The position numbers and the translations under genes were made by a program. The notes under the pieces are model-generated. The model had not been told where the DNA came from. It was given only the letters and a program-made list of their open reading frames with translations, and did no database searches. Below are positions 1-64,000 of a DNA stretch of 64,000 bases, one piece after another; positions within the stretch are counted from its first letter, which is position 1, and every line of letters begins with the position of its first letter. The stretch is from an uncultured Desulfobacterium sp. (GTDB taxonomy: Bacteria > Desulfobacterota > DSM-4660 > Desulfatiglandales > Desulfatiglandaceae), in assembly GCA_900258555.1 (NCBI GenBank), contig LT984854.1, forward strand, positions 608,195 through 672,194. The letters run 5' to 3'.

Positions 1-315
1 GCCGAGCTCCGCCAGGTGGAAGCCGACGCGGTGACCATCGGCATCCCCGCGCTGCGCGCCAAGCAGAACGTGGAGGTCAAAGGCGTGGGCCGCAAATTCT
101 CGGGCGTCTACTACTGCCATTCGGTCCGCCACGCTTTCGGCGAGGGCGGATATCACTGCGAACTGAAACTCAAGAAAAACGCCCTGGGCAAAGGGGCCGG
201 CGACAAGTCGGACGAGGCCAAGGGCAAGCAGAACGACCAGGAAGCGCCGCCCACGCCGAAGGAAGAGCCGCCGCCGATGGTGACCATCGACGCGGACAGC
301 GGGCGGAGGTTGTAA
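1..315 (+). CDS. Phage late-control D / baseplate hub protein, C-terminal fragment
   Basis: This is the end of an ORF open from base 1 in frame 1, so its start lies left of the window. The visible 104 residues contain a compact beta-rich segment (KGVGRKFSGVYYCHSVRH, then GGYHCELKLKKNALG) that closely resembles the last domain of gpD/VgrG/gp27-type hub proteins of contractile tails. A Lys/Glu/Pro-rich low-complexity tail of about 40 residues follows. The hub sits at the centre of the baseplate beneath the spike, and the gpV-type spike, PAAR tip and wedge genes downstream fit that role. The family call rests on this short conserved segment and on gene order. The GTG at position 16 is not a plausible start. 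Confidence 0.72.
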   Translation, partial: AELRQVEADAVTIGIPALRAKQNVEVKGVGRKFSGVYYCHSVRHAFGEGGYHCELKLKKNALGKGAGDKSDEAKGKQNDQEAPPTPKEEPPPMVTIDADSGRRL

Positions 316-328
316 GGAGGAAAAGCAC

Positions 329-760
329 ATGGGAGATTTGAGTCGGAATTTCTCGAAGAGCGAGTTCGTCTGCCGGTGTTGCGGCAGGGCCGAGATCGAT
401 GAACGCCTCGTGGATGCGCTCCAGGAATTGCGCGACCTCGCGGGCGCTCCCGTCCGCGTCACCAGTGGCTATCGCTGTCCCGAGCACAACCGGGCGGTAG
501 GAGGTGCAAAACAGAGCCGGCATTTGCTCGGACATGCCGCGGACATCGTGATCAAGGGCTTGTCCGTCGCCGGAATGTACGAACTCGCCGAGCAGGTGGA
601 CGCCTTCCGCGAGGGCGGAATCGGCGTCTACCCGGAGCAAGGATTTGTCCACGTCGACATACGCGAGGGGCGGACCCGCTGGGGGAACCTCGACGGCAAA
701 TACGTTTCGTTCGAAGAAGCCATGAAAACCAACGGAGGTGAACGCAATGCAACAGCTTGA
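329..760 (+). CDS. Phage M15-family D-Ala-D-Ala carboxypeptidase (VanY-like endolysin)
   Basis: A 143-residue zinc peptidase of the M15A type that would cleave peptidoglycan stem peptides during lysis or tail penetration. The zinc-site motifs are visible: SRHLLGHAAD at about residues 63-72 (HxxGxAxD) and HVDIR at about 108-112. SGYRCPEHN is the usual segment ahead of the first motif. A Cys-rich FVCRCCG near residue 14 is common in phage members. AAGGAGG lies 10 bases before the ATG. It overlaps the next gene start, and in tail operons such an enzyme beside holin-like genes usually forms a lysis set. It could instead be a structural baseplate peptidase. It has the usual single-domain length. 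Confidence 0.85.
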   Translation: MGDLSRNFSKSEFVCRCCGRAEIDERLVDALQELRDLAGAPVRVTSGYRCPEHNRAVGGAKQSRHLLGHAADIVIKGLSVAGMYELAEQVDAFREGGIGVYPEQGFVHVDIREGRTRWGNLDGKYVSFEEAMKTNGGERNATA

Positions 761-1073
761 ACAGATTCTGACTTTCGTCCTGGACCACAAGGAACTCATC
801 GCGACCTTGTTTGTGACGCTCGTTACCGTCATCAAGCTCACGGCCTGGGGCCGGGCCAAGGCCTCGGCACTTGACGCGGTGATCGGCGTCATCGAGCGGC
901 TCGGAGCGAAAGAGGTCAAAACCGGCATCGCCGGCCAGGAACTCAAGCTCGAAACCGCGGCGCAGGACGCCCTTCGTCATGCCGTGGCCAAGGCCGATCC
1001 GAAGAAGACGCCGGACAGAACCGTCACCCGCATCGTGCGCGAGGTGCTTCGGGGCTTCCTGCCGCTGAAGTGA
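747..1073 (+). CDS. Small membrane protein, holin candidate
   Basis: A 108-residue protein with one hydrophobic helix at roughly residues 15-32 (LIATLFVTLVTVIKL) followed by a charged alpha-helical region. I chose ATG 747 because GGAGG lies eight bases upstream; the in-frame GTG at 738 overlaps that ribosome site. It overlaps the end of the M15 peptidase gene by 14 bases, suggesting coupled translation. A short membrane protein next to a cell-wall peptidase suggests a holin or pore-forming helper, but there is no family signature that I recognise. It could also be a membrane anchor for the tail. Confidence 0.6.
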   Translation: MQQLEQILTFVLDHKELIATLFVTLVTVIKLTAWGRAKASALDAVIGVIERLGAKEVKTGIAGQELKLETAAQDALRHAVAKADPKKTPDRTVTRIVREVLRGFLPLK

Positions 1074-1086
1074 TCCGGAGGAAGAC

Positions 1087-2136
1087 GTGATCGAGACACA
1101 GGACCGCCAGCACGAGGAACGCTACAAAAACCGCTGGTACGGAAAGTATAGAGCGTTCTTGAGGGACAACAACGATCCGGAGCGGCTCGGCCGCTGCCGA
1201 CTCGAAATTCCTGCCGTGCTCGGCACCGGCAAGGAGAACTGGTCGGATTGGGCGTGGCCCTGCTTTGCCTACGGAGGCAACGAAGACATCGGCGTGTTTC
1301 TCGTCCCCGAGGAAGGAGCTTCCGTCTGGGCCGAGTTCGAGGGCGGCATCGTCCAATACCCGATCTGGTCCGGCGTCTGGCTGGCCAAGAGCAACCCCGG
1401 CGAACAACCGGAGGAATCGAAGCGCCTGTGCTCCGATCCGACCTGCATCGACTGTGAAGACAAGGTCGAGCACAAGCCCGATCGGCGGGACGACCTGGAG
1501 CACAAAAAACACCACAGCCACCCGCCGTACTACTGCCCGCGCCGCAAGGTTCTGCTCAAGACCGAGACCGGCCACACCATCGTTCTCGACGACCGGGACG
1601 AGGAGGAGTTCCTCAAGGTCATCGACCGGGCCGGACAGATTCTTCACATGGAATGCCGCGTGAAGCGCGACGTTCAGATCGGCAATGCGCGCCGCCGGGG
1701 AACCAAGGACGCCGAGCAGGGCGATCAGCTCGACATCGACTCGGACATCAAGGACCAGAAGGCCCGCATCGAGATCACCGATCTGTGCCGCCAGTTCGTG
1801 CGCTGGGAGGCGTGGAAGGACAAGGAGAAAATCCATATCCAGTCCTGTGACAAGTCCCGCGCCCGCTGGCAAAAGATTCTTATCGACACCACCAAGGGCA
1901 AGGAAAAGGTGCACATCTGGGGCCTCTGCGGCACCCAGGAAATCCTCATCGATTCCACCGCCGGGACCGAGATGATCCGCCTGGCCGACAAGGCCGGCCA
2001 GGTGGTCGTGATGAACGCGGCCGCCGGTCAGGAACGCATCCAGGCCGTGGACAAGTCAGGAAGCGTGATCCTCATGGATGCCGTCATGGGGAACATCGTC
2101 ATCCGATCCTCGAACAAGGTGCTGATCAACCCATGA
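1087..2136 (+). CDS. Baseplate assembly protein V / gp5-like central spike
   Basis: A 349-residue spike protein. The N-terminal part (about residues 15-115; RYKNRWYGKYRAFLRDN, then GRCRLEIPAVLG and the EEGASVWAEFEGG stretch) is the OB-fold of the gp5/gpV/VgrG family. The C-terminal third consists of repeated beta-strand units of 18-22 residues (ILIDTTKGKEKVHI, ILIDSTAGTEMIRL, VVVMNAAAGQERI, VILMDAVMGNIVI), the pattern of the triple-stranded beta-helix needle. The protein should trimerise beneath the hub and carry the PAAR tip encoded at 3288. The start is GTG 1087 after GGAGG. The stop overlaps the next gene's ATG. Confidence 0.88.
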   Translation: MIETQDRQHEERYKNRWYGKYRAFLRDNNDPERLGRCRLEIPAVLGTGKENWSDWAWPCFAYGGNEDIGVFLVPEEGASVWAEFEGGIVQYPIWSGVWLAKSNPGEQPEESKRLCSDPTCIDCEDKVEHKPDRRDDLEHKKHHSHPPYYCPRRKVLLKTETGHTIVLDDRDEEEFLKVIDRAGQILHMECRVKRDVQIGNARRRGTKDAEQGDQLDIDSDIKDQKARIEITDLCRQFVRWEAWKDKEKIHIQSCDKSRARWQKILIDTTKGKEKVHIWGLCGTQEILIDSTAGTEMIRLADKAGQVVVMNAAAGQERIQAVDKSGSVILMDAVMGNIVIRSSNKVLINP

Positions 2137-2918
2137 TAAGCAACGAAATGACAAGCCCCGCGGCATCCCTGGTCATAACCGTGCATGACGGCGAGCGTTA
2201 TCTCGCCGAGGCGGTCGAAAGTGTTCTGGCCCAAACCCGGCGGGACTTCGAACTGGTCGTCTGGGACGACGGTTCGACTGACCGGACACTGGAGATCGCC
2301 GGTGACTACGCCAAGCTGGACGACCGAGTTCGCGTCGTCGCTGCGAAGTATCTGGGCCGGACCCCGGCGCTCAAGGCCGCGATTGCAGAGACGACCGCGC
2401 CGTACCTCGGCTGGGTCGACAGCGACGACATCCTCGCCGCGACGACGCTGGAGGAGACCGCCGCGGTTCTCGACCGGGAATCCTCTGTAGGTCTGGTCTA
2501 CACCGACTACGTGACCATTGGGGAGGACGGCAAGGCACGCGGCTACGGCAATCGCTGTCGGATTCCCTTCTCCAAGGACCGGATGCTTCTCGACTTCATG
2601 ACTTTCCATTTCCGCCTGATGCGGCGCTCGGCCTTCGACGCGGCGGGCGGCATCGACGAAAGCTTCCGTTGCGCCGAGGACTACGATCTCTGCCTGCGCA
2701 TGGCGGAACTGACCGAGGTCCGTCACATCCGCAAACCGCTCTATTACTACCGCATCCATGCGGACTCGATCTCCCAGCGCATGCGGATCGAACAGATCCA
2801 CTGCGCCCGCGACGCCGTGACCCGGGCGCTGGAACGGCGCGGCCTGTCCGACCGGTTCGAAATCGATCTGCAGATACGCGGACGCTTTTCGCTGAGAAGG
2901 AGAAAGCCGAATGGATGA
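2133..2918 (+). CDS. Family 2 glycosyltransferase inside the tail operon
   Basis: A 261-residue GT-A glycosyltransferase. ASLVITVHDGERYLAEAV and FELVVWDDGSTD form the nucleotide-sugar site, DSDD at about residue 94 is the DxD metal motif, and CAEDYDLCLR (about 183-192) supplies the ED acceptor-side motif. No membrane segment is seen, so it is probably cytosolic. The ATG overlaps the stop of the spike gene by four bases and its own end overlaps the next gene, so it belongs to the tail transcript and is not a later insertion. A role in glycosylating a tail protein is inference. Donor and acceptor cannot be read from the sequence. Confidence 0.88.
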   Translation: MISNEMTSPAASLVITVHDGERYLAEAVESVLAQTRRDFELVVWDDGSTDRTLEIAGDYAKLDDRVRVVAAKYLGRTPALKAAIAETTAPYLGWVDSDDILAATTLEETAAVLDRESSVGLVYTDYVTIGEDGKARGYGNRCRIPFSKDRMLLDFMTFHFRLMRRSAFDAAGGIDESFRCAEDYDLCLRMAELTEVRHIRKPLYYYRIHADSISQRMRIEQIHCARDAVTRALERRGLSDRFEIDLQIRGRFSLRRRKPNG

Positions 2919-3285
2919 AACCCGACATGACAGCGCCCCGTGCGACTGGAACCAGAGCGAGCGATTGCTGGCCAGGACCTTCGAATCCTGGCGGGCCGAA
3001 TTCCGGAGCATCCTCGAAGACCACCGCCGGGAGATTCAGGCGCGGCTCGAGAAGATCGAACGCGAGATCGAGAAAAAATCAGACAAGGAAAACGTGGACC
3101 TTCTGGTGCGCAGCATCCAGGACGATCTGCGCCGCCATACCGACGACATCAAGAACCTGCAGTCGGGTATGAACGAGAAGATGGGCGTCGAGACGATGTG
3201 GAAGGTGGTCGGCCTCGTGCTCACCGTCGGGGGTGCCGTGGGCGGCGTGGTCGGCTTTCTGGTCCACGTCCTCACGGGAAAATAA
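2911..3285 (+). CDS. Coiled-coil protein with C-terminal membrane helix (XhlA/holin-like)
   Basis: 124 residues: a charged coiled coil (about 20-75, rich in Glu/Arg/Lys with regular Ile/Leu), then a single Gly/Val-rich membrane helix near residues 97-118 (VVGLVLTVGGAVGGVVGFLV). This matches the build of haemolysin XhlA-type and other phage holin accessory proteins. GAGAAGGAG precedes ATG 2911, which overlaps the glycosyltransferase gene by eight bases. Together with the 747 protein and the M15 peptidase it could form a lysis set, though here it is placed between spike and PAAR genes. Function is inferred from topology only. Confidence 0.62.
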   Translation: MDETRHDSAPCDWNQSERLLARTFESWRAEFRSILEDHRREIQARLEKIEREIEKKSDKENVDLLVRSIQDDLRRHTDDIKNLQSGMNEKMGVETMWKVVGLVLTVGGAVGGVVGFLVHVLTGK

Positions 3286-3287
3286 CC

Positions 3288-3554
3288 ATGGCAAGGCCTC
3301 AGGCGAGACTCGGCGACATCTCCAGTCACGGCGGCGTGATCGTCACCGGTGCGCTTCGCACCGTCGTCAACGGAAGGCCCACTGCACGCCTGGGCGACCT
3401 GCACGTCTGCCCGATTCCGGGCCACGGCGTGACCCCCATAGTGACGGGCAGCCTCGACACCGCGACCGAGGGACTGCCGAACGCCCGCATCGGCGACATC
3501 ACGGCCTGCGGCGCGATCATCGTGACCGGCAGCCTGAACACGAATGACGACTGA
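3288..3554 (+). CDS. PAAR-repeat spike tip protein
   Basis: An 88-residue protein made of three repeats of the PAAR pattern: ARLGDISSHGG, ARLGDLHVCPIPGHG and ARIGDITACGA, each followed by a V-T-G-[SA]-L turn. PAAR proteins form the sharp cone that caps the trimeric gp5/VgrG spike, binding a metal with His and Cys residues such as those seen here. The ATG at 3288 lies three bases after the preceding stop. Length matches single-domain PAAR proteins with no toxin extension, so it is a plain tip and not an effector carrier. Confidence 0.88.
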   Translation: MARPQARLGDISSHGGVIVTGALRTVVNGRPTARLGDLHVCPIPGHGVTPIVTGSLDTATEGLPNARIGDITACGAIIVTGSLNTNDD

Positions 3555-3563
3555 GGACCGAGG

Positions 3564-3890
3564 ATGGATTACGAGGAACCACAGTTTCACTACTGGGACG
3601 TCTTCCCCAAGGCGGTGAAGGTATCGCTCACCGGCTGGTCGGTGACGATACCGCTTTCCGTGCGCGGCGCTCCCACCGGCCAGATCGAGTTCGAATCCGC
3701 CGATTCCAATATCGCCTGGGTGGATGAAGACGGAAGACTTAACCTCGGCTGGCAGGCGGGCGCGACGGTCGTCATGGCTTACGACTCGGAGAATCGGGAC
3801 AGCGTCCGCTACATCCAGGTGGAGGTCGTCGATTACGGACAAGGCGGAGGCGGAGGATACGACGGATATGGCTATGAGTATCCAGAATAA
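3564..3890 (+). CDS. Ig-like (BIG2-type) tail protein
   Basis: 108 residues forming one bacterial Ig-like domain (about 15-92): FESADSNIAWVDEDGRLN is the typical turn and strand pattern of group 2 domains, and YIQVEV is the last strand. It ends in a Gly/Tyr-rich tail. The first 90 residues align with the N-terminal half of the next gene, indicating a tandem duplication. The position after PAAR and before the wedge genes suggests a baseplate decoration or adhesion protein. Nothing catalytic is visible. The start follows a GAGGACCGAGG ribosome site. Confidence 0.6.
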   Translation: MDYEEPQFHYWDVFPKAVKVSLTGWSVTIPLSVRGAPTGQIEFESADSNIAWVDEDGRLNLGWQAGATVVMAYDSENRDSVRYIQVEVVDYGQGGGGGYDGYGYEYPE

Positions 3891-4608
3891 CTCTCCGGTG
3901 CCTTTCTGGGAAGTTGCTCCCTCCCTGATCAGGGAGCCCTATCGGGAGGCGGAACAAGCGGTCCCGGTGGCGGTGATCGGATCGCCGGGGAGCGAGGTAC
4001 GGTTCGAGTCCCTCCATCCGGAAATCGCCCGAGTCGAGAACGGCGTTCTGCGCTTCGGCGCGACACCCGGGGCTACGGTCATCGTCGCCGAGGCGATCCA
4101 TGGCGAAGTGGTGTCATCCCGCAGATATATCCAGGTCGATGTGGAGAAGCCGAAAACCGCGGCGGTGCTCGACTGGAGGCCGTCCGGCTATGTGGAACTT
4201 CTGCCGGATGGAACCTGGCATTTCTACTATTTCTCCGGTTGGTACGACGCCTCCGGCAGCAATATCCGCGTGACCGGAGAGCTTGCATCGGAGGTGACCC
4301 TGGACCGGGGCTACCTCCTTCGGTTCGACGTCTGGGGTGAAATCGAAAGCGTGGACGGACACTACTTCGACCAGCTCGAGCTGTACGTGGACGGGTGGTT
4401 CATGAGGAGCTTCAATCCGACTTACGACATGAACGGCGCTCCGCTGCAGCCGTACCCCGTTCCGCGAAGGACCGAGACCATCGACCTGTCTCAGTTCACG
4501 GGCGGCTCTGTCACGCTGCGGTTTCTTTGGGACACGGGCGACGGCCTTTACCAGAAGTTCGACGGCTGGTTCGTGCAGAACATCGAACTCATACCTATCG
4601 GGAGTTGA
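3868..4608 (+). CDS. Ig-like plus beta-sandwich tail protein
   Basis: About 246 residues. Residues 8-90 repeat the Ig-like domain of the preceding gene (FWEVAP, FESLHPEIARVENGVLRF, RRYIQVDV). The rest, about residues 100-246, is an aromatic-rich beta domain (WHFYYFSGWYD, LRFDVWGEIESVDGHYFDQ, LRFLWDTGDG) resembling carbohydrate-binding jelly rolls in layout. I chose ATG 3868 with GGAGG 11 bases upstream; ATG 3874 is also possible. It overlaps its paralogue by 23 bases. A host-surface binding role is plausible but unproven. Confidence 0.6.
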   Translation: MAMSIQNNSPVPFWEVAPSLIREPYREAEQAVPVAVIGSPGSEVRFESLHPEIARVENGVLRFGATPGATVIVAEAIHGEVVSSRRYIQVDVEKPKTAAVLDWRPSGYVELLPDGTWHFYYFSGWYDASGSNIRVTGELASEVTLDRGYLLRFDVWGEIESVDGHYFDQLELYVDGWFMRSFNPTYDMNGAPLQPYPVPRRTETIDLSQFTGGSVTLRFLWDTGDGLYQKFDGWFVQNIELIPIGS

Positions 4609-4614
4609 CGGAAC

Positions 4615-5559
4615 ATGGTTGTCGGAAACGGATACGGAGAAGAGGGCGGCGGGCCGATTATCGAGCAGACCAGTTCGTCGCCGTCCCATTACGAGATCAT
4701 GGCGCTGGCGCGCCTGCTCGCCGACGGGCTCGGCGTGACGGACGGCGAGGGTGAGGAGCCCTATCTCCGACAGATTCGAAACAGCCTAGCCGAGATCAAA
4801 GGCATTCTGCAGCAGAGTCACGACGCCTCCGAAGCCCTGCGGGCGGAAGCTCAAACGGTACTGGAGGCGCACGCCGAGAGCGCGCAGCAATACATGCAAG
4901 TCGTGGATCAACCCACGCCGCCGGACTTTGATCCCTTCGTCGCCATGCCGGCGGGCACCGCCGTGAGAGACCTCCCGGATGGGGGGCGACTTTTCACCCT
5001 GGCCGACGGCGTCATGGTTCGGGTGGGACCGGACGGAAGACTGACGGCCATCGGTATGGATGGCTCTGTGACCCTTCTCGAACCCGCGCGCGGCGGCGTA
5101 GTGACGCTTCCCGACGGACGGGAGCTTATGCTCAAGCCCGAGGCGGTGCGTGTGACCCACGAAGCGGCCGGGATCGAAGGGCTTCCCCTGGACATCGATC
5201 CGGTACAGACCGCGCAGGGACGCTGCCGAGTGGAGTTACCGGGCGGATACCGGCTGGATGTATTCCAGTCAGAGCGCACGGCCATGATCGGCAACCCCGC
5301 GGGCACTTCTGTGGTGCTCGGGATTTCCCGCATCGAAGGCGTGGGAGAGGATATCGAGGTTCGTCTGGTACCCGGCGGGGCCAAGGGCTTTACGGCCATG
5401 GAAAGCGGTCACAAGGGTGTCATAGAGGCCGACGGCACGATCCATGTCGCGATGTCGAGCGGGTTGGACTTGGGCATTCATTTCCCGGACAACGATGACT
5501 CCAATGGGGACCCAGGTTCGGGTGACCCGCCCCCCTGCATCTGCGAGGAGAGTGACTGA
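4615..5559 (+). CDS. Beta-rich tail module protein, function unknown
   Basis: A 314-residue protein I do not recognise. An N-terminal Gly/Ser-rich stretch is followed by a helical segment (about 25-105, Ala/Glu/Gln-rich), then a run of short beta units with repeated D-G turns (LPDGGRLFTLADGVMVRVG, VGPDGRLTAIGMDG, VTLPDGRELML). It ends in an Asp/Pro/Cys-rich tail (DPPPCICEESD). The gene abuts the wedge gene (TGATG overlap at 5559), which places it in the baseplate transcript. A structural or cell-binding role is likely; no enzyme motif is visible. Confidence 0.5.
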   Translation: MVVGNGYGEEGGGPIIEQTSSSPSHYEIMALARLLADGLGVTDGEGEEPYLRQIRNSLAEIKGILQQSHDASEALRAEAQTVLEAHAESAQQYMQVVDQPTPPDFDPFVAMPAGTAVRDLPDGGRLFTLADGVMVRVGPDGRLTAIGMDGSVTLLEPARGGVVTLPDGRELMLKPEAVRVTHEAAGIEGLPLDIDPVQTAQGRCRVELPGGYRLDVFQSERTAMIGNPAGTSVVLGISRIEGVGEDIEVRLVPGGAKGFTAMESGHKGVIEADGTIHVAMSSGLDLGIHFPDNDDSNGDPGSGDPPPCICEESD

Positions 5560-6014
5560 TGGCTTTGGATTTTCTCGGACGCGGGCTGAAGTTCCCCTTC
5601 CGCTTTCAGCGGCGGTCCGGGGGCGCCCAGGTCTCCTCGGCCACCTCCACTGAACATGAACATATCCACGAGAGCATCATCCAGATTCTCGGCACCCGGC
5701 CGGGCGAACGCTTCATGCGCCCGGAATTCGGGTCGAGGCTCAAAGACCTGGTGTTCGAGCCGAACGACGAGGTGCTGAAGGGCCTGATCCGCCATTACGT
5801 GATCGACGCCGTGAAACGCTGGGAGAAACGGGTCGTCATCACCGGCGTCTCCTTCGACGATTCCCCCTCGAACAAGGACAGCAATCTTCTCCCGGTCCGC
5901 ATCGCCTATCGCGTCATTCAAAGCCAGGTGGAAGGCAACCTGGTCTATCCCTTCTACCGCGAGCCGCGCCAATCCGCTCCGCCCCGACAGTTCCGCTCCG
6001 TCGCCGGTAAGTAA
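5559..6014 (+). CDS. Baseplate wedge protein gp25/gpW-like
   Basis: 151 residues of the GPW/gp25 family. Hallmarks are the Glu/His-rich entry (EHEHIHESIIQILGTRPGERFMRPEFGS), LVFEPND, and the closing strand pattern LVYPFY. The family forms the inner wedge attachment of contractile baseplates, pairing with the gpJ-like protein encoded next. About 35 unusual N-terminal residues precede the core. The ATG overlaps the previous stop. A gap of 67 bases with a GC-rich dyad separates it from the gpJ gene. Confidence 0.88.
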   Translation: MALDFLGRGLKFPFRFQRRSGGAQVSSATSTEHEHIHESIIQILGTRPGERFMRPEFGSRLKDLVFEPNDEVLKGLIRHYVIDAVKRWEKRVVITGVSFDDSPSNKDSNLLPVRIAYRVIQSQVEGNLVYPFYREPRQSAPPRQFRSVAGK

Positions 6015-6081
6015 CAAGCGGGTCCTCGTCCGGCTCCTCCGGTGGGACCACTTGTGACCGAACCGCAACGGATGAACGGAA

Positions 6082-7491
6082 ATGGGCAGAGCGAGCATCG
6101 CTTACACGAACAAGGACTACGACTCCCTGCGCCGGGAACTGCTGGCGCGGGTGCCGCAGCTCACCGACCGCTGGACGGACTTCAACGCGTCCGACCTCGG
6201 CGTGGTGTTGCTGGAACTCTTCTGCGGCATCGGCGACATGCTGGCCTACTATCTCGACGCCCAGGCGGCGGAGGCCTTCCTGCCCACCGCCCGCCAGCGG
6301 CAGAACGTCATCAACCTCTGCAAGCTCATCAGCTACCGGCTCGACGGGCCGGTGGCCGCAACCACCACCTTGCGTTTCTCCCTGGCCGCGCCGCTCGAAG
6401 CGGACCTGGTGATCCCGGCAGGAACGACGTGCAGAGCCCGTCTGGAAGAAAACGACATCGTGTTCGAGACGGCCGAAGACGCGACGATCCCTCGGAGCCG
6501 GACGAGCGTCGATGCGGTCGCGCGCCAGGGGAAACGCAAGACCGAGACTTTTACGGTCGACAGGGAAACGAGCGATCCGATCATCCTGGCCGGAAAGGAA
6601 ATCGCCCACGGTTCGATCCGTGTGTGGTTGCGGGATCAAGAATGGACCGGGGTATCCCACTTCCAGGAAAGCGGCTCCGACTCGCGCCACTTCATGGCCG
6701 AGACCGATGCGCTGGACATAACACGGATCGTCTTCGGCGACGGATTGCGCGGAGCGGTTCCCGACACCGGCGCTGAAATCCGCGTCGAGTACCTCGAAAC
6801 CCTCGGGGCCGAAGGCAATCTCGGCCCCAACCTCGTCACGGAGCTTCTCTCGCCCATCTACCTCGACGGCGGTCTGGTTCCCCTCGCGGTAACCAACCCG
6901 GCCCCGGCGACCGGCGGAGCGGACCGCGAGACGCTGGAACATGCCCGCCGACAGGCCCCGGCCGAGGTCCGTTCGCTCTGGAAGGCGGTCACCAAGGAGG
7001 ATTGCCTGGCTCTGGCGAAGGGGTTTCCCGGCGTGGCCAAAGCCCAGGTCCTCGACGTCAACGACTGCAAGAACATCCGCTACTACCAGGTCAACATGGC
7101 CGTGGCCCCGGACGGCGGCGGCCCGCCGTCAACGCTTCTCAAACAGGACCTCGCCGAATACCTGGAATCGCGCAAAGTCATCACCGTCGAGATCAACCTC
7201 TTCGATCCCGTCTACCGGCCGGTCTCGATTGACGCGGAGGTGTTCGCCTATGCCGGCGAGGACCTCGACCTGGTCCGGAGCCGTGTCGAACAGGCATTGG
7301 CGGATTTCTTCGCCTTCGACCGCATGAACTTCGGTGCACCGGTCCACTACTCGGATCTGGTAGCGCTTCTGGACGGCGTGCGGGGTGTGAGCCATGTGCG
7401 CATGTACACGCCGACCCAGGACGTCGACATCCGCGCCGGTCAGATCGCGGCGCTCGGTCAGGTCAACCTCGACGTGCGGAGGGCGTCCTGA
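6082..7491 (+). CDS. Baseplate J-like wedge protein
   Basis: 469 residues of the baseplate J (T4 gp6) family. Diagnostic segments include YTNKDYDSLRRELL, LLELFCGIGDMLAYYLD and the central VFGDGLRGAVPDTGAEI loop seen in gp6 relatives. The C-terminal half carries a conserved alpha/beta region near DRETLEHARRQAPAE. J proteins form the peripheral baseplate ring and bind the gp25 wedge and the gpI protein, whose genes flank this one. The stop codon overlaps the ATG of the next gene at 7491. Confidence 0.9.
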   Translation: MGRASIAYTNKDYDSLRRELLARVPQLTDRWTDFNASDLGVVLLELFCGIGDMLAYYLDAQAAEAFLPTARQRQNVINLCKLISYRLDGPVAATTTLRFSLAAPLEADLVIPAGTTCRARLEENDIVFETAEDATIPRSRTSVDAVARQGKRKTETFTVDRETSDPIILAGKEIAHGSIRVWLRDQEWTGVSHFQESGSDSRHFMAETDALDITRIVFGDGLRGAVPDTGAEIRVEYLETLGAEGNLGPNLVTELLSPIYLDGGLVPLAVTNPAPATGGADRETLEHARRQAPAEVRSLWKAVTKEDCLALAKGFPGVAKAQVLDVNDCKNIRYYQVNMAVAPDGGGPPSTLLKQDLAEYLESRKVITVEINLFDPVYRPVSIDAEVFAYAGEDLDLVRSRVEQALADFFAFDRMNFGAPVHYSDLVALLDGVRGVSHVRMYTPTQDVDIRAGQIAALGQVNLDVRRAS

Positions 7492-9062
7492 TGTCGTCCT
7501 ACTTCGAAAAGAAACTCATTGACCTCCTTCCGCCGCTCTACCGCGAACGGGATGAGTCCGGCGATCTGGATGCCTTTTTCAAGGTCCCGGCCGCGAGCCT
7601 GGACGAACTCAAGGTTCTGGCCGAGCGTTTCCCCGAGATATTCGACGTCGGACGTTGCGAGGAGAGGTTCCTGCCGTTTCTCGGCGAGATCGTCGGTCAC
7701 CGTTTCGATCCCACCGTTGATGCCGCCGCCCAGCGCAGGCTTATCCGAGAGGCCATAGAGATTTACCGGCGCAAGGGCACCATCCCCGCCATCGGCCGCT
7801 CGCTCGTTGACATCGGGTGGGAGGGGCGCATCGAGGAGACTTTCCACAAGGCGCTGCGCCTGAACCGCCGTTCGGTTGTAGGACGGGCGAAGCTGCCGGG
7901 GCTGATCTACAGCCTGGGCGTCTACCGTATCGACAGCGACAACCTCGTCCAGGGAGTCCGGGACGCGCTGCCCTTCCATCATCCCGCGGGCACGCGGGTG
8001 TTCTTCCTGCAGTGGCTCTACACGCTGCTGTCCATGGAATCGGATTTCGAGGCGATCATCAAGAAGGTCGTCGAGCGCGTGTGCCTCGGGCATCTGCACG
8101 AAACCTTCGTGGTCAACCACAACGCCCTGAACACGGATTACCGCCTCACCCGCAAGAACAAGACCTGGGGTTGGTGGCGGATCACCGACGGCACCACGCT
8201 CATGCAGGACATCGAGCGCGCCGCGGTGTGCGTCTCGCGCTGGCATGGCCGCTCGCCCCGGTTCCGCCTGAACACCGGCAACCTCAACATCGAACGCCTG
8301 CCGAACCTTTGGGTCAGCGAACGGCGGGCATCGTTCTGCTGCGAGATCGAGACCAAGCCCGCAGTGGAACCGGGCGTTTCGTTCATCAAGCTGGCGGGCC
8401 AGGACTTGAACCGCTCCCGCCTGAACCGCTCCGCGCAGTCTTGCCGGATCAAGTTCCGCCAGAAAGACATGCTCTCGGAAGCCGTCCAGGATGCGCCCGA
8501 CTTCGCGGGAGACCGCCGCACGCACCGGTACGGTAAGCGGTCCCGGCTTTCCCATTGGTTCCGCGTCGGGCATTCGAGGCTCGGGATGGACGACAAGGTC
8601 TCCGGCGCGGCCGTGGGCCGTCATCTGTTCATCACCGCCTACGCTAACTCCCAATGGTCGGAGGTCTCCGGCGCATGGGACATCGTCGACCGCTGGCGCG
8701 CCCGCAGGCCAGGCTTCTCCCTGAACAACAAGGCGCTCAATCTCGCTGAGCTGACCGACGCCTATGTAACCGAGGCCCGGGCATCCTTCGAGATGGACGT
8801 GGACACGGGCATCCCGCGCCGAAGACGCGTGGAGACGCTCCTGCTCAACCGCCGCAGGCTGAATCACACAGGCTTGCTCCTGTCGGTGGACCGGACCCGG
8901 CCCATGCGGCTCGGCTCGATGCCGCTCAACGGGTCGGGCTTCCGCAAGTCGAAGCCGTGCCTCCGCTGGCGCTACCGGCAGCGGGACGATCACGCCGAGG
9001 CGACGGCCGGTTTCGAGGCGGCGGCGAACCAGTACACGGTCACGCAATGGCCTGCGGCATAG
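7491..9062 (+). CDS. Tail protein I-like protein with duplicated C-terminal extension
   Basis: 523 residues. The first about 180 match the P2 gpI family: LIDLLPPLYRE, LPFLGEIVGHRFDP, YRRKGTIPAIGRSLVDIGWEG and the closing LPFHHPAGTRVFFLQWLY. gpI links the wedge to the tail fibres. The remaining about 340 residues are an extension with an internal duplication: RWHGRSPRFRLNTGNLN...RRASF near 250 is echoed by RWRARRPGFSLNNKALN...RASF near 402, each followed by a basic LNR-x-RLN segment. The extension is probably a fibre adaptor specific to this lineage. Confidence 0.82.
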   Translation: MSSYFEKKLIDLLPPLYRERDESGDLDAFFKVPAASLDELKVLAERFPEIFDVGRCEERFLPFLGEIVGHRFDPTVDAAAQRRLIREAIEIYRRKGTIPAIGRSLVDIGWEGRIEETFHKALRLNRRSVVGRAKLPGLIYSLGVYRIDSDNLVQGVRDALPFHHPAGTRVFFLQWLYTLLSMESDFEAIIKKVVERVCLGHLHETFVVNHNALNTDYRLTRKNKTWGWWRITDGTTLMQDIERAAVCVSRWHGRSPRFRLNTGNLNIERLPNLWVSERRASFCCEIETKPAVEPGVSFIKLAGQDLNRSRLNRSAQSCRIKFRQKDMLSEAVQDAPDFAGDRRTHRYGKRSRLSHWFRVGHSRLGMDDKVSGAAVGRHLFITAYANSQWSEVSGAWDIVDRWRARRPGFSLNNKALNLAELTDAYVTEARASFEMDVDTGIPRRRRVETLLLNRRRLNHTGLLLSVDRTRPMRLGSMPLNGSGFRKSKPCLRWRYRQRDDHAEATAGFEAAANQYTVTQWPAA

Positions 9063-9071
9063 GAGAGATCG

Positions 9072-9665
9072 ATGGCGATACACCTGTACGAAGACATCAC
9101 ATTGACCCAGCGGGTGTCCGAAGGGGACCTCGCGAACCCCGATGACGACACCTACAACGGTACGGACGGGGAAACGAAGGACAAGGAACTGTTCGTCGCC
9201 AACGAGCAGACCACCCTGGCATCCGCCTTGGCGTCGGGGGAGACATCTCTGCAACTCTCAGCGCCGCTCTCCGTCGACGGCGAAATCATCATCGTCGATG
9301 CGGAACAGATGCGCATCCTGAGCGGCGGCGGGACAACCGTCCTCGCGGTGGAACGCGGCTACGGAGGCACAACCCCGGCCGCCCACGATGCGGGTGCCGT
9401 GGTCTATTCCGGCTACGACTACACCGGGCTGGTGATCGAGCCGGTGGATGTGGCCGGCGGAGACGAGTCGGGATGGTACGCATTAGCCCTGACGCAGGCG
9501 GGACTCGACACCGCCGTCGGAGGCGCGCCGCTCAACTTGGGCGACAAGGCGCACGACGCGACACTCTCGTTCTGGCGTCGCTGCACGGTGCCGGCCGGAA
9601 CACCGGTGCAAAACAAAACCGACATCAAGCTCCGGATCACCGGTACGGAAAACCCGATCTTGTAG
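9072..9665 (+). CDS. Tail structural protein, unknown
   Basis: 197 residues, acidic and beta-rich, with no recognised family. A central segment (about 55-115: SGETSLQLSAPLSVDGEIIIVD, then MRILSGGGTTVLAVERGYGGT) looks like the short adaptor modules repeated in phage tail proteins. A very similar segment (AAAGAGTDITLQVNDASLF...DAGIERVQVSAVD) occurs in the next gene, so the two share a domain. It lies 10 bases after the gpI-like gene with GGAG before the ATG. Likely a structural part of the distal tail. Confidence 0.55.
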   Translation: MAIHLYEDITLTQRVSEGDLANPDDDTYNGTDGETKDKELFVANEQTTLASALASGETSLQLSAPLSVDGEIIIVDAEQMRILSGGGTTVLAVERGYGGTTPAAHDAGAVVYSGYDYTGLVIEPVDVAGGDESGWYALALTQAGLDTAVGGAPLNLGDKAHDATLSFWRRCTVPAGTPVQNKTDIKLRITGTENPIL

Positions 9666-9674
9666 GAGGAACGT

Positions 9675-10661
9675 ATGGCCTATCACAACACGTCCGGTAC
9701 AGCCGCAAACACGGCCGACCTGCTTGTCCGCCTGAAGGACTTTCTGGTGGGAACGGTTGGATGGTCTCTCCACGACGACCGGTCCGGCGACGCCGAGCCC
9801 AGCTATGTGCTGGCATCCACCGGCGAGAGCGGCTCCGAAGATATCTTCATCCGTTTCGTCGACGACACCGCCACCGACCGAATCGCGGTCCACGCCTACT
9901 TGTTCTGGGACGCGGTGACGCACGCGGGCGTGAAGGAGGCCTTTCACAACAGCTACAGCTACATCAAGACCGTCGACGCTTCGGCCTTCCTGTATTGGAT
10001 TTACGCCGACAAGGATCATGTCTTCATAGTCACCAAGATCGTCGCCACCTACTACGGGCAATACAGCGGTCTGATCAAACGTTTCTGGTCGGGAGCGGCG
10101 GCGGTCACCCAGGCGGCGGCCGGAGCCGGTACGGACATCACACTGCAGGTCAACGACGCCTCCCTTTTCACGGTCGGCTTGAGCTACATCATCAAAGACG
10201 ACGCCGGGATCGAGCGCGTCCAGGTATCCGCCGTCGATACGATTTCCATCCCCAATACGGTCACCCTGGCGAACCTCGCAAACGCCTATGCGGTGGGAGC
10301 GAAGATCGGCGAGGACCCGCAGCCGCTCGTCGTCGGCCACTACCAGTCTCCGGGCAGCTTTTACGCGCTCAACAAGTTCGACGGCTGGGCGAGCGCGGCC
10401 GGACAGGCCGGATCGTGCGGCGCGGCCCACGGCAATTTCCAGACCGCCGCCAATCCCGACCAACGTTACGGCCTGGTGACCATGTTCCCCTGGCTCGTCG
10501 CGCACACGACCGCTGCTTACAAGGAACTGCGAGGCGAGTTGATCGAGGTCTATGCCATCGGCAGCGGTGCGGCCGACTCTGAGGACGTTCTCACGTTGAG
10601 CGGGGCCTCCTACAAGATTTTCAACCTGTCCGGTCCGGGTTGGTGCGCGGTGAAGGAGTGA
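9675..10661 (+). CDS. Tail structural protein, unknown
   Basis: 328 residues. The N-terminal third (ADLLVRLKDFLVGTVGWSLHDD, FIRFVDDTATDRIAVHAYLFWD) resembles phage proteins placed between gpI and fibre genes, but I cannot name a family. The middle has the GTDITLQVNDASLFTVG module also present in the preceding protein. The C-terminal part is hydrophobic and Gly/Ala-rich. AGGAGG precedes the ATG by seven bases. It is probably a structural virion protein; no catalytic motif is seen. Confidence 0.55.
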   Translation: MAYHNTSGTAANTADLLVRLKDFLVGTVGWSLHDDRSGDAEPSYVLASTGESGSEDIFIRFVDDTATDRIAVHAYLFWDAVTHAGVKEAFHNSYSYIKTVDASAFLYWIYADKDHVFIVTKIVATYYGQYSGLIKRFWSGAAAVTQAAAGAGTDITLQVNDASLFTVGLSYIIKDDAGIERVQVSAVDTISIPNTVTLANLANAYAVGAKIGEDPQPLVVGHYQSPGSFYALNKFDGWASAAGQAGSCGAAHGNFQTAANPDQRYGLVTMFPWLVAHTTAAYKELRGELIEVYAIGSGAADSEDVLTLSGASYKIFNLSGPGWCAVKE

Positions 10662-10665
10662 TCCC

Positions 10666-10797
10666 ATGGCGGTGAGGCAGGGCAATAAAAAGGAGATTGC
10701 GCCAAACGCCGGACGCCTGGCCCCGATGTTTCGGGTGGTCAGGAACGTCGGTAAGGCGAACAGAATCACCGGGAGGCTGAGACGTGGCAACCCGTAA
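10666..10797 (+). CDS. Small basic protein in the tail operon
   Basis: A 43-residue ORF beginning at ATG 10666 after AAGGAG, five bases after the previous stop and overlapping the next gene by 14 bases. The product is strongly basic (several Arg and Lys, no acid except one Glu) with a hydrophobic centre (LAPMFRVVRNVG). Good ribosome site, spacing and overlap support translation. No function can be assigned; it may serve mainly to couple translation. Confidence 0.45.
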   Translation: MAVRQGNKKEIAPNAGRLAPMFRVVRNVGKANRITGRLRRGNP

Positions 10798-11245
10798 CGG
10801 AAACACTCTCTCCGTCCGTCCCTTCGCAGGGTCCGTGCTTCCGATGAACCGCGCCCAGATGCCGGCCTTTCCGGCGGTCATTTTCGAAGCCGTCGGAGCG
10901 GCGTCGACGACGCGGACCATCCGACGCGAAGCGGACGCGGCCCTGCGGATCACGGCGGAGGTGAACGCCCCCGCCGACATCCAGGCCGTGATTGTGCGGC
11001 CGGTCCTGCGGAGCTTCGATCTGCGCGGATGGGTGGTCCGTTTCCCGATGATCCTGTCCGATGCAGCCGTCCGGATTCACCGGCCGTTGGAAAGCCGGAG
11101 TGATACCCGTTTCATGGTTTTCGCGGAGATCGAGCGGACGGCGGACTCGGCCCAACTCGTGGTGCGCGAGGCGACCGGTCAAGCGGACTCGCGCCTGACC
11201 GTCTTCGCCGTGCTGATCCGCGAAGGCCACACGATTCAGACCTGA
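10784..11245 (+). CDS. Tail module protein, unknown
   Basis: 153 residues starting at GTG 10784, with GGAGG seven bases upstream. The sequence is largely beta (VRPVLRSFDLRGWVVRFPMIL, DTRFMVFAEIERTADSAQL) with many Arg residues. It resembles small tail proteins encoded just before the fibre genes, but I recognise no family. The context between distal tail genes suggests a structural role. Confidence 0.5.
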   Translation: MATRNGNTLSVRPFAGSVLPMNRAQMPAFPAVIFEAVGAASTTRTIRREADAALRITAEVNAPADIQAVIVRPVLRSFDLRGWVVRFPMILSDAAVRIHRPLESRSDTRFMVFAEIERTADSAQLVVREATGQADSRLTVFAVLIREGHTIQT

Positions 11246-11258
11246 AGGAGGAATACGA

Positions 11259-11792
11259 ATGTCACTTGGACTCATCGTCAAAACAGGCCGCATCCTCACC
11301 GCTCGGTTGCTCATGGGCGATCCCATCGAGGGCATCACCCACTGCGCCATCGGCGACGGGGACGCCACGTTCACCGACCCGCTCAATCCGCCCGCCCCGG
11401 ACATCGACCAGACGACGCTCAAGAACGAGCGGGCCCGAAAAAAGCACTACAAGCGGACCTTTCTCAAGGAGGACCCGGAAGGGACGCTCATCGTCAACGG
11501 CATCCATTACATCGAAACCGGCGAGGAGACCCAGACCATAGGCGTCTTCTTCCGCTTCGAGGAGAACGAGGCCAACGGCATCACCATCCGGGAATACGGC
11601 TTCTTCGGGGGCGACGCGGCCTACATCGCCGGACTCCAGTCGGATTACGCAGCGAACGGCGTTTACCACCCGGACACCAACCCGACCGGTGAGGTGCTCG
11701 ATCCCGGCTACCTGTACGAAGTGAAGAACATCCCCGATTTCAACAAGACCTCGGACACGCGCGTCGAGCTGGTCGGGGTCATCAAGATTTAG
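11259..11792 (+). CDS. Tail fibre/collar N-terminal-domain-like protein
   Basis: 177 residues. The N-terminus (TGRILTARLLMGDPIEGITHCAIGDGD) and later IREYGFFGGD resemble the baseplate-proximal domain of tail-collar and fibre proteins, in which a GxG turn and a closing strand sit at similar spacing. A basic patch (ERARKKHYKRTFLKED) is unusual. GAAGGAGG precedes the ATG. It probably adapts the large DUF4815 protein encoded next to the baseplate. The family call is by pattern only. Confidence 0.5.
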   Translation: MSLGLIVKTGRILTARLLMGDPIEGITHCAIGDGDATFTDPLNPPAPDIDQTTLKNERARKKHYKRTFLKEDPEGTLIVNGIHYIETGEETQTIGVFFRFEENEANGITIREYGFFGGDAAYIAGLQSDYAANGVYHPDTNPTGEVLDPGYLYEVKNIPDFNKTSDTRVELVGVIKI

Positions 11793-11803
11793 GAGGAAAG
11801 ACC

Positions 11804-14800
11804 ATGTCCATCTCACGCGATACGTTCGACCCGGCGAAAAACTACAAGCGGGTCCGCTACCACCAGGACCGGGACCTGCTTGACTCGGAGCTCAACGAGC
11901 AACAGGACATCATCAACCAAGAGCGCAGGAAGCTCGCGGATATCCTCTTCAAAGAAGGGGCCATCGTCAGCGGCTTCGGCGTGACGGTCGCGGCCAACGT
12001 GCTCACCGTGGCCGAAGGGCTGGTCTACATCGACGGCTGTCTGGAGCGCGTGCCCGGAGCGGTGCTCACCTACGACCCGGCCAAGACAAGCGGCGCGGAT
12101 TACGTCTACGTCGAGCTTCTTAAATACAACTACGGATACAACCAGGACGCCGTGCTCATCAACCCTGCGACGGGTGAACCGACCGCGGAGCGGGAAAAGT
12201 GGGTCCTGTCGCTCAAGGATCATGACACGAGCGGCGAGGCGTTGCCCAACAATGTGACCCAGCGCAAGGTGGTCGCGGTCCACAAGTTCGACCGCGAGAC
12301 CGGCGACGTGACGGCGACTGTCCGCGAGAAGTCGAATCTCTATCTGCAGGACCTGCTCGGGACGCTGCCCGGAAGCCGCATCACCGTGGCGTCGATCACC
12401 GAGGACCAACTCGCCTTCGCCGCGGCGGAGGGGCTGAACTCGCTTCTCCAGAATCTGGCCGAGCGGACCTTCGACCAGGCCGGCAGTTATCTGGTCAAGG
12501 GACTCGACAGCTTCATCGGCGACAACGACGGCGCGAACGTCGAGGTGATCACCAACGCGGGCCGCGCTTACATCCAGGGCTTCCGACTGCAGAAGGATAT
12601 GCCCACCACGACCCTGGTGCCCAAATCCACGGCCGTCAAGTCGGTCCGCGGCGAGCAGAAGACCTACGTAATCGGCACCCGGCGCTATGCGCTCAACAAC
12701 ACGCCTCTCAAGGAAACCACCCAGGTGGAGGCCATCGTCGAGATCGTCTCCAACATCACCCGCGGCTCCGTCGGGGGCGGCGAGGACCTGCTCGTCCCCA
12801 ACCCGGTGGTGGACATCCTCGAGGTGAGCCAGGGCGCGACGGTCTTTCAGGAAGGCGCGGACTGGCAGCAGTCCGGGAATTATGTGGACTGGCTGGGTTC
12901 GGGCAACGAGCCCGCCATCGGGACCACGTATACCGTCCGCTGGACCTATACCAAGCAGATGATTGAGGGGACGGACTACGTGGACGGAGGCTGGTTCGGA
13001 CGTTCGGGCCATCCCGCGGCGGAGGAGTATTTCTACCTGGTCACCGTTCAGAGCGCCACCGGCGAGACTCAGTACGATTCCGCCAAGGTCGTTTCGCGCG
13101 ATACCCTGACCGGGGAAATCAACCGCCTCTCCTGGCTGCCGGTCAGCGGAGCGACCGGATACCGCATTTACCGCGGCACGCAGAACGCGGTCCGCGCCGA
13201 TTTCCAGCGTCTCAAGGACGTCGCCTCCGGGGTCACGTCGTACATCGACGACGGCGTCGATGAGATCGTGGGCGGCAACCCGCCCGCATCCAACACGAGC
13301 GGCCTGACCATGTCCCCCGTGCAGATCGAACCGGGCAATCTTTCCATCATCAACTTCGGCCGCACCAGCATCGGCGACGAGCCGGTGGGCGGTTCCAACT
13401 GCAGCATCGACTACGACTACTACATCGGCCGCAAGGACATCATCTACGCCACCACCCGCGAGATCAAACGGCTGGACGGCGCTCCGGCGGACTGGCCGAA
13501 GCTGCCCATCGTCCCGGAAGGCACGCTCGGACTGTGCAGCGTCGATTGTCCGCCGAACTCGGTTGACCTGACGGTCTTCAATTTCGGGCTGACCCGCATC
13601 ACCATGGACCAGATCCACGAGATCATCAAGGACGTCGAGGACCTCAAGTACAACGACGCCCAGTTCCAGATGAACAACGAGCTGCAGAACCGGGACGCCC
13701 AGACCAAGAAGGGTGTCTATTCCGATGACTTCTCGAACGACGCCCAATCCGACATCTACCACGGCGAGTGGAGCGCCCGCATCGACGAGGTACGGCAATT
13801 CGCCGCCCCGAACCGAGCGGCCACGCCGCAGGTGCTCGAGGTGGACCCCGCCGGGAGCGACGCCCTTTTCAAGGACAGCCTCGTTCTCCTGCCGGGCACG
13901 GAGCGCGTACTCATCGAGCAGACCGATTGGTCCGAAGACAAGAACATCAACCCCTACGCCGTATTCGAGAAACCGGACGCCGCCGTGGAGGTGACGCCGA
14001 ATATCGGTCGGCGCGGTCAGACAGGCGTGGCTGTGGTCGGTTCCAACTTCACCCCCGGCGCGACCGGTGTGACGGTGCGCTGTGACGGGAAGGTGGTGGC
14101 TTCGGGTCTCAGCGGCGACGCAGTGGGCAGGGTCGTCGCCTCTTTCGTCATTCCCGACGATGTCCGCAACGGCAACCGCGTGGTCGAAATGACCGACGGC
14201 ACCTACTCGGCGCAAGCCAACCTTCAGGTCAACGATCCCCTGGTCATCACGCGAATCGAAAGGGTCGTGGTCAACCGCACCATCGTGCAGCGTCAGACCA
14301 TCATTCAGCAGGTGCCGCCGCGCATCATCCGCGTCCCTGTCGTCCGGACCGTCTGGCGCTGGCGCTGGGTTACCCGCCGCCGGGACCCGCTCGCGCAGAC
14401 GTTCAGCTTCGAGCAGAACCGGGTCATCTCCGCCGTGGGGCTTCACTTCACGCAGAAAGACGCTTCCATCCCCGTAACCATCCAGATCCGCGGCGTCACG
14501 ACCGGGCTTCCCAACGAGGTCATCCTGGCCGAGAAGGTCATCGCTCCGAGCGAGATCGCCTTAGGTTCCGAGACCAAGGTCGTCTTCGACGATCCCTTCT
14601 ACGCGGAGGCGAACACCAGCTACGCCGTCGTGCTGCTGACCAACAGCACCAATTACCGGGTGCGCGTCGCCACCCTGGGGCAACTGGGACAGAACGGCGT
14701 GATCACCCGACAGACCTATGTTGCCGGCGTGCTCCTGGAAAGCTCCAACGCGGAGACCTGGACCCCGCTCAACGGTTCCGATCTCACCATGAGAATCTAC

Positions 14801-15397
14801 GGCTACGACTTTCAGTCCAGCGGAGAGGTCCGCTTCCAGCCCATCACCGGCGCGCAGTTCAGCGATCTGAACCTGGACGAATATTCATCCGCTCCTGAAG
14901 GCACCGGCATCGCATGGGAGTATTCGACCGACGGCGGCGTCCTCTGGGACGCCATCGTGCCGGCGGAAGAGGAGCGGCTACCCAACCTCGCGGCGCAGGT
15001 GCTTGTGAGAGCGATCCTCTCCTCCAACGCTCCCAACGACTCCCCTGTGCTGAACTACAAGGACGTCAACCTCATCGGTTATCTCAACGACCCGACGGGC
15101 GCGTATTTGAACCGTGAGAACGAACTCACCCAAGGTGTCTCCTCCACCAAGGTCTACACGCAGATGAACATCCCCAGCGGGACCACCATCGATTGGTTCG
15201 CCTCCAACGACGGCGGGTCAACCTGGGAACCGATGTCGATCCAGACGACGCGGGAGATCGATCAGGAGTGGACCGAGTACACGCTCACGAGAACCTTCTC
15301 CGATCCGAACGGAAACAAGGTCCGCTACAAGGCGGAGATGACCGGCAACAACCTGGTCTACCCGAGGATTCACACCCTCGGCGCGACGCTGAGTTGA
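11804..15397 (+). CDS. Large DUF4815 tail protein with FN3- and IPT-like domains
   Basis: 1197 residues. The N-terminal region (FDPAKNYKRVRYHQDRDLLDSELNEQQ, KEGAIVSGFGV, VYIDGCLERVPG) matches DUF4815, a family of large myovirus tail proteins. A fibronectin-like segment sits at about 405-470 (SWLPVSGATGYRIYRG), an IPT/TIG-like Ig domain at about 730-810 (VTPNIGRRGQTGVAVVGSNF), then an odd Arg/Trp-rich linker near 820-860 (RTVWRWRWVTRRRDP). The last 330 residues are beta-sandwich. The multi-Ig architecture fits a fibre or host-contact protein. It is by far the largest gene of the module and follows AGGAGGAAA. Confidence 0.75.
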   Translation: MSISRDTFDPAKNYKRVRYHQDRDLLDSELNEQQDIINQERRKLADILFKEGAIVSGFGVTVAANVLTVAEGLVYIDGCLERVPGAVLTYDPAKTSGADYVYVELLKYNYGYNQDAVLINPATGEPTAEREKWVLSLKDHDTSGEALPNNVTQRKVVAVHKFDRETGDVTATVREKSNLYLQDLLGTLPGSRITVASITEDQLAFAAAEGLNSLLQNLAERTFDQAGSYLVKGLDSFIGDNDGANVEVITNAGRAYIQGFRLQKDMPTTTLVPKSTAVKSVRGEQKTYVIGTRRYALNNTPLKETTQVEAIVEIVSNITRGSVGGGEDLLVPNPVVDILEVSQGATVFQEGADWQQSGNYVDWLGSGNEPAIGTTYTVRWTYTKQMIEGTDYVDGGWFGRSGHPAAEEYFYLVTVQSATGETQYDSAKVVSRDTLTGEINRLSWLPVSGATGYRIYRGTQNAVRADFQRLKDVASGVTSYIDDGVDEIVGGNPPASNTSGLTMSPVQIEPGNLSIINFGRTSIGDEPVGGSNCSIDYDYYIGRKDIIYATTREIKRLDGAPADWPKLPIVPEGTLGLCSVDCPPNSVDLTVFNFGLTRITMDQIHEIIKDVEDLKYNDAQFQMNNELQNRDAQTKKGVYSDDFSNDAQSDIYHGEWSARIDEVRQFAAPNRAATPQVLEVDPAGSDALFKDSLVLLPGTERVLIEQTDWSEDKNINPYAVFEKPDAAVEVTPNIGRRGQTGVAVVGSNFTPGATGVTVRCDGKVVASGLSGDAVGRVVASFVIPDDVRNGNRVVEMTDGTYSAQANLQVNDPLVITRIERVVVNRTIVQRQTIIQQVPPRIIRVPVVRTVWRWRWVTRRRDPLAQTFSFEQNRVISAVGLHFTQKDASIPVTIQIRGVTTGLPNEVILAEKVIAPSEIALGSETKVVFDDPFYAEANTSYAVVLLTNSTNYRVRVATLGQLGQNGVITRQTYVAGVLLESSNAETWTPLNGSDLTMRIYGYDFQSSGEVRFQPITGAQFSDLNLDEYSSAPEGTGIAWEYSTDGGVLWDAIVPAEEERLPNLAAQVLVRAILSSNAPNDSPVLNYKDVNLIGYLNDPTGAYLNRENELTQGVSSTKVYTQMNIPSGTTIDWFASNDGGSTWEPMSIQTTREIDQEWTEYTLTRTFSDPNGNKVRYKAEMTGNNLVYPRIHTLGATLS

Positions 15398-15410
15398 TCG
15401 GAGGAATGTC

Positions 15411-15713
15411 ATGATCGTTCGAAGACAAGGCGGTTTGACCGAGTTCATTCCATCACCACAGGAGAAGCGCGACGGTGTCCTCCGGGACCATACTCTCGAA
15501 CTGCTCGCCAACCTCGACGCCCGCATGCGGCGCATCGAGGAGCGGCACGGCATTGCACCGGACGCCGCGGAGGCGTTCGCCGGACTCATGGCCCGCATCC
15601 GGCGGGAGGAGGTCGAAGCCAGGCGGATCAACCGGGAACTGATGGACGCCGGATACCAGCATGAAGATTCAGCCGCGGCGCTTGCGGCGCAAACCGGGAG
15701 GACCCAACTATGA
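15411..15713 (+). CDS. Small helical tail protein, unknown
   Basis: 100 residues, mostly charged alpha helix (about 20-90: RDHTLELLANLDARMRRIEER, IRREEVEARRINREL), with coiled-coil character. It follows the DUF4815 gene with GGAGG before the ATG, and its stop overlaps the next ATG by four bases. Such short helical proteins near fibre genes often act as assembly chaperones, but that is inference only. Confidence 0.5.
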   Translation: MIVRRQGGLTEFIPSPQEKRDGVLRDHTLELLANLDARMRRIEERHGIAPDAAEAFAGLMARIRREEVEARRINRELMDAGYQHEDSAAALAAQTGRTQL

Positions 15714-17023
15714 GCATCACAATCAAAAGCAACACCGATACCATACTGGAACTGCCGGGGTTCACCGGAACCCTCGGACCGGGTAAGAGCTCGGTCGTTC
15801 CGGCGATGACCCCGAACCTGCTGCGCGCTGTGGACCTCGGCCTGCTGTTGGTCCCCTCCGGAGCGGAACCGCCCGAGGGTCTGCCGCCGGTGGTGTTCGA
15901 CCACCGCTACCCGCAGGTTCTGCCTCTAACCGCCGGGCGCGCTTATTATGTCCGCGTCCTTCGGTCCCCGGGCGCTTTCCACGATGGAACCCGCGCGCGA
16001 AATTTCATCGCATATTACGGCGACGGAGCGGGCATGAGCTGCGCCTTCTCCGACGACGGCTTCGCCTGGGACACGGAGAAGAAAGTCACCGGCATCGCGG
16101 CCAGCGGCTATCACGTGGTCTGCGTTCTGGAGACCGCGAACCGGCTGCGCATCCTCTACTGGAACCCTGACGTTCCCAACCAACCCTACGCCATGGCCGG
16201 TTTGCGCACCGCGGTCTGCGATCCGTCGGTCGATCCCGCTGCGTTTACGGGCGACACCCCGTGCGCCGGCGACCTGGTCACAGAGGGAAGCGTCCAGGTC
16301 TGGAACCGCGGCCATTACGGGCCGTCGTTCCTCTGGTACAACCCGCTGCCCACCTCGGGAGACGGAAAACCTTTCACCTGGCGCTACGCCATGTATTTCA
16401 TCGCCTCGACCGGAGGCAACGACAGCCTCGGCTTGGCCTGTTCCGACGATGCCGTCGAGTGGAAACTGATCGGGAACGGTCCGATCCTCTCCGGCTTGAT
16501 CGACCCGCAGGCCTGGGAAGGCGCGAACGGCTACGTCTCCGCCGCCCACGTGGAGCGGCTTCCGGACGGGAGATGGTGGATGCTCTACTCCGGGGGCACC
16601 GCAGGAAACGCCGGCATCGGCTACGCATGGTCCTGGGACCGCGTCCACTGGCGCAAGGCCGAAATAAATCCCGTGTTCAAGAACGGCAGCGGGCCGTTCC
16701 TCGAACGCTGCTACACGCCGAGTCTGGTCCGGGACGCCGACGGCTCGATGCTCCTTTACCGGGCGGCCAAAGATGCGACCGCCTACCGGACCTTCGTTTC
16801 CCGGTTGCGGGCTCCGGCCCTCGGCTGGAGCGACCTGCTCGGACCGGACCGGCTCGGCCAGGGGTTCACTTCGCGGGAGGCCGTCCGCCGCGGCGTCGGC
16901 ACTCAGGCCGAGCGCGACGCCTCCATCCCTGCCCCGTCCATGGGCGACGAGTGGTTCAACACCGACCTCGCGGGCGGCGGCGAGTGGGAGAAACACACCG
17001 GGACGATCTGGAAGCAGACCTGA
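15710..17023 (+). CDS. Tail-tip five-bladed beta-propeller protein (GH43/GH32-like fold)
   Basis: 437 residues. Three blades carry the repeated pattern [LIM]-x-x-[AG]-x-S-x-D-x-x-x-W: CAFSDDGFAW near 110, ACSDDAVEW near 243 and AWSWDRVHW near 306, as in five-bladed propellers of glycoside hydrolase clans. The N-terminal about 60 residues are a short beta attachment region. The last 40 (ASIPAPSMGDEWFNTD...WEKHTGTIWKQ) resemble a fibre-tip capping motif. It is the last tail gene, the normal place for the receptor-binding or depolymerising tip. I cannot confirm a full set of catalytic acids, so binding without hydrolysis is possible. Confidence 0.68.
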   Translation: MSITIKSNTDTILELPGFTGTLGPGKSSVVPAMTPNLLRAVDLGLLLVPSGAEPPEGLPPVVFDHRYPQVLPLTAGRAYYVRVLRSPGAFHDGTRARNFIAYYGDGAGMSCAFSDDGFAWDTEKKVTGIAASGYHVVCVLETANRLRILYWNPDVPNQPYAMAGLRTAVCDPSVDPAAFTGDTPCAGDLVTEGSVQVWNRGHYGPSFLWYNPLPTSGDGKPFTWRYAMYFIASTGGNDSLGLACSDDAVEWKLIGNGPILSGLIDPQAWEGANGYVSAAHVERLPDGRWWMLYSGGTAGNAGIGYAWSWDRVHWRKAEINPVFKNGSGPFLERCYTPSLVRDADGSMLLYRAAKDATAYRTFVSRLRAPALGWSDLLGPDRLGQGFTSREAVRRGVGTQAERDASIPAPSMGDEWFNTDLAGGGEWEKHTGTIWKQT

Positions 17024-17065
17024 TCCCCGGAACACCTCATTTTTCTCTGATCCCCACGAAATCCC

Positions 17066-17092
17066 GTAACCCCGCGTGTTTCCGCGGGTTAC
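17066..17092 (+). terminator. Hairpin after the tail operon
   Basis: GTAACCCCGCG (17066-17076) pairs with CGCGGGTTAC (17083-17092) with one bulged C and a six-base loop. It lies 42 bases after the last tail gene. There is no U-run after it, so it is a weak intrinsic terminator at best. The rest of the 213-base gap to the amidoligase gene shows no clear promoter. Confidence 0.4.
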
Positions 17093-17236
17093 GCCCCCAT
17101 GTACATAACTCATTGGAATCAAAGGATTTATGTGTCGAATTCGCCTTGCTTTCTGTTCGGAAAGAAGCCTGTATGTGTGTGAACACAAGAGCCAATCCCT
17201 TGCCGGGAACGGGCTTACAGAACGCAAGGAGAGACC

Positions 17237-18232
17237 ATGGACTTACGCCGGATCAACTTCGGAATCGAGATCGAGACGGTCAAACGGACGCGCGAGCGGG
17301 TGGCCCAGGCGATCCAGTCGGTGGTGGGCGGCCAAGTCCGCCACATCGGCAGCCCGGGCAGCTTCGACCCCTGGGAAGTCACCGACAACCATGGACGGGT
17401 CTGGAAAGTGGTATCCGACGGCTCGCTCATCAATGTGCCGATCCACCTGCGGGCCGAGGTGGTGAGCCCCGTCCTGTCCTACGAGGACATCCCCGTCCTC
17501 CAGGAGGTCGTCCGGGCGCTGCGGGCCTGCGGAGCCAAGGTGGACGACCGTTGCGGCATCCACGTCCACGTCGACGCCACAGCCTTTGACGGTCGGACCC
17601 TCGCGAACCTCGCCAAGATCGTCTACAAGCAGGAAGCGCTCATTCTCACCGCCCTGGGCGTGAACGAGACACGCCGCCGCAACTACAGCAAGCCGGTGAG
17701 CGACGACCTCATTGCCCAGATCGAGCGCCGCCGTCCCAGGACCAGGGACCAGCTCAACCACATCTGGTACGGCTACCACAACCGGCAGCCTCAGCACTAC
17801 GACAGCACCCGCTACCACGGGGTGAACCTGCACAACGTCTGGTACCGGGGCACGGTCGAGTTCCGCTGGTTCGAAGGGACGCTCCATGCGGGGAAGGTGA
17901 AAGCCTACGTACAACTGGTCCTGGCCGTGGCGGCCAAGGCGCTGAACGGCCGGGCCGCATCGAGCCGCAAGAGGTCCTTCGACCCGCAGAGCGCCCGGTA
18001 CGACTTCCGGGTCTTCCTGCTCCACCTGGGGCTCATCGGCGACGAGTTCAAGACCGCGCGCAAGCATCTGATCGCCGCCCTGCCGGGGGACTCGGCCTTC
18101 AAACGCGGCAGGATGAAACCAGACGAACAACCCGCCCCAAAGGCGGAACCCCTCACGGAGGCCGGGCCCGAAACCCGGCCTCCGGCATTTACGGGAGACG
18201 AGACCGGCGGGACGCAAGGAGGCGCGTCATGA
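17237..18232 (+). CDS. Amidoligase-family (COOH-NH2 ligase) enzyme
   Basis: 331 residues of the glutamine-synthetase-like amidoligase family (Amidoligase_2), predicted to join a carboxylate to an amine using ATP. Conserved elements are visible: NFGIEIET (about 7-14), [11 protein letters not shown] (about 74-84), CGIHVHVDA (about 107-115) and [10 protein letters not shown] (about 207-216), carrying the acidic and His/Arg residues of the metal/ATP site. A low-complexity Pro/Glu tail follows residue 290. It heads an overlapping four-gene operon with a glutamine amidotransferase and a gamma-glutamylcyclotransferase, the grouping predicted in comparative studies of amidoligases to build or trim peptide tags. 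The substrate is unknown. Confidence 0.85.
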
Positions 18233-18729
18233 GAGTGCTGATCCGAAACACCGCCCTCAATGGGCAGCCGCTGGAAAGCGACGGCGAAATCTTCACCGGG
18301 GCGACGGTGACCGACGTGGTCCTGGCCATGAAAGGAGCCACGCTCTTTTCCGACCAGCGGGGCCTCGAGGATTACATCGATATGGTCCTGCGCAACGCCA
18401 AGATGCTGTCCGGCGTCGAGCTTACGGTCCGGGGCGATACGCCGGAGGAAAAGGCCGCATCCTTCCTGGATGCGCTGATCAAACGCGGTCTTGCCGAGGT
18501 GCAGGGCGACAAACCGGCACGGATACCGATTCCCGCCTTGGTCTGGCAGGGCATCGACGCGGTCCGGCTCTCGGGGTTGACCAACATGCTCGACCGGCCG
18601 GTCGTCGCCCGGCTGGCCGGGGAGCTCGGATATCCCGATGCCGCGCGCTGGATCGAGGAGCATCCGAAGGAATACGCCGAGGGCGTCTTCCGCGGGTTCA
18701 TCGTCGATCCGCAGGGAGGGAAATCCTGA
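18229..18729 (+). CDS. DUF5049-like protein of the amidoligase cassette
   Basis: 166 residues. The last 60 ([38 protein letters not shown], then [10 protein letters not shown]) match the short DUF5049 domain common in phage genomes near amidoligase genes. The first 95 residues are a separate small domain ([38 protein letters not shown]) that I do not recognise. It overlaps the upstream and downstream genes (ATGA at 18229, TGATG at 18727), so expression is coupled to both enzymes. It may be an accessory or carrier protein; function unknown. Confidence 0.68.
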
Positions 18730-19511
18730 TGTGCGGGCTCGCGGGAGTCATATTCGGAGAAAAGCGACGACGAGCCGAGGAGCGGGAGTATCTCGCCTGG
18801 CTCTTCACCCGCCTGCTCGTTCTGAGCGAGGAGCGCGGACCACACGCCACCGGCGCGGCATGGCTCGATGTCGACGGCGGACACCGGCTCTTCAAGCGGC
18901 CGGTGACGGCCGAGCGGTTCGTCACGGACAAGGCCTTCGCCGAACTCCTGGCCTCCATGGACAAACGCGCAACGCTTCTGCTCGGGCACACCCGTTGGCG
19001 CACCCGAGGGGACGAACAGGTCAACAGCAACAACCACCCGATCCGCGCGGGCGAGGTGATCGGCACCCACAACGGCACCATCTACAACGCCGACTACCTG
19101 TTCCGGCGCTGGAAGATGCGGCGCTTCGCCGAGGTGGACAGCGAGATTCTGTTCCGCCTGGCCGCGAACGCCGCGCGGGACGGGGCCATGGATATCGAGC
19201 GGTTCAAGGAGCGGCTCCGCCGCTGCCGCGGGCAGATCACCGCCGTCATCGCCTGCCGGACCGACCCGGGCACCGTCTTTGTGCTCAAGGGGAACAGGCC
19301 GTTGGAACTGCGGTGGCATCCCCGCCGCAAGGCGGTTCTCTATGCGTCGGACCCGGCGTACCTTGACGCCGTGCTGGCGGAGGAAAAGGGCTGGAGGGAG
19401 CTTCCGGTCCCGCCCATGAGCCTCGTGGTGTTCCGGCGCGAGGACCTGGCCGGGTACTCGGTGGAGCCGTTCGAGTTCGTCGCCCAGGAAAGAAAGGGGG
19501 CGGAAGCATGA
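18729..19511 (+). CDS. Class II glutamine amidotransferase
   Basis: 260 residues of the Ntn-hydrolase GATase_2 fold. Cys2 right after the start Met (MCGLAGV) is the catalytic nucleophile once Met is removed. HTRWRT (about 82-87), NNHPI (about 99-103) and GTHNGTIYN (about 111-119) are the standard glutamine-site motifs. No synthase domain is fused, so it would hydrolyse glutamine or a gamma-glutamyl peptide and pass ammonia to a partner, plausibly the amidoligase. It overlaps both neighbours by one or four bases. Length matches stand-alone phage and bacterial members. Confidence 0.85.
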   Translation: MCGLAGVIFGEKRRRAEEREYLAWLFTRLLVLSEERGPHATGAAWLDVDGGHRLFKRPVTAERFVTDKAFAELLASMDKRATLLLGHTRWRTRGDEQVNSNNHPIRAGEVIGTHNGTIYNADYLFRRWKMRRFAEVDSEILFRLAANAARDGAMDIERFKERLRRCRGQITAVIACRTDPGTVFVLKGNRPLELRWHPRRKAVLYASDPAYLDAVLAEEKGWRELPVPPMSLVVFRREDLAGYSVEPFEFVAQERKGAEA

Positions 19512-20083
19512 CGGACGCCCCGATGAACCCGGTGAAGCAAGCAATGAACCTAACAGAACCCTCGAACGCGAACACAAGCGGAATGCTGAGACTCTTCGTC
19601 TATGGCACCCTGAAGCGAGGTTTCTGGAACCACGACCGCTTTTGCCGGGGCGTCCTGACGGTGGAGGACGCCGTGGTCCACGGCCGCCTCTTCGAGACAT
19701 CCTCCGGAATCCCCGTCCTGCTGGTTCCGGAGGAGGACATTCAGGCCGTCGGGACCAGCAACCCGCGCGCCGACGTGGCCACACAAGCGCACGTCGCGGC
19801 CCGCATGTCCAATCCCGAGCCAACCCCCGACCGGCTCCTGGAGAAGGGCATGGACGCGCCCTGGGGCCCCGTGTACGGGGAACTTCTCACCTTCGGCGAC
19901 CCCGAAACCCGCCTCCCGGCCATCGACCGGCTGGAGGGGTTCCACCCCGGCGGTTCCTGCCTCTACCGCCGCGTTCTGACTTCGGCGCAGGTCCACGGGA
20001 CCGTGCTTCCGGCATGGCTCTATGTGGTGGGGGATCGCTGGACCGGGAACTTCAAAGAGCTAACCGGCGGAATCTGGCGCTGA
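19508..20083 (+). CDS. Gamma-glutamylcyclotransferase (AIG2/GGCT-like)
   Basis: 191 residues. LFVYGTLKRG (about 28-37) is the GGCT substrate-loop motif, and DRLEGFHPG followed by YRR (about 142-156) is the conserved second half. A 60-residue insertion (about 75-130) between these elements is longer than usual. GGCT enzymes release 5-oxoproline from gamma-glutamyl amines or peptides, so in this operon it could undo or edit what the amidoligase builds. ATG 19508 overlaps the previous stop. ATG at about 19583 would give the minimal domain and is an alternative start. Confidence 0.8.
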   Translation: MTDAPMNPVKQAMNLTEPSNANTSGMLRLFVYGTLKRGFWNHDRFCRGVLTVEDAVVHGRLFETSSGIPVLLVPEEDIQAVGTSNPRADVATQAHVAARMSNPEPTPDRLLEKGMDAPWGPVYGELLTFGDPETRLPAIDRLEGFHPGGSCLYRRVLTSAQVHGTVLPAWLYVVGDRWTGNFKELTGGIWR

Positions 20084-20154
20084 TCTTCCCCGGTTGCTGG
20101 TCACCATCTGAAGCCATGTACGCAGCAGATTCCATGTATTCCAGCAGTTTGTCC

Positions 20155-20183
20155 TTGACTGGAATGGACCGGTCGCGTATACT
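20155..20183 (+). promoter_or_regulatory. Sigma-70 promoter of the defence island
   Basis: TTGACT (20155-20160), a 17-base spacer and TATACT (20178-20183) form a near-consensus vegetative promoter, predicting a start near 20190. The first downstream gene is the small HTH gene at 20244. This marks the boundary between the GC-rich phage cassette and the defence genes. Confidence 0.65.
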
Positions 20184-20205
20184 TATGCCTGGTTTGGTTG
20201 GCATA
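20184..20205. promoter_or_regulatory. Dyad operator at the defence-island start point
   Basis: TATGCC (20184-20189) and GGCATA (20200-20205) are perfect inverted half sites separated by 10 bases, so centres are 16 bases apart. They lie directly on the predicted start of transcription. A repressor bound here would block initiation; the HTH protein encoded next is the obvious candidate. Confidence 0.45.
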
Positions 20206-20243
20206 CATAGGCAGTGATTCTGACAACTGACGAGAGGATTGAA

Positions 20244-20522
20244 ATGGCCGCTGAAGAACGCTGGGTTGGCGTCGACGATGTGGCAGCCCACCTTGGGGTG
20301 GCCAAGGACTCGGTTTATAGATGGATCGATGAACGGGGGCTCCCTGCTCACCGTGTGGGACGGCTCTTTCGTTTCAAGCTATCCGAAATAGACGAGTGGG
20401 TGCGCCAAGACAACGAGCGAGAGAAGACTCCAAATTCCGTCCAAAGCCGACCCTCCTCGAAAACCCAGACGAATCGATCAACACCAAAGACACGTTCACG
20501 GAAGAGGGGCGGGAATGAGTAG
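20244..20522 (+). CDS. Excisionase-family helix-turn-helix DNA-binding protein
   Basis: 92 residues. The MerR/excisionase-type winged helix (HTH_17) covers about 6-58: WVGVDDVAAHLGVAKDSVYRWIDERG and then RVGRLFRFKLSEIDEWV. The basic Ser/Thr/Arg-rich tail is probably disordered. I chose ATG 20244, preceded by GAGAGGA, over the upstream GTG 20214. Its end overlaps the helicase start at 20515, so it leads the defence operon and probably autoregulates it through the adjacent dyad. Such HTH genes often precede DUF1156/DUF499 loci. Confidence 0.82.
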   Translation: MAAEERWVGVDDVAAHLGVAKDSVYRWIDERGLPAHRVGRLFRFKLSEIDEWVRQDNEREKTPNSVQSRPSSKTQTNRSTPKTRSRKRGGNE

Positions 20523-23500
20523 CAGTCTGCTCACATCTCAGATCGGGCAGCGGATATTTCTCCCCGGGCACTTCGATGTGCCCGTGGTCCTGGAAGATGC
20601 GCGACCGCTCGGTTCTGATGATTCGGCAGGCTATGAGTGTCGCGTTCGTCTTCCCGACGGTTCATTGGAAGAGGCCGTCATCTCTGCGGAAGAGGTCGTG
20701 GCTGTCCTTGGAAAGGGGCCTGACGAAGTCAAAGCAGAGACTCCTGTGGACGCCGAGAAGCTTCGACTCCTGATCGAGTCGGCTCGAGTGCGTCTGGCTT
20801 ACGCGCATGACCAACAGTTCGCCGTGAGCCTTTCGGGCATCCGCACCCTGCCGCATCAGATTGAAGCGGTGTACCAAGCGATGCTTCCGCAGCCCAGGTT
20901 GCGGTTTCTGCTGGCGGATGATCCTGGAGCCGGCAAGACGATCATGGCCGGGCTCCTGGTAAAGGAGCTGAAGCTGCGTGAGGCGATTGATCGCATTCTC
21001 ATCCTATGCCCCGCACCGCTCACCATACAGTGGCAGGACGAGATGCTCCGCTGGTTCGGCGAGCCTTTCGACATCATCTTTTCCGCCGTCGACCAACAGC
21101 AATTGACCAATCCATGGCAGAGGTCTTCACAGATTATCGCTTCCATTGACTACGCCAAGCAGGAAGACGTGCGCGAGCGTGTCTGGCAACAGCGGTGGGA
21201 CCTCGTCATCATCGACGAGGCCCACAAGTGTTCGGCCAGGACAGCCTCAGGCGGACAGAATCGAGAATCCAAGGTTGCGACAACGAAACGTTATGACCTC
21301 GCGTCGCGTCTCACATCCCAGGCGGACCATGTCCTCCTCCTGACAGCCACACCCCACCATGGGGATGAAGACAAGTTCGCTCATTTCCTTCGGCTCATTG
21401 ATCCGGACCTTTTCCCGGAACCACACCGCCTCGGGAAACAGGCCACCGCAATCCGCAAAGACGTTTTCCGCCTCGGTAAGGATTCGCCGTGGTCTCTCCG
21501 GAGGCTGAAAGAAGATCTTAAGGACGCGAATGGGAAACGGCTCTTCCCGGACCGGCATACCAACACCGTCACTTTCTGCCTGAACAACGACGAGTACACC
21601 CTTTACAAGAGCGTTACCGCTTACATCAACGAGTTTATCCCGCAGCAGACCGGGCAAAGACGTTCATCGGCGGCCCTGACCCGAACGGTCCTGCAACGGA
21701 GATTGGTGAGCTCCACGTGCGCCATACATGAGTCGATAAAGCGGCGGTTGAAAAAGCAGGAAGATCTCCTGGAAGAGCTTGAGGGGCTCACTCCGGCCCA
21801 GCGCGCCAAACGGCTGGCGGCTTTGCAGGGTCGCCTGCCTGATGCCGAGCAGGACGAAGATGATCTCGACGATGCGGTACGTGATCAATTGGTCGATGAG
21901 TACACTGCCGCGCTGGAACTTGAACAGTTGCGCGCAGAAATCTCCGCCCTTAAGGAGCTCGTCGAGCAGGCGCGAAAGGTTCGGGAAAACGCGAACGATT
22001 CCAAACTGGCCGCATTGAAGAAATGCCTCGGTGAGGCGCAGTTTATGGACCTGAAGGATGGCCGGGGAAAGCTCCTGATTTTCACGGAGCACCGGGATAC
22101 CCTCGGCTACGTGCGCGATCATCTTAAACGATGGGGTTTCAGCACCTGCGAAATCCACGGCGGCATGAACCCCCATGAACGCAAACGAGCTCAGGAGGTT
22201 TTCAGAACCGGTGCGCAGGTATGTATCGCAACGGAGGCCGCCGGCGAAGGCATCAATCTCCAGTTCTGCCACCTGATGATCAACTACGACATGCCCTGGA
22301 ACCCGACCCGGCTGGAGCAGCGCTTGGGCCGCATCCACCGTATCGGTCAGGAGCGAGATTGCTACGCCTTCAACTTCGTTGCAACGGATTCCGAGGACGG
22401 CCAGCCTATCGTTGAAGGCCGGATTCTCCACCGCCTTCTGGAAAAGCTGGACCAGATGAACGAGGCCCTCGAAGGCCGCGTGTTCGATGTAATCGGCGAG
22501 GTGCTGTCGCTGAACGACGTAAACCTCCCGGACATGCTTCGTGACGCGGCCTATGACCCCAGGCGGCTCGATGAGTATCTCGATCAGATTGACCGCATCA
22601 ATCCGGCCAAGCTCAAAGAATACGAGGAAGCCACGGGCATTGCCCTCGCGCGCAGCCACGTGGATTTTTCAGCATTCCAGCGCCGGAACCTCGAGGTCGA
22701 AGAGCGTCGGCTCATGCCTCGATATGTGGAGGCGCAGTTCGTCGCCGCTGCTCGGGAAGTGGGCCTTCGGATCGAGCCGAGAGCCGACGGGTTGTGGCGC
22801 GTCGAGCACGTCCTTGCGGATCTTCGCTCTGAACGTCTCCGCTCCGTCCAGAAGGTCGGGAAAGCCGAATCGTCCTACCGAAAGATTACCTTCCACAAAC
22901 ACCACCTTGAACAGGACGCTCACGTTGACGCTGTACTGATGGGGCCGGGACATCCGCTCTATGCGGCGGTGGACGAGAAACTCAACGAGCGGCTGGCGGG
23001 GATGATCGCCGGTGTCGGTTTCTTCGTCGATCCTCTGTGCAGAGAACCCTACCGTATCCACCTTTTTGAGATATCGATCCGTGGCAAGGACTCGAAAGGA
23101 AACGACGTGCCGCTCTATGGCGAGCTCGTGGCCGTTCGAGAGGAGCGCGGGCATTACGAAGTCATCCCGAGCGACATCCTGCTTAACCTGGCGGCACATC
23201 CGCATCCGCCGCAGAAGATCGAACCGACTCCCACGCAGGCGGCTACCGATTTTCTGAAGCGGACCTACCAGCTCGAGTGCCGCGCCCGTTGTCAGAGTGA
23301 ACGGCAGCATTTCGCGCATGTTTGCCGGGAATACCTGGAAAAGTCGTTCAAGGCCCGGATCGACCGCGCCCAGGAGCGGGCAATGCTGCTTGCCGCGGAG
23401 GTCTTCTCGAAACCGGAATACAAGCTGCCTGCGGACGAGGCCAGGAAATATGTAGATGAGCTTCAGCGCGCACGCCGGGAACGTCTCGACGGTCTGAAAA

Positions 23501-24039
23501 GGCTGGAAATTGCCAGAACTGGACCGGTCAAGCATGTGGGGACGGCCTTTGTCCTTGCTCCCGATGCCGACACCCAGGCCCAGCTCGCCGATCTGGCCGA
23601 CGAACTCGATCCGAATATCCGCCGGCAGAGCGAAATCGCTGCTGAGGACAAGGTTATTGAAGCGCTGGTCGCGGAGGGCTTCCCCCAGGACCGGATCGAG
23701 CGGGTCGGCCATCTGAAGTTGGGGTTCGACATCCGCGCTCACAAGATCGCCGATGAAGCCACCGGCGAGGTCTTCGTCAAGAGAGTCGAGGTCAAAGGAC
23801 GACTGCGGGGGCAGCCGGTGAGGCTGACCACCAATGAATGGTACAAGGCACAACAATTGGCCGAGACATACTGGTTGTACGTGGTTTGGAACCCTTTGGG
23901 AGATTCCCCTGAGCTTGTGAGTATCCATAATCCTGTTGCCAAACTCGATCACGCCAAGAGAGAGATCGTGGCGGCGAGGTTCTATGAAATTTCGGCGGAG
24001 GCGATTCTCGCTGCCAATGAACAAAGATACAAGAAATGA
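20515..24039 (+). CDS. SNF2-family helicase with C-terminal DUF3883
   Basis: 1174 residues. RecA1 of the SNF2/superfamily 2 motor contains DDPGAGKT (Walker A variant, about 135-142) and DEAH (about 234-237); RecA2 contains the LIFTEHRDT and RIHRIGQ motifs (about 520 and 606). A charged coiled coil near 410-495 is inserted between the lobes. About residues 1040-1160 form a DUF3883 nuclease-like fold (VEVKGR, LTTNEWYKAQQL, YWLYVVWNP). It resembles DrmD-type helicases of DISARM and those of DUF1156/DUF499 loci. The motor probably translocates on or remodels unmodified invading DNA. The start overlaps the HTH gene. Confidence 0.87.
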   Translation: MSSSLLTSQIGQRIFLPGHFDVPVVLEDARPLGSDDSAGYECRVRLPDGSLEEAVISAEEVVAVLGKGPDEVKAETPVDAEKLRLLIESARVRLAYAHDQQFAVSLSGIRTLPHQIEAVYQAMLPQPRLRFLLADDPGAGKTIMAGLLVKELKLREAIDRILILCPAPLTIQWQDEMLRWFGEPFDIIFSAVDQQQLTNPWQRSSQIIASIDYAKQEDVRERVWQQRWDLVIIDEAHKCSARTASGGQNRESKVATTKRYDLASRLTSQADHVLLLTATPHHGDEDKFAHFLRLIDPDLFPEPHRLGKQATAIRKDVFRLGKDSPWSLRRLKEDLKDANGKRLFPDRHTNTVTFCLNNDEYTLYKSVTAYINEFIPQQTGQRRSSAALTRTVLQRRLVSSTCAIHESIKRRLKKQEDLLEELEGLTPAQRAKRLAALQGRLPDAEQDEDDLDDAVRDQLVDEYTAALELEQLRAEISALKELVEQARKVRENANDSKLAALKKCLGEAQFMDLKDGRGKLLIFTEHRDTLGYVRDHLKRWGFSTCEIHGGMNPHERKRAQEVFRTGAQVCIATEAAGEGINLQFCHLMINYDMPWNPTRLEQRLGRIHRIGQERDCYAFNFVATDSEDGQPIVEGRILHRLLEKLDQMNEALEGRVFDVIGEVLSLNDVNLPDMLRDAAYDPRRLDEYLDQIDRINPAKLKEYEEATGIALARSHVDFSAFQRRNLEVEERRLMPRYVEAQFVAAAREVGLRIEPRADGLWRVEHVLADLRSERLRSVQKVGKAESSYRKITFHKHHLEQDAHVDAVLMGPGHPLYAAVDEKLNERLAGMIAGVGFFVDPLCREPYRIHLFEISIRGKDSKGNDVPLYGELVAVREERGHYEVIPSDILLNLAAHPHPPQKIEPTPTQAATDFLKRTYQLECRARCQSERQHFAHVCREYLEKSFKARIDRAQERAMLLAAEVFSKPEYKLPADEARKYVDELQRARRERLDGLKRLEIARTGPVKHVGTAFVLAPDADTQAQLADLADELDPNIRRQSEIAAEDKVIEALVAEGFPQDRIERVGHLKLGFDIRAHKIADEATGEVFVKRVEVKGRLRGQPVRLTTNEWYKAQQLAETYWLYVVWNPLGDSPELVSIHNPVAKLDHAKREIVAARFYEISAEAILAANEQRYKK

Positions 24040-24048
24040 GGTAGATAT

Positions 24049-24822
24049 ATGGCCAAAGAGCTGAAACATAAACCGCTGGTTGAAGCAATTTTGGAAATCA
24101 GGTGGAAGTTGCAAGGATCGCCTCCCGGACCACAGGTTGATCCTCATTACAAGCTGCTGTTGGGGCGTTTGTTTGATCGAATGCTCAAGGACTATCCCGA
24201 ACACGAGCAATTACCGACTGCCAACGTCCCTGACGAGTTGGTAGGCCATGTCGTTCAGCACCGTTTTCGTGTTGCAGCTAATTTATGGCCTCTGGTTCAG
24301 ATCGGCCCGGGTATTTTCACAGTCAATTCAACCGCCGATTACACATGGCCTGACTTTCGGCCCCGTGCCTTGACAGCCATTGAGAAACTGTTCGACGCAC
24401 ATCCGAAGGTGGGGGAACTGAAAATAACTAACTTGATTTTGCGATATATCGATGCAGTGGATTTCGACTTCGGGGTTAGCAACATATTCGAATTTTTAAG
24501 TGACAAATTAAAGTTGAACGTATCGCTGCCGGACACCCTCTTCACGGATACCGGAGTCGAAAACAAACCAAACAGCTTTACATGGCAGTGTTCCTTCAAA
24601 TGTCAGAATCCAAAAGGTTTGATCAATATTCGATTTGCGACGGGTCAAAAGAGCAATGTTCCCGCGGTGGTTTGGGAAACTACGGTCGAATCAGCAGGTG
24701 AGGACGTACCCGAGATGCCGAAAGCCTTCGATGGCTGGCTCGATGCCGCCCACGACATTACGGATGACTGGTTTTTTAAAATGATCGAAGGCGAACTTGA
24801 AAGGAGGTTCTCAGGTGAATAG
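24049..24822 (+). CDS. TIGR04255 family protein
   Basis: 257 residues. The opening HKPLVEAILEIRW and later YIDAVDF segments are typical of the sporadically distributed TIGR04255 family found in defence islands and mobile regions. It is an alpha/beta protein with no catalytic motif that I recognise. The ATG lies ten bases after the helicase stop with GAGG upstream. Its end overlaps the next gene, whose ribosome site (AAAGGAGG) sits inside it. The AT-richer composition compared with the helicase suggests the operon was assembled from parts. Confidence 0.72.
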   Translation: MAKELKHKPLVEAILEIRWKLQGSPPGPQVDPHYKLLLGRLFDRMLKDYPEHEQLPTANVPDELVGHVVQHRFRVAANLWPLVQIGPGIFTVNSTADYTWPDFRPRALTAIEKLFDAHPKVGELKITNLILRYIDAVDFDFGVSNIFEFLSDKLKLNVSLPDTLFTDTGVENKPNSFTWQCSFKCQNPKGLINIRFATGQKSNVPAVVWETTVESAGEDVPEMPKAFDGWLDAAHDITDDWFFKMIEGELERRFSGE

Positions 24823-25192
24823 CACATATACAGTTGACCATTTGTACAAAAGTCAAATTCCTGATGCTCCTTCAACCGGTTTCTGGCATGAGAGCCATGC
24901 TGAACAGCCTGCGAAATTCCTTGATCTGCCGCATATCGCCAAAGTGGTAGGGTTAGCATTTTCGCTAGCAGTCTCGCCGGTCACAGCAATAACCGACCCA
25001 TGGCTTGTCGAGAGGCGGCGACGTGATGCTGTGGTAACAATGTCGATCTACCAAGAAGTATTAGGCCGTTTTATATCGCGAGCCGAAGCGTTGCGGATTG
25101 CCAGGAAGATTCTTGAGCAGGCTGAGCGAGAACGGCTCATTTTCGCTGAATATGAGGCCGCTCGAGGTGTACAGTGGGAGAATCATCCATGA
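24815..25192 (+). CDS. Defence-operon protein, unknown
   Basis: 125 residues from GTG 24815, which sits seven bases after AAAGGAGG; the TTG at 24797 in the same frame would include that site. The N-terminal half is hydrophobic (VVGLAFSLAVSPVTAITDPWL), perhaps one membrane or buried helix. The C-terminal half is charged helix (EALRIARKILEQAERERLIF). No family recognised. The stop overlaps the following ATG by four bases, and the previous gene overlaps it by eight, so it is produced together with the neighbouring proteins. Confidence 0.6.
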   Translation: MNSTYTVDHLYKSQIPDAPSTGFWHESHAEQPAKFLDLPHIAKVVGLAFSLAVSPVTAITDPWLVERRRRDAVVTMSIYQEVLGRFISRAEALRIARKILEQAERERLIFAEYEAARGVQWENHP

Positions 25193-25845
25193 TTTATGAA
25201 TTTCCCGACACATCCATGCGTATTCGTCAGGGAGACATATTTGTAGGTCTCCCCAGAGTCGATATGTCACTCAACAACGTACTGATTGTCAGTGAAGCCG
25301 GCGAACGTGTTGCAAAGTGGGCGGAGATAGCCGCTAAGGGCGACCCGGTCAATATCATCGTTCCCGTCCGGCCTGTTGCTGCAATAGTAGCCACGCAGGA
25401 TTGCGATGCAGTCCGAAGCCGGGATATCACTCTTTGTGAGATCAGAAGCTTCAGAGACGTGGAACGAAAAAGCAAAGACACGACCTCGGCAAAGAGTTGG
25501 AAGAATTTGATTACCCAACATGCGCGCATCAATCAGAAATGGTTTTATCTTCCCTCGGACGATAGGGTGGGGTTTTTGGAAAAAATGGCTGTTGATTTCA
25601 TGGTGACCCTGCGTGTGCCAAGGACCGAACTCGAGGAACTGCGAGATCTTCGAAAAGGGCGGCTTAACCGGCTCGCAGACGAACATTTTCGCGAGCGGAT
25701 CGGAGAATTTTTCAGACGTTACCCATACGACGAATGGTATCCGCTCGATCAGGATGAGTTGAAGGCATACCTGACTGAATACCCTGATACCAAACCGTTT
25801 CCTTGGCAAGAGGCTGGGGTCGTGGATGGTGGAGTCAAGAAATGA
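25189..25845 (+). CDS. GD/CD-motif defence protein, homologous to the RR output domain at 34796
   Basis: 218 residues from ATG 25189, which overlaps the previous stop; GTG 25174 is less likely. Ordered motifs: IRQGDIF (G15-D16), VATQDCDA (C72-D73), MAVDF (about 133) and RLADEHFRERI (about 161-171). The same four motifs, in the same order and with similar spacing after CD, form the C-terminal half of the response regulator encoded at 34796. I know of this pattern in uncharacterised defence-island proteins but cannot name an activity; the conserved Cys-Asp could be catalytic. It overlaps a 31-codon ORF downstream. Confidence 0.68.
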   Translation: MIYEFPDTSMRIRQGDIFVGLPRVDMSLNNVLIVSEAGERVAKWAEIAAKGDPVNIIVPVRPVAAIVATQDCDAVRSRDITLCEIRSFRDVERKSKDTTSAKSWKNLITQHARINQKWFYLPSDDRVGFLEKMAVDFMVTLRVPRTELEELRDLRKGRLNRLADEHFRERIGEFFRRYPYDEWYPLDQDELKAYLTEYPDTKPFPWQEAGVVDGGVKK

Positions 25846-25937
25846 CCCCTTCACTGTATATTGAGTTTCTTTCTGACCGTGGCTTCGGTCGGGACAGCGG
25901 TCTTGAACGAACACTCCGCCAAAGGAGGGACCTATGA
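25842..25937 (+). CDS. 31-residue coupling ORF
   Basis: ATG 25842 overlaps the stop of the preceding gene (ATGA), and its own TGA overlaps the ATG of the next gene at 25934. GGAG lies eight bases upstream. The peptide is Arg-rich (11 charged residues) and matches nothing I know. The strong AAAGGAGG site of the next gene is inside it. It bridges the only gap in the operon and may serve translational coupling, or be a remnant. Confidence 0.4.
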   Translation: MTPSLYIEFLSDRGFGRDSGLERTLRQRRDL

Positions 25938-26242
25938 GCTTTGAGCGACATGGCTACAACTTCGAAGGGGCCTTCACTTCAGCAAATCAGCTCGAAGCAA
26001 GGGCCGGGGTGTATGTGATCTGGTGTAAGAACGGCGAGACATGGACGTGCCTGGATGTAGGCGAGTCGCACAATGTGCAGGATCGTCTGCTCAATCACGA
26101 CCGTGCCGACCAGTGGCGGCAGAAATGCCGAGGCACGATCTACTATGCGGCGCATTACACGCCGAACCTCCAGCAGACCGGACGAATCCAGATTGAAAGC
26201 AGGCTCCGTCAGCTTGAAAGACCTCTTTGTGGAGAACGCTGA
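25934..26242 (+). CDS. GIY-YIG-like nuclease-fold protein
   Basis: 102 residues. AGVYVIW (about 24-30) and LDVGES (about 41-46) occupy the GIY and YIG strand positions. VQDRLLNHDR (about 49-58) carries the conserved Arg and His region, and RIQIESRLR (about 85-93) carries the expected Glu. The tyrosines are replaced (GVY kept, second motif DVG), so activity is uncertain. Length suits a minimal domain with no DNA-binding extension. AAAGGAGG precedes the ATG. It ends one base before the probable start of the methyltransferase gene. Confidence 0.62.
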   Translation: MSFERHGYNFEGAFTSANQLEARAGVYVIWCKNGETWTCLDVGESHNVQDRLLNHDRADQWRQKCRGTIYYAAHYTPNLQQTGRIQIESRLRQLERPLCGER

Positions 26243-26243
26243 A

Positions 26244-29135
26244 TTGAACGACCGTAGATTGATAGAGGACTTCCTGCCCGTAAATTCGGTCGGAGAGGCG
26301 GCTTCGAGTGAGCCCCGCACAAAAGGGCACATCTCTACCTTGCATGTGTGGCGTGCGAGAAGGCCCCTGGTGGCGTGCCGGGCCGCGGTATACGGGGCTT
26401 TAGTGCCGGCGTCGCGGTTCATTCCGGAAAACGGTCCGGACAACAAGAAACAGAGCCTGGGCAGGGCCAATGCGGCCAAATTCTTTGAGCGGCTCTGCAA
26501 GTATCCGGGCAATCCCACTGTAATCAAAGACGCGCAGAGGCACATTCTGGAAGCCCATGCCGAGCGTTTGACCAAAGAGACGGGCAAGAGTGTTACGGTC
26601 GAGGATATCGAGGTAGGAGAAGCGCCGCGTCCTAAGGTGCTGGATATGTTCGCTGGCGGCGGGGCCATTCCGATTGAAGCGGCAAGGATGGGCTGTGATT
26701 CACATGCCCTTGACCTCAATCCAGTCGCGTATCTTATCGAGCTTTGCACCGTTACCTTCCCGCAGCAATTCGGGGCGAAACTGGCCGATGATATCGAGTT
26801 GTGGGGGAAGAACATTCTCAAGCGGACGCAAGATGCCGTGTCCGACGTTCTTGCACGCATACCGGTTGCACGAAAGCAACAGAGGGCGATCCAAAGAACC
26901 CTTGGGGATGAAAATGAAACGCCAGCCGACGAGTATTCTGTCGTCGCCTACTACTGGACGCGGACCATCCCATGTCCGAATCCGCAGTGCAAAGGAACCG
27001 TACCGCTCTATCGACAGACTTGGTTGAGGAACAAATCCTCCGGTTACGTGGCCTTGAAGCCGGTACCGGACATGGGCAGACGCTTCATGCGTTTTCAGGT
27101 GGTCGATGCTCGGTCCGCATCGGCGCTCGGCTTTGATCCGTCCTCCGGGAGCGCGGGATCATCCACGGCATGCCCCTTCTGTCAAACCGCTCTCGATGGT
27201 CCCTATGTCCGCAGGTATGGCGATGAGAGAGGCTTCGGCCAGCAGCTCATGTGCGTGATCGCGCTCAATCCCGACGGCCCTGGCAAGTTGTATCTTGTCG
27301 ATGAATCGCTTGCGGCCATAGAGGCCGAGCATCAGGCCATGTCCGAACACCGTGCGGCGGAGATTGAGCGCGAGCTTGGACCGAGCAGCCTTGATGAGGA
27401 GATTCCCCCGACCGGTAACGCCGGGCTTGCCACAGGGAACAGCTATCTATATGGCATCCGGACGTTCCGCCAGGCTTTTACCCCACGCCAGCGGTACATC
27501 CTCCTGACCATGGCCCGTGAGGTGCATCGTGCATACCAAGAGATGACTAAACAGGGAATAGAGCCGGAACGGGCCCACGCTATCGCGACGTATCTTGGCG
27601 TCTGGGTCAGCCGTTTGACTGATCGATGCAATGGGTTGGCCAGATGGAATAACGTCGGTGAGAAGATTGAAAGTCTTACTTCAATGAAACGGTTCGCGAT
27701 GACATGGGATTTCCCTGAAGTCAATATTTTTGGAGGTGGCTCAGGCGATGCTCTCAGCCAACTCGCTTTCATGACTTCCGCCGTGCGCCGCGAAGGCCAG
27801 TTTAATAACCCGTCAGTAGTTGTGCGCGGTTCCGCCGCTGAACTGCCATATGACAACGGTATCTTCGATGCGGTGATTACCGATCCCCCTTACTACGACA
27901 ACGAAAGCTACTCAGAGCTTTCCGATGTCTGTTACGTCTGGCTGCGGCCGACCATCGGCTTTCTCTACCCTGAACATTTCGCTGGCCAACTGACGCCGAA
28001 GAAAAAGGAATGCGTCGCCGCAGCTTATCGCCAGGGGGGAAAGCAGCAGGCGCGGAACTATTACGAAGACACCCTGTTTCAGTCGTTGCGAGAAGCCCAT
28101 CGCGTCACGAAACCTGGCGGCATCCTGATCGTCGTGTATGCCCATAAGACCACTCTCGGTTGGGCGACCCTTGTGGATGCGCTTCGACGCGCCGGTTATG
28201 AAGTCGCCGAGGCCTGGCCTCTTACCACGGAAACAAAGGCCCGGGTGGCTCACCAAGGAGACGCGGCTCTTGCCTCAAGTATTTTTCTCGTAGCCCGGCG
28301 GCGCGAAGCTCCTGAGACAGGCTCGTATGAGGAGCGAGTCCGTCAAGACCTGGAGAAGATCGTCCGCGAGCGCGTGGATTCGCTCTGGAAAATGGGCATC
28401 ACCGGCGCGGACCTGGTTATTGCCGCCGTTGGCGCTGGGTTGCGCGCCTTCACCCGCTTTTCCCGAGTTGAGTACGCCAATGGCGAGGAGGTCCCGGCCG
28501 AGAAGTTTTTGGCCGAGGTGGAAGGAGTCGTGCTGGAGACGCTCCTGGAAAAGATTTTCGGTGTGACCGGAAGTGGCGTCGCAGCGGTGGACGGACCGAG
28601 CCGGTTCTACGTGCTCTGGCGCTACGCATACAAGGTGGCCGAGTTGGAAGCGGGCGAGGCCATCGTTTTTACCTACGGCCAGAATGTGGAGCTGGATGGC
28701 CAGAACGGCCTTTCGTCCGGAAGCCGCGCCCTGGCCGAAAAGAAGAAGGGCAAGTACCGACTGTTTGACTTTTCCGAACGGGGGGACGACGAGAAATTGG
28801 GCATGCCCAAGGATGACGACAAGCCCGCCCCGCTGATCGATATCCTGCACCGTATCCTCTGGCTTGTGGAAAACGAACCCCGTAAGCTTAATGACTTCCT
28901 CGACGAGGCAAGGCCGGACCGGGAGCGCCTGCGCTTGGTGGCTCAAGCCCTGGCCGGGACCGCGCTGGTCGGCAGGAAGGACGACGGGCCGGAACACACC
29001 GTGGCGACAACACCTGCAGAAGCCGCCGCGCTCAACAAACTCGTCGCCAACTGGCGGGCCCTTATCGACCAGCGGTTGGCCGCCAGAGAAGGGACCTTGT
29101 TTGAACTTATGCGAAATTCGGAGGCCAAAAAGTGA
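26244..29135 (+). CDS. DUF1156 DNA methyltransferase of a defence system
   Basis: About 963 residues. DUF1156 covers the N-terminus (NDRRLIEDFLPVNSVGE, KGHISTLHVWRARRPL). SAM motif I is DMFAGGGAIPIEA (about 134) and the amino-methyltransferase catalytic motif is DPPYYDN (about 547), predicting N6-adenine or N4-cytosine modification. Cys pairs near 244 and 311 (CPNPQC, CPFC) form a zinc ribbon. The frame is open upstream, but TTG 26244 fits best: GGAG is nine bases before it, it follows the previous stop, and it gives the family N-terminus. It should mark self DNA for this locus. It overlaps the DUF499 gene. Confidence 0.85.
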   Translation: MNDRRLIEDFLPVNSVGEAASSEPRTKGHISTLHVWRARRPLVACRAAVYGALVPASRFIPENGPDNKKQSLGRANAAKFFERLCKYPGNPTVIKDAQRHILEAHAERLTKETGKSVTVEDIEVGEAPRPKVLDMFAGGGAIPIEAARMGCDSHALDLNPVAYLIELCTVTFPQQFGAKLADDIELWGKNILKRTQDAVSDVLARIPVARKQQRAIQRTLGDENETPADEYSVVAYYWTRTIPCPNPQCKGTVPLYRQTWLRNKSSGYVALKPVPDMGRRFMRFQVVDARSASALGFDPSSGSAGSSTACPFCQTALDGPYVRRYGDERGFGQQLMCVIALNPDGPGKLYLVDESLAAIEAEHQAMSEHRAAEIERELGPSSLDEEIPPTGNAGLATGNSYLYGIRTFRQAFTPRQRYILLTMAREVHRAYQEMTKQGIEPERAHAIATYLGVWVSRLTDRCNGLARWNNVGEKIESLTSMKRFAMTWDFPEVNIFGGGSGDALSQLAFMTSAVRREGQFNNPSVVVRGSAAELPYDNGIFDAVITDPPYYDNESYSELSDVCYVWLRPTIGFLYPEHFAGQLTPKKKECVAAAYRQGGKQQARNYYEDTLFQSLREAHRVTKPGGILIVVYAHKTTLGWATLVDALRRAGYEVAEAWPLTTETKARVAHQGDAALASSIFLVARRREAPETGSYEERVRQDLEKIVRERVDSLWKMGITGADLVIAAVGAGLRAFTRFSRVEYANGEEVPAEKFLAEVEGVVLETLLEKIFGVTGSGVAAVDGPSRFYVLWRYAYKVAELEAGEAIVFTYGQNVELDGQNGLSSGSRALAEKKKGKYRLFDFSERGDDEKLGMPKDDDKPAPLIDILHRILWLVENEPRKLNDFLDEARPDRERLRLVAQALAGTALVGRKDDGPEHTVATTPAEAAALNKLVANWRALIDQRLAAREGTLFELMRNSEAKK

Positions 29136-32044
29136 ACACACATGCACTTCGTCCCTGGACCGACCTGGTCAAGCTCCATCCCGACGTGGAAGCGGGTGCG
29201 TTGACCGAGGCGGTGTTCGCCATCGATCTCGGAGCCATCGCCGCAGGTGACCCAAACGTTCCCGTGGTCAACCGGGACCCGGAAGCCTTTTTTCGGGCGA
29301 CATACCTCACAGCCGATCTGCGAAAGCTACTGGAGGAAGTGCTGGCATCCCTTTCCGGCAAGTCCGGTTACAACCGGGTTTTGAAACTCAGGGTGCCCTT
29401 CGGCGGGGGGAAGTCACACACCCTGGCGTCGCTGTTTCATGCAGCGCGAAGGCGAGAGGCCCTGGACGGCATCCCGGAGGCTAAAGAATTCGCCCGACCC
29501 GGCAAGGTGGCCGTAGCGGTTTTCGACGGTGAGAAGTTCGATGCGCGTAACGGGAAGACGCTGGATGACGGCCCCACGATTCAGACCATGTGGGGGTGGA
29601 TCGCCTGGCAGATTGACTCCGAAAAGGCTTTCCCCATTGTGGCTGATCATGACAAGGACCGCGTTGCCCCGGGCGGGGATGTGATCCGCGAGCTGCTCAT
29701 CAAGGGGGCTGGCGGCAGGCCGGTTCTCATCCTCCTCGATGAAGTGCTCAAATACATGGAGCGCTCCGCTGCGGTCAGTGTCCTTGATTCCACCCTCCAG
29801 CGCCAGGCCAAGGATTTCTTCCAGAACCTGACCGTCGAGGTGGCCGGGAGCGAGAAGGCCGCGCTCGTCTATTCCCTCACCTGGAGCGCGAGGGAGGCCC
29901 TGGGGAATGTTGGTCTACTTGCCGAGATCGACAAGCTCGCATCTCGTGTGGACCAACTCAGGGAACCTGTCTCAGGAGACGAGATACTGCCCATCTTGCA
30001 GCGGCGTCTTCTGGGGGGCGCCCCCGACGCTTCCACAGCCACCGAGGTGTCCACGGCATATCAAGATGTAGTGACCGGCATGCAGCGGGCTCATGCCGAA
30101 ACCCCCTCCGAGCGCCAGCAAGCCGAGGAGGAAGGCCGTCTGCTGCGGGATCGGATGCGGGCGGCGTATCCATTCCATCCCGCGCTCATCGACATCATGA
30201 GGGAACGTTGGACAGCGGTGGATGCTTTTCAGCGGACCCGCGGCGCGCTGCGTTTTCTTGCCTCCTGCATGCATTCCCTCAAGAAGAACGGCGGAGCAAA
30301 GGCACTTCTTGGGCCTGGAGACGTGCCGGTGAAGGACGTGGATGTCCGGGTGAAGATGCTTAAAGAGCTGGGTGTCCAGAACGACTACGACCCGGTCATC
30401 ACGGCGGACATCGACGGTCCGAACGCCCGGGCAAAACGTATCGACGACCGGATGTCGCGTGAAACCCCTGCGCTTGCAAGTGTGAAGCCCGCCACACGCA
30501 TCGCCACGGCCATCCTTCTGTATTCGTTTGGCGGATTGAGGCGTGAGGGCTCGGGCAGCGACGAGACACTGCCGCCCGGCGTTACGGAAAACGAACTGCT
30601 TGCGGCCTGCGTCGGTCCCGACCTGGACAACATCACGGCCACCGCCGTCTTGTCCGAGCTTCGTAATACATGCCTGTACCTGCATTACGACGGTGTCCGG
30701 TACTGCTTCAAGAAGGACCCGAATGTCACCAAGTTGATCGAGGACGCGGAGCAGACCGTTGCCCGGGAGGATTCCCAGGCGCGGGGACACGGCCCGGTCC
30801 GCAGCATGATCAAGGAGATGCTGGATGCCCGCCTGGCCGGACACCACACAGCCATCGTGTGGCCGGCGAAGAGCCAAGACATTCCCGATGAGGACCCACG
30901 CTTCCTCGTCGCCTACCTGCCCCTTGAGTTCGCCGCCGAGGGCAAGGCGGAACAGGAACGCCAGGCCAAGGAGTACCTGACCAAATACGGGGATCGTCCC
31001 CGGCGCTTCCGCAACGGCCTGGGCCTCGCAATACCCGAGAAGAAACAGATTGAGGCCCTGCGGCGCGCTGTCCGATACCTGCTGGCCATCGACCGCGTGG
31101 AAGCCAAGAAGCAGCAACTTCGACTCACCAAGGACCAGCTTGATCAACTCCGGGAGAGGAAACGCACCGAACAGGCTGCCGCTGAGTCATGCTTCCGGGA
31201 ACTTTACACGGCCGCATGGTTGCCTCGGGTCCAGGACGGCGAGTTGGAAATAGAGAAAGTGGAAAGGGGCGGTCGACCGCTTCAGGCGACCGGCGTCCAC
31301 GAACGGATCATGGAACTTCTCACCAGCGTGGGAACGCCGCGCATTCACGGATCGGTTACGCCGCGGAAAATCGCCGAGCGAGTGCGGCTCGGCGAATCCT
31401 TAGTCGAGGGGGAGCCGCTGCTCATGGGCATCAAGGCGTCCGATGTGCTTGAATCGTTCTTCAGAGATATTGCGCCGCCCCGGTTGGAATCCGCATCTGT
31501 CCTGCGCAAGGGGATCGCTCGCGGTGTATCGGAAAGCGTCTTCGCCTATGCGAGTGGAGGCAGCCCTGTTCTTGGTCTTGATGGAAGATACCAGGTAAAT
31601 CGCGACAAGGTGATTCTCGGCCGCTCCATTGCCGATGACGAAGTCGATTTCGATTCCGGCTTCCTCATAATGCCGGCAGCGATCCCGGAAGCCCCGGCGG
31701 CCCAACCCGCAGGCGCTTTCCCCGTCGATACAGGCGCAGTTCCTCCCCCGAGCGTCCAAGAGGCCCCGGCCGGAATCGGATCGGGAACCGGTACCGGACC
31801 AATTACGGCGGGTACGGAGGTTTCCGGTCGAAGGAAACGGGTCGCCATGACATTTGAAGCCACTAGGGAACAGGTCTTCAAGGCGTTTCCGGCCATCGCG
31901 AACCTGGCCGACAAGTCCGACGGAGCCAAGGTGCGAATCCGCATCGAGGGGTCATCGGCTGCAGGCTTCGATTCATCCTGGCTGCGCAATGCCGTGGACG
32001 AACCGCTTGACGAGGCAGATATCGAACGGACCACCGAGGAATGA
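29132..32044 (+). CDS. DUF499 AAA-like ATPase of a defence system
   Basis: 970 residues. Walker A is PFGGGKSHT (about 89-97) and Walker B LILLDEVLKYM (about 199-209). The arrangement matches DUF499 proteins, which pair with DUF1156 methyltransferases in anti-phage loci and resemble BREX P-loop proteins in general layout. The C-terminal about 100 residues after a Pro/Ala/Gly linker (about 850-895) are a small separate domain (RKRVAMTFEATREQVFKAF). The GTG start overlaps the methyltransferase stop (GTGA). It probably supplies ATP-driven assembly or sensing for the complex. Confidence 0.85.
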   Translation: MNTHALRPWTDLVKLHPDVEAGALTEAVFAIDLGAIAAGDPNVPVVNRDPEAFFRATYLTADLRKLLEEVLASLSGKSGYNRVLKLRVPFGGGKSHTLASLFHAARRREALDGIPEAKEFARPGKVAVAVFDGEKFDARNGKTLDDGPTIQTMWGWIAWQIDSEKAFPIVADHDKDRVAPGGDVIRELLIKGAGGRPVLILLDEVLKYMERSAAVSVLDSTLQRQAKDFFQNLTVEVAGSEKAALVYSLTWSAREALGNVGLLAEIDKLASRVDQLREPVSGDEILPILQRRLLGGAPDASTATEVSTAYQDVVTGMQRAHAETPSERQQAEEEGRLLRDRMRAAYPFHPALIDIMRERWTAVDAFQRTRGALRFLASCMHSLKKNGGAKALLGPGDVPVKDVDVRVKMLKELGVQNDYDPVITADIDGPNARAKRIDDRMSRETPALASVKPATRIATAILLYSFGGLRREGSGSDETLPPGVTENELLAACVGPDLDNITATAVLSELRNTCLYLHYDGVRYCFKKDPNVTKLIEDAEQTVAREDSQARGHGPVRSMIKEMLDARLAGHHTAIVWPAKSQDIPDEDPRFLVAYLPLEFAAEGKAEQERQAKEYLTKYGDRPRRFRNGLGLAIPEKKQIEALRRAVRYLLAIDRVEAKKQQLRLTKDQLDQLRERKRTEQAAAESCFRELYTAAWLPRVQDGELEIEKVERGGRPLQATGVHERIMELLTSVGTPRIHGSVTPRKIAERVRLGESLVEGEPLLMGIKASDVLESFFRDIAPPRLESASVLRKGIARGVSESVFAYASGGSPVLGLDGRYQVNRDKVILGRSIADDEVDFDSGFLIMPAAIPEAPAAQPAGAFPVDTGAVPPPSVQEAPAGIGSGTGTGPITAGTEVSGRRKRVAMTFEATREQVFKAFPAIANLADKSDGAKVRIRIEGSSAAGFDSSWLRNAVDEPLDEADIERTTEE

Positions 32045-32122
32045 TGTGGGAAGCTGAACGGACGACAGTAACGCACATGCTTCGGTAAATATCATTAGGA
32101 AGGCATCTGATAGGCGTGATTG

Positions 32123-32638
32123 ATGGACACAGTGAGTAAAGAGACAAGAAGCCGAATGATGTCTTCCGTTCGGGCAAGGAATACGAAACTCGAAATGGAG
32201 GTGAGACGGCGGCTCTTTGCTATGGGTTTCCGATATCGTTTGCATGAAAAAAGCCTTCCCGGAAAACCGGATATGGTCTTTCCGAAATACAGTGCCGTTC
32301 TTTTCGTGCATGGGTGCTTCTGGCACCATCACGGGTGCCATCTTTCCGGATTACCGGCAACCCGCCGAGTTTGGTGGAAAGAAAAACTTGAGGGAAACAG
32401 AAAGCGGGATTCGAATGTCGTCTCCGAATTAACTAACCTCGGTTGGAGAGTCATCATCATATGGGAGTGCAGTTTTCGGAAAGCGAAAACGGATCGTGCG
32501 GAGGCCTTGGATCGAATTGCCGAATACGCGCGTGCTTTTTTAACATCTGACCGAAAATTGTTGGAGATCCCGCAATCGTCTCCTGACCGGATGGGCGATA
32601 CACCGGAAAAAGGCAAGGCACATGGCAAGAACAAGTAA
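32123..32638 (+). CDS. vsr: Very-short-patch-repair-type endonuclease (Vsr family)
   Basis: 171 residues. RSRMMSSVRARNTKLE opens the Vsr fold, PGKPDMVFP holds the catalytic Asp (about 51), FVHGCFWHHHGC (about 61-72) holds the zinc and catalytic His residues, and WWKEKLEGNRKRD is the conserved helix. Classical Vsr nicks T:G mismatches made by deamination at Dcm sites; a dcm-like gene lies 3.3 kb downstream on the same transcript. In defence loci Vsr-fold proteins may instead be the restricting nuclease. ATG 32123 is preferred to TTG 32120. The last 17 bases overlap the kinase gene. Confidence 0.88.
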   Translation: MDTVSKETRSRMMSSVRARNTKLEMEVRRRLFAMGFRYRLHEKSLPGKPDMVFPKYSAVLFVHGCFWHHHGCHLSGLPATRRVWWKEKLEGNRKRDSNVVSELTNLGWRVIIIWECSFRKAKTDRAEALDRIAEYARAFLTSDRKLLEIPQSSPDRMGDTPEKGKAHGKNK

Positions 32639-34778
32639 TGAAAAGAGCGGGTTCGACCGGATACCATTCCGGATGCATCCAAGGGTGTTTGCGGCCCTGG
32701 GTGCGGACCTTGTAACCAATGACGTGGTTGCAGTTATCGAGTTGGTCAAAAATTCCTACGATGCTTTTGCTCGCAACGTCTGGTTACGATTCCGTGACGA
32801 TCCGTCCAGGGGCGCTTTTTTGGAAATAGAAGACGACGGGAACGGCATGACCCGAGATATCATCGAGCAGGTTTGGTGTCTCGTTGCAACTCCGTTCAAA
32901 GAGCATAACCCGCTAACAAAAAGCGGCCAGAAGGTGCGTCGCGTTGCCGGTGAAAAGGGTCTCGGCCGCCTTTCCGTTGCACGTTTAGGCGAGCGCCTTG
33001 ACATGCTCACCCAGGCTCCCGGTGCTCCGTGCTGGGAAGTCAATGTCAATTGGTCCGATATTTCTGCGGGGGATGACCTGTCAGGGAGTTATGCGGAGTG
33101 TCGATCATGCCCGGAAGTTACGCCATTCGAAAAGTCCGGCACACTCCTTCGCATTCTTGGTCTGAAAGGACAGTGGGACAATGATCGGATATCCGATCTT
33201 GAAGATAACCTCGCCCGCTTGATTTCACCGTTTTCAGACCTTGGTGATTTCAATATTTTCCTGTCCGGTTTCGGAGATAGCGAAATCGAGGAGGTGAAGA
33301 TAGAGTCTCCCGAATTTCTGGCCAAGCCGAAATACTCCGTCAGCGGTGGTGCCGATGGAAACGGCAATGTAAGAGGAACATATCGATTTGCTCCCATTTC
33401 GGGGGGGAGGGTCAGGGAGAAGGAACTGAAAATCGCATGGGAACAAATATATGATGTCATTCAGGATCGAACAAGATTCCGGTTTTCCGATGACAGAGCG
33501 AGTTGCGGTCCATTTACCTTCGAAATCCGGGCGTGGGACATAGCTGCCGACGACACGCAGGAAATTGCCGAACGGTTCGATTTTCAGAAGAGCCAGGTGA
33601 GAAAGGCAATCCGCGCACATAAAGGCATATCGGTTTACCGAAACGGTGTGCTGGTGTTGCCGAAGTCGGATAATGCCCGCGATTGGCTGGGCCTTGATTT
33701 GAGGCGTGTAAGTAAAGTAGGAACAAGGTTGAGCACAAGCCAGGTTGTCGGCTACGTTTCAATAACTGCCGAAGACAACCCTCGGATAGAAGACACGAGT
33801 GACCGAGAACGTCTGGCATCATGTATCGAAGTGGCTGAGTTCGAGGAAATTCTTAAGGCCGTGGTGGCGCTTCTTGAAAACGAACGTGACGAAGACCGAA
33901 TCAAACCGGATCGCGAACGACCGATGGACGATCTTTTCGCGGCATTGTCAGCCGAAGACCTTGTTGCGGAAGTTATTGCGCTTTCGGATGAGGGTGCAGA
34001 TGCATCCGAAGCGATCCCGTTGCTCCGTGCGTTCAGCAGTTCTCTGGATGCAGCACGCAAGACGATTCAGGAGCGCTTTATTTATTATAGCCGTTTGGCA
34101 ACAGTGGGGACCATTGCCCAGATGTTGGTTCATGAAATCCGCAACAGAACAACGGCATTCGGCAGCTTCCTGGATTTCATCAAAAACCGGTTCGGTCCGT
34201 TCAAAGACAAAGATATCGAGGAAGAATTTCGCTGTACGGATAACGCAGTGAACGCCCTGGAGCGTCTCGCCGACACTTTTGCTCCTCTTGCGAGTCGCGG
34301 TTTCAGACGCCGTAAGCGGCAATCAATCTTGGAGGATCAAATCAGGGATTGCCTTGCGCTGCATCGTGGTGAGATCGAGAAGAAATACGTTCGGTGCAAC
34401 GTACCGGATTCCATAACCGCGGTAGCTGTTGATCCCGGTGAACTTGATGCCATCATCCTGAATTTGGTTACGAATGCCGTCTACTGGATGGGGGATGTCC
34501 CCAAAGAGAATAGAGAATTGGAATTCCGCCTCATCCCGATAAATAACGGAGAACGCGTGCGCGTATGGATTCACGATACGGGACCCGGTCTGAATGAAGA
34601 GGACGTGGAGAAAGTCTTCTGGCCCGGTGTGACCAGGAAACCCGGCGGAATCGGGATGGGCCTTACCGTGGCTTCGGAATTGGTGGCTGCATACGGGGGT
34701 CGAATGTCAACGAAACACCCCGGCACGAAAGGCGGAGCATCATTTGCATTCGATTTGCCGCTGCGTAAACAGGGCTGA
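32622..34778 (+). CDS. Cytosolic kinase: MORC/Hsp90-like GHKL-S5 module fused to a histidine kinase
   Basis: 718 residues without membrane segments. The N-terminal GHKL ATPase has ELVKNSYDA (N44), DDGNGM (71-76) and GEKGLGRLSVARLG (110-123). An S5-like region follows (GISVYRNGVLVLP near 335; DWLGLDLRRVSKVGTRLS). The second half is a histidine kinase: VHEIRN with H504, NLVTNAV near 613, DTGPGL near 652 and GGIGMGLTVASEL near 677. Two complete ATP sites in one chain are unusual. GHKL-S5 proteins of the MORC type are known beside Dcm and Vsr in restriction loci. The cognate regulator is encoded 17 bases downstream. The signal is probably DNA or another ligand felt by the first module. Confidence 0.82.
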   Translation: MARTSNEKSGFDRIPFRMHPRVFAALGADLVTNDVVAVIELVKNSYDAFARNVWLRFRDDPSRGAFLEIEDDGNGMTRDIIEQVWCLVATPFKEHNPLTKSGQKVRRVAGEKGLGRLSVARLGERLDMLTQAPGAPCWEVNVNWSDISAGDDLSGSYAECRSCPEVTPFEKSGTLLRILGLKGQWDNDRISDLEDNLARLISPFSDLGDFNIFLSGFGDSEIEEVKIESPEFLAKPKYSVSGGADGNGNVRGTYRFAPISGGRVREKELKIAWEQIYDVIQDRTRFRFSDDRASCGPFTFEIRAWDIAADDTQEIAERFDFQKSQVRKAIRAHKGISVYRNGVLVLPKSDNARDWLGLDLRRVSKVGTRLSTSQVVGYVSITAEDNPRIEDTSDRERLASCIEVAEFEEILKAVVALLENERDEDRIKPDRERPMDDLFAALSAEDLVAEVIALSDEGADASEAIPLLRAFSSSLDAARKTIQERFIYYSRLATVGTIAQMLVHEIRNRTTAFGSFLDFIKNRFGPFKDKDIEEEFRCTDNAVNALERLADTFAPLASRGFRRRKRQSILEDQIRDCLALHRGEIEKKYVRCNVPDSITAVAVDPGELDAIILNLVTNAVYWMGDVPKENRELEFRLIPINNGERVRVWIHDTGPGLNEEDVEKVFWPGVTRKPGGIGMGLTVASELVAAYGGRMSTKHPGTKGGASFAFDLPLRKQG

Positions 34779-34795
34779 AAGCCGGAGGCAATCAC

Positions 34796-35926
34796 ATGCT
34801 GAAACTATTATTCATCGAAGACGAGCCGAGTGCCGTCGAACCCGTTGTGAATTTACTCAAGCGGGAGCAGACGGACATTCAGTGCGAGGTGACGCTCTTT
34901 GCCGATGCGGAGAGCAGGGTAGTGACCCTCCGTCCCGACATTGTTATACTCGATCTCCTGGTCGGCGGTGCCACCCCAGAGCCTGAATCTGCAGGGCTGG
35001 GTACTCGCGATTTCATTTGGAATCAACATTTCTGTCCGCTTGTTATTTATTCGGCTAGACCGGATATTCACGATGAAAAATATGAGCCGCATCCATTCGT
35101 GAAGAGTATTCAGAAAGGAAAAGATAGCCCCCGGAAAGTAATGGACGCACTCGGCGAACTGCGTCCGCAGGTCGAGGCATTGACAGAAGCAGAAGAGCAT
35201 GTCAGGCAGTCCTTTTCCTGTGCCATGAGGGACGTCGCGCCTTATGCTTTTGAAGCTTTTACGGATGCTGCACAGAGAACGGAGACAATAAAGCGGTCGG
35301 GAAGACGCCGCCTTGCGGCTTTAATGGATGGGCTTTCACGGGACGCAACAATGCTCGCCAGTTGGGAGCAGTATCTTTGCCCTCCGGTTTCCTCCGACAT
35401 CAAACTTGGCGATGTTCTGAGAAAGGCGGACGGGAAGTGGGACGACCCGTCTTCATTCCGCGTAGCTCTTACCCCCTCCTGTGACCTTGTAGCCTCGAAC
35501 GGGCGCGTACCGAAAGTGGACAGGGTTCTCGCCGCAAAGTGCTGCTCGATGAGGGTCGGGCTGGACCTTACAAGCCTGAAAGGCATGGGGCTTACGAAAC
35601 TGAAGGACCGACTGCCCGGTACCATGCTCTCACACGGATATTTCGAGGCTACAATCCCTTTCCCGTGCCTTAAGGGGAGAATTCCGACTATGGCTGCCGA
35701 TCTGCGTGATTTGGAGTTCATCTCTGTCGGTGACATAGGTGTGGAGAACAGACCGTTCCTGCGAGTTGCTTCTATTGACAGCCCTTTTCGAGAGATGGTC
35801 GCATGGGCATATCTGCACACCGCTTGTCGGCCAGGGTTACCGGATCGGGATTTTAATTCGTGGCGTGACGAGATTATGAGCACTCTTGGAAATAATGTGG
35901 CGACGAACAGACATGAAAGCTGTTGA
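34796..35926 (+). CDS. Response regulator with GD/CD output domain
   Basis: 376 residues. The receiver (about 1-125) shows FIEDEP, the phosphoacceptor VILDLL (D53), YSARP and a Lys near 105; a helix links it to an output domain from about 190. That domain has KLGDVL (G205-D206), TPSCDL (C229-D230), MAADL (299) and RVASIDSPFRE (323-333), matching the stand-alone protein at 25189. There is no HTH, GGDEF or nuclease signature. Gene order says the kinase at 32622 phosphorylates it. The output is probably enzymatic or toxic and not transcriptional; this is inference. It overlaps the Dcm gene. Confidence 0.75.
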   Translation: MLKLLFIEDEPSAVEPVVNLLKREQTDIQCEVTLFADAESRVVTLRPDIVILDLLVGGATPEPESAGLGTRDFIWNQHFCPLVIYSARPDIHDEKYEPHPFVKSIQKGKDSPRKVMDALGELRPQVEALTEAEEHVRQSFSCAMRDVAPYAFEAFTDAAQRTETIKRSGRRRLAALMDGLSRDATMLASWEQYLCPPVSSDIKLGDVLRKADGKWDDPSSFRVALTPSCDLVASNGRVPKVDRVLAAKCCSMRVGLDLTSLKGMGLTKLKDRLPGTMLSHGYFEATIPFPCLKGRIPTMAADLRDLEFISVGDIGVENRPFLRVASIDSPFREMVAWAYLHTACRPGLPDRDFNSWRDEIMSTLGNNVATNRHESC

Positions 35927-36941
35927 TTTTTTTTGTGGGGCAGGAGGCCTTACCCGCGGCTTGCTCGATGCAGGTATAAAAGTCATTACCGGTTTTGACC
36001 GCGACGAACGGTGCCGCCACACTTACGAGCATAACAATCCCGGGGTTCGGTTCATTGCGGCTGATATCAGAGAAATGGGCTTGAAGGACCTTTTGGCCAA
36101 GAGCAGACTGCGAAAATATGATGACGTACTGTTTGCCGGATGTGCTCCTTGCCAACCATTCAGTTCACAGAGAAAGGGAAACGGAGATAGACAAGATACG
36201 ACATTGCTATGCGAATTCGGTCGAATAGTGGAGGATGCCTTGCCTGGATATGTTTTGGTTGAAAATGTTCCGGGAATTGCAAAAGTGCGCGGATTCAGTA
36301 CTTTCAGACGCTTCCTTCAGATGTTGGAAACGAAAGGCTATTCATACGTTTATGACATTCTCGATGCAAAACGTTTTGGCGTACCACAGAACAGACGCCG
36401 TCTTGTTTTGCTGGCAAGCAGACACTTTCGCCCATCTTTGCCTCAACCCAAATATGGAGACTCTTTTCGGCCATTCATGACAGTACGGCAAGCCATTTCT
36501 CATTTTCCGGAAATTCGTGCAGGAGAATGTCACAAGGACATTCCCAACCATGTGGCAGCATCCATTGAAGCGTTGAACCTTGAACGCCTCCGCCATACGC
36601 CGCATGATGGTGGTGACCGAAGATCATGGCCAATTCATTTGAGACTTGAATGTCACAAAGGGAATTATGAAGGTCATACGGATGTGTATGGCCGAATGGC
36701 CTGGGACCGTCCCGCTCCCGCGCTTACAGGCAGATGCCATAGTATTTCAAATGGCAGATATGGTCATCCCGAGCAGGATAGGGCTATTTCCTTGCGCGAA
36801 GCGGCAGCGATTCAATCATTTCCGGATGGTTATGTTTTCTTCGGGTCCAAGAAACACGTTGCGATGCAGATCGGTAACGCTGTACCGGTTCGACTTGCAG
36901 AGCATATCGGAAAACATATTATCGATCTTCGGAGTAGTTGA
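35913..36941 (+). CDS. dcm: C5-cytosine DNA methyltransferase (Dcm-type)
   Basis: 342 residues with the ordered C5 motifs: FFCGAGGLTRGL (I), GCAPCQPFSSQRKG with catalytic Cys (IV), VLVENVPG (VI), QNRRRLVLLAS (VIII), a target-recognition stretch around 215-275, and GNAVPVRLAEHIG (X). ATG 35913 gives the standard N-terminus; ATG 35895 is an alternative and neither has a strong ribosome site, so coupling to the overlapping regulator gene is likely. It should methylate self DNA at a site the Vsr-like protein or the kinase module recognises. Composition is clearly AT-richer than the genes before 24 kb. Confidence 0.88.
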   Translation: MKAVDFFCGAGGLTRGLLDAGIKVITGFDRDERCRHTYEHNNPGVRFIAADIREMGLKDLLAKSRLRKYDDVLFAGCAPCQPFSSQRKGNGDRQDTTLLCEFGRIVEDALPGYVLVENVPGIAKVRGFSTFRRFLQMLETKGYSYVYDILDAKRFGVPQNRRRLVLLASRHFRPSLPQPKYGDSFRPFMTVRQAISHFPEIRAGECHKDIPNHVAASIEALNLERLRHTPHDGGDRRSWPIHLRLECHKGNYEGHTDVYGRMAWDRPAPALTGRCHSISNGRYGHPEQDRAISLREAAAIQSFPDGYVFFGSKKHVAMQIGNAVPVRLAEHIGKHIIDLRSS

Positions 36942-37170
36942 GCCGTTACCGGTAACACTCCATAGGCACACAAAAAAAGCGGACGCTGGGATTTCCGGAG
37001 GCCACGGCTATCTGAGGTTTGGGTGAGGGAGATGGGATGGCGAGCTCTGATCCTTGAAGGCCATCACACCACTTACATCGAGGGAACGCGCCTGACCTTG
37101 GAATGGGTAATATCGAATGAAATTGGTAATGAATTGGGTAACGACCCCTCCCTCAGAAATGGGTTGATCT

Positions 37171-37224
37171 TTGCGACAGGTTTGCGACACTGTTTGCGAC
37201 AAACTTACGGCTCGACTTGCGACA
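37171..37224 (+). repeat. Four direct TTGCGACA repeats
   Basis: Exact copies begin at 37171, 37182, 37194 and 37217, giving offsets of 11, 12 and 23 bases, close to one, one and two helical turns. Three are preceded by T or TT. The phasing suggests a protein-binding array (recombinase arm sites, iterons or operator), but no partner gene is adjacent. Confidence 0.55.
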
Positions 37225-37387
37225 CCCCCTTTGGTAAGGTGAGTGGGAAGATGGGGTTGTCGAAATTTCCGCCCTACCGGGGGCCATATGCTCTTTGATA
37301 GGTTATTGATCACAACGGTTTTCGGTTAACAGCCGGAGAACGAGAACGGTTATGAAGAGGGTTGCACATGGGGAGCCAAAAAATTTC

Positions 37388-37421
37388 AAGGACTTAGAAG
37401 AAATTTTGAGTCCTTTTTTAT
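37388..37421 (+). terminator. Intrinsic terminator
   Basis: AAGGACT (37388-37394) pairs with AGTCCTT (37409-37415) across a 14-base loop, followed by a T-rich run broken by one A. On the plus strand it would end read-through from the defence operon. Confidence 0.6.
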
Positions 37422-37531
37422 TTTGAAACAAAAGCGTTCCAACCGTATTTCCAACCCAAAACAACAAAATGGCCCTTTTTAACCGATTGCAGACTCTGGC
37501 CCAGGTCAGGCCCTGGCAGATCTCTAGACAT

Positions 37532-37555
37532 AAAAAAACCGCCCGAAGACGGTTT
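37532..37555 (-). terminator. Intrinsic terminator of the toxin-antitoxin operon
   Basis: Read on the minus strand: AAACCGTC, a TTCG tetraloop, GGCGGTTT and a run of T (the T-run corresponds to A 37532-37538). The eight-base-pair stem contains one G-T pair. It lies 27 bases after the antitoxin stop, exactly where that operon should end. Confidence 0.8.
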
Positions 37556-37581
37556 GATTTGTGTTGGTTCTCTTGCGACTT

Positions 37582-38091
37582 CTAGGGGCTTTCGGGAAGG
37601 CAAATGTCACCTCCCGACCATTGCTCGCATGGAATAGAAAAAGGTTGTGGTTCTATTTTCTCATCTGAGATGGCTGCAAAATCTTGTTGGATGACGGACT
37701 TAATTTCTTCTTGAGGAATACCCTTAATGGTTGAATAGACAAGCCTGATAAGCCGGTCATGTGCCTTTGAAATACTTTGGGTTTCGTTCTCCCAGCGTGA
37801 AACCGTGGCATTATCAGTTCCAATAAATTCAGCGAACTTTTTGCCTGTAAGCCCAAGATTTTTACGTAAGAATTTGATTTCCTTGCCATCAAGAATGGAT
37901 CTCTTCTTCAGTAATATTTGGCCTATCAAACTATGTAATTTAGTCACTGCCGGAATACTTACTATTTCTTCGCCGCAGGAGCACCTATGTATTTCAATGC
38001 CCCTCAAGTAAACATTATCCAGACCACATTCTTTGTAATGATGGTCCGCCGTCGCACAAGGCATTTCAGTTTTGCAAGTTGGACATTTCAT
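37582..38091 (-). CDS. MqsA-like antitoxin (YgiT zinc finger plus HTH)
   Basis: 169 residues. MKCPTCKTEM and HRCSCGEEI carry the four Cys of a YgiT-type zinc finger (about residues 3-40). A Xre-type HTH follows (about 72-105: RKNLGLTGKKFAEFIG, ATVSRWENE). The C-terminal about 50 residues are polar. In MqsA-like antitoxins the finger neutralises the toxin and the HTH represses the operon. The toxin candidate lies just upstream at 38095 with a three-base gap. Unlike classic MqsRA, the partner here is a DUF4258 protein. Confidence 0.82.
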   Translation of the reverse strand: MKCPTCKTEMPCATADHHYKECGLDNVYLRGIEIHRCSCGEEIVSIPAVTKLHSLIGQILLKKRSILDGKEIKFLRKNLGLTGKKFAEFIGTDNATVSRWENETQSISKAHDRLIRLVYSTIKGIPQEEIKSVIQQDFAAISDEKIEPQPFSIPCEQWSGGDICLPESP

Positions 38092-38094
38092 AAT

Positions 38095-38379
38095 TCAATC
38101 GCCCTTCACAGTTATGCATAAGACTGAGCCCTTATTTTCGTCAATGGCCGCAACAAAAACCAATTCCTCGCCTTCAATATCAACCCCTTTAACCGTGCAA
38201 ATCCAATTACCATGTTCCTTATCCTCTTCGATCTCAATGACTTCACCCCAATGGACAACATTCAGGATATCGTCAACCGTTACATCACGTTCAGCCATCC
38301 TTTCACGGCAATGTTTTGTGGTATTAAAGTACAAGTTTGCAAAACGGCGCAAATAAGTCTTTGCTTGAGCCTTGTTCAT
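38095..38379 (-). CDS. DUF4258 toxin candidate
   Basis: 94 residues. HCRERMAERDVTVDDILNVVHWGEVIE followed by WICTVKGVDIEGEELVFVAAID matches DUF4258, a small family usually encoded before YgiT-finger antitoxins and thought to be an RNase-like toxin of the RelE/MqsR fold class. ATG 38379 is preferred; TTG 38394 would add five residues. Its stop is three bases before the antitoxin ATG. The order toxin then antitoxin is the MqsRA order. Conserved His and Arg residues suitable for RNA cleavage are present, but activity is not shown. Confidence 0.75.
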   Translation of the reverse strand: MNKAQAKTYLRRFANLYFNTTKHCRERMAERDVTVDDILNVVHWGEVIEIEEDKEHGNWICTVKGVDIEGEELVFVAAIDENKGSVLCITVKGD

Positions 38380-38609
38380 AATATCGGCCTGCAAACGGAT
38401 TTAGTCAAGATTTTTTGACGTTGCATCAAACTTTTTTATCTTTAACGAGAACAGATTTGGGAGGCTATGGCATTTTAAATAACCGGTCAATGATTTTTCT
38501 TAAAGTCCTACCCGATTACTTGTTAATATCAACCGCTTACAAGCAGTGGGCAGGGTCCCAATCGGATGGCCGTGCCTATCCTGGACATATTGGTTGAACG
38601 GCACACAGA

Positions 38610-38762
38610 AGTGCTGCATTGGTTCATCGCGATTATTTGGTGAGTGCACTGGTCAGTTTGTTCGTTTACGACAATCGCATCGAAATCGTCAGTCCTGGGC
38701 ACCTACCGAACAACTTGACCGTGGAAAAGACCATTTCGAAGCATATCAACTTAAACCAATAG
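38610..38762 (+). pseudogene. Remnant of a Schlafen/AlbA-type ATP-binding (RecG-like) protein
   Basis: Fifty codons in frame, ending at TAG 38760, read SAALVHRDYLVSALVS and then LFVYDNRIEIVSPGHLPNN, LTVEK. This is the highly conserved centre of the AlbA_2/HATPase_c_4 family (normally ALVHRDY...IEIxSPGxLP). No start, no N-terminal AlbA domain and no downstream winged helix are present, so it is a decayed fragment. Such genes travel with mobile and defence regions, which fits its place beside the toxin-antitoxin pair. Confidence 0.72.
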
Positions 38763-38884
38763 AGGCGTCCTTGCTCCAACAAGGAGGAATCATTATCTTA
38801 TCTTTGGTAGGTAATACGACGTGAATCAGTTCTTGACCGATCCAGCTGCCGCCAAAAGGCTCCGGCTATTTCAAGGGGATTAAG

Positions 38885-39478
38885 ATGAAAAGATACCAAA
38901 TAGCTGCCGTAATAATATTCCTGCCTTTATTCCTTATTTCATGCGCTATTTATCCGCCTGAACGTTACAATACACGGAGAGGTGCATTCATTGGAGCTGG
39001 TGCGGGTGCCCTGATTGGTCAGGCTATTGGGGGTGACACCGAAAGCACTCTAATTGGATTGGCTGCCGGAACCATCCTTGGCGCCCTTGTGGGAAATGCG
39101 GTAGACCAAGATTATCAGGCAGTCAAAGATGCAGCCTTGTACCAGAGGCCGGTGCTCTATTATGACAAGGATGGTCGTGCAGTTGAAGCCATTCCAGAGG
39201 GAACGAATTCCCCCAATTGTAAGAAGGTGCGAAAGCGGGTCTGGGAGGATGGAAAGTTGGTAAAGGAAACGGTTGAAGAAATCTGTGATTATCCTGCTGT
39301 AGCCACCCCATATTACTATGCCCCACCACTGCCTCCCCCGAGCTATTATGATGATTGTTATGGGTGGTGGGGATGGCCTTTTGTCCCGAGCGTGACATTT
39401 TATTTTGGGGGGTCACATCACAATGGCTATTATATACATGGGCCATACCACTACCATTATGGCAGACATCATCGGTAA
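38885..39478 (+). CDS. Glycine-zipper outer-membrane lipoprotein
   Basis: 197 residues. The signal peptide ends in the lipobox LISC (Cys20). A glycine zipper follows at about 33-75 (GAFIGAGAGALIGQAIGGD, GLAAGTILGALVGNAVDQ), as in YMGG and SlyB-like envelope proteins. After a charged middle the C-terminus is extremely rich in Tyr, Pro, Gly and His (about 140-197), a metal-binding or surface-exposed tail by composition. A clear terminator follows, so it is monocistronic. Likely anchored in the outer membrane; precise function unknown. Confidence 0.78.
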   Translation: MKRYQIAAVIIFLPLFLISCAIYPPERYNTRRGAFIGAGAGALIGQAIGGDTESTLIGLAAGTILGALVGNAVDQDYQAVKDAALYQRPVLYYDKDGRAVEAIPEGTNSPNCKKVRKRVWEDGKLVKETVEEICDYPAVATPYYYAPPLPPPSYYDDCYGWWGWPFVPSVTFYFGGSHHNGYYIHGPYHYHYGRHHR

Positions 39479-39516
39479 AAAAATACAGAATAATAATCTG
39501 TTAGTCATAGGAGTTA

Positions 39517-39549
39517 GAAAGGCGCGACATAAAATTTGTCACGCCTTTC
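39517..39549 (+). terminator. Intrinsic terminator after the lipoprotein gene
   Basis: GAAAGGCG (39517-39524) pairs with CGCCTTTC (39542-39549), and GACA/TGTC continue the stem inside after a single mismatch. The loop is AT-rich. It lies 39 bases after the stop. The 3' T-run is short. Confidence 0.7.
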
Positions 39550-39702
39550 TTATCTGAAGTGACTTTGAATACCCATTTCTCACCCGACATTAGATGAGAG
39601 GTGTTAGTACATAAATACCTCAGGCTTAAATTTTATAGGGTAACAAAGAGTTATGTTTACTGTATGATATGAAATGGGAGGGGCTTCGTAGTCCATTTTC
39701 CT

Positions 39703-40692
39703 TTAATTCAGAACTTCGTACCGGCGGATGGTCACCAGCAACGCTACCCTTGTCAGCCGGTCCTTGATCTCCAGTTCGGCCAAAGAGATCTCCTTTCCTG
39801 GGTCCACCGCATCTTTATCTACCTTGAAACTCCGCCAGTCCAGCCTCAAAGTCAGCGGCCTGAACTTCATCACCTGCTCCGGATTATCAAGAACCGGCAA
39901 AAGATGCTTAAGGGCCTCTTCAGGTGTACCCAGCACAGCCGTGACCGTGTCCAATTGCCTGCTGATTTCCGTGAGCAATTTTTTGATCTCGGCGGCCTTT
40001 ACCTCGCTTTGCCGGTCGGATTCAACCAGGCCTTCCAGACTATGGCTGTGGGCCTGAAGGATTTTAAGCTTTACCCCCAGCAGCCGCTTCTCCTCCGCCA
40101 GGTCCTTTTCTTGGCTTTTCAGGTTTGTCAGATACTCCATTGCCCTCAGCCCTAATAAACGCAGTGCCCCTTCGCTCACCGCCCTGCGATTCAGCATCTC
40201 CGTAACGGAAGGCCCAACGATCCTGTGATCAGTAAAATCAACCGCCAGGTGAGGGACATCCCGCCGTGTTATCTCTCCCACAAGTTCATTGGCAAAAACC
40301 GTCTTTTCTTTGAGGGTAGCGGTCAAAAGGGCCACTGACTGATCCGTTGGATTCTTTTGAAAGAAAGACTGCAAGACACCGCAATTCTTAAAAAGGTCCC
40401 GCACCTGCTTGGCTTCGGCGAACAACAGTTCCACCGGGGAGCCCTTGCCCCAGTCTGAGGCTGACAGCGGCAGCGGACCAGGTATGGCAGCAACAAGTTG
40501 ATCAATATAGTTTTTGGCCTTTTCAACAGGACTCCGCAATTGTTTCAGATAACCCCGGGCATTTCTAATGGCCGGATAAACCTCCTGGATAAAACGCTCG
40601 ATCTCCTCGTCCAGGGCGGCCCTGTCCCTGCGGATTTCTCTGTCCCGCTGAAAGTGGCCGAGCAGCCGATCCCAAAGATACCTTAAACCCAT
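39703..40692 (-). CDS. Coiled-coil protein of unknown function
   Basis: 329 residues, mostly long charged helices. Likely coiled coils lie at about 10-75 and 190-245 (SQEKDLAEEKRLLGVKLKIL). No membrane segment, signal peptide or known domain is visible. The middle (about 145-185, HLAVDFTDHRIVGPSVTEML) looks globular. It stands alone on the minus strand, followed by no recognised partner. ATG 40692 begins MGLRYLWDRLLGHF. A cytosolic structural or scaffolding role is possible, but I cannot assign one. Confidence 0.6.
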   Translation of the reverse strand: MGLRYLWDRLLGHFQRDREIRRDRAALDEEIERFIQEVYPAIRNARGYLKQLRSPVEKAKNYIDQLVAAIPGPLPLSASDWGKGSPVELLFAEAKQVRDLFKNCGVLQSFFQKNPTDQSVALLTATLKEKTVFANELVGEITRRDVPHLAVDFTDHRIVGPSVTEMLNRRAVSEGALRLLGLRAMEYLTNLKSQEKDLAEEKRLLGVKLKILQAHSHSLEGLVESDRQSEVKAAEIKKLLTEISRQLDTVTAVLGTPEEALKHLLPVLDNPEQVMKFRPLTLRLDWRSFKVDKDAVDPGKEISLAELEIKDRLTRVALLVTIRRYEVLN

Positions 40693-40900
40693 TAAACTGA
40701 CCGTCTCTGTGATATAATTTCGGTGTGATTAAAAAGCGCATTTTCACAATAAAATATAATGAGATTGGCATTGGGCATCAAGTATAAAACAGGCTATGAA
40801 TGACTTGTGGTTTTTTGGTTCTTTGTATGCAGACAAATTTTGGGTTTTCTTGCAACCTGATATCCTGTTATTCTAATCTTATAAAAGGTAAGGAACCATC

Positions 40901-41137
40901 ATGTCCGGACATCCTATTAAAGTGACCGCCTACTCCGGTTATAAGGCGAATGAGAGGCCGCTGTCTTTTGTTGTAAACGATCAGAGGTATGAAGTCAGGG
41001 CTATCATATCCATATGGGCTGAACCGGAGAAGGATTTTTTCAAGGTAATTTCTGATGATAAAAAGATTTACACCCTCAGTTGGAATCGCAAGTTGGATCT
41101 GTGGCTCATGGAAAAGGTTTCAAATTTAAAAGGCTGA
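40901..41137 (+). CDS. Small conserved-looking protein, unknown
   Basis: 78 residues with alternating beta strands (KVTAYSGYKANERPLSFVV, YEVRAIISIWAEPEKDFFKV, IYTLSWNRKLDLWLME). The compact, Trp-containing beta pattern and good coding character suggest a real small protein. AAAGGTAAGGAAC precedes the ATG, giving a moderate ribosome site. It is convergent with mpl. I recognise no characterised family. Confidence 0.6.
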   Translation: MSGHPIKVTAYSGYKANERPLSFVVNDQRYEVRAIISIWAEPEKDFFKVISDDKKIYTLSWNRKLDLWLMEKVSNLKG

Positions 41138-41197
41138 ATCCCTGATGTCCTGGTATTCAATGATACAAAAAATCAAAGAGATAATACTCAAGACAGA

Positions 41198-42661
41198 TCA
41201 ATCACCCTGTAGTCTTTTTAGAAGCCTCTTGTGTATATTATCAAATCCCCCATTTGACATGATCAGAAATATGTCATTAGGCCGGGATTCTCTTACCATT
41301 GCCTCAAGCAATTGATCGGTGTTTGGAAAATAATGGGCGTTAAGGCCGTTTTTTTGCAGGTCTTCAACCAGTTGTCTTGAAGAAAACCTCTCTTCCTTTG
41401 GGATCTTTTCCATCAGCGGCGGCTCCGGGATCATCACAATGTCAGCGTCGTTGAATGACTGGGCATACTGGACTTGGAATATGTTTCGCCTGCTTGAATT
41501 GGACCTGGGCTCAAAGACCGCTATCAGCCTTCGCCCCTCGTATCTTTGTCTGACAGCATTAATCGTCTCTTTTACCGCGGTTGGGTGATGGGCGAAATCA
41601 TCAAGGACAATAACACTGTGGCTTTCCCCTACCACCTCCTGCCTCCGTTTTACCCCTTCAAAGGTGACAAGGGCCTTGGAAACCGCCTTGGGCGAAAGCC
41701 CCAGTAAATCCGCCAGGGCCACTACTGACAAAAGATTTGAGATATTGTGGCGTCCATAGAGGGTGGTTGAAAGTCCCATGTGTTTTTTGTCATTTTTCAT
41801 TACGGTCAGGTGGGTAAGGCCTTCTTTAATCTCAATATCTTTTGCGGTAAAGAGTGCCTTTTTGGAAAGCCCATAGCTGATTACCGGGCACTTTGCAGAG
41901 ACTGCTTCGGCGGCGATAATCGGATCATCCATGTTTGCTATCAAAAACCCGTCAGGCTTCATTATATTAATCAGCTTTCTGAAATTTTCTATTACATGGT
42001 CCAGGTCCCTGTAGATGTCCGCATGGTCAAACTCTATGCTGGTGAGTATTGCGACCCACGGGGCGTAGTGTAAAAACTTCGGGCCCTTATCAAAGAATGC
42101 GGTATCGTATTCATCGCCCTCTATGACAAAGTGCCTGCCGTTTCCCAGCTTGAAATTGGCGTCAAAATTCCTTGGAATACCTCCTATCATGAACCCCGGG
42201 TCCCTGCCTGCAACATCAAGCACCCAGGCGGCAAGGGAGGATGTGGTTGTCTTTCCGTGTGTGCCGCATATGACAATGGGCTGTTTATCTTTGAATGCAA
42301 AGTGCTTAAGGGCCTGGGGCAATGAAAGATAAGGCAGATTAAGCCTTGCCAGCTCGACAGCCTCGGGATTTACCCTGGTTATTACATTGCCGACAATGAC
42401 CAGATCAGGCCTCGGGTCCAGATTTTCCGTCCGATACCCGCTAAGGACCGGTATTGAGAGCTTTTCCAAAAAGATGCTCATCGGCGGATACACATCCTGG
42501 TCGGAACCGGTCACATTGTACCCCTTTTGCTTCAGTATCCCGGCCAGAGAGGCCATTGCTGTGCCGCATATGCCCATCAGGTGGATATGGCCAGGGGAAT
42601 CGGGAAGACGATTAAGATCGGGTAAAAGCCCTTTCCGGTTATTGTCATCAGTTGTTGTCAA
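41198..42661 (-). CDS. mpl: UDP-N-acetylmuramate:L-Ala-gamma-D-Glu-meso-DAP ligase
   Basis: 487 residues of the Mur ligase family. HLMGICGTAMASLAG (about 27-41) is the UDP-binding motif peculiar to MurC/Mpl, VICGTHGKTTTSSLAAWVLD (about 130-149) is the ATP P-loop, and GNVITRVNPEAVE is the Mpl-type spacer. The central domain has GGIPRNFDANFKLG and EGDEYDTAFFD, which separate Mpl from MurC. It reattaches the recycled tripeptide to UDP-MurNAc in the cytosol. Length is normal. The gene is alone, with 230 bases to the divergent rpmB. Confidence 0.9.
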   Translation of the reverse strand: MTTTDDNNRKGLLPDLNRLPDSPGHIHLMGICGTAMASLAGILKQKGYNVTGSDQDVYPPMSIFLEKLSIPVLSGYRTENLDPRPDLVIVGNVITRVNPEAVELARLNLPYLSLPQALKHFAFKDKQPIVICGTHGKTTTSSLAAWVLDVAGRDPGFMIGGIPRNFDANFKLGNGRHFVIEGDEYDTAFFDKGPKFLHYAPWVAILTSIEFDHADIYRDLDHVIENFRKLINIMKPDGFLIANMDDPIIAAEAVSAKCPVISYGLSKKALFTAKDIEIKEGLTHLTVMKNDKKHMGLSTTLYGRHNISNLLSVVALADLLGLSPKAVSKALVTFEGVKRRQEVVGESHSVIVLDDFAHHPTAVKETINAVRQRYEGRRLIAVFEPRSNSSRRNIFQVQYAQSFNDADIVMIPEPPLMEKIPKEERFSSRQLVEDLQKNGLNAHYFPNTDQLLEAMVRESRPNDIFLIMSNGGFDNIHKRLLKRLQGD

Positions 42662-42894
42662 AGTGTTCCTCCTTTTTGAAGCGCAGTTTCATTGTTTTTA
42701 ATTGCGCAGGTAGATATACTGAAGGCCGAAGACCGCAGGTCTCATTGGAATCAACCATTTTTAAGAAAAAACTTCTTGCCATCGGCCCGTGAATCCTTTA
42801 TATAGTTTTGTTTCTAATTTGAATATGCTATTCGAGAGAATATCAAACTCCTTGCATTTTACTTTAGCGCCGGGAGTACAAAGGAGGCCCAACC

Positions 42895-43083
42895 ATGGCA
42901 AAGGTGTGTGAGATCTGCGGTAAAAGACCCATTGTCGGCTATAATATTAGCCATGCCCATAATAAGACCAAAAAAATAGCCTATCCCAATCTTCAAAAGG
43001 TGAGAGCAGTACAAAACGGCCAGACAAGAAGGATTAGAATCTGCACAAACTGCATTAAATCAGGCCGTGTTGTCAAGCCTTAA
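42895..43083 (+). CDS. rpmB: 50S ribosomal protein L28
   Basis: 62 residues. CEICGKRPIVGYNISHAHNK and FPNL-like YPNLQKVRAV are characteristic of L28. Two CxxC pairs (C6-C9, and CTNC near 54-57) show that it is the zinc-binding form. The zinc-free paralogue used under zinc shortage is not in the window. AAAGGAGG lies eight bases before the ATG. It sits alone between two minus-strand genes, as is common for rpmB in this group. A possible hairpin (43108-43151) follows. Confidence 0.93.
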   Translation: MAKVCEICGKRPIVGYNISHAHNKTKKIAYPNLQKVRAVQNGQTRRIRICTNCIKSGRVVKP

Positions 43084-43155
43084 CAGACATGAGATGAGAT
43101 CCCGGACGCTGCCAGATAACGCCTTGCCTTAAGGAAGGATTGGCTGGCAGCCCTA

Positions 43156-45294
43156 TTAGAGTCTTTCAACAATAAGGACATCCTTCACTCTCTTTATGGC
43201 CCTGATAATCTCTTGGAGTTGCTTGTAGTTTCCCACCTCTACAGTAAAATTGGCGATCCCCTTCTGATCAGAGGTCGTTTTCACATCAGACTCAACAATA
43301 TTGGCGTCATTCTGGGTTATTATGGTGGTCACATCCGCCAGAACACCCTTTCTGTCAATACTTGTTACCCTTATCCTTGCAATAAATATATCATCTGAGG
43401 TAGCCTCCCACGAGACCTCCACCAGCCTTTCCTTGTCAGTGTTGGGGATATGCTGGCATGCCTTATGGTGTATGGTGATTCCACGGCCCCTGGTGATAAA
43501 CCCTATCACATCCTCACCCGGAATGGGGTGGCAGCAATTGGCGAAACGGACCAGCATATCGTCAACTCCCTTGACCCTGATGCCTCCATCGGCCTTTCGC
43601 CGCTTCATCCGGCCCACCACCTTGCTGACAAGCCCGGCCGGCTTTTCCTCCTCAACACCCAATCTGGGCTTAAGTCTTCCTATGACCTGCTTTGCTGAGA
43701 TCTTGCCCAGGCCGATCTGGGCAACCATATCTTCCACTGAATGAAAGGAAAGTTCCCTTGAAACAGCCGCCAGTTGCTCGCTCCTGATGAGGTTAGGCAC
43801 GGTCAGATGGACCTTTTGCAGATCCTTTTCCAGGATGTCCCTGCCCAGATTGATGCTCTCCTCTCTCACCTGGCTGTTGATCCACTGCCTTATTCTGGTC
43901 TTTGCCCTGGGTGTCTTTACAAATTCCAGCCAGTTTTTTCTCGGGTGCTGTTTTGGAGATGTGAGGATTTCTACGATATCACCGGTCCTCAACTGATATT
44001 TGAGGGTGACCATCTTTCCGTTGACCAGGGCGCCCATGCATTTTTGGCCGACCTCGGAATGGATGGCATAGGCAAAATCAACAGGCGTTGATCCGGCCGG
44101 AAATTCCTTTACCTCTCCACGAGGGGTAAAGACATAGACCTCATTGGGGAAGAGATCCATCCTGACCGTCTCAAGGAATTCCACCGGGTCTTTAAGGCTC
44201 TTTTGCCACTCAAGCAACTGATTGAGCCATTCAAACTGGCTTTCATCGGCCTTACTGACCGCCCCGTCCTTATATTTCCAGTGGGCCGCGATACCTGCCT
44301 CCGCCACCCTGTCCATCTCGTGGGTCCTGATCTGTACCTCCATCCTCTGGCCCCATGGGGTGACCACCGTGGTGTGGAGCGACTGGTATTTATTGGCCTT
44401 CGGTACGGAGATATAGTCCTTTACTCTTCCTGGTACCGGTTTCCACATGGAATGTATGTGGCCCAGGGCCGCATAACAATCGCTAACAGAATTAACAATG
44501 ACCCTGAAGGCCAGGATATCGTGGACCTGGTTGACGTTGAGATTCTGGTTGAGCATCTTTTTATAGATGCTGTAGAAGTGCTTCGGCCTGCCCTTTATAT
44601 TGGCCTGGATGCCGACAGAGGTCAGTTTTTCTGAAAGGATTTTTGTAAATTCAATGATGAACTTTTCACCCTCATCCCTCCTGTGCACCGCCTCGGTCTT
44701 GATTTTTTCATAGATTTCCGGTTCAAGATAAAACAGACACAGGTCCTCCAGGTTGGATTTGATCCACTGGATTCCCATCCTGCCCGCCAGGGGGGCATAG
44801 ATTTCGAGGGTCTCTTTTGCTATGCGCCTCTGTTTTTCAGGGGCCTGAAAGCCCAGGGTCCTCATGTTGTGCAGACGGTCGGCGATCTTGACAATGATCA
44901 CCCGGATATCCGAAGACATGGCCAGGATCATCTTGCGGACGTTTTCTGCCTGACGCTGCTTGCTGCTTGAAAACTGCATCTTGCTGATCTTTGTAACACC
45001 GTCAACAATGTTGGCGGTCTCAGCTCCGAACAGCTCCCTTATCTCTTCAAGTTCTGCGCTGGTGTCCTCCAGTACATCGTGCAGGAGTCCGGCCGCAATA
45101 CAGACCTCATCCATCTTGAGCTGGGAGAGGATATATGCGGCCTCCAGCGGGTGAGAAAGATAAGGCTCTCCAGAAAGCCGGATCTGACCGTGGTGGACTT
45201 TGGCGGAATACACATACGCCTTTTCCACCAGCCTTATATTGGCCTTTGGATGATAGGACAGGATCTCCCTGGTTATGTTATTCAAGCGAATCAT
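43156..45294 (-). CDS. spoT: Bifunctional (p)ppGpp synthetase/hydrolase (RelA/SpoT homologue)
   Basis: 712 residues. The hydrolase HD domain is intact ([22 protein letters not shown]), the synthetase has [20 protein letters not shown] and EVQIRT, and the charged RxKD form (GRVKDY) is typical of bifunctional enzymes. TGS is at about 385-450 ([22 protein letters not shown]) and ACT at the C-terminus ([13 protein letters not shown]). It makes and removes the stringent-response alarmone in the cytosol. ATG 45294 overlaps the end of proS by 17 bases, so the two are co-translated. The symbol rel or rsh would be equally suitable. Confidence 0.93.
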
Positions 45295-47005
45295 AGAGTA
45301 ATTTTACTTTTTCCATGATTACGGCAGGGGCGTTTTTTAAAGGGATATTTATGCTTTCTGATTCGGATCTAAGCCTCATCTCCGCAAGGCCCTCCTTGAC
45401 TCCCCTGAGTCCAATGGTCACCCTCACTGGTATCCCTATCAGATCAGCGTCATTAAATTTTACACCCGCTCGCTCATCCCTGTCATCAAGAATGACGTCA
45501 ATATTGTTATCTAAAAGCTCATTGTATATGGCCTCTGCGGCCTGGGCCACCAGGGGTTCGTGCATCTGGAGAGGCAGTATGGTCACCTCAAAGGGGGCAA
45601 TGGGAATGGGGAAGATTATGCCGTTTTTATCATGATTCTGTTCTATGGCCGCAGCCACGGTCCTTCCAACCCCGATACCGTAACAGCCCATGATGATGGG
45701 CCGCTCCTTTCCCTCCTCATCGAGAAACATCGCCTTTAAGGCCTTGCTGTATTTGGTGCCGAGCTTAAAGATGTGCCCCACCTCAATACCCCTTTTAAAG
45801 GCGACCTGGCCGCCGCATCTGGGGCATGTGTCCCTGGCAGTGATGATCCTGATGTCACCGAATTCATTTACCTTAAAGTCCCTGTCCAGGTTTGCGTCTT
45901 TGATGTGGAAATCCTTTCTGTTTCCTCCTACGACAAAGTTTTTCATTACCTTTATGGCGTTATCAGCCACTACCCTCATCTTCAAGCCTATCGGTCCTGC
46001 AAAACCAATGGGCGCGCCGGTTTTGTCCGCCACCAGTCCGGCATCGGCCAGCTCCAGCGTCTGGGCGCCAAGAAATCGCCTCAGCTTTGCCTCGTTCACC
46101 TCGTGGTCGCCCCTGACCAGGGCCGCGACTACCTCGCCGTCTGCAACAAATATCAGTGTCTTTATCAGCCCCTCCGGCCTTATGGAAAGAAAGGCCGCCA
46201 CCTCCTCAACGGTCTTGATATCAGGGGTTGAGACCTCTGCGGCAGGTTCAAGGACGGTGTCTTTGAGATCAGGCGGGATATCAGGGCTCGTGACTTCCGC
46301 CCTTTCCAGGTTTGCAGCGTAATCACACATGGTGCAGTTGATAATCTCATCCTCCCCGGTCTCCGCAAGGACCATGAACTCGTGGGAATAGCTTCCGCCA
46401 ATGGTCCCGGTGTCCGCCTCAACCGCTCTGAACCTCAACCCGCAGCGCCTGAATATCCGGAAATAGGCCCTGTTCATCGCCTCGTAGCTCTTATTGGCGT
46501 GATCTTCGTCCATGTCAAAGCTGTAGGCGTCTTTCATCACGAATTCGCGGCCACGCATCAGACCGAACCTGGGCCTGATTTCATCCCGGAATTTGGTCTG
46601 TATCTGATAGAAATTGATCGGCATCTGCTTATAGGAGCGTATCTCCTTACGGACAAGATCAGTGATCACCTCCTCGTGTGTCGGCCCCAGACAGGCCTCA
46701 CGGTTGTGGCGGTCTTTAAATCTTAAGAGTTCCCTGCCGTAAAATTCCCATCTGCCGCTTTCCTGCCACAGCTCCGCAGGCTGCACCGCGGGCATCAAGA
46801 CCTCCACAGCGCCCGCCCTGTTCATCTCTTCCCTTATAATGTTTTCCACCTTTTTGAGAGACTTCAACCCTGCCGGAAGATATGTGTATATGCCGGAGGT
46901 CAGCTTCCTGATCATGCCCGCCCTCAGCATCAACTGATGACTGATTACCTCTGCCTCTGCCGGGACCTCCTTGTAGGTGGGCATAAAATATTTGGTATAT
47001 CGCAT
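45278..47005 (-). CDS. proS: Prolyl-tRNA synthetase, bacterial type
   Basis: 575 residues. Class II motifs are clear: motif 1 around [25 protein letters not shown], motif 2 [26 protein letters not shown], motif 3 [20 protein letters not shown]. The editing (INS) domain occupies about 225-385, with [12 protein letters not shown] and GFAGPIGL, marking the prokaryote-type enzyme that deacylates Ala-tRNA(Pro). The anticodon-binding domain is at the C-terminus. It is the upstream member of a proS-spoT pair, linking an aminoacylation enzyme directly to the stringent-response enzyme. Confidence 0.94.
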
Positions 47006-47213
47006 GAGAAATTTATACTCCTTTCATGGGGTTAAAGGCCGCGGTAGTAACTTATCAATAAGTCCGGGTGCGGTAATAAGTTTGCCCCTTTAGCTGATCT
47101 ATTAGGGTTGTAAATGATGCAAGTCAAGAATATTATGATTCAAGTTGCCTTTGGTGGCCGGTAGAGCTAAACAGGCAAAATGATATTTAGCTAATAAACA
47201 CAAGGGACATGGC

Positions 47214-47609
47214 ATGGAAAATTTCAGGGTCTTGATCGTTGACGATGAATTGGACTTTCTAGAGACCATCCTCATACGTCTTCAAAGACGCAATGTTGAT
47301 GCCGTAGGTGTGAGCAGCGGGAAAATGGCCATTGAAATGATAGAGCGGGAGCATTTCGATGTCGCGATTTTGGATGTGCGCATGCCGGGTATTGATGGAT
47401 TCGAAACCCTCAGGGAAATCAAAAAGAGAAGGCCGTTCATGGAAGTTATCATGCTCACGGGTCACGGATCGGTAGAGTCGGGGATACAGGGAATGCAGAT
47501 GGGTGCATTCGACTATGTCTTAAAGCCTGTAAAAATTGATGATCTGTTGGATCGGGTGCGAAAGGCATTTGAGCGAAAGGCGATTCACGAAAAAAAATCA
47601 GGAAGGTGA
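47214..47609 (+). CDS. Single-domain response regulator (CheY-like)
   Basis: 131 residues, receiver only: VLIVDDELDF, AILDVRMPGIDGF with the phosphoacceptor Asp near 54, MLTGHGS and the Lys in VLKPVK. There is no output domain; about 15 charged residues follow. It is followed by a kinase and another receiver, consistent with phosphorelay. The ATG is preceded by GGGAC, a weak site. Confidence 0.88.
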   Translation: MENFRVLIVDDELDFLETILIRLQRRNVDAVGVSSGKMAIEMIEREHFDVAILDVRMPGIDGFETLREIKKRRPFMEVIMLTGHGSVESGIQGMQMGAFDYVLKPVKIDDLLDRVRKAFERKAIHEKKSGR

Positions 47610-47616
47610 TGTTATA

Positions 47617-47664
47617 ATGGAGGATAACAAGGGCATTAAAGGGCTCCGGCATTTCTATGGCTGA
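47617..47664 (+). CDS. 15-residue leader ORF before the kinase
   Basis: ATG 47617 follows AAGGTGATGTTATA and opens 15 codons that end at TGA 47662, overlapping the kinase ATG at 47657. The kinase itself has no good ribosome site, so re-initiation from this ORF is plausible. No peptide function is implied. Confidence 0.3.
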   Translation: MEDNKGIKGLRHFYG

Positions 47665-48601
47665 AAACGCGAACAAGCTTACAGATCGTATACATTATAT
47701 TTTGCCTTATCTGCCCGGTGTACTGACTATTGTAATCGCTTTACCCGTGTGGTTTGCCGCCGGTCCAATTCTTGGCATCCTTGCGGGGGTGCTGGGTATG
47801 GGATGCACCTTGACATGCCACAGAATTTTGGTGAGGGTCCGGGAGATCAGTGATCAGAAGGCCTGTCTGGATGCGCAACTCATCCAGTCGCAAAAGCTGG
47901 CGGCCATCGGGGAGCTTTCATCCGGTATAGCCCACGAGATCAACAACCCCCTTGCGATCATCGGTCAGGAGGTGCAGTGGATCAGGCATATTGTCGACAA
48001 AGCGGCGATCGGCAGCGAACACCATGCAGAGTTGGACGAATCCGTCACGGAAATCGGAAAACAGGTGAAGCGGTGTGCGGAGATAACCCATAAGCTCTTG
48101 GACTTTGCCAGGAAAAGAGACCCCCTCATTCAGGGGTGCGATGTCAACAGGCTGATCGAGGATATGGTGAGACTTGTTGAGCGAGAAACGGCCCAGAAAA
48201 ATATCGCCATCGTGAGGAACTATCATGAAGGCCTGCCCGAGCTATACACTGATCATCCCCTGTTAAGACAGGTTATTCTCAATTTGCTCAACAATGCAAC
48301 CTATGCAATAGATAAAGATGGGACCATCACGGTCAAGACACTGAGGAAAGGGCAAGATGCCCTGGAAATACTGATCACGGACACCGGCTGCGGCATAACC
48401 AGTGAAAATATAAGGAAGGTATTCAATCCTTTCTTTACTACCAAACCCCCGGGCAAGGGTACCGGATTAGGCCTTTCTTTGTGTCACAGTATCATCCACA
48501 AATTGGGAGGCGACATTCGAGTTGAGAGTGAACCTGGAAAGGGTGCCACGTTTATTATCCGCCTGCCCATGAATTATGCCGAAGGAGAAAATTTGATATG
48601 A
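47657..48601 (+). CDS. Sensor histidine kinase without periplasmic sensor
   Basis: 314 residues. Two adjacent membrane helices (about 13-58) with almost no loop, then a HisKA dimerisation helix (SGIAHEINNPLAIIG, phospho-His near 92) and HATPase_c (NLLNNATYAI, DTGCGI, GKGTGLGLSL). The lack of a sensor domain suggests sensing within the membrane or through a partner protein. It is flanked by two receiver genes, overlapping the second by four bases, which are its likely partners. Confidence 0.87.
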   Translation: MAENANKLTDRIHYILPYLPGVLTIVIALPVWFAAGPILGILAGVLGMGCTLTCHRILVRVREISDQKACLDAQLIQSQKLAAIGELSSGIAHEINNPLAIIGQEVQWIRHIVDKAAIGSEHHAELDESVTEIGKQVKRCAEITHKLLDFARKRDPLIQGCDVNRLIEDMVRLVERETAQKNIAIVRNYHEGLPELYTDHPLLRQVILNLLNNATYAIDKDGTITVKTLRKGQDALEILITDTGCGITSENIRKVFNPFFTTKPPGKGTGLGLSLCHSIIHKLGGDIRVESEPGKGATFIIRLPMNYAEGENLI

Positions 48602-48996
48602 CAAAAACAGTTAAACCTCGCATCCTGATTGTAGACGATGAAGAACGATTCAGAATAACACTCTGTAAACTTTTAAAGGCAGAGGGGCTGGATGCAGCAC
48701 ATATCGGTGGAGCGATGGAGGCGCTTGAACTAATAAGAGATCAGGAATTCGATGTTATCCTGCTGGATGTAAAAATGCCGGGGATGAATGGAATAGAGGC
48801 CTTGGCCGAGATCAAGAAAATCAGGAGGGATATAGAGGTGATCATGCTCACCGGGCATGCATCCGTGGACATGGCCGTGGAAATCATGCGCCTCGGTGGG
48901 TACGAATATCTCCTCAAGCCCTGCCCCATAGATGAGTTGTTGTTAAAGATTGACCTGGCCCACGAGAGAAGGCTTGAAAAAATACATCAGGAATAA
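48598..48996 (+). CDS. Single-domain response regulator (CheY-like)
   Basis: 132 residues: ILIVDDEERF, VILLDVKMPGMNGIEAL (Asp near 57), MLTGHAS and LLKPCP. No output domain follows. ATG 48598 overlaps the kinase stop (ATGA), so the kinase-receiver pair is co-translated. A 262-base gap with regulatory sites follows. Confidence 0.88.
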   Translation: MTKTVKPRILIVDDEERFRITLCKLLKAEGLDAAHIGGAMEALELIRDQEFDVILLDVKMPGMNGIEALAEIKKIRRDIEVIMLTGHASVDMAVEIMRLGGYEYLLKPCPIDELLLKIDLAHERRLEKIHQE

Positions 48997-49049
48997 GCCG
49001 TTTCTGATCCAATTAATGGTCCATAGCCTTACTTTCAATCTTATCTCTC

Positions 49050-49064
49050 TTTACACTTTGTAAA
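49050..49064. promoter_or_regulatory. Palindromic upstream activator site
   Basis: TTTACA-CTT-TGTAAA is a perfect inverted repeat followed by AAATGCTGAC. It lies about 123 bases upstream of the sigma-54 promoter at 49187. An almost identical 27-base block occurs at 56737. A second dyad, TTAACCGGTTAA, lies at 49143-49154 between it and the promoter. Confidence 0.6.
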
Positions 49065-49186
49065 AAATGCTGACAGTTATTACTTGCTGACAGGTTGTCC
49101 TACCTATAGTCTTTCATGGTAATTCCAACGATGCCGGGTCAGTTAACCGGTTAAATCTTAAGTCTTTTAGTTACAAGCGAAATAGA

Positions 49187-49202
49187 TGGCACAATTCATG
49201 CT
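49187..49202 (+). promoter_or_regulatory. Sigma-54 (-24/-12) promoter
   Basis: TGGCACAATTCATGCT matches TGGCAC-N5-TTGCW with GG and GC ten bases apart; only the first T of TTGC differs. It lies 56 bases before the Cache kinase gene at 49259. Confidence 0.68.
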
Positions 49203-49258
49203 AATATTTCTTTTCATATTTCTTGTGAACACCACACTTCTATTAGGAAAATATTCAT

Positions 49259-50944
49259 ATGCATGAAGACCCTTATTCAAAGCTGAAGCGGATGATCTTT
49301 GTGATCATGATCCTGGTCCCTGCTATCCCATTTTTTCTGACTCTGGGTATAGGGTACTATTACTTTGCCGATTCTATTGAAACTGCTACAACCGCAAGCA
49401 TGAACAGAATTGTGGAAGATCACCGGCAGATGATAGACACATTTCTCCTGGAGAGAAAGGCTGACCTTGAGTTTTTGTTGAACTCCTATGGTTACGATGA
49501 GTTATCCGAGCCCAAAAAGTTATCCGATATCTTCTCTCAATTACAGAAACAATCAAATGCCTTTCTTGATCTTGGAGTATTTAATGAAAAAGGAATTCAT
49601 GTTGGGTATCAGGGACCATATAAATTAATCGGCAAAGACTATGGAAAAGAAGAATGGTTTCAACATGTGCTTAAAGAGGGGTACTATATCAGTGATGTAT
49701 TCCTGGGGTTCCGGCAGCTTCCTCATTTCATCATTGCCTTGATGCGTGAGGGTAATGGCAGGAGATGGGTAATTCGGGCTACCATTGATACGATCACCTT
49801 TAATGAAATGGTAAAAAAGGTGAGGATCGGCAGGACCGGTGAGGCTTACCTTGTAAATAATGAGGGAATATTTCAGAGCGAAAGGCGTTCAGGCGGGGCT
49901 CTCTTGGAAAAATGCGAGGAAGGGATGCCGCACCCGCAAGACCAAAATGGGATAAAGATCTCCATTCAAAAAGATGTGACAGGAGATACATATCTGTATG
50001 CAACCACGTGGCTGAAAAACAAGAATTGGCTTTTGATCGTCAGACAGCAGGAAAATGATGCATTCAAGGCCCTAAGGGCCGCCTCCTATTCCATTTTATT
50101 TATCGTGATTATTGGTGGGGTCTTAATTATTGGAACAGCGTCTTATATAACGGATCTCATTGTGCGTCGGTTGAACCTGATGGACAGAGACAAACAGCAG
50201 TTGAGCGGTCAACTGGTGAGGGCCACCAGACTTGCTGAAATAGGAGAAATGGCCTCAGGTTTTGCCCATGAAATAAACAACCCCCTTCAAATAATGATTT
50301 CCGAGCAGGCCTTAATAGATACTTTATTTTCTGAACTCAAGAAAAAGGGAGAAATTAAAGAAAGTGAGGACTTAGCTGAGATCGAGGATTCAATGTCTCA
50401 AATAAAGCTTCAGATCCAACGGTGCGCAAAGATTACCCAGGCCATCCTTAAATTCGGCAGACAAGGGGAATCAAAAATAACGGATATTGATCTTAATACA
50501 TTTTTCCCGGAAGTAATAGGTATGGTTGAAAAGAAGGCGTCGGTCCAGGGTATAGTGATGAAAAACGAAATAGATCCAAATACACCTTTGATACATGGGG
50601 ATTCCGGTCAGTTAAGCCAGGTCTTTATCAACCTTTTTAATAACGCCATTGATTCCATTGCCGAGCAACATGGCTCAAAGGGAGGAGAGATTATTATAAA
50701 AACCGAACCGCAGGAAGACGGGAGGATTAAGATTTCAGTTTCAGACAACGGGATTGGCATCAGCCCTGAAAATATGAAAAAGGTTTTCTCCCCCTTTTTT
50801 ACAACAAAGCCGGTAGGCAAAGGCACTGGTTTAGGATTGAGTGTTTGTTATGGAATTATTGATGCGATGGGCGGAACAATGGAAGTAACAAGCCAGAGAG
50901 GTATTGGTACAACCTTTATCATTCATCTCAATGCGGTGACCTAA
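49259..50944 (+). CDS. Cache-domain sensor histidine kinase
   Basis: 561 residues. Membrane helix 1 is at about 14-36 and helix 2 at about 275-300, enclosing a periplasmic double-Cache sensor (segments VGYQGPYKLIGKDYGKEEWF, GYYISDVFLGFRQLPHFI and TGEAYLVNNEG). The kinase core has FAHEINNPLQIM (phospho-His near 340), NLFNNAIDSI, DNGIGI and GKGTGLGLSV. It should sense a small molecule outside the cytoplasmic membrane. It is a close paralogue of the kinase at 61319. A probable sigma-54 promoter precedes it. No receiver is adjacent downstream, so it may use the receivers at 47-49 kb. Confidence 0.9.
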   Translation: MHEDPYSKLKRMIFVIMILVPAIPFFLTLGIGYYYFADSIETATTASMNRIVEDHRQMIDTFLLERKADLEFLLNSYGYDELSEPKKLSDIFSQLQKQSNAFLDLGVFNEKGIHVGYQGPYKLIGKDYGKEEWFQHVLKEGYYISDVFLGFRQLPHFIIALMREGNGRRWVIRATIDTITFNEMVKKVRIGRTGEAYLVNNEGIFQSERRSGGALLEKCEEGMPHPQDQNGIKISIQKDVTGDTYLYATTWLKNKNWLLIVRQQENDAFKALRAASYSILFIVIIGGVLIIGTASYITDLIVRRLNLMDRDKQQLSGQLVRATRLAEIGEMASGFAHEINNPLQIMISEQALIDTLFSELKKKGEIKESEDLAEIEDSMSQIKLQIQRCAKITQAILKFGRQGESKITDIDLNTFFPEVIGMVEKKASVQGIVMKNEIDPNTPLIHGDSGQLSQVFINLFNNAIDSIAEQHGSKGGEIIIKTEPQEDGRIKISVSDNGIGISPENMKKVFSPFFTTKPVGKGTGLGLSVCYGIIDAMGGTMEVTSQRGIGTTFIIHLNAVT

Positions 50945-51010
50945 TTGATTTTTCACAAGCAAAAAATATTATTGACTCATATCAGCTTTCCTGCAATTAT
51001 TCTTCTTAAC

Positions 51011-51141
51011 AAAGGGGAGTAGCAAACAAGCGGCTATCGTCAACACGCCTGTTTAATAAGGCCGGTACCGCTGGTTAGGAAGTCCTAACAGGCAAGACCT
51101 TTATCACGATGGATATATATCGCGGTAAGGGTCTTTTTTTT
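51011..51141 (+). ncRNA. yybP-ykoY (Mn2+) riboswitch with overlapping terminator
   Basis: AAAGGGGAGTAGC (51011-51023) is the signature 5' segment of the yybP-ykoY aptamer. A perfect hairpin GTTAGGA-AG-TCCTAAC (about 51073-51088) and CAGGCAAGACCTTT follow, the last carrying the ion-site loop sequence. The AAGACCTTTATC strand also pairs with GATAT..GGTAAGGGTCTT to form a terminator ending in eight T (to 51141). The two folds are therefore exclusive, and metal binding would prevent termination. Downstream are a zinc-ribbon gene and a P-type cation ATPase, a known target class for this riboswitch. Assigned by eye, without a covariance search. Confidence 0.8.
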
Positions 51142-51187
51142 GGGTAAAATCGGTTAACACTAAGAAATATTTTCAAAGGAGGCTTTT

Positions 51188-51442
51188 ATGAAATGTCCGG
51201 TTTGTGCTGTTGAATTAACCATGTCCGAGAGGCAAGGCATTGAGATTGACTATTGTCCAAAATGCCGGGGGGTCTGGCTGGATCGGGGCGAGCTTGATAA
51301 GATTATTGAAAGGTCAACTGTTGTCCCGCAAAGGGATTATCCTGAAAGACCGAAACCTTATGGGGATTACAGGGAAAAGCAAGTCTACTCCCACCATAAG
51401 CCACATAGAAAAAAATCTTTCTTGGAAGAGTTATTTGATTGA
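51188..51442 (+). CDS. Zinc-ribbon protein (TFIIB-type family)
   Basis: 84 residues. MKCPVCAVEL and YCPKCRGVWLDRGELDKII form the zf-TFIIB ribbon with four Cys in two CxxC pairs. A His/Lys/Tyr-rich tail (about 55-84) and an acidic last helix follow. AAAGGAGG precedes the ATG. It is the first gene after the riboswitch and 67 bases before the cation ATPase, suggesting a role in metal handling or as an accessory of the pump. Function of this family is not established. Confidence 0.82.
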   Translation: MKCPVCAVELTMSERQGIEIDYCPKCRGVWLDRGELDKIIERSTVVPQRDYPERPKPYGDYREKQVYSHHKPHRKKSFLEELFD

Positions 51443-51509
51443 TTCTTAAAGCTGACTGCTAGCGGCTAACAGCTTATCGCTTTATTTTACTTAATTATCA
51501 GGGAGTTCA

Positions 51510-54170
51510 ATGCACTGGCATCAGAGAGAAGTAAATGAAATCATCGAAAGCCTGGGCTCATCTCCTCAGGGTCTTTCTTCAATTGAGGCCCAGAGGCGCA
51601 TCGAGGAATACGGCCCGAATGAGTTAACGGAAAAAGAGAAAAAAACCATGATCATGATGTTCCTTGATCAATTCAAGGACTTCATGATCATGATTCTGAT
51701 TGCAGCTGCCGTTATTTCCGGAATTATCGGCGAGCCCTCCGATACCATCGCCATTGTGGTAATCGTGGTCCTTAATGCGGTTATCGGTTTTGTCCAGGAG
51801 TACCGGGCAGAAAAGGCCATGGCTGCGCTCAAAAAAATGGCCGCACCCTCTGCTGTTCTATTGAGGGATAAGGAGCCTGCTCAACTTTCTGCCTCTCAGC
51901 TTGTTCCAGGCGATATTGTATTTCTTGAGGCCGGCAACGTGGTACCGGCTGATATCAGGCTGATGGATGCGGCCCAATTAAAGGTGGAAGAGGCGGCCCT
52001 GACCGGTGAGTCGGTTCCGGCTGAAAAGTCTACCCGGCCGCTTGGCGATCCGGCGATTCCCTTGGGCGACAGGAAAAATATGGCGTACAAGGGGACCTTT
52101 GTTGCTTATGGCCGCGGTTCCGGCGTGGTCATAGCCACAGGTATGGAAACAGAGCTTGGCAAGATAGCCGCCATGCTTCAGGAAGAAGCAGAGGTCAAAA
52201 CCCCGCTTCAGAAGCGGCTGGAGGTCTTTGGTAAGAAGCTGGCCCTGGCAGTCCTGGTCATCTGCGCCGTTATTTTCTTGGTAGGACTTATCAGGGCGGA
52301 GCCCCCGCTGTTGATGCTGTTAACGGCCATTTCATTGGCTGTGGCCGCCATACCTGAGGCCCTTCCGGCTGTTGTGACCATTTCTCTGGCCTTGGGCGCC
52401 AAAAAGTTGGTAAGGCAGCATGCCTTGATCAGAAAGCTTCCTGCCGTAGAAACACTTGGCTCTGTTACCTATATCTGCTCGGACAAGACCGGGACACTGA
52501 CCACCAATCGAATGTCGGTTGATGAGATATATGTGGCTGATAAGTATATCAGGAATCCAGAACTTAAAGATGCTGAGGGCATGGTAACAGGCAGATCCCT
52601 CTCATCTCCTATTTCCTCCCTTCTGACCGCCCTGGGATTAAATAATGATACCCAGACGGATAAAGATGGGAACACAATCGGTGATCCCACTGAAATTGCC
52701 CTGTTTGAAATAGCCAGGGAAAAGGGCTTTGACAAAAAGGAACTTGAAGGGGAGTTTCCCCGAAAGGCTGAAATCCCCTTTGACTCCGAAAGAAAATGCA
52801 TGACCACTATTCATCGAGTTGCCGGCGGCGGTGATCAAGGACATGCGTATATTTCTTTTACCAAGGGTGCGGCGGATATCCTTATGGACAGGTCAGATAA
52901 TGTTTTGACCGATTCAGGGTCAAAGCCCCTTAAAAAAGACGAGATCAATTCGATCAACAATAAGATGGCATCCGATGGGTTGAGGGTCATCGGGGTTGCC
53001 ATGCGCAGGTGGGCCGAACTGCCCAAAGGATTGCCGCCGGAACAGATTGAGACAGGACTTACCTTTCTGGGTCTGGCAGGTCTTATGGACCCCCCCAGGG
53101 AAGAGGCCAAGGAGGCTATCGGCCTGTGTAAGTCCGCGGGGATCATACCGGTCATGATCACAGGAGACCATCCCATTACGGCCAGGGCCATAGCAAAAAG
53201 ACTTGGAATAATCGAAGACGGATCAAAGGCAATAATAACCGGGCGGGAACTGGAAAGGCTTCCTTTGGATGAGTTTGAGCAAAAGGTTGAACAGATCAGG
53301 GTTTACGCACGGGTCGCACCGGAGCAGAAGCTCAAAATTATCAAGGCATTACAGGACAAAGGGCAATTCATTGCCATGACCGGTGACGGTGTAAATGATG
53401 CGCCTGCCCTGAAGCGCGCTGATATTGGAATCGCCATGGGCATTACCGGCACTGATGTCTCCAAAGAGGCAGCACATATGATCCTCCTGGATGACAATTT
53501 TGCAACCATCGTCAAGGCTGTCAGGGAAGGTCGGCGCATCTTTGACAATATCCGCAAGTTTATAAAATACACCATGACCAGCAATTCAGGCGAAATCTGG
53601 ACAATTTTCCTGGCGCCCTTTTTTGGGCTCCCCATTCCCCTGTTGCCCATTCACATCCTGTGGATCAACCTGGTAACCGACGGAGTTCCCGGTCTAGCCC
53701 TGGCCGCTGAGCCCGGAGAAAAAGACATCATGAGCCGGCCCCCCAGGCATCCCAAGGAAAGCATTTTTGCTGAAGGACTCGGCGCACATACAATCTGGGT
53801 GGGACTCCTTATGGGCGTGGTCTCTATCGTCACCCAGGCATATTTCATTAAGAGCAGCCAGACCCACTGGCAGACCATGGTCTTTACCGTGCTCTGCCTG
53901 AGCCAGATGGGACATGTGCTTGCCATTCGTTCCGGACGGGAGTCTTTCTTCAGGCTGGGTGTGCTATCAAACAAACCGCTCCTTGGGGCCGTCTTGCTCA
54001 CACTTGCTCTTCAAATGGCCACCGTCTATGTGCCTGCGCTGAATCCCATTTTTAAGACCGCACCTCTTACCTTCAATGAATTGTTGGTTACTCTGGCTGT
54101 ATCGAGCATGGTCTTCTGGGCCGTGGAACTGGAAAAACTGGTAAAAAGGAGGAAATCTTTAATTAAATAA
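51510..54170 (+). CDS. P-type Ca2+/Mn2+-type cation-transporting ATPase (type IIA-like)
   Basis: 886 residues. The N-terminal cation ATPase domain is followed by the actuator motif TGESVP (about 167), TM4 with PEALP (about 294-298), the phosphorylation motif CSDKTGTLT (about 326-334), and TGDGVNDAPALKRADIGIAMG near 625. Ten membrane helices are expected. The PEALP variant and overall layout match SERCA/PMR1-type pumps, which export Ca2+ or Mn2+. The Mn2+ riboswitch upstream favours manganese export or co-transport. Full family length; inner-membrane location. Confidence 0.88.
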   Translation: MHWHQREVNEIIESLGSSPQGLSSIEAQRRIEEYGPNELTEKEKKTMIMMFLDQFKDFMIMILIAAAVISGIIGEPSDTIAIVVIVVLNAVIGFVQEYRAEKAMAALKKMAAPSAVLLRDKEPAQLSASQLVPGDIVFLEAGNVVPADIRLMDAAQLKVEEAALTGESVPAEKSTRPLGDPAIPLGDRKNMAYKGTFVAYGRGSGVVIATGMETELGKIAAMLQEEAEVKTPLQKRLEVFGKKLALAVLVICAVIFLVGLIRAEPPLLMLLTAISLAVAAIPEALPAVVTISLALGAKKLVRQHALIRKLPAVETLGSVTYICSDKTGTLTTNRMSVDEIYVADKYIRNPELKDAEGMVTGRSLSSPISSLLTALGLNNDTQTDKDGNTIGDPTEIALFEIAREKGFDKKELEGEFPRKAEIPFDSERKCMTTIHRVAGGGDQGHAYISFTKGAADILMDRSDNVLTDSGSKPLKKDEINSINNKMASDGLRVIGVAMRRWAELPKGLPPEQIETGLTFLGLAGLMDPPREEAKEAIGLCKSAGIIPVMITGDHPITARAIAKRLGIIEDGSKAIITGRELERLPLDEFEQKVEQIRVYARVAPEQKLKIIKALQDKGQFIAMTGDGVNDAPALKRADIGIAMGITGTDVSKEAAHMILLDDNFATIVKAVREGRRIFDNIRKFIKYTMTSNSGEIWTIFLAPFFGLPIPLLPIHILWINLVTDGVPGLALAAEPGEKDIMSRPPRHPKESIFAEGLGAHTIWVGLLMGVVSIVTQAYFIKSSQTHWQTMVFTVLCLSQMGHVLAIRSGRESFFRLGVLSNKPLLGAVLLTLALQMATVYVPALNPIFKTAPLTFNELLVTLAVSSMVFWAVELEKLVKRRKSLIK

Positions 54171-54251
54171 AAGGATAAACTTTGATATGTTTCTTCACTA
54201 GTTATCGTAATAGAGTTAAAGTACTTTTGAGAAATGAGGAGGTTTTGCGAA

Positions 54252-55184
54252 ATGTATGGAATTATGGTTAGAAAAGTTTCGGTTCTCACTGTTTTTGTGT
54301 TAATTGCGTTTCTTATGTATGGTCTTGTTGATCTTGCTGATGCCAGATCGCGCAGCGGCGGCAGATCGTTCAGCCCGAGCAGATCCTATTCAAGGCCACA
54401 GCAGCGCCAGACCAGTCCCGCTCAGACCGCCAGACCGCCTGCCGGGTCTACAGGGTCCTTTACCCGCGGGCTGGTGGGAGGCCTGATCGGGGGCGCTATC
54501 GGCAGCATGCTGTTCGGCGGGCTGGCCCATGGCATGGGGATGGGTGGTTTTGGAGGGAGCGGCATAGGACTTATTGAAATCCTGATTTTCGGTGTCATCA
54601 TCTACTTTCTTTACAAAAAATTCTTCAGACGCCCGGCCCTTTCTGCAACCGGAGGTTATGAGCAGGCATATGCCAGGACGTCTGTGGATCAGATGGCAGG
54701 GCCGTCAGGCAGGGAGGATATAGTGGATATCCCGGCCGAGGACTCATTGGTTGAAGGTGTCAGACAGATATGGGATGTGGATCCTGACTTCAGCCCGGAC
54801 GGCTTTAAGGAAACCGCCCAGGACCTGTTTTTTAAGATCCAGGCAGGTTGGACAAAACGTGATACAGAGGTATTAAAGGATTATGTCGGAGATCAACTGC
54901 TGGATGAGTATTCCGGGCATTTTGCGGAGATGAGGCAAAAAGGCCACGTCAATCGTCTGGAGAATATTGCAGTGCGCAATGTTGATCTGCTAACGGCAGG
55001 AGTGGAAGGTCAGGAGATATTTGTCAAAGTGCGTTTTACCGCCAACCTCCTTGATTACACGGTGGATGAGTCTTCCGGAAACACGGTCAGCGGTGACCCC
55101 CAAAACCCGGTCAAATTCGAAGAGAACTGGACCTTTGCCCGAAAAATAGGCGCTGGCAACTGGAGGCTCGAGGGGATAGAATAG
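54252..55184 (+). CDS. Tim44-like domain membrane protein
   Basis: 310 residues from ATG 54252, which follows GAGGAGG by nine bases; ATG 54234 overlaps that site. A signal-like helix (about 5-28), an Arg/Ser/Gln-rich linker, a Gly-rich membrane stretch (about 70-125: GGLIGGAIGSMLFGG, GIGLIEILIFGVIIYFLY) and a C-terminal Tim44-like domain (about 165-305; FKETAQDLFFKIQAGWTKRD, GAGNWRLEGI). Bacterial Tim44-like proteins are of unclear function, possibly in envelope assembly. Topology suggests an inner-membrane anchor with the globular domain on one side. Confidence 0.8.
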   Translation: MYGIMVRKVSVLTVFVLIAFLMYGLVDLADARSRSGGRSFSPSRSYSRPQQRQTSPAQTARPPAGSTGSFTRGLVGGLIGGAIGSMLFGGLAHGMGMGGFGGSGIGLIEILIFGVIIYFLYKKFFRRPALSATGGYEQAYARTSVDQMAGPSGREDIVDIPAEDSLVEGVRQIWDVDPDFSPDGFKETAQDLFFKIQAGWTKRDTEVLKDYVGDQLLDEYSGHFAEMRQKGHVNRLENIAVRNVDLLTAGVEGQEIFVKVRFTANLLDYTVDESSGNTVSGDPQNPVKFEENWTFARKIGAGNWRLEGIE

Positions 55185-55257
55185 GGATTACGTATAGTAC
55201 CGAAATACTCTAGCCGGGGCGCGCATAATGTAACAGTTAATGATAAGGGGTTTCATT

Positions 55258-56574
55258 GTGTCAATATGGATTGAGATCTCGTTTATCTTTCTTCTTATTT
55301 TTTTGAACGGCTTGCTTGCATTGTCGGAGCTAGCTATTGTTTCAGCCAGGAAGACGCGGCTGGAACAGTTGGCGAAACAAGGAGATTCAAGGGCGGGCCT
55401 TGCGCTGAAGCTCTCAAATTCGCCGGACAGCTTTTTATCCACCATACAAATCGGCATTACCTTTGTGGGCATTCTAACCGGTGCTTTTGGAGGCGCAACT
55501 ATTGCTGAATTGCTCGCCCGATACCTTGATGGCTTTCCCGTGCTGACCCCATACGCCGAGAGTATCGGAGTTGTGATTGTAGTCATCGGAATCACTTATT
55601 TGTCACTGATCATCGGTGAACTGGTTCCAAAGCGGCTGGCGCTCAATAATCCGGAAAGGCTTGCCTGCCTTGTCGCCCCAAGTATAAAACGACTTGCGCG
55701 ACTGGCGCACCCGTTGGTGGTTTTTCTGAGCGGCTCATCAAGAATGTTGCTCAGCATTCTCCGGATTAAACCTTCCGCCGCCGCGGCGGTGACCGAAGAA
55801 GAAATAAAGCTGTTGATCGCCAAAGGCACACAGACCGGAACCTTTCAAGAATTTGAACAGGACACGATTGAACGTGTATTTCGCCTTGCCGACCGTCGGG
55901 TGGCAGTCTTAATGACACACAGATCTGACATTATTTGCCTAAGCCTTACTGAAAGCGAAAAGGAAACAAGACATAAAATTGCAGAGCACAAATATTCGTT
56001 TTATCCCGTAGTGCGGGATAACCTTGACAATATTGTCGGAGTTGTCAGAGGCAAAGAGTTGCTTTCACTTGCTATGGAGGGTAAGCCGTTTAATCTTAAG
56101 GAAATATGCCTTAAGCCCCTTTTTGTTTTTGAGACGACGCCTGCAGTCAAAATGCTTGAGCTGTTCAAGAAATATGGAACATATATCGCTTTTGTTGTGG
56201 ATGAGTATGGCGCAATTCATGGCCTTGTTACACGTGATGATATCTTACGTTCCGTTTTTGAAGACATAGAAGATATCTCCGAAAGAAAAGAAGGAGAAAG
56301 GCAAATAGTGCAACGCGAAGACGGCTCATGGCTCATATCCGGTAGTTTGCCCCTGGATGAGTTAATGGATTATATGAAAATCGGTAGTCTTAGTGAAGAA
56401 GATAGGGCAGGAATGAACACTGTGGGTGGCTTCGTAATGACGAAAATCGGGGCTGTGCCTTTGGAAGGGCAACAATTCTTATGGGAAGGCCTCAGATGGG
56501 AAGTCGTTGACATGGACGGCAGACGGGTAGACAAGATTTTGGTGTCACAAGTAAAGAAAACAAAAAATCAGTAA
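55258..56574 (+). CDS. CNNM/CorC-HlyC family transporter
   Basis: About 438 residues. The N-terminal DUF21/CNNM membrane domain has three to four helices (FLLIFLNGLLALSELAIVSAR, STIQIGITFVGILTGAFGG, VIVVIGITYLSLIIGELVPKR); a CBS pair lies at about 205-330 and the CorC_HlyC domain at the C-terminus (ISGSLPLDELMDYM, AGMNTVGGFVMTKIG). Relatives are linked to Mg2+ or Co2+ transport. GTG 55258 has AAGGGG seven bases before it; ATG 55240 in the same frame has none and would add six residues. It is a single gene. Confidence 0.88.
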   Translation: MSIWIEISFIFLLIFLNGLLALSELAIVSARKTRLEQLAKQGDSRAGLALKLSNSPDSFLSTIQIGITFVGILTGAFGGATIAELLARYLDGFPVLTPYAESIGVVIVVIGITYLSLIIGELVPKRLALNNPERLACLVAPSIKRLARLAHPLVVFLSGSSRMLLSILRIKPSAAAAVTEEEIKLLIAKGTQTGTFQEFEQDTIERVFRLADRRVAVLMTHRSDIICLSLTESEKETRHKIAEHKYSFYPVVRDNLDNIVGVVRGKELLSLAMEGKPFNLKEICLKPLFVFETTPAVKMLELFKKYGTYIAFVVDEYGAIHGLVTRDDILRSVFEDIEDISERKEGERQIVQREDGSWLISGSLPLDELMDYMKIGSLSEEDRAGMNTVGGFVMTKIGAVPLEGQQFLWEGLRWEVVDMDGRRVDKILVSQVKKTKNQ

Positions 56575-56736
56575 AAACTAATTTCAAAACACCCACTTCC
56601 GCCCAATCTGTGCTTTGTGCACAATCACGACATGGCGCTTTAGCTTGTGGAATCATCTCTCAATCCATTATCTTATCCGTACCATCTTACTACTTACAAC
56701 CAGTCCGGATTGCCGGATGCTCTGAGCTTGCGATCT

Positions 56737-56751
56737 TTTACACTCTGTAAA
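56737..56751. promoter_or_regulatory. Palindromic upstream activator site (second copy)
   Basis: TTTACA-CTC-TGTAAA, extendable by one A-T pair each side (56736-56752), followed by AAAGCTGACGG. The match to the site at 49050 extends through the flanking GCTGAC. It lies about 110 bases upstream of the -24 element, a normal enhancer distance. Confidence 0.62.
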
Positions 56752-56860
56752 AAAAGCTGACGGTGAGCTCGTAGTTACATAAAGCCCTCCTCGTTTTACC
56801 CTCCTTAAAAATTCCCATAATGTCCAATTGTTATGCAGGCTAATGCTACATACTTAGCAG

Positions 56861-56876
56861 TGGCACATGGCTTGCT
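56861..56876 (+). promoter_or_regulatory. Sigma-54 (-24/-12) promoter
   Basis: TGGCACATGGCTTGCT matches the sigma-54 consensus TGGCAC-N5-TTGCW at every fixed position. It lies 57 bases before the carrier gene at 56933. Confidence 0.82.
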
Positions 56877-56932
56877 CTGCTACCGTGCAGGAATAAAGCA
56901 ATTGTAACTGAGTAAACAGGAGGGAATACTTT

Positions 56933-58576
56933 ATGAGTCACAGTGTTGCAGCACACGCTATTGATGATAACGGCAGCTTCTGGAAGAGCAGGCCAGGCTA
57001 CAAACCGATCCTGCTCCTGATTGCCTTGTCAGTGTTTGTATTTCTGGTGGTCATACCACCGCCACAGAGCATGCTTGACCTGGTAAACAAGGAAAACCCG
57101 CCGGGCGCGGCCCTTCAAAAAGGCACAAAGACCTTGGTGGAAAGTGTAAACAAAAAGCTCAGGCCCGATGACGCCCCTGCTCACGGCGGAGAACACAAAG
57201 AGGTGGTTAAGCTCACCGAAAAAGAAGTGGCCCAAGTGGGCAAGGTTACGCTTGCGATCTTCGGCCTGGTCGTATTTTTGTGGGCCACAGAGACACTTCC
57301 CCTGGGCGCAACCGATATCCTGGTGGCGGTGATGCTCTATCTGTTCGGCATATTGCCGCTTGAGGAGATATCAAAGTCATACATGCAGGATGCGGTCTTT
57401 TTCATATTCGGCATCCTGGCGGTTGCCGTGGGGGTTTCAAAGACAGGCCTTGATAAACGGATAGGGCTTTTGCTCCTAAGCCGTATCAAGAGCGCAAAGG
57501 CCTTTGCCTTTATATTTTTCCCCGCCATTGCCATGTCCGCAAGCTTTCTGTCGGAGCATGCCCTTGTAGCACTCCTTATCCCGGTGCTCCTGGGTGTATA
57601 CAAGGTAAGCTGCAAGATGTACGGCTTTGATAAGGACCGGGCGCTTGGGGTTTTTCTACTCCTCGGGCTGTGTCTTGCCGCAAATCACGGGGGCCCGGGC
57701 TCCCCTGCCGCAGGAGGCAGAAACGCAATCATGGTGGGATATCTGACAGGCGCGGGCTACCCGATATCATTTCTTGAATGGATGAAATACGGTTTTCCAT
57801 TTGTACCTGTAATGGGCTTTATTATCGGACTGTTCATGTACATGGTGGTAAAGCCCAAATTCAAGGTCCAGGGCATCAACCCAAGCGAGGTGGTGAGACT
57901 TGAGGTCGCAAAGATGCCCAAGTTCGGAGGCAGGGAGGCGATAATGGCCGTGATCCTTGTCATCCTGGTCGCCTGCTGGATCATACTCGGGGAGGAATTC
58001 GGTCTCGGAGGTCCTACGCTTTATGCAGTAATGGCCATGTTTCTTACAAAGATCCTGACCTGGGATGACATCCAGGATGGTGTGGCCTTTGACGTGGTAG
58101 GCCTTTATGCGGCAGCCTGCGCAATGGGCGTGGCCCTCAAGTTTTCCGGGGGCGCCCTCTGGATGGCCCAGGTATTTGTGGATGTCCTGCCCGACTTCCT
58201 GGTAAAAGGTGATAACCTTACTCTGGGGGTGAGCCTTGCAACCGGAACCATGACCAATTTCATGAGCGACGGCGCAACGGTTGCATCCCTTGGTCCCATA
58301 TTCCTGCCCATGTCTGAGCTGACCGGCGTCCATGTATGGAAGATCGGCCTTGCCTGCGCGTTTTCATCTTCATTTGCCAACGCCATGATCGTGGGCACTC
58401 CCAATAACGCAATAGCATTCGCCATGGGCAGGGACCCTGAAACAGGCGAAAGGCTCCTGACTGTCATGGACTTCCTGAAATACGGGGGGGCCATAACCAT
58501 TTTGGCCTGGCTGGTCCTGTGGTTCTGGACAATATTCGGGTACTGGCGATGGATGTCATGGCCCACTCTCGGTTAA
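56933..58576 (+). CDS. DASS (SLC13) sodium-coupled anion carrier
   Basis: 547 residues with about 11-13 membrane helices. The family's key motifs are present in both halves: ASFLSEHALVALLIPVLLGV, and near the end NFMSDGATVASLGPIFLP and SSFANAMIVGTPNNAIAF, the paired anion/Na+ sites. A hydrophilic loop (about 45-95, Lys/Glu/His-rich) after the first helix is longer than in most relatives. The substrate may be a dicarboxylate, sulfate or sulfonate. A sigma-54 promoter with enhancer site precedes it, and receiver/CBS genes follow, so its expression is signal-controlled. AGGAGG precedes the ATG. Confidence 0.88.
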   Translation: MSHSVAAHAIDDNGSFWKSRPGYKPILLLIALSVFVFLVVIPPPQSMLDLVNKENPPGAALQKGTKTLVESVNKKLRPDDAPAHGGEHKEVVKLTEKEVAQVGKVTLAIFGLVVFLWATETLPLGATDILVAVMLYLFGILPLEEISKSYMQDAVFFIFGILAVAVGVSKTGLDKRIGLLLLSRIKSAKAFAFIFFPAIAMSASFLSEHALVALLIPVLLGVYKVSCKMYGFDKDRALGVFLLLGLCLAANHGGPGSPAAGGRNAIMVGYLTGAGYPISFLEWMKYGFPFVPVMGFIIGLFMYMVVKPKFKVQGINPSEVVRLEVAKMPKFGGREAIMAVILVILVACWIILGEEFGLGGPTLYAVMAMFLTKILTWDDIQDGVAFDVVGLYAAACAMGVALKFSGGALWMAQVFVDVLPDFLVKGDNLTLGVSLATGTMTNFMSDGATVASLGPIFLPMSELTGVHVWKIGLACAFSSSFANAMIVGTPNNAIAFAMGRDPETGERLLTVMDFLKYGGAITILAWLVLWFWTIFGYWRWMSWPTLG

Positions 58577-58684
58577 ATGCCTCCTTGCGCCGATCTACCC
58601 GGCATGGGGGAGGCAATGGCAAGGAAGGCTTTCAGGATATTGGAAACAGGCTGAAAAGAAACGACACAAAGTCAGGAGGATAAC

Positions 58685-59134
58685 ATGGATCAATTCAGGG
58701 CATTAATAGTGGATGATGAAGAGGATTTTCTCGTAACCCTGGTCAATCGTCTGAACAAGAGAAACATCGAAACTACCGGGGCCAAAAGCGCAGAAGAGGC
58801 GCTGGAGCTTATAAAGAAAAAGATCTTTGACGTGGTTGTCATGGACATCAAGATGCCCGGGGGCATGGACGGAATAGAGGCCCTGCGGGAGATAAAGAAG
58901 ATCCAGCCCATTGCCGAGGTGATACTTCTTACCGGTCACGGGTCAGTGGAGACCAGCATCGAGGGAATGAAACTCGGGGCCTTTGATTATCTCTTAAAAC
59001 CGGTGAAGCTTGAGGATTTGATCCCAAAGATGGCCCAGGCCTTTGAGAAGAAATCCTCTCATGAGCAGAAGATAAGGTCCGCAAGGATAAAGGACCTGAT
59101 GCGTTCTCCCCTGAGGGTGCTCGATGAAAAGTAG
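58685..59134 (+). CDS. Single-domain response regulator (paralogue A)
   Basis: 149 residues: ALIVDDEEDF, VVMDIKMPGGMDGIEAL (Asp near 54, with an extra Gly-Met insertion after the Pro), LLTGHGS and LLKPVK. A conserved tail (KIRSARIKDLMRSPLRVL) extends beyond the receiver. It is very similar along its whole length, tail included, to the protein at 60765. AGGAGG precedes the ATG. No output domain. Confidence 0.9.
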   Translation: MDQFRALIVDDEEDFLVTLVNRLNKRNIETTGAKSAEEALELIKKKIFDVVVMDIKMPGGMDGIEALREIKKIQPIAEVILLTGHGSVETSIEGMKLGAFDYLLKPVKLEDLIPKMAQAFEKKSSHEQKIRSARIKDLMRSPLRVLDEK

Positions 59135-59193
59135 CCCCGGTTCCATGCCGATGCTGGAACAACATTAACCATTCTTTAAGAAAGGTGGGTCAA

Positions 59194-59643
59194 ATGGAAA
59201 AGATGAAGATGATGCTGGTGGATGATGAGGAGAGATTTCTTTCAACCACCCAAAAGCTCTTAGCAAAAAAGGGTTATGATGTCCTGACCGCAATAAGCGG
59301 TGAAGAGGCCCTGGATAATCTTACAAAACACAATGTCCATGTGGTGATACTGGATGTCAAGATGCCGGGGATGGATGGGGTGGAGACCTTAAAGGCGATA
59401 AAGAGGCGTTTTCCGCTGGTTGAGGTGATCATGCTGACGGGCCACGGCACGGTTGAGACCGCTGTTGACGGCTTAAAGTCAGGCGCAACCGACTATCTCC
59501 TGAAACCGGCGGACATCAACGAACTGATCGGGAAGGCGGAGGAGGCGTTTGCAAAGAGAAAGGTGCTTGAGGACAAGATACGGGTGGCCCAGACCAGAAA
59601 GGCCTTTAAGACCCCGCAGCAGATCCTGAGTGAGACAGAGTAG
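59194..59643 (+). CDS. Single-domain response regulator
   Basis: 149 residues from ATG 59194, which follows AAAGGTGG; GTG 59185 would include that site. MLVDDEERF, VILDVKMPGMDGVETL (Asp near 54), MLTGHGT, LLKPAD. The tail (RKAFKTPQQILSE) differs from that of its neighbours. It probably shares a phosphorelay with the flanking receivers and the kinase at 61319. Confidence 0.88.
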   Translation: MEKMKMMLVDDEERFLSTTQKLLAKKGYDVLTAISGEEALDNLTKHNVHVVILDVKMPGMDGVETLKAIKRRFPLVEVIMLTGHGTVETAVDGLKSGATDYLLKPADINELIGKAEEAFAKRKVLEDKIRVAQTRKAFKTPQQILSETE

Positions 59644-59655
59644 AGGAGGGATGTG

Positions 59656-60210
59656 ATGAGTGAGCCAAAAGTAAGAGATTTGATGATTCCGCTCTCCGAG
59701 TATGTGACAGTAAATGAAGATGCAAGCCTCTTTGATGCGGTCGCTACCTTAAGACAGAAAAGTCAAACTTTTGATCAGGACAAGGAAAATCCCAGGGCCA
59801 TTCTGGTGCTGGATAAGGCAGGCGCTGTTATCGGAAAACTCAGCCAGTGGGACGTTATCAGGGGACTCGAACCCAAGTACAGTGAGATCGGACACATCCA
59901 GGGCACTTCCCAGCTTGCCTTTACCAGCGATTTTATTCGCTCGCAGGTGAAAAAATACGGCCTGTGGGAACACCCCCTTGGCGATCTTTGCAAGAAGGCC
60001 GCGAGGATCAAGGTAAAAGACATAATGTATAAGCCCGGCCAAGGAGAGTGTGTTGCGGAAGGTGCAAGCATGGATGAGGCCGTACACCAGATGATAGTGG
60101 GACACCACCAGTCTCTGCTTGCGCTCAGGGGCAAAGAGATAGTCGGAATACTCAGGCTGAGCGATGTCTTCAGGGTGGTCTGCGACATGATAATGGCCTG
60201 TCCGGCTTGA
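59656..60210 (+). CDS. CBS-pair protein
   Basis: 184 residues from ATG 59656 with GAGGAGGG upstream. Two CBS motifs: VRDLMIPLSEYVTVNEDASLFDAV with VLDKAGAVIGKLSQWDVIRGL (about 5-73), and VKDIMYKPGQGECVAEG with GKEIVGILRLSDVF (about 115-178). CBS pairs bind adenosine nucleotides, so it may report energy state to the surrounding regulators or the carrier. No enzyme or channel is fused. It is in line with the receiver genes and probably co-transcribed. Confidence 0.85.
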   Translation: MSEPKVRDLMIPLSEYVTVNEDASLFDAVATLRQKSQTFDQDKENPRAILVLDKAGAVIGKLSQWDVIRGLEPKYSEIGHIQGTSQLAFTSDFIRSQVKKYGLWEHPLGDLCKKAARIKVKDIMYKPGQGECVAEGASMDEAVHQMIVGHHQSLLALRGKEIVGILRLSDVFRVVCDMIMACPA

Positions 60211-60228
60211 CGTTCCATTGGAAATCGC

Positions 60229-60639
60229 GTGGAAAAAGAATTTACCATACTGATTGCAGATCGGAATCATCATGTGAGGGAATTGCTCAAACGTGAGATG
60301 ATGGCCGAAGGCTATATTATTCGAGTGGCGAAAAACGGTCAGGAGGTATTGAAATGGGTGTATGATCAGGAACCCCTGGACCTGGTCATCCTGGACCTGG
60401 ATCTGCCGGACTTTGAGGAGACACAGGTGCTGGATAAGATAAACGATCGCGTGCCCTATTTGCCGGTAGTGATCCACACCTTCGTGTCAGAATACAATAA
60501 CAATCCTGCTATTAAGACTGCAGCAGGCCTGGTGGAAAAGGACGGAAGCAGTATAAGCCGCTTAAAGGAGATGGTTTCTTCATTACTGGGTGGCCCTATA
60601 CAACGTAAGCAGAAGGATAATGGCCGCATATCCTCCTAA
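60229..60639 (+). CDS. Receiver-domain protein, divergent
   Basis: 136 residues from GTG 60229. The receiver pattern is weaker than in its neighbours: ILIADRNHHVREL replaces the usual paired acids with one Asp, but VILDLDLPDF keeps the phosphoacceptor Asp near 52 and a Lys lies near 103 (LVEKDGSS). The usual T/S position reads VIHTFVS. It may still be phosphorylated, or act as a pseudo-receiver. No output domain; a basic tail follows. Confidence 0.7.
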   Translation: MEKEFTILIADRNHHVRELLKREMMAEGYIIRVAKNGQEVLKWVYDQEPLDLVILDLDLPDFEETQVLDKINDRVPYLPVVIHTFVSEYNNNPAIKTAAGLVEKDGSSISRLKEMVSSLLGGPIQRKQKDNGRISS

Positions 60640-60764
60640 AAACCTCTTTTATAAGAGAGGGGTTCAGATGTATAATGACACCCGGGATAAACGGTCCGCT
60701 ATCGGCTTTTAGCTGTTAGCTCAATTCGGGATAATAACTCAACTGCATCAGACAGGAGGGCAAC

Positions 60765-61214
60765 ATGGATCAATTCAGGACACTGGTTGTAGATGATGAA
60801 GAGGATTTTTTGGTCACACTGGTCAACAGGCTTAAAAAGAGAGACATTGATGCAGCAGGGGTTAAAAGCGGCGAGGAGGCCCTGGACCTGGTAAAGAAGA
60901 AACTCTACGATGTAATCATCATGGACATCAAGATGCCCGGCGGCATGGACGGCATTGAGGCGTTACGAGAGATCAAGAAGATTCAGCCCCTTGTCGAGGT
61001 CATACTGCTTACCGGGCATGGTTCTGTTGAGTCCAGCATCGAGGGAATGAAACTGGGGGCCTTTGATTATCTGATGAAACCCATAAAGCTTGAAGAATTG
61101 ATTCCCAAGATGGCCGAGGCCTTTGAAAAGAAGAATTCCCACGAGCAAAAAATAAGAACCGCAAGGATAAAAGAGTTGATGCGCTCGCCTCTGAGGGTGC
61201 TCAATGAGCCATGA
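60765..61214 (+). CDS. Single-domain response regulator (paralogue B)
   Basis: 149 residues, same length as the protein at 58685 and largely the same sequence: MDQFRTLVVDDEEDF, IIMDIKMPGGMDGIEAL, ILLTGHGS, LMKPIK and the RIKELMRSPLRVL tail. A recent tandem duplication is the simplest explanation. GACAGGAGGG precedes the ATG. It is the receiver closest to the kinase at 61319. Confidence 0.9.
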   Translation: MDQFRTLVVDDEEDFLVTLVNRLKKRDIDAAGVKSGEEALDLVKKKLYDVIIMDIKMPGGMDGIEALREIKKIQPLVEVILLTGHGSVESSIEGMKLGAFDYLMKPIKLEELIPKMAEAFEKKNSHEQKIRTARIKELMRSPLRVLNEP

Positions 61215-61318
61215 GCGAGACATGCGGAATTTAAATGATGATCTGTCTTCATTCGAAAGACAATGGTTAAAAGCGCAGTCGAAGTTGTTTCGTGGGCCCT
61301 CGGCCCGGAAAGATTAAA

Positions 61319-62980
61319 ATGACAGATTCACGTTATAAAAAGCTCCAAAGGATTTACGTAGTTGTCATCCTGCTCGTTTCTTTTACGCCTTTGTTCCTAC
61401 TTGGCGGCATAATGTATTATCAGGTCTCCAAGACCTATAGAACAAAAATAGAGGAGCAGATCAGGTACAGAGTTATTTCCCAAGCAGACACCATTGACCT
61501 GTTCCTGAAGGAACGCACCGCCATCCTGGCCGCCATCGCTGATACTGTAAGTTTTAATCAGATAATTAATGAAAAGACCCTCCTGAAGACATTTGAACTC
61601 ATAAACTTGAGGGCCGGCGCATTTGTTGATCTGGGCGTAATTGATCAGACAGGTCAACACCGGGCATATGTGGGTCCCTATGATCTTAAGGGCTTGAATT
61701 ATTATAACCAACCCTGGTTCGGCGAGGTGATGGCCAAGGGTTTATATGTGAGCGATGTATTTACCGGATTCAGGGCCTTTCCCCATTTCATCATAGCCAT
61801 TCGACGTCAGGAAGACAAGAATAGCTGGATTCTGAGGGCGACCATTGATCCTGATATTTTTGCGGCTATCGTACGTTCGGCCCAGATCGGAAAGACCGGG
61901 GATGCCTTTCTTGTCAATAAGGAAGGACTGTTTCAGACGACCCCCCGCTTTTCAGGCGGCATCCTTGGAAAATCGGATATTGATCCCACAGCATATGGGG
62001 GATTGACTACAATAAATGAAGAGATCAACAGCAAGGGGGAAAAGCGGCTGACTGCTGGCAGATGGCTCAAGAACAAGACCTGGCTTTTGATTGTCAGCCA
62101 GGATGTATCAGAAGAAATGGGGAGCTTGCTTAAGACCAGAAACCAGGAAATAGCGATCATTCTTATGGGGAGCATCTTAATCATTCTTACAACGGTGATT
62201 ACTACCAGGTACACGGTATCTAAGCTAAAAAACGCGGATGCAAGGATGAATGAATTAAACGCGCAGCTCCTGCAGTCCGACAAACTTGCTGCGTTGGGCA
62301 AGATGGCGGCGGGCGTCGCCCATGAGATAAACAATCCCCTTGCAGTCATCCTGCAGAAGACAGGGTGGATGGAAGACCTCCTTGAAGACGAGGCCTTTCA
62401 GAAAAGTAAAGAAATCGAAGAATACAGGGTGTCTCTTAAAAAAATTGAAGAGCATGTGGAAAGGGCCAGAAAGGTTGTACACAATATGCTGGGTTTTGCC
62501 CGCAAGATGGAGCCCAGGCTTGAAGATGTTGATGTCAATCAGACACTGAAGCAGACAATATCATTGCTCGAAAATTATGCGCGCCTGAATAACATAGAAC
62601 TGAGGGCCATGCTTTCGGCTGATATTCCTATTATCGCCAGTGATCAATCCCAGCTCCAACAGGTATTCTTAAATATCATATCAAATGCCATTGACGCCAT
62701 CGGCAGGGACGGACTGGTAGAGGTTAAAAGCGCGGTAAATCACTCAACCATTGATGTGACCATCTCGGATAATGGCCCCGGCATACCGGAGGAACAGCAG
62801 AAGAGTATTTTTGACCCCTTCTTTACCACCAAACAGACCGGCAAGGGCACCGGTCTGGGTCTGTGGATCACATACAACATTATAGAGAAACTGGGTGGTT
62901 CCATATCCTTTCACAGCGAGACCGGAAAAGGCACTACCTTTACGGTCAAAATCCCCAAGGTCCCGCCTACGGAAAAATAG
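61319..62980 (+). CDS. Cache-domain sensor histidine kinase (paralogue)
   Basis: 553 residues from ATG 61319; GTG 61292 would add nine. Two membrane helices (about 13-35 and 280-300) flank a double-Cache sensor with VGPYDLKGLNYYNQPWF, GLYVSDVFTGFRAFPHFI and TGDAFLVNKEG, matching the kinase at 49259. The core has VAHEINNPLAVI (phospho-His near 339), NIISNAIDAI, DNGPGI and GKGTGLGLWI. It senses an extracytoplasmic ligand, and the likely partners are the receivers just upstream. Confidence 0.9.
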   Translation: MTDSRYKKLQRIYVVVILLVSFTPLFLLGGIMYYQVSKTYRTKIEEQIRYRVISQADTIDLFLKERTAILAAIADTVSFNQIINEKTLLKTFELINLRAGAFVDLGVIDQTGQHRAYVGPYDLKGLNYYNQPWFGEVMAKGLYVSDVFTGFRAFPHFIIAIRRQEDKNSWILRATIDPDIFAAIVRSAQIGKTGDAFLVNKEGLFQTTPRFSGGILGKSDIDPTAYGGLTTINEEINSKGEKRLTAGRWLKNKTWLLIVSQDVSEEMGSLLKTRNQEIAIILMGSILIILTTVITTRYTVSKLKNADARMNELNAQLLQSDKLAALGKMAAGVAHEINNPLAVILQKTGWMEDLLEDEAFQKSKEIEEYRVSLKKIEEHVERARKVVHNMLGFARKMEPRLEDVDVNQTLKQTISLLENYARLNNIELRAMLSADIPIIASDQSQLQQVFLNIISNAIDAIGRDGLVEVKSAVNHSTIDVTISDNGPGIPEEQQKSIFDPFFTTKQTGKGTGLGLWITYNIIEKLGGSISFHSETGKGTTFTVKIPKVPPTEK

Positions 62981-63116
62981 GGTCAAAGAATTAGTTGTTG
63001 AATAGTAAGATAAAGGATTATATTCAGAAACTGTTTGGAAAAAGTAATGGTATTGTTCTTGAGTTGTGAGCAAAATCTGCTGAGTCTTTTGCATGCGACC
63101 ACAATAGGTCCTTAGA

Positions 63117-64000
63117 ATGTGGAATAGAATCAACCTGCGCACCCGCATTTATGTAATCCTGACATCCCTTATCCTCATGACGCTGGCGGGCGGGGTAGTT
63201 ACGGTCTGGTATACCTACCAGATGCAGAGGCTCCTCGAAGATATTACCGGCAAAAACCTTGCCGCCCTGAGGGCGGCGGAAGAACTTGAAATCGCCCTTG
63301 TCAATCAAAAGGGGTTTGTCTCATATTTTTTCCTGGACGGTAATACCGAATGGCTTGAGCGGCTCGGCGAATACCGCCAAAGGTTCCGGGATCGGCTTCA
63401 TGAGGCACGTCAGCTTATCCAAGACAGTCAACAAATGGAGGCCCTTGAGAGGATAGAATCGGAATACCTGAGCTATGTATCTCTAAAGGACCAGGTCATC
63501 ACATATTACCGCGCCGGTTCCAGGGATGAGGGCACAGTCCTTCATCAAAAGGTACGCCATTACTTTTTCAATATACTCGAATTGACAGAGGCCTTCAGAA
63601 ACACCCAAAAAGAAAAGATCAACATCATCAAGGAAGGCAGCCAGAAACAGGCAAAGAAGTTGAGGGTGATCGCCGCAACAGCAGTCATCGCCGTCCTATT
63701 GCTTGGGGTTTTTCTTACATTTATTCTGACCGCACAGATTCTTGGCCCTGTTCGCAGGCTGGCATTGAAGACCGATCCTGAGGCGCTGCCGAATATACCT
63801 GAAGATGAGGTCAAGGCCTTGAGTCGTGGCGTTCGAGGGCTTATGGAAAATATTGACCACAGCCATTCTCAGCTCGAAAGAAGTCAGGAGATACTTTTGC
63901 AGGCGGAAAAAATGGCTATGGTGGGAAAACTGGCGGCTGGGACGGCCCATAGCATAAGGAATCCCCTCACTTCATTGAAGATGAGGCTCTTTTCTCTTTC
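63117..64000 (+). CDS. Sensor histidine kinase with 4-helix sensor, 3' truncated by the window
   Basis: 294 codons open to the window end. Membrane helix 1 is at about 10-33 and helix 2 at about 188-212. The segment between them is all-helical (ALRAAEELEIALVNQKGF, RLHEARQLIQDSQQ), typical of 4HB_MCP-like sensors and unlike the Cache kinases nearby. After a HAMP-like linker the HisKA helix begins (MVGKLAAGTAHSIRNPLTS), where HSIRN replaces the common HEIxN. The HATPase part lies beyond the window. The start is ATG 63117 with no strong ribosome site. Confidence 0.8.
   Translation, partial: MWNRINLRTRIYVILTSLILMTLAGGVVTVWYTYQMQRLLEDITGKNLAALRAAEELEIALVNQKGFVSYFFLDGNTEWLERLGEYRQRFRDRLHEARQLIQDSQQMEALERIESEYLSYVSLKDQVITYYRAGSRDEGTVLHQKVRHYFFNILELTEAFRNTQKEKINIIKEGSQKQAKKLRVIAATAVIAVLLLGVFLTFILTAQILGPVRRLALKTDPEALPNIPEDEVKALSRGVRGLMENIDHSHSQLERSQEILLQAEKMAMVGKLAAGTAHSIRNPLTSLKMRLFSL

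Follow-up and report, generated by a model that had tools for sequence, protein, structure and literature searches.

Does one domain act both as a stand-alone protein and as the output of a response regulator (RR), and what would such a domain do under a phosphorelay? The question arises from the 64,000-nt stretch of DNA analysed here (the window), in which an earlier note had pointed out two proteins, encoded at 25189 and 34796, that carry four short motifs in the same order. Coordinates without a locus label are positions in the window, and labels of the form Lnnn denote related loci. Translation of the window recovered both open reading frames (25189-25845 and 34796-35926) as first described. 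The motifs were also where the earlier note had placed them: GDI at residue 15, CD at 72, MAVD at 133 and RLAdehFRE at 161-169 in the 25189 protein, and GDV at 205, CD at 229, MAAD at 299 and RVAsidspFRE at 323-333 in the RR (Table 1). An in-frame GTG at 25174 offers a possible alternative start for the 25189 protein.

When each sequence was shuffled 200,000 times, the four motifs never appeared in order, a result that is indicative only, because the motif pattern was chosen post hoc. Direct BLASTP of the 25189 protein against the RR gave no match. Therefore, the claim rested on four short motifs, and the two proteins alone would have been insufficient to show homology.

Table 1. Features of the window that are discussed in the text.
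Feature	Position	Strand	Remarks
HmaA-type helicase	20515..24039	+	surrounding island
TIGR04255 family protein	24049..24822	+	first cassette gene; E 5e-43
Small ORF, 131 aa	24797..25192	+	between the TIGR04255 and CD genes, overlaps both
Stand-alone CD-domain protein, 218 aa	25189..25845	+
Cys72 of the 25189 protein	25402-25404	+
HmaB-type N6-adenine methylase (DUF1156 type)	26073..29135	+	true start uncertain
HmaC / DUF499 ATPase	29132..32044	+
Vsr mismatch endonuclease	32120..32638	+	family search
Soluble kinase, 718 aa	32622..34778	+	N-terminal paraMORC-type GHKL ATPase, then histidine-kinase core; His504
RR, 376 aa	34796..35926	+	receiver ~1-125, helical linker, C-terminal CD domain
Receiver phospho-acceptor D53	34952-34954	+
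Linker of the RR			helical; RRR170-172 invariant
CD output domain, RR residues 188-366	35357..35893	+	CcdB/MazF-like barrel (predicted)
Invariant Cys229 of the RR CD domain	35480-35482	+
C-5 cytosine DNA methylase	35886..36941	+	called from upstream TTG

Relatives and consensus of the domain

We call the domain the CD domain. Same-phylum whole-genome searches yielded RR relatives, and a mixed profile added RRs and stand-alone proteins. Scanning genome contigs contributed another twelve RRs, all from metagenome-assembled genomes, the titles of which name Rhodothermales, Acidobacteria, Dadabacteria, Thermodesulfovibrionia, Planctomycetota, Phycisphaerae, Victivallales and Anaerolineae. The plasmid search found RRs from Campylobacter, Enterobacter, Hymenobacter and Fusobacterium, and two viral contigs yielded stand-alone copies. 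Nothing useful came from searching viral contigs with the RR, the 25189 protein, P0002, A6 and A8, from phage records, from E. coli genomes searched with the Enterobacter kinase-RR pair, or from plasmids searched with the L071 RR.

The consensus opens with roughly GD[IVL], a spacer, [VI]-[LV]-[TS]-[PQ]-x-C-D and a hydrophobic strand, continues through a variable helical stretch, F/Y-x-L/F-P and a [DN]-[LF]-[RK] strand, and closes with an R-x-x-x-[LI]-x-x-x-F-[RK] helix followed by R-x-G-x-P-[DE]. The Cys of the CD motif was invariant (23 of 23 RRs and all stand-alone proteins aligned); its neighbouring Asp was His or Gln in two of the 23 RRs. The four motifs carried over to the family in part: the family as a whole retains GD, the Cys of the CD motif and the Phe of FRE, but MA-x-D and R-[LV]-A have equivalent positions in the alignment without strict conservation. 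The GD and FRE residues, though family-wide, were not invariant across RRs. The earlier statement that no named output domain with these features was known was borne out, as the CD domain was without a match in Pfam, NCBIfam, PADLOC and PHROGs, and the CD profile gave only chance matches to PDB sequences.

The stand-alone and RR forms are one domain family

The stand-alone relatives were first gathered with the mixed profile. Because this collection risked circularity, the RR and stand-alone profiles were separated for the later tests. When the profile of 23 RR C-termini was compared by hhalign with the profile of six stand-alone proteins, from which the 25189 protein was excluded, the probability was 98.6% and the score was 106, compared with 9-15 for the column-reversed and shuffled decoys inspected. 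In a search set of about 1,000 ORFs and reversed decoys, the RR-only profile recovered members of the stand-alone family, with E-values from 1e-11 to 2e-5, as well as the 25189 protein, with E=0.015 (best reversed decoy, 2.6). The 25189 protein matched the stand-alone profile built without it at E=9.2e-6 (hhalign probability, 95.5).

The short motifs could have become common to both copies by coincidence or convergence instead of marking one domain. The missing BLASTP match would fit such an origin, as would the weak match of the window RR alone to the stand-alone profile (E 0.3-0.4). However, the score of the separated profiles stands far above the decoys, and the RR-only profile recovers stand-alone relatives down to 1e-11; on these two tests we rejected coincidental motif sharing, which we regard as highly improbable. 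By these profiles, one domain family unites the 25189 protein with the C-terminal half of the RR. The domain is therefore found both by itself and in the output position of an RR.

Predicted fold

An AlphaFold2 model of the domain by itself covered RR residues 188-366, was built from 16 aligned sequences, three of them stand-alone copies, and had a mean pLDDT of 83.4 and a pTM of 0.78. Among the 50 PDB matches listed by Foldseek, all were CcdB, MazF/PemK or CptN toxins, with a best probability of 0.99, a target-normalised TM mostly of 0.58-0.69 and E-values of 0.006-0.08. The best match was 3tcj (CcdB; E 0.0057, probability 0.99), and matches to MazF/PemK reached probabilities of up to 0.99 at E 0.008 or worse. 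The model predicts that the CD domain folds like the toxins of the CcdB/MazF superfamily. In a model of the full-length RR, the receiver was good and the C-terminus was fair; the receiver dominated the Foldseek matches, which were uninformative for the output domain.

The predicted elements of the CD domain would correspond one to one with those of MazF structures, namely the GD strand, a second strand ending in TPSCD, the LAA strand, the helical insertion, the FP strand, the ADLRDLEFI strand, the RVASI strand and the FRE helix; GD opens the first strand, which is also its place in MazF. In our own alignment to the MazF structure, R222, at the start of the second strand, would occupy the position of the MazF catalytic Arg. 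Among the RRs this position is R, C, L or F, and since it varies, canonical MazF RNase activity is unlikely. The replacement of the Asp by His or Gln in two RRs likewise weakens the reading of Cys and Asp as an enzymatic dyad.

No sequence link to PemK or CcdB was found. Pfam PemK had no match for the CD domain, PemK reached hhalign probabilities of 0.2-0.6 against the CD profile, no better than unrelated families, and CcdB, represented by only three sequences, reached 0.0-0.2. With no profile similarity and the catalytic Arg not conserved, we call the domain CcdB/MazF-like in predicted fold, not MazF. Unlike MazF/PemK and CcdB, whose fold it is predicted to share, the CD domain is larger and has a helical insertion and an invariant Cys. 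No MazE/CcdA-like antitoxin gene was recognised with it.

Kinase and phosphorelay residues

The kinase contains two GHKL ATPase domains, of which the C-terminal one is the histidine-kinase core. Its phospho-acceptor H504 was present in 24 of 24 relatives, the N, G1 and G2 box residues were conserved, and both GHKL domains keep their nucleotide-binding motifs. In the receiver, D53 was found in all 23 RRs. The acidic pair was also complete (E/D8 in 23/23; D9 in 22/23, with E in one), and position 107 was Lys in 19 and Arg in 4 of the 23. The intact D53, H504 and GHKL motifs make phosphorylation control of the CD domain plausible.

The N-terminal GHKL domain of the kinase is related to the N-terminus of the BbrUII/HgiDII-type restriction enzymes (NF050001; E 9e-19). 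These are, in contrast, single-protein restriction enzymes. Derivation of the CD domain from them was considered and rejected, as the enzymes examined lack it.

Genomic context

Wherever the contig extends far enough, the gene immediately upstream of the RR encodes the kinase. Counting the window, 20 of 25 loci have a C5 methylase (Dcm) in the neighbourhood; the other five are DISARM, contig-edge or kinase-RR only loci. Vsr is present in most chromosomal kinase-RR loci, and the kinase-RR pair with a 5mC methylase, usually with Vsr, occurs in many phyla. L043 holds the pair on an Enterobacter plasmid without a methylase. No restriction nuclease besides Vsr was recognised in the window module, and in most Dcm/Vsr loci, the neighbourhoods of which are only partly annotated, no other conserved restriction nuclease gene was recognised.

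Two loci extend this picture. In L012 (G129:C13, 1585-17942), which holds a complete class-1 DISARM set (drmD-drmMI-drmC-drmB-drmA), the kinase-RR pair is embedded between drmMI and drmC; the pair is nevertheless not a core component of DISARM, and the window locus is without DISARM. In L071 (G131:C26, 3717-10787), Dcm, kinase, a Response_reg_2 RR, an HNH_2 nuclease and Vsr form one run. The L071 RR scores over the PF19192 cut-off and its C-terminus is a CD domain, which places the domain in at least some of the Response_reg_2 family. Because L071 already encodes an HNH_2 nuclease, restriction at this locus does not have to depend on the RR.

Compact RRs bearing the CD domain were seen in about 40 records of conjugative Campylobacter plasmids (L045, L047 and others). 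In the two examined (L045 and L047), the RR gene comes after a kinase gene and points towards a convergently oriented C5 methylase gene.

The stand-alone copy had been assigned to a DUF1156/DUF499 operon. It does lie inside such an island, which holds all three Hma genes (helicase, N6-methylase and DUF499 ATPase), but it is the third gene of an operon of its own, TIGR04255/small ORF/CD (24049-25845), and not part of the Hma core. Hma, or DUF499-centred, systems have been termed BREX-related (PMC12839542). The small ORF of the window had no family match. The TIGR04255-first order recurs in L040, L067, L068 and L072; on the viral contigs L067 and L068, the cassette follows an endolysin-like gene, and on a Methylocystis plasmid it lies beside an abortive-infection gene. 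The stand-alone cassettes on the plasmid and viral contigs are without a restriction-modification (R-M) core or methylase. As the cassette is found elsewhere without Hma, it is independent of Hma.

In L038 (2299-2928), L039 (7994-8626) and L062 (6353-7048), an unnamed protein of ~210-230 aa precedes the small ORF, which makes these loci a second cassette type with a different first gene. Kinship of these first genes with TIGR04255 was not supported (hhalign probability 0.2; no TIGR04255 match).

Discussion

The linkage of kinase, RR, methylase and Vsr was published in 2021 as Response_reg_2/HEF_HK by Bellieny-Rabelo et al. (PMC8011034), in a paper that covers only the receiver and DHp domains and in which a text search for 'output domain' found none. 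In the open-access papers searched we found none describing an output domain for Response_reg_2/HEF_HK systems. The window system resembles Response_reg_2 (PF19192) and HEF_HK (PF19191) in placing a soluble paraMORC-type GHKL kinase, with an N-terminal HATPase_c_3 and a C-terminal HATPase_c, beside an RR-like protein and near a C5 methylase and Vsr. It differs in a receiver closer to ordinary Response_reg, and neither PF19192 nor PF19191 matched the window RR or kinase, or five RRs, at E<=1.

The earlier note had compared the logic of the system with that of Detocs, a two-component phage defence. The likeness presumably lies in a kinase and an RR whose output would be a phosphorylation-switched effector. 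In contrast to the phosphorylase-type effector domain of Detocs, the CD output is predicted to be CcdB/MazF-like, and the window system is linked to a DNA methylase and Vsr; the Detocs models in PADLOC had no match. The predicted toxin fold would thus fit an effector unlike that of Detocs.

Building on the common domain family, the intact phosphorelay residues and the conserved gene linkage, all of which are observed, we propose that the genes at 32120-36941 work together as a defence module in which signalling is linked to methylation and the CD domain is the phosphorelay-switched effector, a reading to which we assign a probability of roughly 45%. In such a module, Dcm would mark self DNA and Vsr would repair 5mC deamination. 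The paraMORC-type N-terminal domain of the soluble kinase probably senses foreign or abnormal DNA, upon which the kinase would autophosphorylate on H504 and pass the phosphate to D53 of the RR. Phosphorylation of D53 may free or activate the C-terminal CD domain, an effector that would act on nucleic acid, a topoisomerase or another host target, and that, once activated, would harm the cell or the invader or engage a target. The CD effector would supply the arm otherwise given by a separate restriction enzyme. The 25189 protein would be this effector or target-binding domain under a different form of control, within its TIGR04255/small-protein/CD cassette.

This effector reading is supported by the homology of the two copies, the toxin-like predicted fold, the intact phosphorelay residues, the BbrUII-related GHKL N-terminus of the kinase, the kinase-RR-Dcm linkage, the pair within DISARM, the CD domain of the L071 RR, and the stand-alone copies on viral contigs and a plasmid. 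Occurrence as an RR output and as a separate protein in a small operon of bacteria, a plasmid and viral contigs suggests phosphorylation-triggered antiviral effectors. The reading is weakened by the modest Foldseek E-values, the lack of a profile link, the variable R222 and a Cys as the only invariant residue, as well as by the HNH_2 nuclease of L071 and the methylase-free pair of L043. We are doubtful of the stricter version, an R-M-like system in which the phosphorelay is the restriction arm: the kinase would read the state of the DNA or of its methylation and phosphorylate a toxin-fold RR.

Because the domain lacks the catalytic residues of the known toxins and has a single Cys as its only invariant residue, the main rival gives it a non-toxic role as a regulator or adaptor, which we hold to be a real, if tentative, possibility. 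Through its toxin-like barrel, the phosphorylated RR would bind DNA or a partner and tune the expression or activity of neighbouring R-M or defence genes, with the methylase, Vsr, nuclease, DISARM or Hma as partners. Most RRs are transcription regulators. The MazF catalytic residues are absent from the CD domain, and its company with several unrelated defence machines (Dcm/Vsr, DISARM and Hma) is adaptor-like. A separate HNH_2 nuclease is present at L071, the one Response_reg_2 locus examined, and signalling control of R-M systems was proposed by Bellieny-Rabelo et al. (PMC8011034). However, the RRs showed neither a helix-turn-helix nor any other named DNA-binding output, the stand-alone operons on the plasmid and viral contigs have no R-M core, and most of the partly annotated Dcm/Vsr loci have no other recognised conserved restriction nuclease. 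Alternatively, the CD domain could act enzymatically on nucleic acid, as a nuclease or otherwise, from a new active site around the invariant Cys; the phosphorelay would then govern a restriction enzyme that is classical in other respects and cleaves unmethylated DNA. The tight association with a C5 methylase and Vsr, the invariant Cys with mostly conserved neighbouring Asp, GD and FRE residues, and the resemblance of the kinase N-terminus to restriction enzymes are consistent with such an enzyme. We consider it quite unlikely, since the domain has no nuclease motif or nuclease-fold match, its Asp, GD and FRE residues vary among RRs, and some stand-alone copies are not accompanied by a methylase.

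Two-component genes in R-M operons, Hma, DISARM, MazF-fold toxins and the TIGR04255 name were already known. As far as we found, the RR output domain with its predicted CcdB/MazF-like fold, its kinship with stand-alone proteins of TIGR04255 cassettes, and the kinase-RR pair embedded in DISARM are new. We know of no earlier response regulator with a CcdB/MazF-fold output; this would be the first. A restriction-linked two-component family known since 2021 only by its receiver and kinase domains gains an output domain, and thereby a testable function. A separate TIGR04255/CD cassette, present in bacteria, on a plasmid and on viral contigs, is also tied to this family, as are DISARM and BREX-related islands. 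Both the phosphorelay in R-M operons and the TIGR04255 family would become directly testable. If the stricter version, with the phosphorelay as restriction arm, is true, self/non-self discrimination would be sent to a toxin as a phosphoryl signal, instead of leading to direct DNA cleavage.

Additional observations

A tiny ORF lies between the TIGR04255 and CD genes in L040 (7698-7949) and L072 (5784-5996), and likewise in L067 and L068. The C-terminus of the tiny ORF is conserved and GKPxRxxIxGxI-like in L040, L072, L067 and L068; its product is possibly an antitoxin or linker. Between the CD cassette and HmaB of the window, a GIY-YIG-like ORF (25934-26242; 102 aa, weak Pfam match) overlaps the called HmaB start. 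On the minus strand at 37582-38091, the window encodes a 169-aa protein with CXXC pairs and, by eye, an XRE-like helix-turn-helix, which gives it an MqsA-like look. In L063 (7015-10103), a CD-domain protein of 288 aa with a long insertion lies directly upstream of a 740-aa protein that has only weak similarity to helicases. L064 (7449-7673) carries an isolated 74-aa fragment of the CD-domain C-terminus, perhaps the remnant of an RR.

Follow-up and report, generated by a model that had tools for sequence, protein, structure and literature searches.

Do bacteria tell self from foreign DNA by phosphorelay? Neither role nor output is known for the hundreds of sensor kinase/response regulator pairs that stand at restriction-modification loci, and the question is raised in minimal, four-gene form by a locus in an uncultured Desulfobacterium sp., where such a pair is encoded between genes for a very-short-patch-repair endonuclease (vsr) and a C5-cytosine DNA methyltransferase (dcm). 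The DNA analysed, termed the window throughout, is the 64,000-nt stretch of contig LT984854.1 from 608,195 to 672,194 on the forward strand.

Organisation and surroundings of the four-gene unit

ORF calling placed vsr, the kinase gene, the regulator gene and dcm at 32120-36941, all on the plus strand and overlapping or abutting (Table 1). The first two genes share 17 bases, a 17-base gap separates kinase and regulator, and the regulator gene overlaps dcm by 41 bases, or by 32 or 14 bases if dcm starts at the ATG at 35895 or 35913. The operon-like unit proposed in an earlier sequence-only reading is therefore real, with one adjustment, in that vsr had been started at an in-frame ATG at 32123 whereas the ORF called here starts at a TTG at 32120. 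A terminator scan of the region returned hits at chance level.

Table 1. Positions of the features in the window
Feature	Position	Strand	Evidence
Hma operon (Type-1 BREX-related; outside the unit): hmaA 20515-24039, hmaB 26073-29135, hmaC 29132-32044	20515..32044	+	PADLOC HmaB 2e-112, HmaC 8e-114; helicase domains
vsr, very-short-patch-repair endonuclease, 172 aa	32120..32638	+	PF03852 1e-31; TIGR00632 7e-44; PDB 1cw0 E 1.4e-36
Sensor kinase, 718 aa: N-terminal paraMORC/HgiDII-like GHKL ATPase, DHp helix, C-terminal HATPase_c	32622..34778	+	profile matches
N-terminal GHKL domain, residues 36-149	32727..33068	+	HATPase_c_3 5e-15
H504, phospho-acceptor histidine, motif HEIRN	34131..34133	+	invariant in 87/87 kinases
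C-terminal catalytic HATPase_c, residues 604-715	34431..34766	+	PF02518 3.9e-21
Response regulator, 376 aa: receiver, long helical linker, predicted toxin-fold output domain	34796..35926	+	AF2 mean pLDDT 92.4
Receiver domain, residues 1-125	34796..35170	+	VIA Z 15.7 to 3cu5
D53, phospho-acceptor aspartate	34952..34954	+	54/54 regulators
Output domain, residues 187-376, predicted MazF/CcdB fold, no Pfam family	35354..35923	+	AF2 pLDDT 93.2
PxCD motif (P227, C229, D230)	35474..35485	+	P227 52/54, C229 54/54, D230 47/54
RxGxP motif (R345, G347, P349)	35828..35842	+	49/54, 52/54, 50/54
dcm, C5-cytosine DNA methyltransferase, 351 aa	35886..36941	+	PF00145 3.9e-57

A complete Hma (DUF499/DUF1156) defence operon precedes the unit at a distance of 75 bases, a neighbour that had gone unseen in the sequence-only reading. 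With a GC content of 0.49-0.54, compared with 0.57-0.63 in hmaB and hmaC immediately upstream, the four genes form a separate compositional block. In view of this difference, and as relatives of HmaB and HmaC formed no recurrent cluster among 93 kinase loci, membership of the unit in the Hma operon was rejected. For the gene at 25174-25845, no relatives were found in plasmids or in 297 genomes.

Vsr was the one nuclease family that scans with Pfam, PADLOC and family profiles detected in the unit, and a dedicated restriction endonuclease, as type II restriction-modification requires, was not found beside dcm within it. The profile scans thus agree with what had been read from the sequence, namely that the unit has no classical restriction enzyme and lacks Z1, PLD and AIPR. 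Neither the kinase nor the regulator as such is represented by a system model in PADLOC. The methyltransferase is the sole PF00145 match in the genome, and its catalytic C89, ENV (126-128) and QxRxR are invariant in 67 relatives.

Relay residues and the regulator output domain

The residues expected of a phosphorelay, comprising an acceptor histidine, an acceptor aspartate and a kinase ATP site, are present in the unit. Across 87 kinases, residues E40, N44, D71, G73, G75, K112, G113 and G115 of the N-terminal GHKL domain are invariant and the C-terminal site (N614, D652, G654, G676-680) is intact, so that the kinase retains both of its ATP sites. The receiver is nearly invisible to a sequence profile (PF00072 E 0.013), yet clear in the structure model, and its acid and lysine residues are conserved among 54 regulators (D9 in 98%, D53 in all, K107 in 91%). 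The assignment of H504 and D53 as phospho-acceptors, made beforehand from the letters, is upheld by the invariance of both residues.

The output domain of the regulator is predicted to have the MazF/CcdB toxin fold, as the top 50 Foldseek and VIA matches to its model were all MazF or CcdB, the best fit being 9ikd (Z 10.6, 102 aligned residues, rmsd 2.5). The catalytic arginine and threonine of MazF are not conserved: positions 215-228 hold no conserved arginine (R222 occurs in 14/54 regulators), and between 231 and 288 none of the columns reaches a conservation of 0.7. A search of PDB sequences with the output-domain profile gave nothing meaningful. Sequence kinship to PemK was set aside and fold alone is claimed, because the PemK profile matched that of the output domain with a probability of just 22%. 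Taken together with the unconserved arginine and threonine, this weak match means that the fold is no proof of toxicity, and CcdB/MazF-like barrels may merely bind. The fold and its exchange in relatives, both absent from the sequence-only reading, were the most informative point of this follow-up.

Response regulators mostly act on promoters, and the regulator gene here overlaps dcm, both of which would suit an expression switch in which the pair would respond to infection or damaged DNA by having the regulator tune transcription of the methylase and neighbouring defence genes, perhaps Hma, in the manner of CapK/CapS. We consider such a switch rather unlikely despite the precedent of an ssDNA-activated GHKL kinase that controls immune operons (PMC13373217), as the fold predicted for the output domain is that of MazF/CcdB and no recognised response-regulator DNA-binding fold, and as this domain is swapped for nuclease-like genes in relatives (below), and is encoded inside an operon in a region where promoter-like sites occur at chance level (5 seen, 4.2 expected).

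Distribution of the genes and exchange of the output domain

Gene neighbours were counted within 6 kb of 81 kinase loci picked by kinase similarity alone; the kinase N-terminus served as the genome-wide query, and the regulator alignment is short of conserved stretches. A same-strand regulator lies directly downstream of the kinase in 65/81 loci (median gap -1 base) and Dcm lies within 6 kb in 63/81. Distance correlations were high for kinase and regulator (rho 0.73) and intermediate for kinase and Dcm (rho 0.47), compared with 0.07 for kinase and Vsr (98/500 shuffles as high), which identifies kinase, regulator and Dcm as the core. The full order vsr-kinase-regulator-dcm was seen again in no fewer than five further genomes from several phyla (L023, L029, L030, L035 and L037; the L029 kinase is 81% identical to that of the window), and the objection that the four genes might not co-occur elsewhere thereby fails. 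In the kinase tree these five loci and the window unit fall into one supported clade spanning several phyla, and no fifth gene common to the same-order loci was found. Dcm and Vsr were both lacking within 6 kb of the kinase at L052, L054, L066 and L068.

Vsr lies within 6 kb of 44/81 kinase loci and was not found near the other 37. It occurs in just 32/198 genomes of the phylum of the host, in 1-2 copies each, and its association with kinase homologues is therefore not due to chance. Since its presence shows no co-variation with that of the kinase, however, Vsr is probably an accessory mismatch-repair enzyme rather than the effector nuclease, and the latter role was dropped as the leading view on the strength of the same correlation and the 37 loci near which Vsr was not found. 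A MutY/MIG-type glycosylase lies between dcm and the kinase gene in L040 and L049, both without Vsr. The sequence-only reading had also asked whether Vsr and Dcm are found widely without the kinase and regulator, and in one respect this is so, given the lack of co-variation and a Vsr far commoner in the phylum than the window-type regulator, which was matched in 9/395 genomes.

These counts also bear on ATP-dependent restriction, with the paraMORC-like kinase as a DNA-scanning motor, Vsr as the cutting subunit and the regulator only tuning the kinase. The kinase N-terminus does match the BbrUII/HgiDII restriction family (NF050001, 9e-19), paraMORCs are found in restriction-modification operons with Vsr (PMC2292703), and the window Vsr is intact, but a cutting subunit that was not found near so many loci and is uncorrelated with the kinase, beside a regulator that is nearly always present makes this reading very unlikely. 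Vsr moreover keeps D51, F67, W68, H69, W86 and D97 (conservation across 49 relatives), and the alignment of relatives and the match to PDB 1cw0 show that it retains the residues of the E. coli enzyme, including those for T:G mismatches, as expected for repair.

The unit is missing from 60 sampled relatives of the host, and relatives of the kinase are spread patchily across phyla, some of them on plasmids. No regulator homologue was found in plasmids by tblastn, although the plasmid kinases do carry divergent regulators; the Enterobacter mori pair had no match in E. coli DNA. A selfish or housekeeping module, in which Dcm methylation, repair and a post-segregational killing circuit would be kept by mobile elements with no anti-phage role, accommodates this spread as well as a toxin-fold output domain. 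It is nevertheless decidedly unlikely, as the repeated company of Z1/AIPR/MORC, type II endonuclease and phosphorothioation-like genes at kinase loci fits defence, though the two roles are not exclusive. Elsewhere the kinase occurs with an MvaI/BcnI endonuclease, HNH, or Z1/MORC/AIPR genes, with Z1 near just 6/81 loci.

Some relatives encode receiver-only regulators, and PxCD was missing in 7/7 of those inspected. An HNH gene is next in 5/8 such loci and a metallo-beta-lactamase gene in 2/8, mostly with N6-methylases. Where the regulator is a receiver only, a gene of its own for an HNH or metallo-beta-lactamase protein thus takes the place of the output domain, an observation that rests on few loci.

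Proposed mechanism and comparison with known systems

From the computed gene identities and order, the co-variation of kinase, regulator and Dcm, the relay residues, the predicted fold and the HNH/metallo-beta-lactamase replacement, we infer a signal, a phosphotransfer, an effector chemistry and a defence outcome. The unit would most likely be a horizontally moving, DNA-modification-coupled two-component module with an anti-phage or anti-plasmid function, and it probably enables a response to foreign DNA that lacks the mark, for example phage DNA. Dcm would mark host DNA as self, and the cytoplasmic kinase, with a paraMORC-type GHKL ATPase clamp in place of a sensor, probably reads the state of the DNA (unmarked or damaged incoming DNA). 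Once activated, its C-terminal part would phosphorylate H504, from which the phosphate would move to D53 of the regulator, freeing the MazF/CcdB-fold output domain as an effector of growth arrest or nucleic-acid attack that may act via its PxCD...RxGxP surface and not via the MazF catalytic pair. As the unit has no antitoxin-like gene, the phosphorelay itself would have to keep the effector off. Vsr would repair the T:G mismatches left when 5-methylcytosine made by Dcm is deaminated. This mechanism as a whole we regard as narrowly probable.

A more tentative proposal, which falls somewhat short of probable, is a general class of modification-coupled phosphorelay defence shared by bacteria and archaea. 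Here DNA would be read by a paraMORC-type kinase, and the receiver protein paired with it would free an effector that can be exchanged, either the MazF/CcdB-fold PxCD domain fused to it or an HNH or metallo-beta-lactamase protein encoded separately; PxCD would then be a new regulator effector domain, possibly standalone in the Hma operon of the window. The predicted toxin fold, one conserved motif, the nuclease-gene exchange and the minimal four-gene form together give kinase/regulator pairs at restriction-modification loci a testable mechanism and, if true, restriction-modification, two-component signalling and toxin-like effectors would be joined in one small mobile unit.

The sequence-only reading had presented a phosphorelay controlling restriction or cell death as new to it, and this novelty is not supported as stated. 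Pairs of paraMORC-kinase and regulator (HEF_HK/Response_reg_2) were described in 2021 at restriction-modification loci with C5-methylase and Vsr, the output part being given neither fold nor role (Bellieny-Rabelo 2021, PMC8011034). The window unit shares with them a HATPase_c_3, DHp and HATPase_c kinase, an adjacent regulator, and a C5-methylase and Vsr nearby. When three PF19192 loci were retrieved, their kinases matched the window-family kinase profile (best E 5e-85), and PxCD is present in 2/3 of their regulators. The window proteins are smaller (kinase 718 aa, regulator 376 aa) than the published ones (about 1000 and about 600 aa), and in the kinase tree the window kinase is on a separate branch. 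PF19191 (HEF_HK) did not match the window kinase at E 0.1 in the Pfam scan, anything at the locus at E<=10, or 12 relatives, and PF19192 (Response_reg_2) did not match the window regulator; as a positive control, PF19192 loci were above cut-off in 3/369 genomes. Filing the unit under these families was accordingly rejected, though the kinases and output motif are homologous.

Dcm-Vsr-MORC-Z1 loci, where paraMORCs occur in restriction-modification operons with Vsr (Iyer 2008, PMC2292703), and mza systems resemble the window unit in having a MORC-like GHKL domain alongside Vsr and a C5-methylase, whereas a separate MORC, Z1, PLD and AIPR are absent from the unit and were not recognised among its scanned neighbours. 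Some relatives, such as a Hymenobacter locus (L013), add a second GHKL ATPase and a Z1 gene to the kinase pair. Detocs, a two-component defence system of kinase DtcA, buffer DtcB and regulator DtcC (PMC11728103), already puts a kinase-to-regulator circuit to defensive use, but the window unit has no DtcB-like buffer or other third signalling gene, has a methylase in the operon and carries a different output domain. In CapK/CapS and VapKSC a GHKL kinase of defence or toxin loci is activated by ssDNA and regulates immune operons (PMC13373217); the target there is a serine of a STAS protein, whereas here a His-Asp relay leads to a receiver. MazF/PemK and CcdB toxins share their fold with the output-domain model (Z about 10), which differs in lacking conserved MazF catalytic residues and an antitoxin gene and in having its own PxCD...RxGxP and a receiver fusion. 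In total, the gene partnership was known already, and it is the toxin-like output domain and its exchange for nuclease genes that look new.

Organization and recurrence of the unit

Pfam, NCBIfam and PADLOC bear out the gene families of the unit. By the gene calls, all of which are ORF-based, vsr and the kinase gene overlap by 17 bases, the kinase and regulator genes are 17 bases apart, and the regulator gene overlaps dcm by 41 bases. The unit starts 75 bases 3' of a complete Hma operon, with a GC content (0.49-0.54) below that of hmaB and hmaC (0.57-0.63), and its dcm is the sole PF00145 match across the host genome. As the kinase was found at E 1e-60 in none of 60 sampled host relatives, the unit looks acquired; that it is a selfish module we consider improbable.

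Genomes were scanned with the kinase N-terminus alone (peptide pattern EL[VI]KN[SA]YD as a single conserved seed), so that neighbours did not influence the choice of loci, and the kinase neighbours in 81 loci (the best 80 plus the window) were typed with HMMs for the four unit proteins. Because contig ends interrupt many loci, the counts are lower bounds: a regulator lies on the same strand directly 3' of the kinase in at least 65 of the 81 (median gap -1), and Dcm and Vsr lie within 6 kb of it in at least 63 and at least 44, respectively. The background for Vsr in the host phylum is 32 of 198 genomes, at 1-2 copies per genome. The sequence-only reading, which had proposed the four genes as an operon and candidate defence system, is upheld on gene order, with the exact succession vsr-kinase-regulator-dcm recurring at five other loci (L023, L029, L030, L035 and L037) and, with Vsr reversed, at a sixth (L033). 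The same-order loci have no fifth gene in common. The closest kinase, at 81% identity, is from a Myxococcota assembly (L029), and a supported 14-row kinase clade that includes the window also spans Planctomycetota, Thermodesulfobacteriota, Chloroflexota, Bacteroidota, Actinomycetota and Bacillota. Further kinase relatives occur together with MvaI/BcnI, HNH, HerA, Z1/MORC/AIPR or phosphorothioation-like genes.

Features of the window and of kinase-homologue loci in other genomes or plasmids (L handles)
Feature	Position	Remarks
vsr, kinase (718 aa), regulator (376 aa), dcm	window 32120-36941	all on + strand
Hma operon, complete	window 20515-32044	Type-1 BREX-related
Three extra genes	window 24049-24822, 24797-25192, 25174-25845	between hmaA and hmaB; without Pfam family
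Phage-tail-like or contractile-injection cluster	window 329-15397	M15 peptidase, base V, gp25, baseplate J proteins
Amidoligase, glutamine amidotransferase, gamma-glutamyl cyclotransferase	window 17237-20083	consecutive; adjoin tail-like cluster
DUF4258 protein, MqsA-like helix-turn-helix antitoxin	window 37582-38394	minus strand, just 3' of unit; likely toxin-antitoxin pair
MutY/MIG-type glycosylase	L040 8197-8922; L049 8272-8985	between dcm and kinase; no Vsr seen
MutY/MIG-type glycosylase	L066 4354-4974; L078 12304-12927	short glycosylase; loci without Vsr
DNA adenine methylase, cysteine desulfurase, DUF4007, PAPS-reductase family (as annotated), then kinase	L016 69-11418	Methylorubrum plasmid; kinase directly after these genes and followed by a 673-aa protein without Pfam family; possibly a phosphorothioation-linked version
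1876-aa protein after kinase	L091 3090-10957	in regulator's place

Kinase and regulator

Twelve divergent kinase homologues align over their full length, and across 87 kinases the N-terminal GHKL residues (E40, N44, D71, G73, G75, K112, G113, G115), the phospho-acceptor H504 and, in the C-terminal ATP site, N614, N618, G654, G678 and G680 are invariant. A sequence match between the kinase N-terminus and the restriction family BbrUII/HgiDII (NF050001, E 9e-19) suggests a DNA-handling input domain.

Sequence models barely detect the regulator (PF00072 gives E 0.013), but a receiver domain is evident in the structure predicted by AF2 (mean pLDDT 92.4), with a VIA Z of 15.7. Among 54 regulators, the phospho-acceptor D53 and C229 are invariant, and D9, P227, G347, P349, R345 and K107 are each conserved above 0.9. 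In none of 41 members could a Pfam family be assigned convincingly to the output domain (residues 187-376). Modelled alone (pLDDT 93.2), this domain has Foldseek matches that start with MazF (E 7e-4), and its 50 top-ranking VIA rows are without exception MazF or CcdB (highest Z 10.6, with rmsd 2.5 over 102/107 residues; CcdB 10.0). The predicted fold is thus that of MazF/CcdB; however, the claim is limited to the fold, as conserved equivalents of the catalytic Arg and Thr of MazF are lacking in the 54-member alignment and a PemK profile aligns weakly (22%), and the domain has instead its own conserved site, PxCD with RxGxP.

A receiver and the motif also occur together in another family of regulators (c4, 21 loci; hhalign 98.7%), with [PAV]xCD in 20 of the 21. 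Three loci with regulators of PF19192 (Response_reg_2) have the order Dcm-kinase-regulator, followed in one by Vsr; their kinases are homologous to the window kinase (best E 5e-85), and two of three regulators carry SPACD. In addition, the output domain can be aligned with the last of the three extra genes within the Hma operon, which encodes 223 aa with a TQDCD stretch (hhalign 85%, E 6e-6 in one comparison); this gene had no relatives in plasmids or the 297 genomes searched.

Core, accessory and effector

Co-variation was taken as the Spearman correlation of pairwise protein distances over loci having both genes, a mirror-tree measure that still includes shared ancestry. Over 41 loci, kinase-regulator reached 0.73, kinase-Dcm 0.47 and regulator-Dcm 0.38, with 0 of 500 shuffles as high; kinase-Vsr gave 0.07 (27 loci), with 98 of 500 shuffles equally high. 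The core of the system is kinase-regulator-Dcm. The window Vsr aligns over residues 3-135 with E. coli Vsr (1cw0) and retains D51, F67, W68, H69 and W86, which in Vsr are known to serve catalysis and T:G recognition. The low co-variation, these retained residues and the short glycosylase of the Vsr-less L040 and L049, with 1kea among its full-length matches, suggest that Vsr is an accessory providing interchangeable repair of deaminated 5-methylcytosine; restriction based on Vsr is a distinctly doubtful alternative.

At eight loci the regulator is just 210-243 aa long, and PxCD is absent from all seven checked (L084, L086, L097, L106, L014, L090, L101; L088 is the eighth). The next gene belongs to an HNH cluster in five (L084, L086, L088, L097, L106) and encodes a metallo-beta-lactamase fold in two (L014, L090), with an unassigned 210-aa gene in that place in L101; the methylase is N6-type in all except L090 and L101, which have Dcm. 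Chiefly from this pattern, which few loci show, the PxCD domain is taken as a probable effector. The kinase-regulator pair might otherwise be an expression switch, which seems unlikely. In the effector mechanism, to which we give slightly better than even chances, Dcm would mark self DNA, the kinase GHKL clamp would encounter unmarked or damaged DNA, H504 would become phosphorylated and pass the phosphate to D53, and the released toxin-fold domain would halt the cell or attack nucleic acid; we infer every step beyond gene identity and residue conservation.

Relation to known systems

Open-licence papers, the scope of our search, yielded no description of a MazF/CcdB fold for the output domain, of the motif that this domain keeps invariant in three families of regulators, of the exchange of the PxCD domain for HNH/MBL genes or of a kinase-regulator-Dcm core with accessory Vsr, and earlier accounts may exist elsewhere. 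That paraMORC-type kinases and regulators accompany C5-methylases and Vsr has been published, with the remark that regulators at such loci have no other known domain (PMC8011034). Among known systems, Detocs is a two-component defence system (PMC11728103), and GHKL kinases act through STAS proteins to control immune operons as well as a VapC toxin (PMC13373217).
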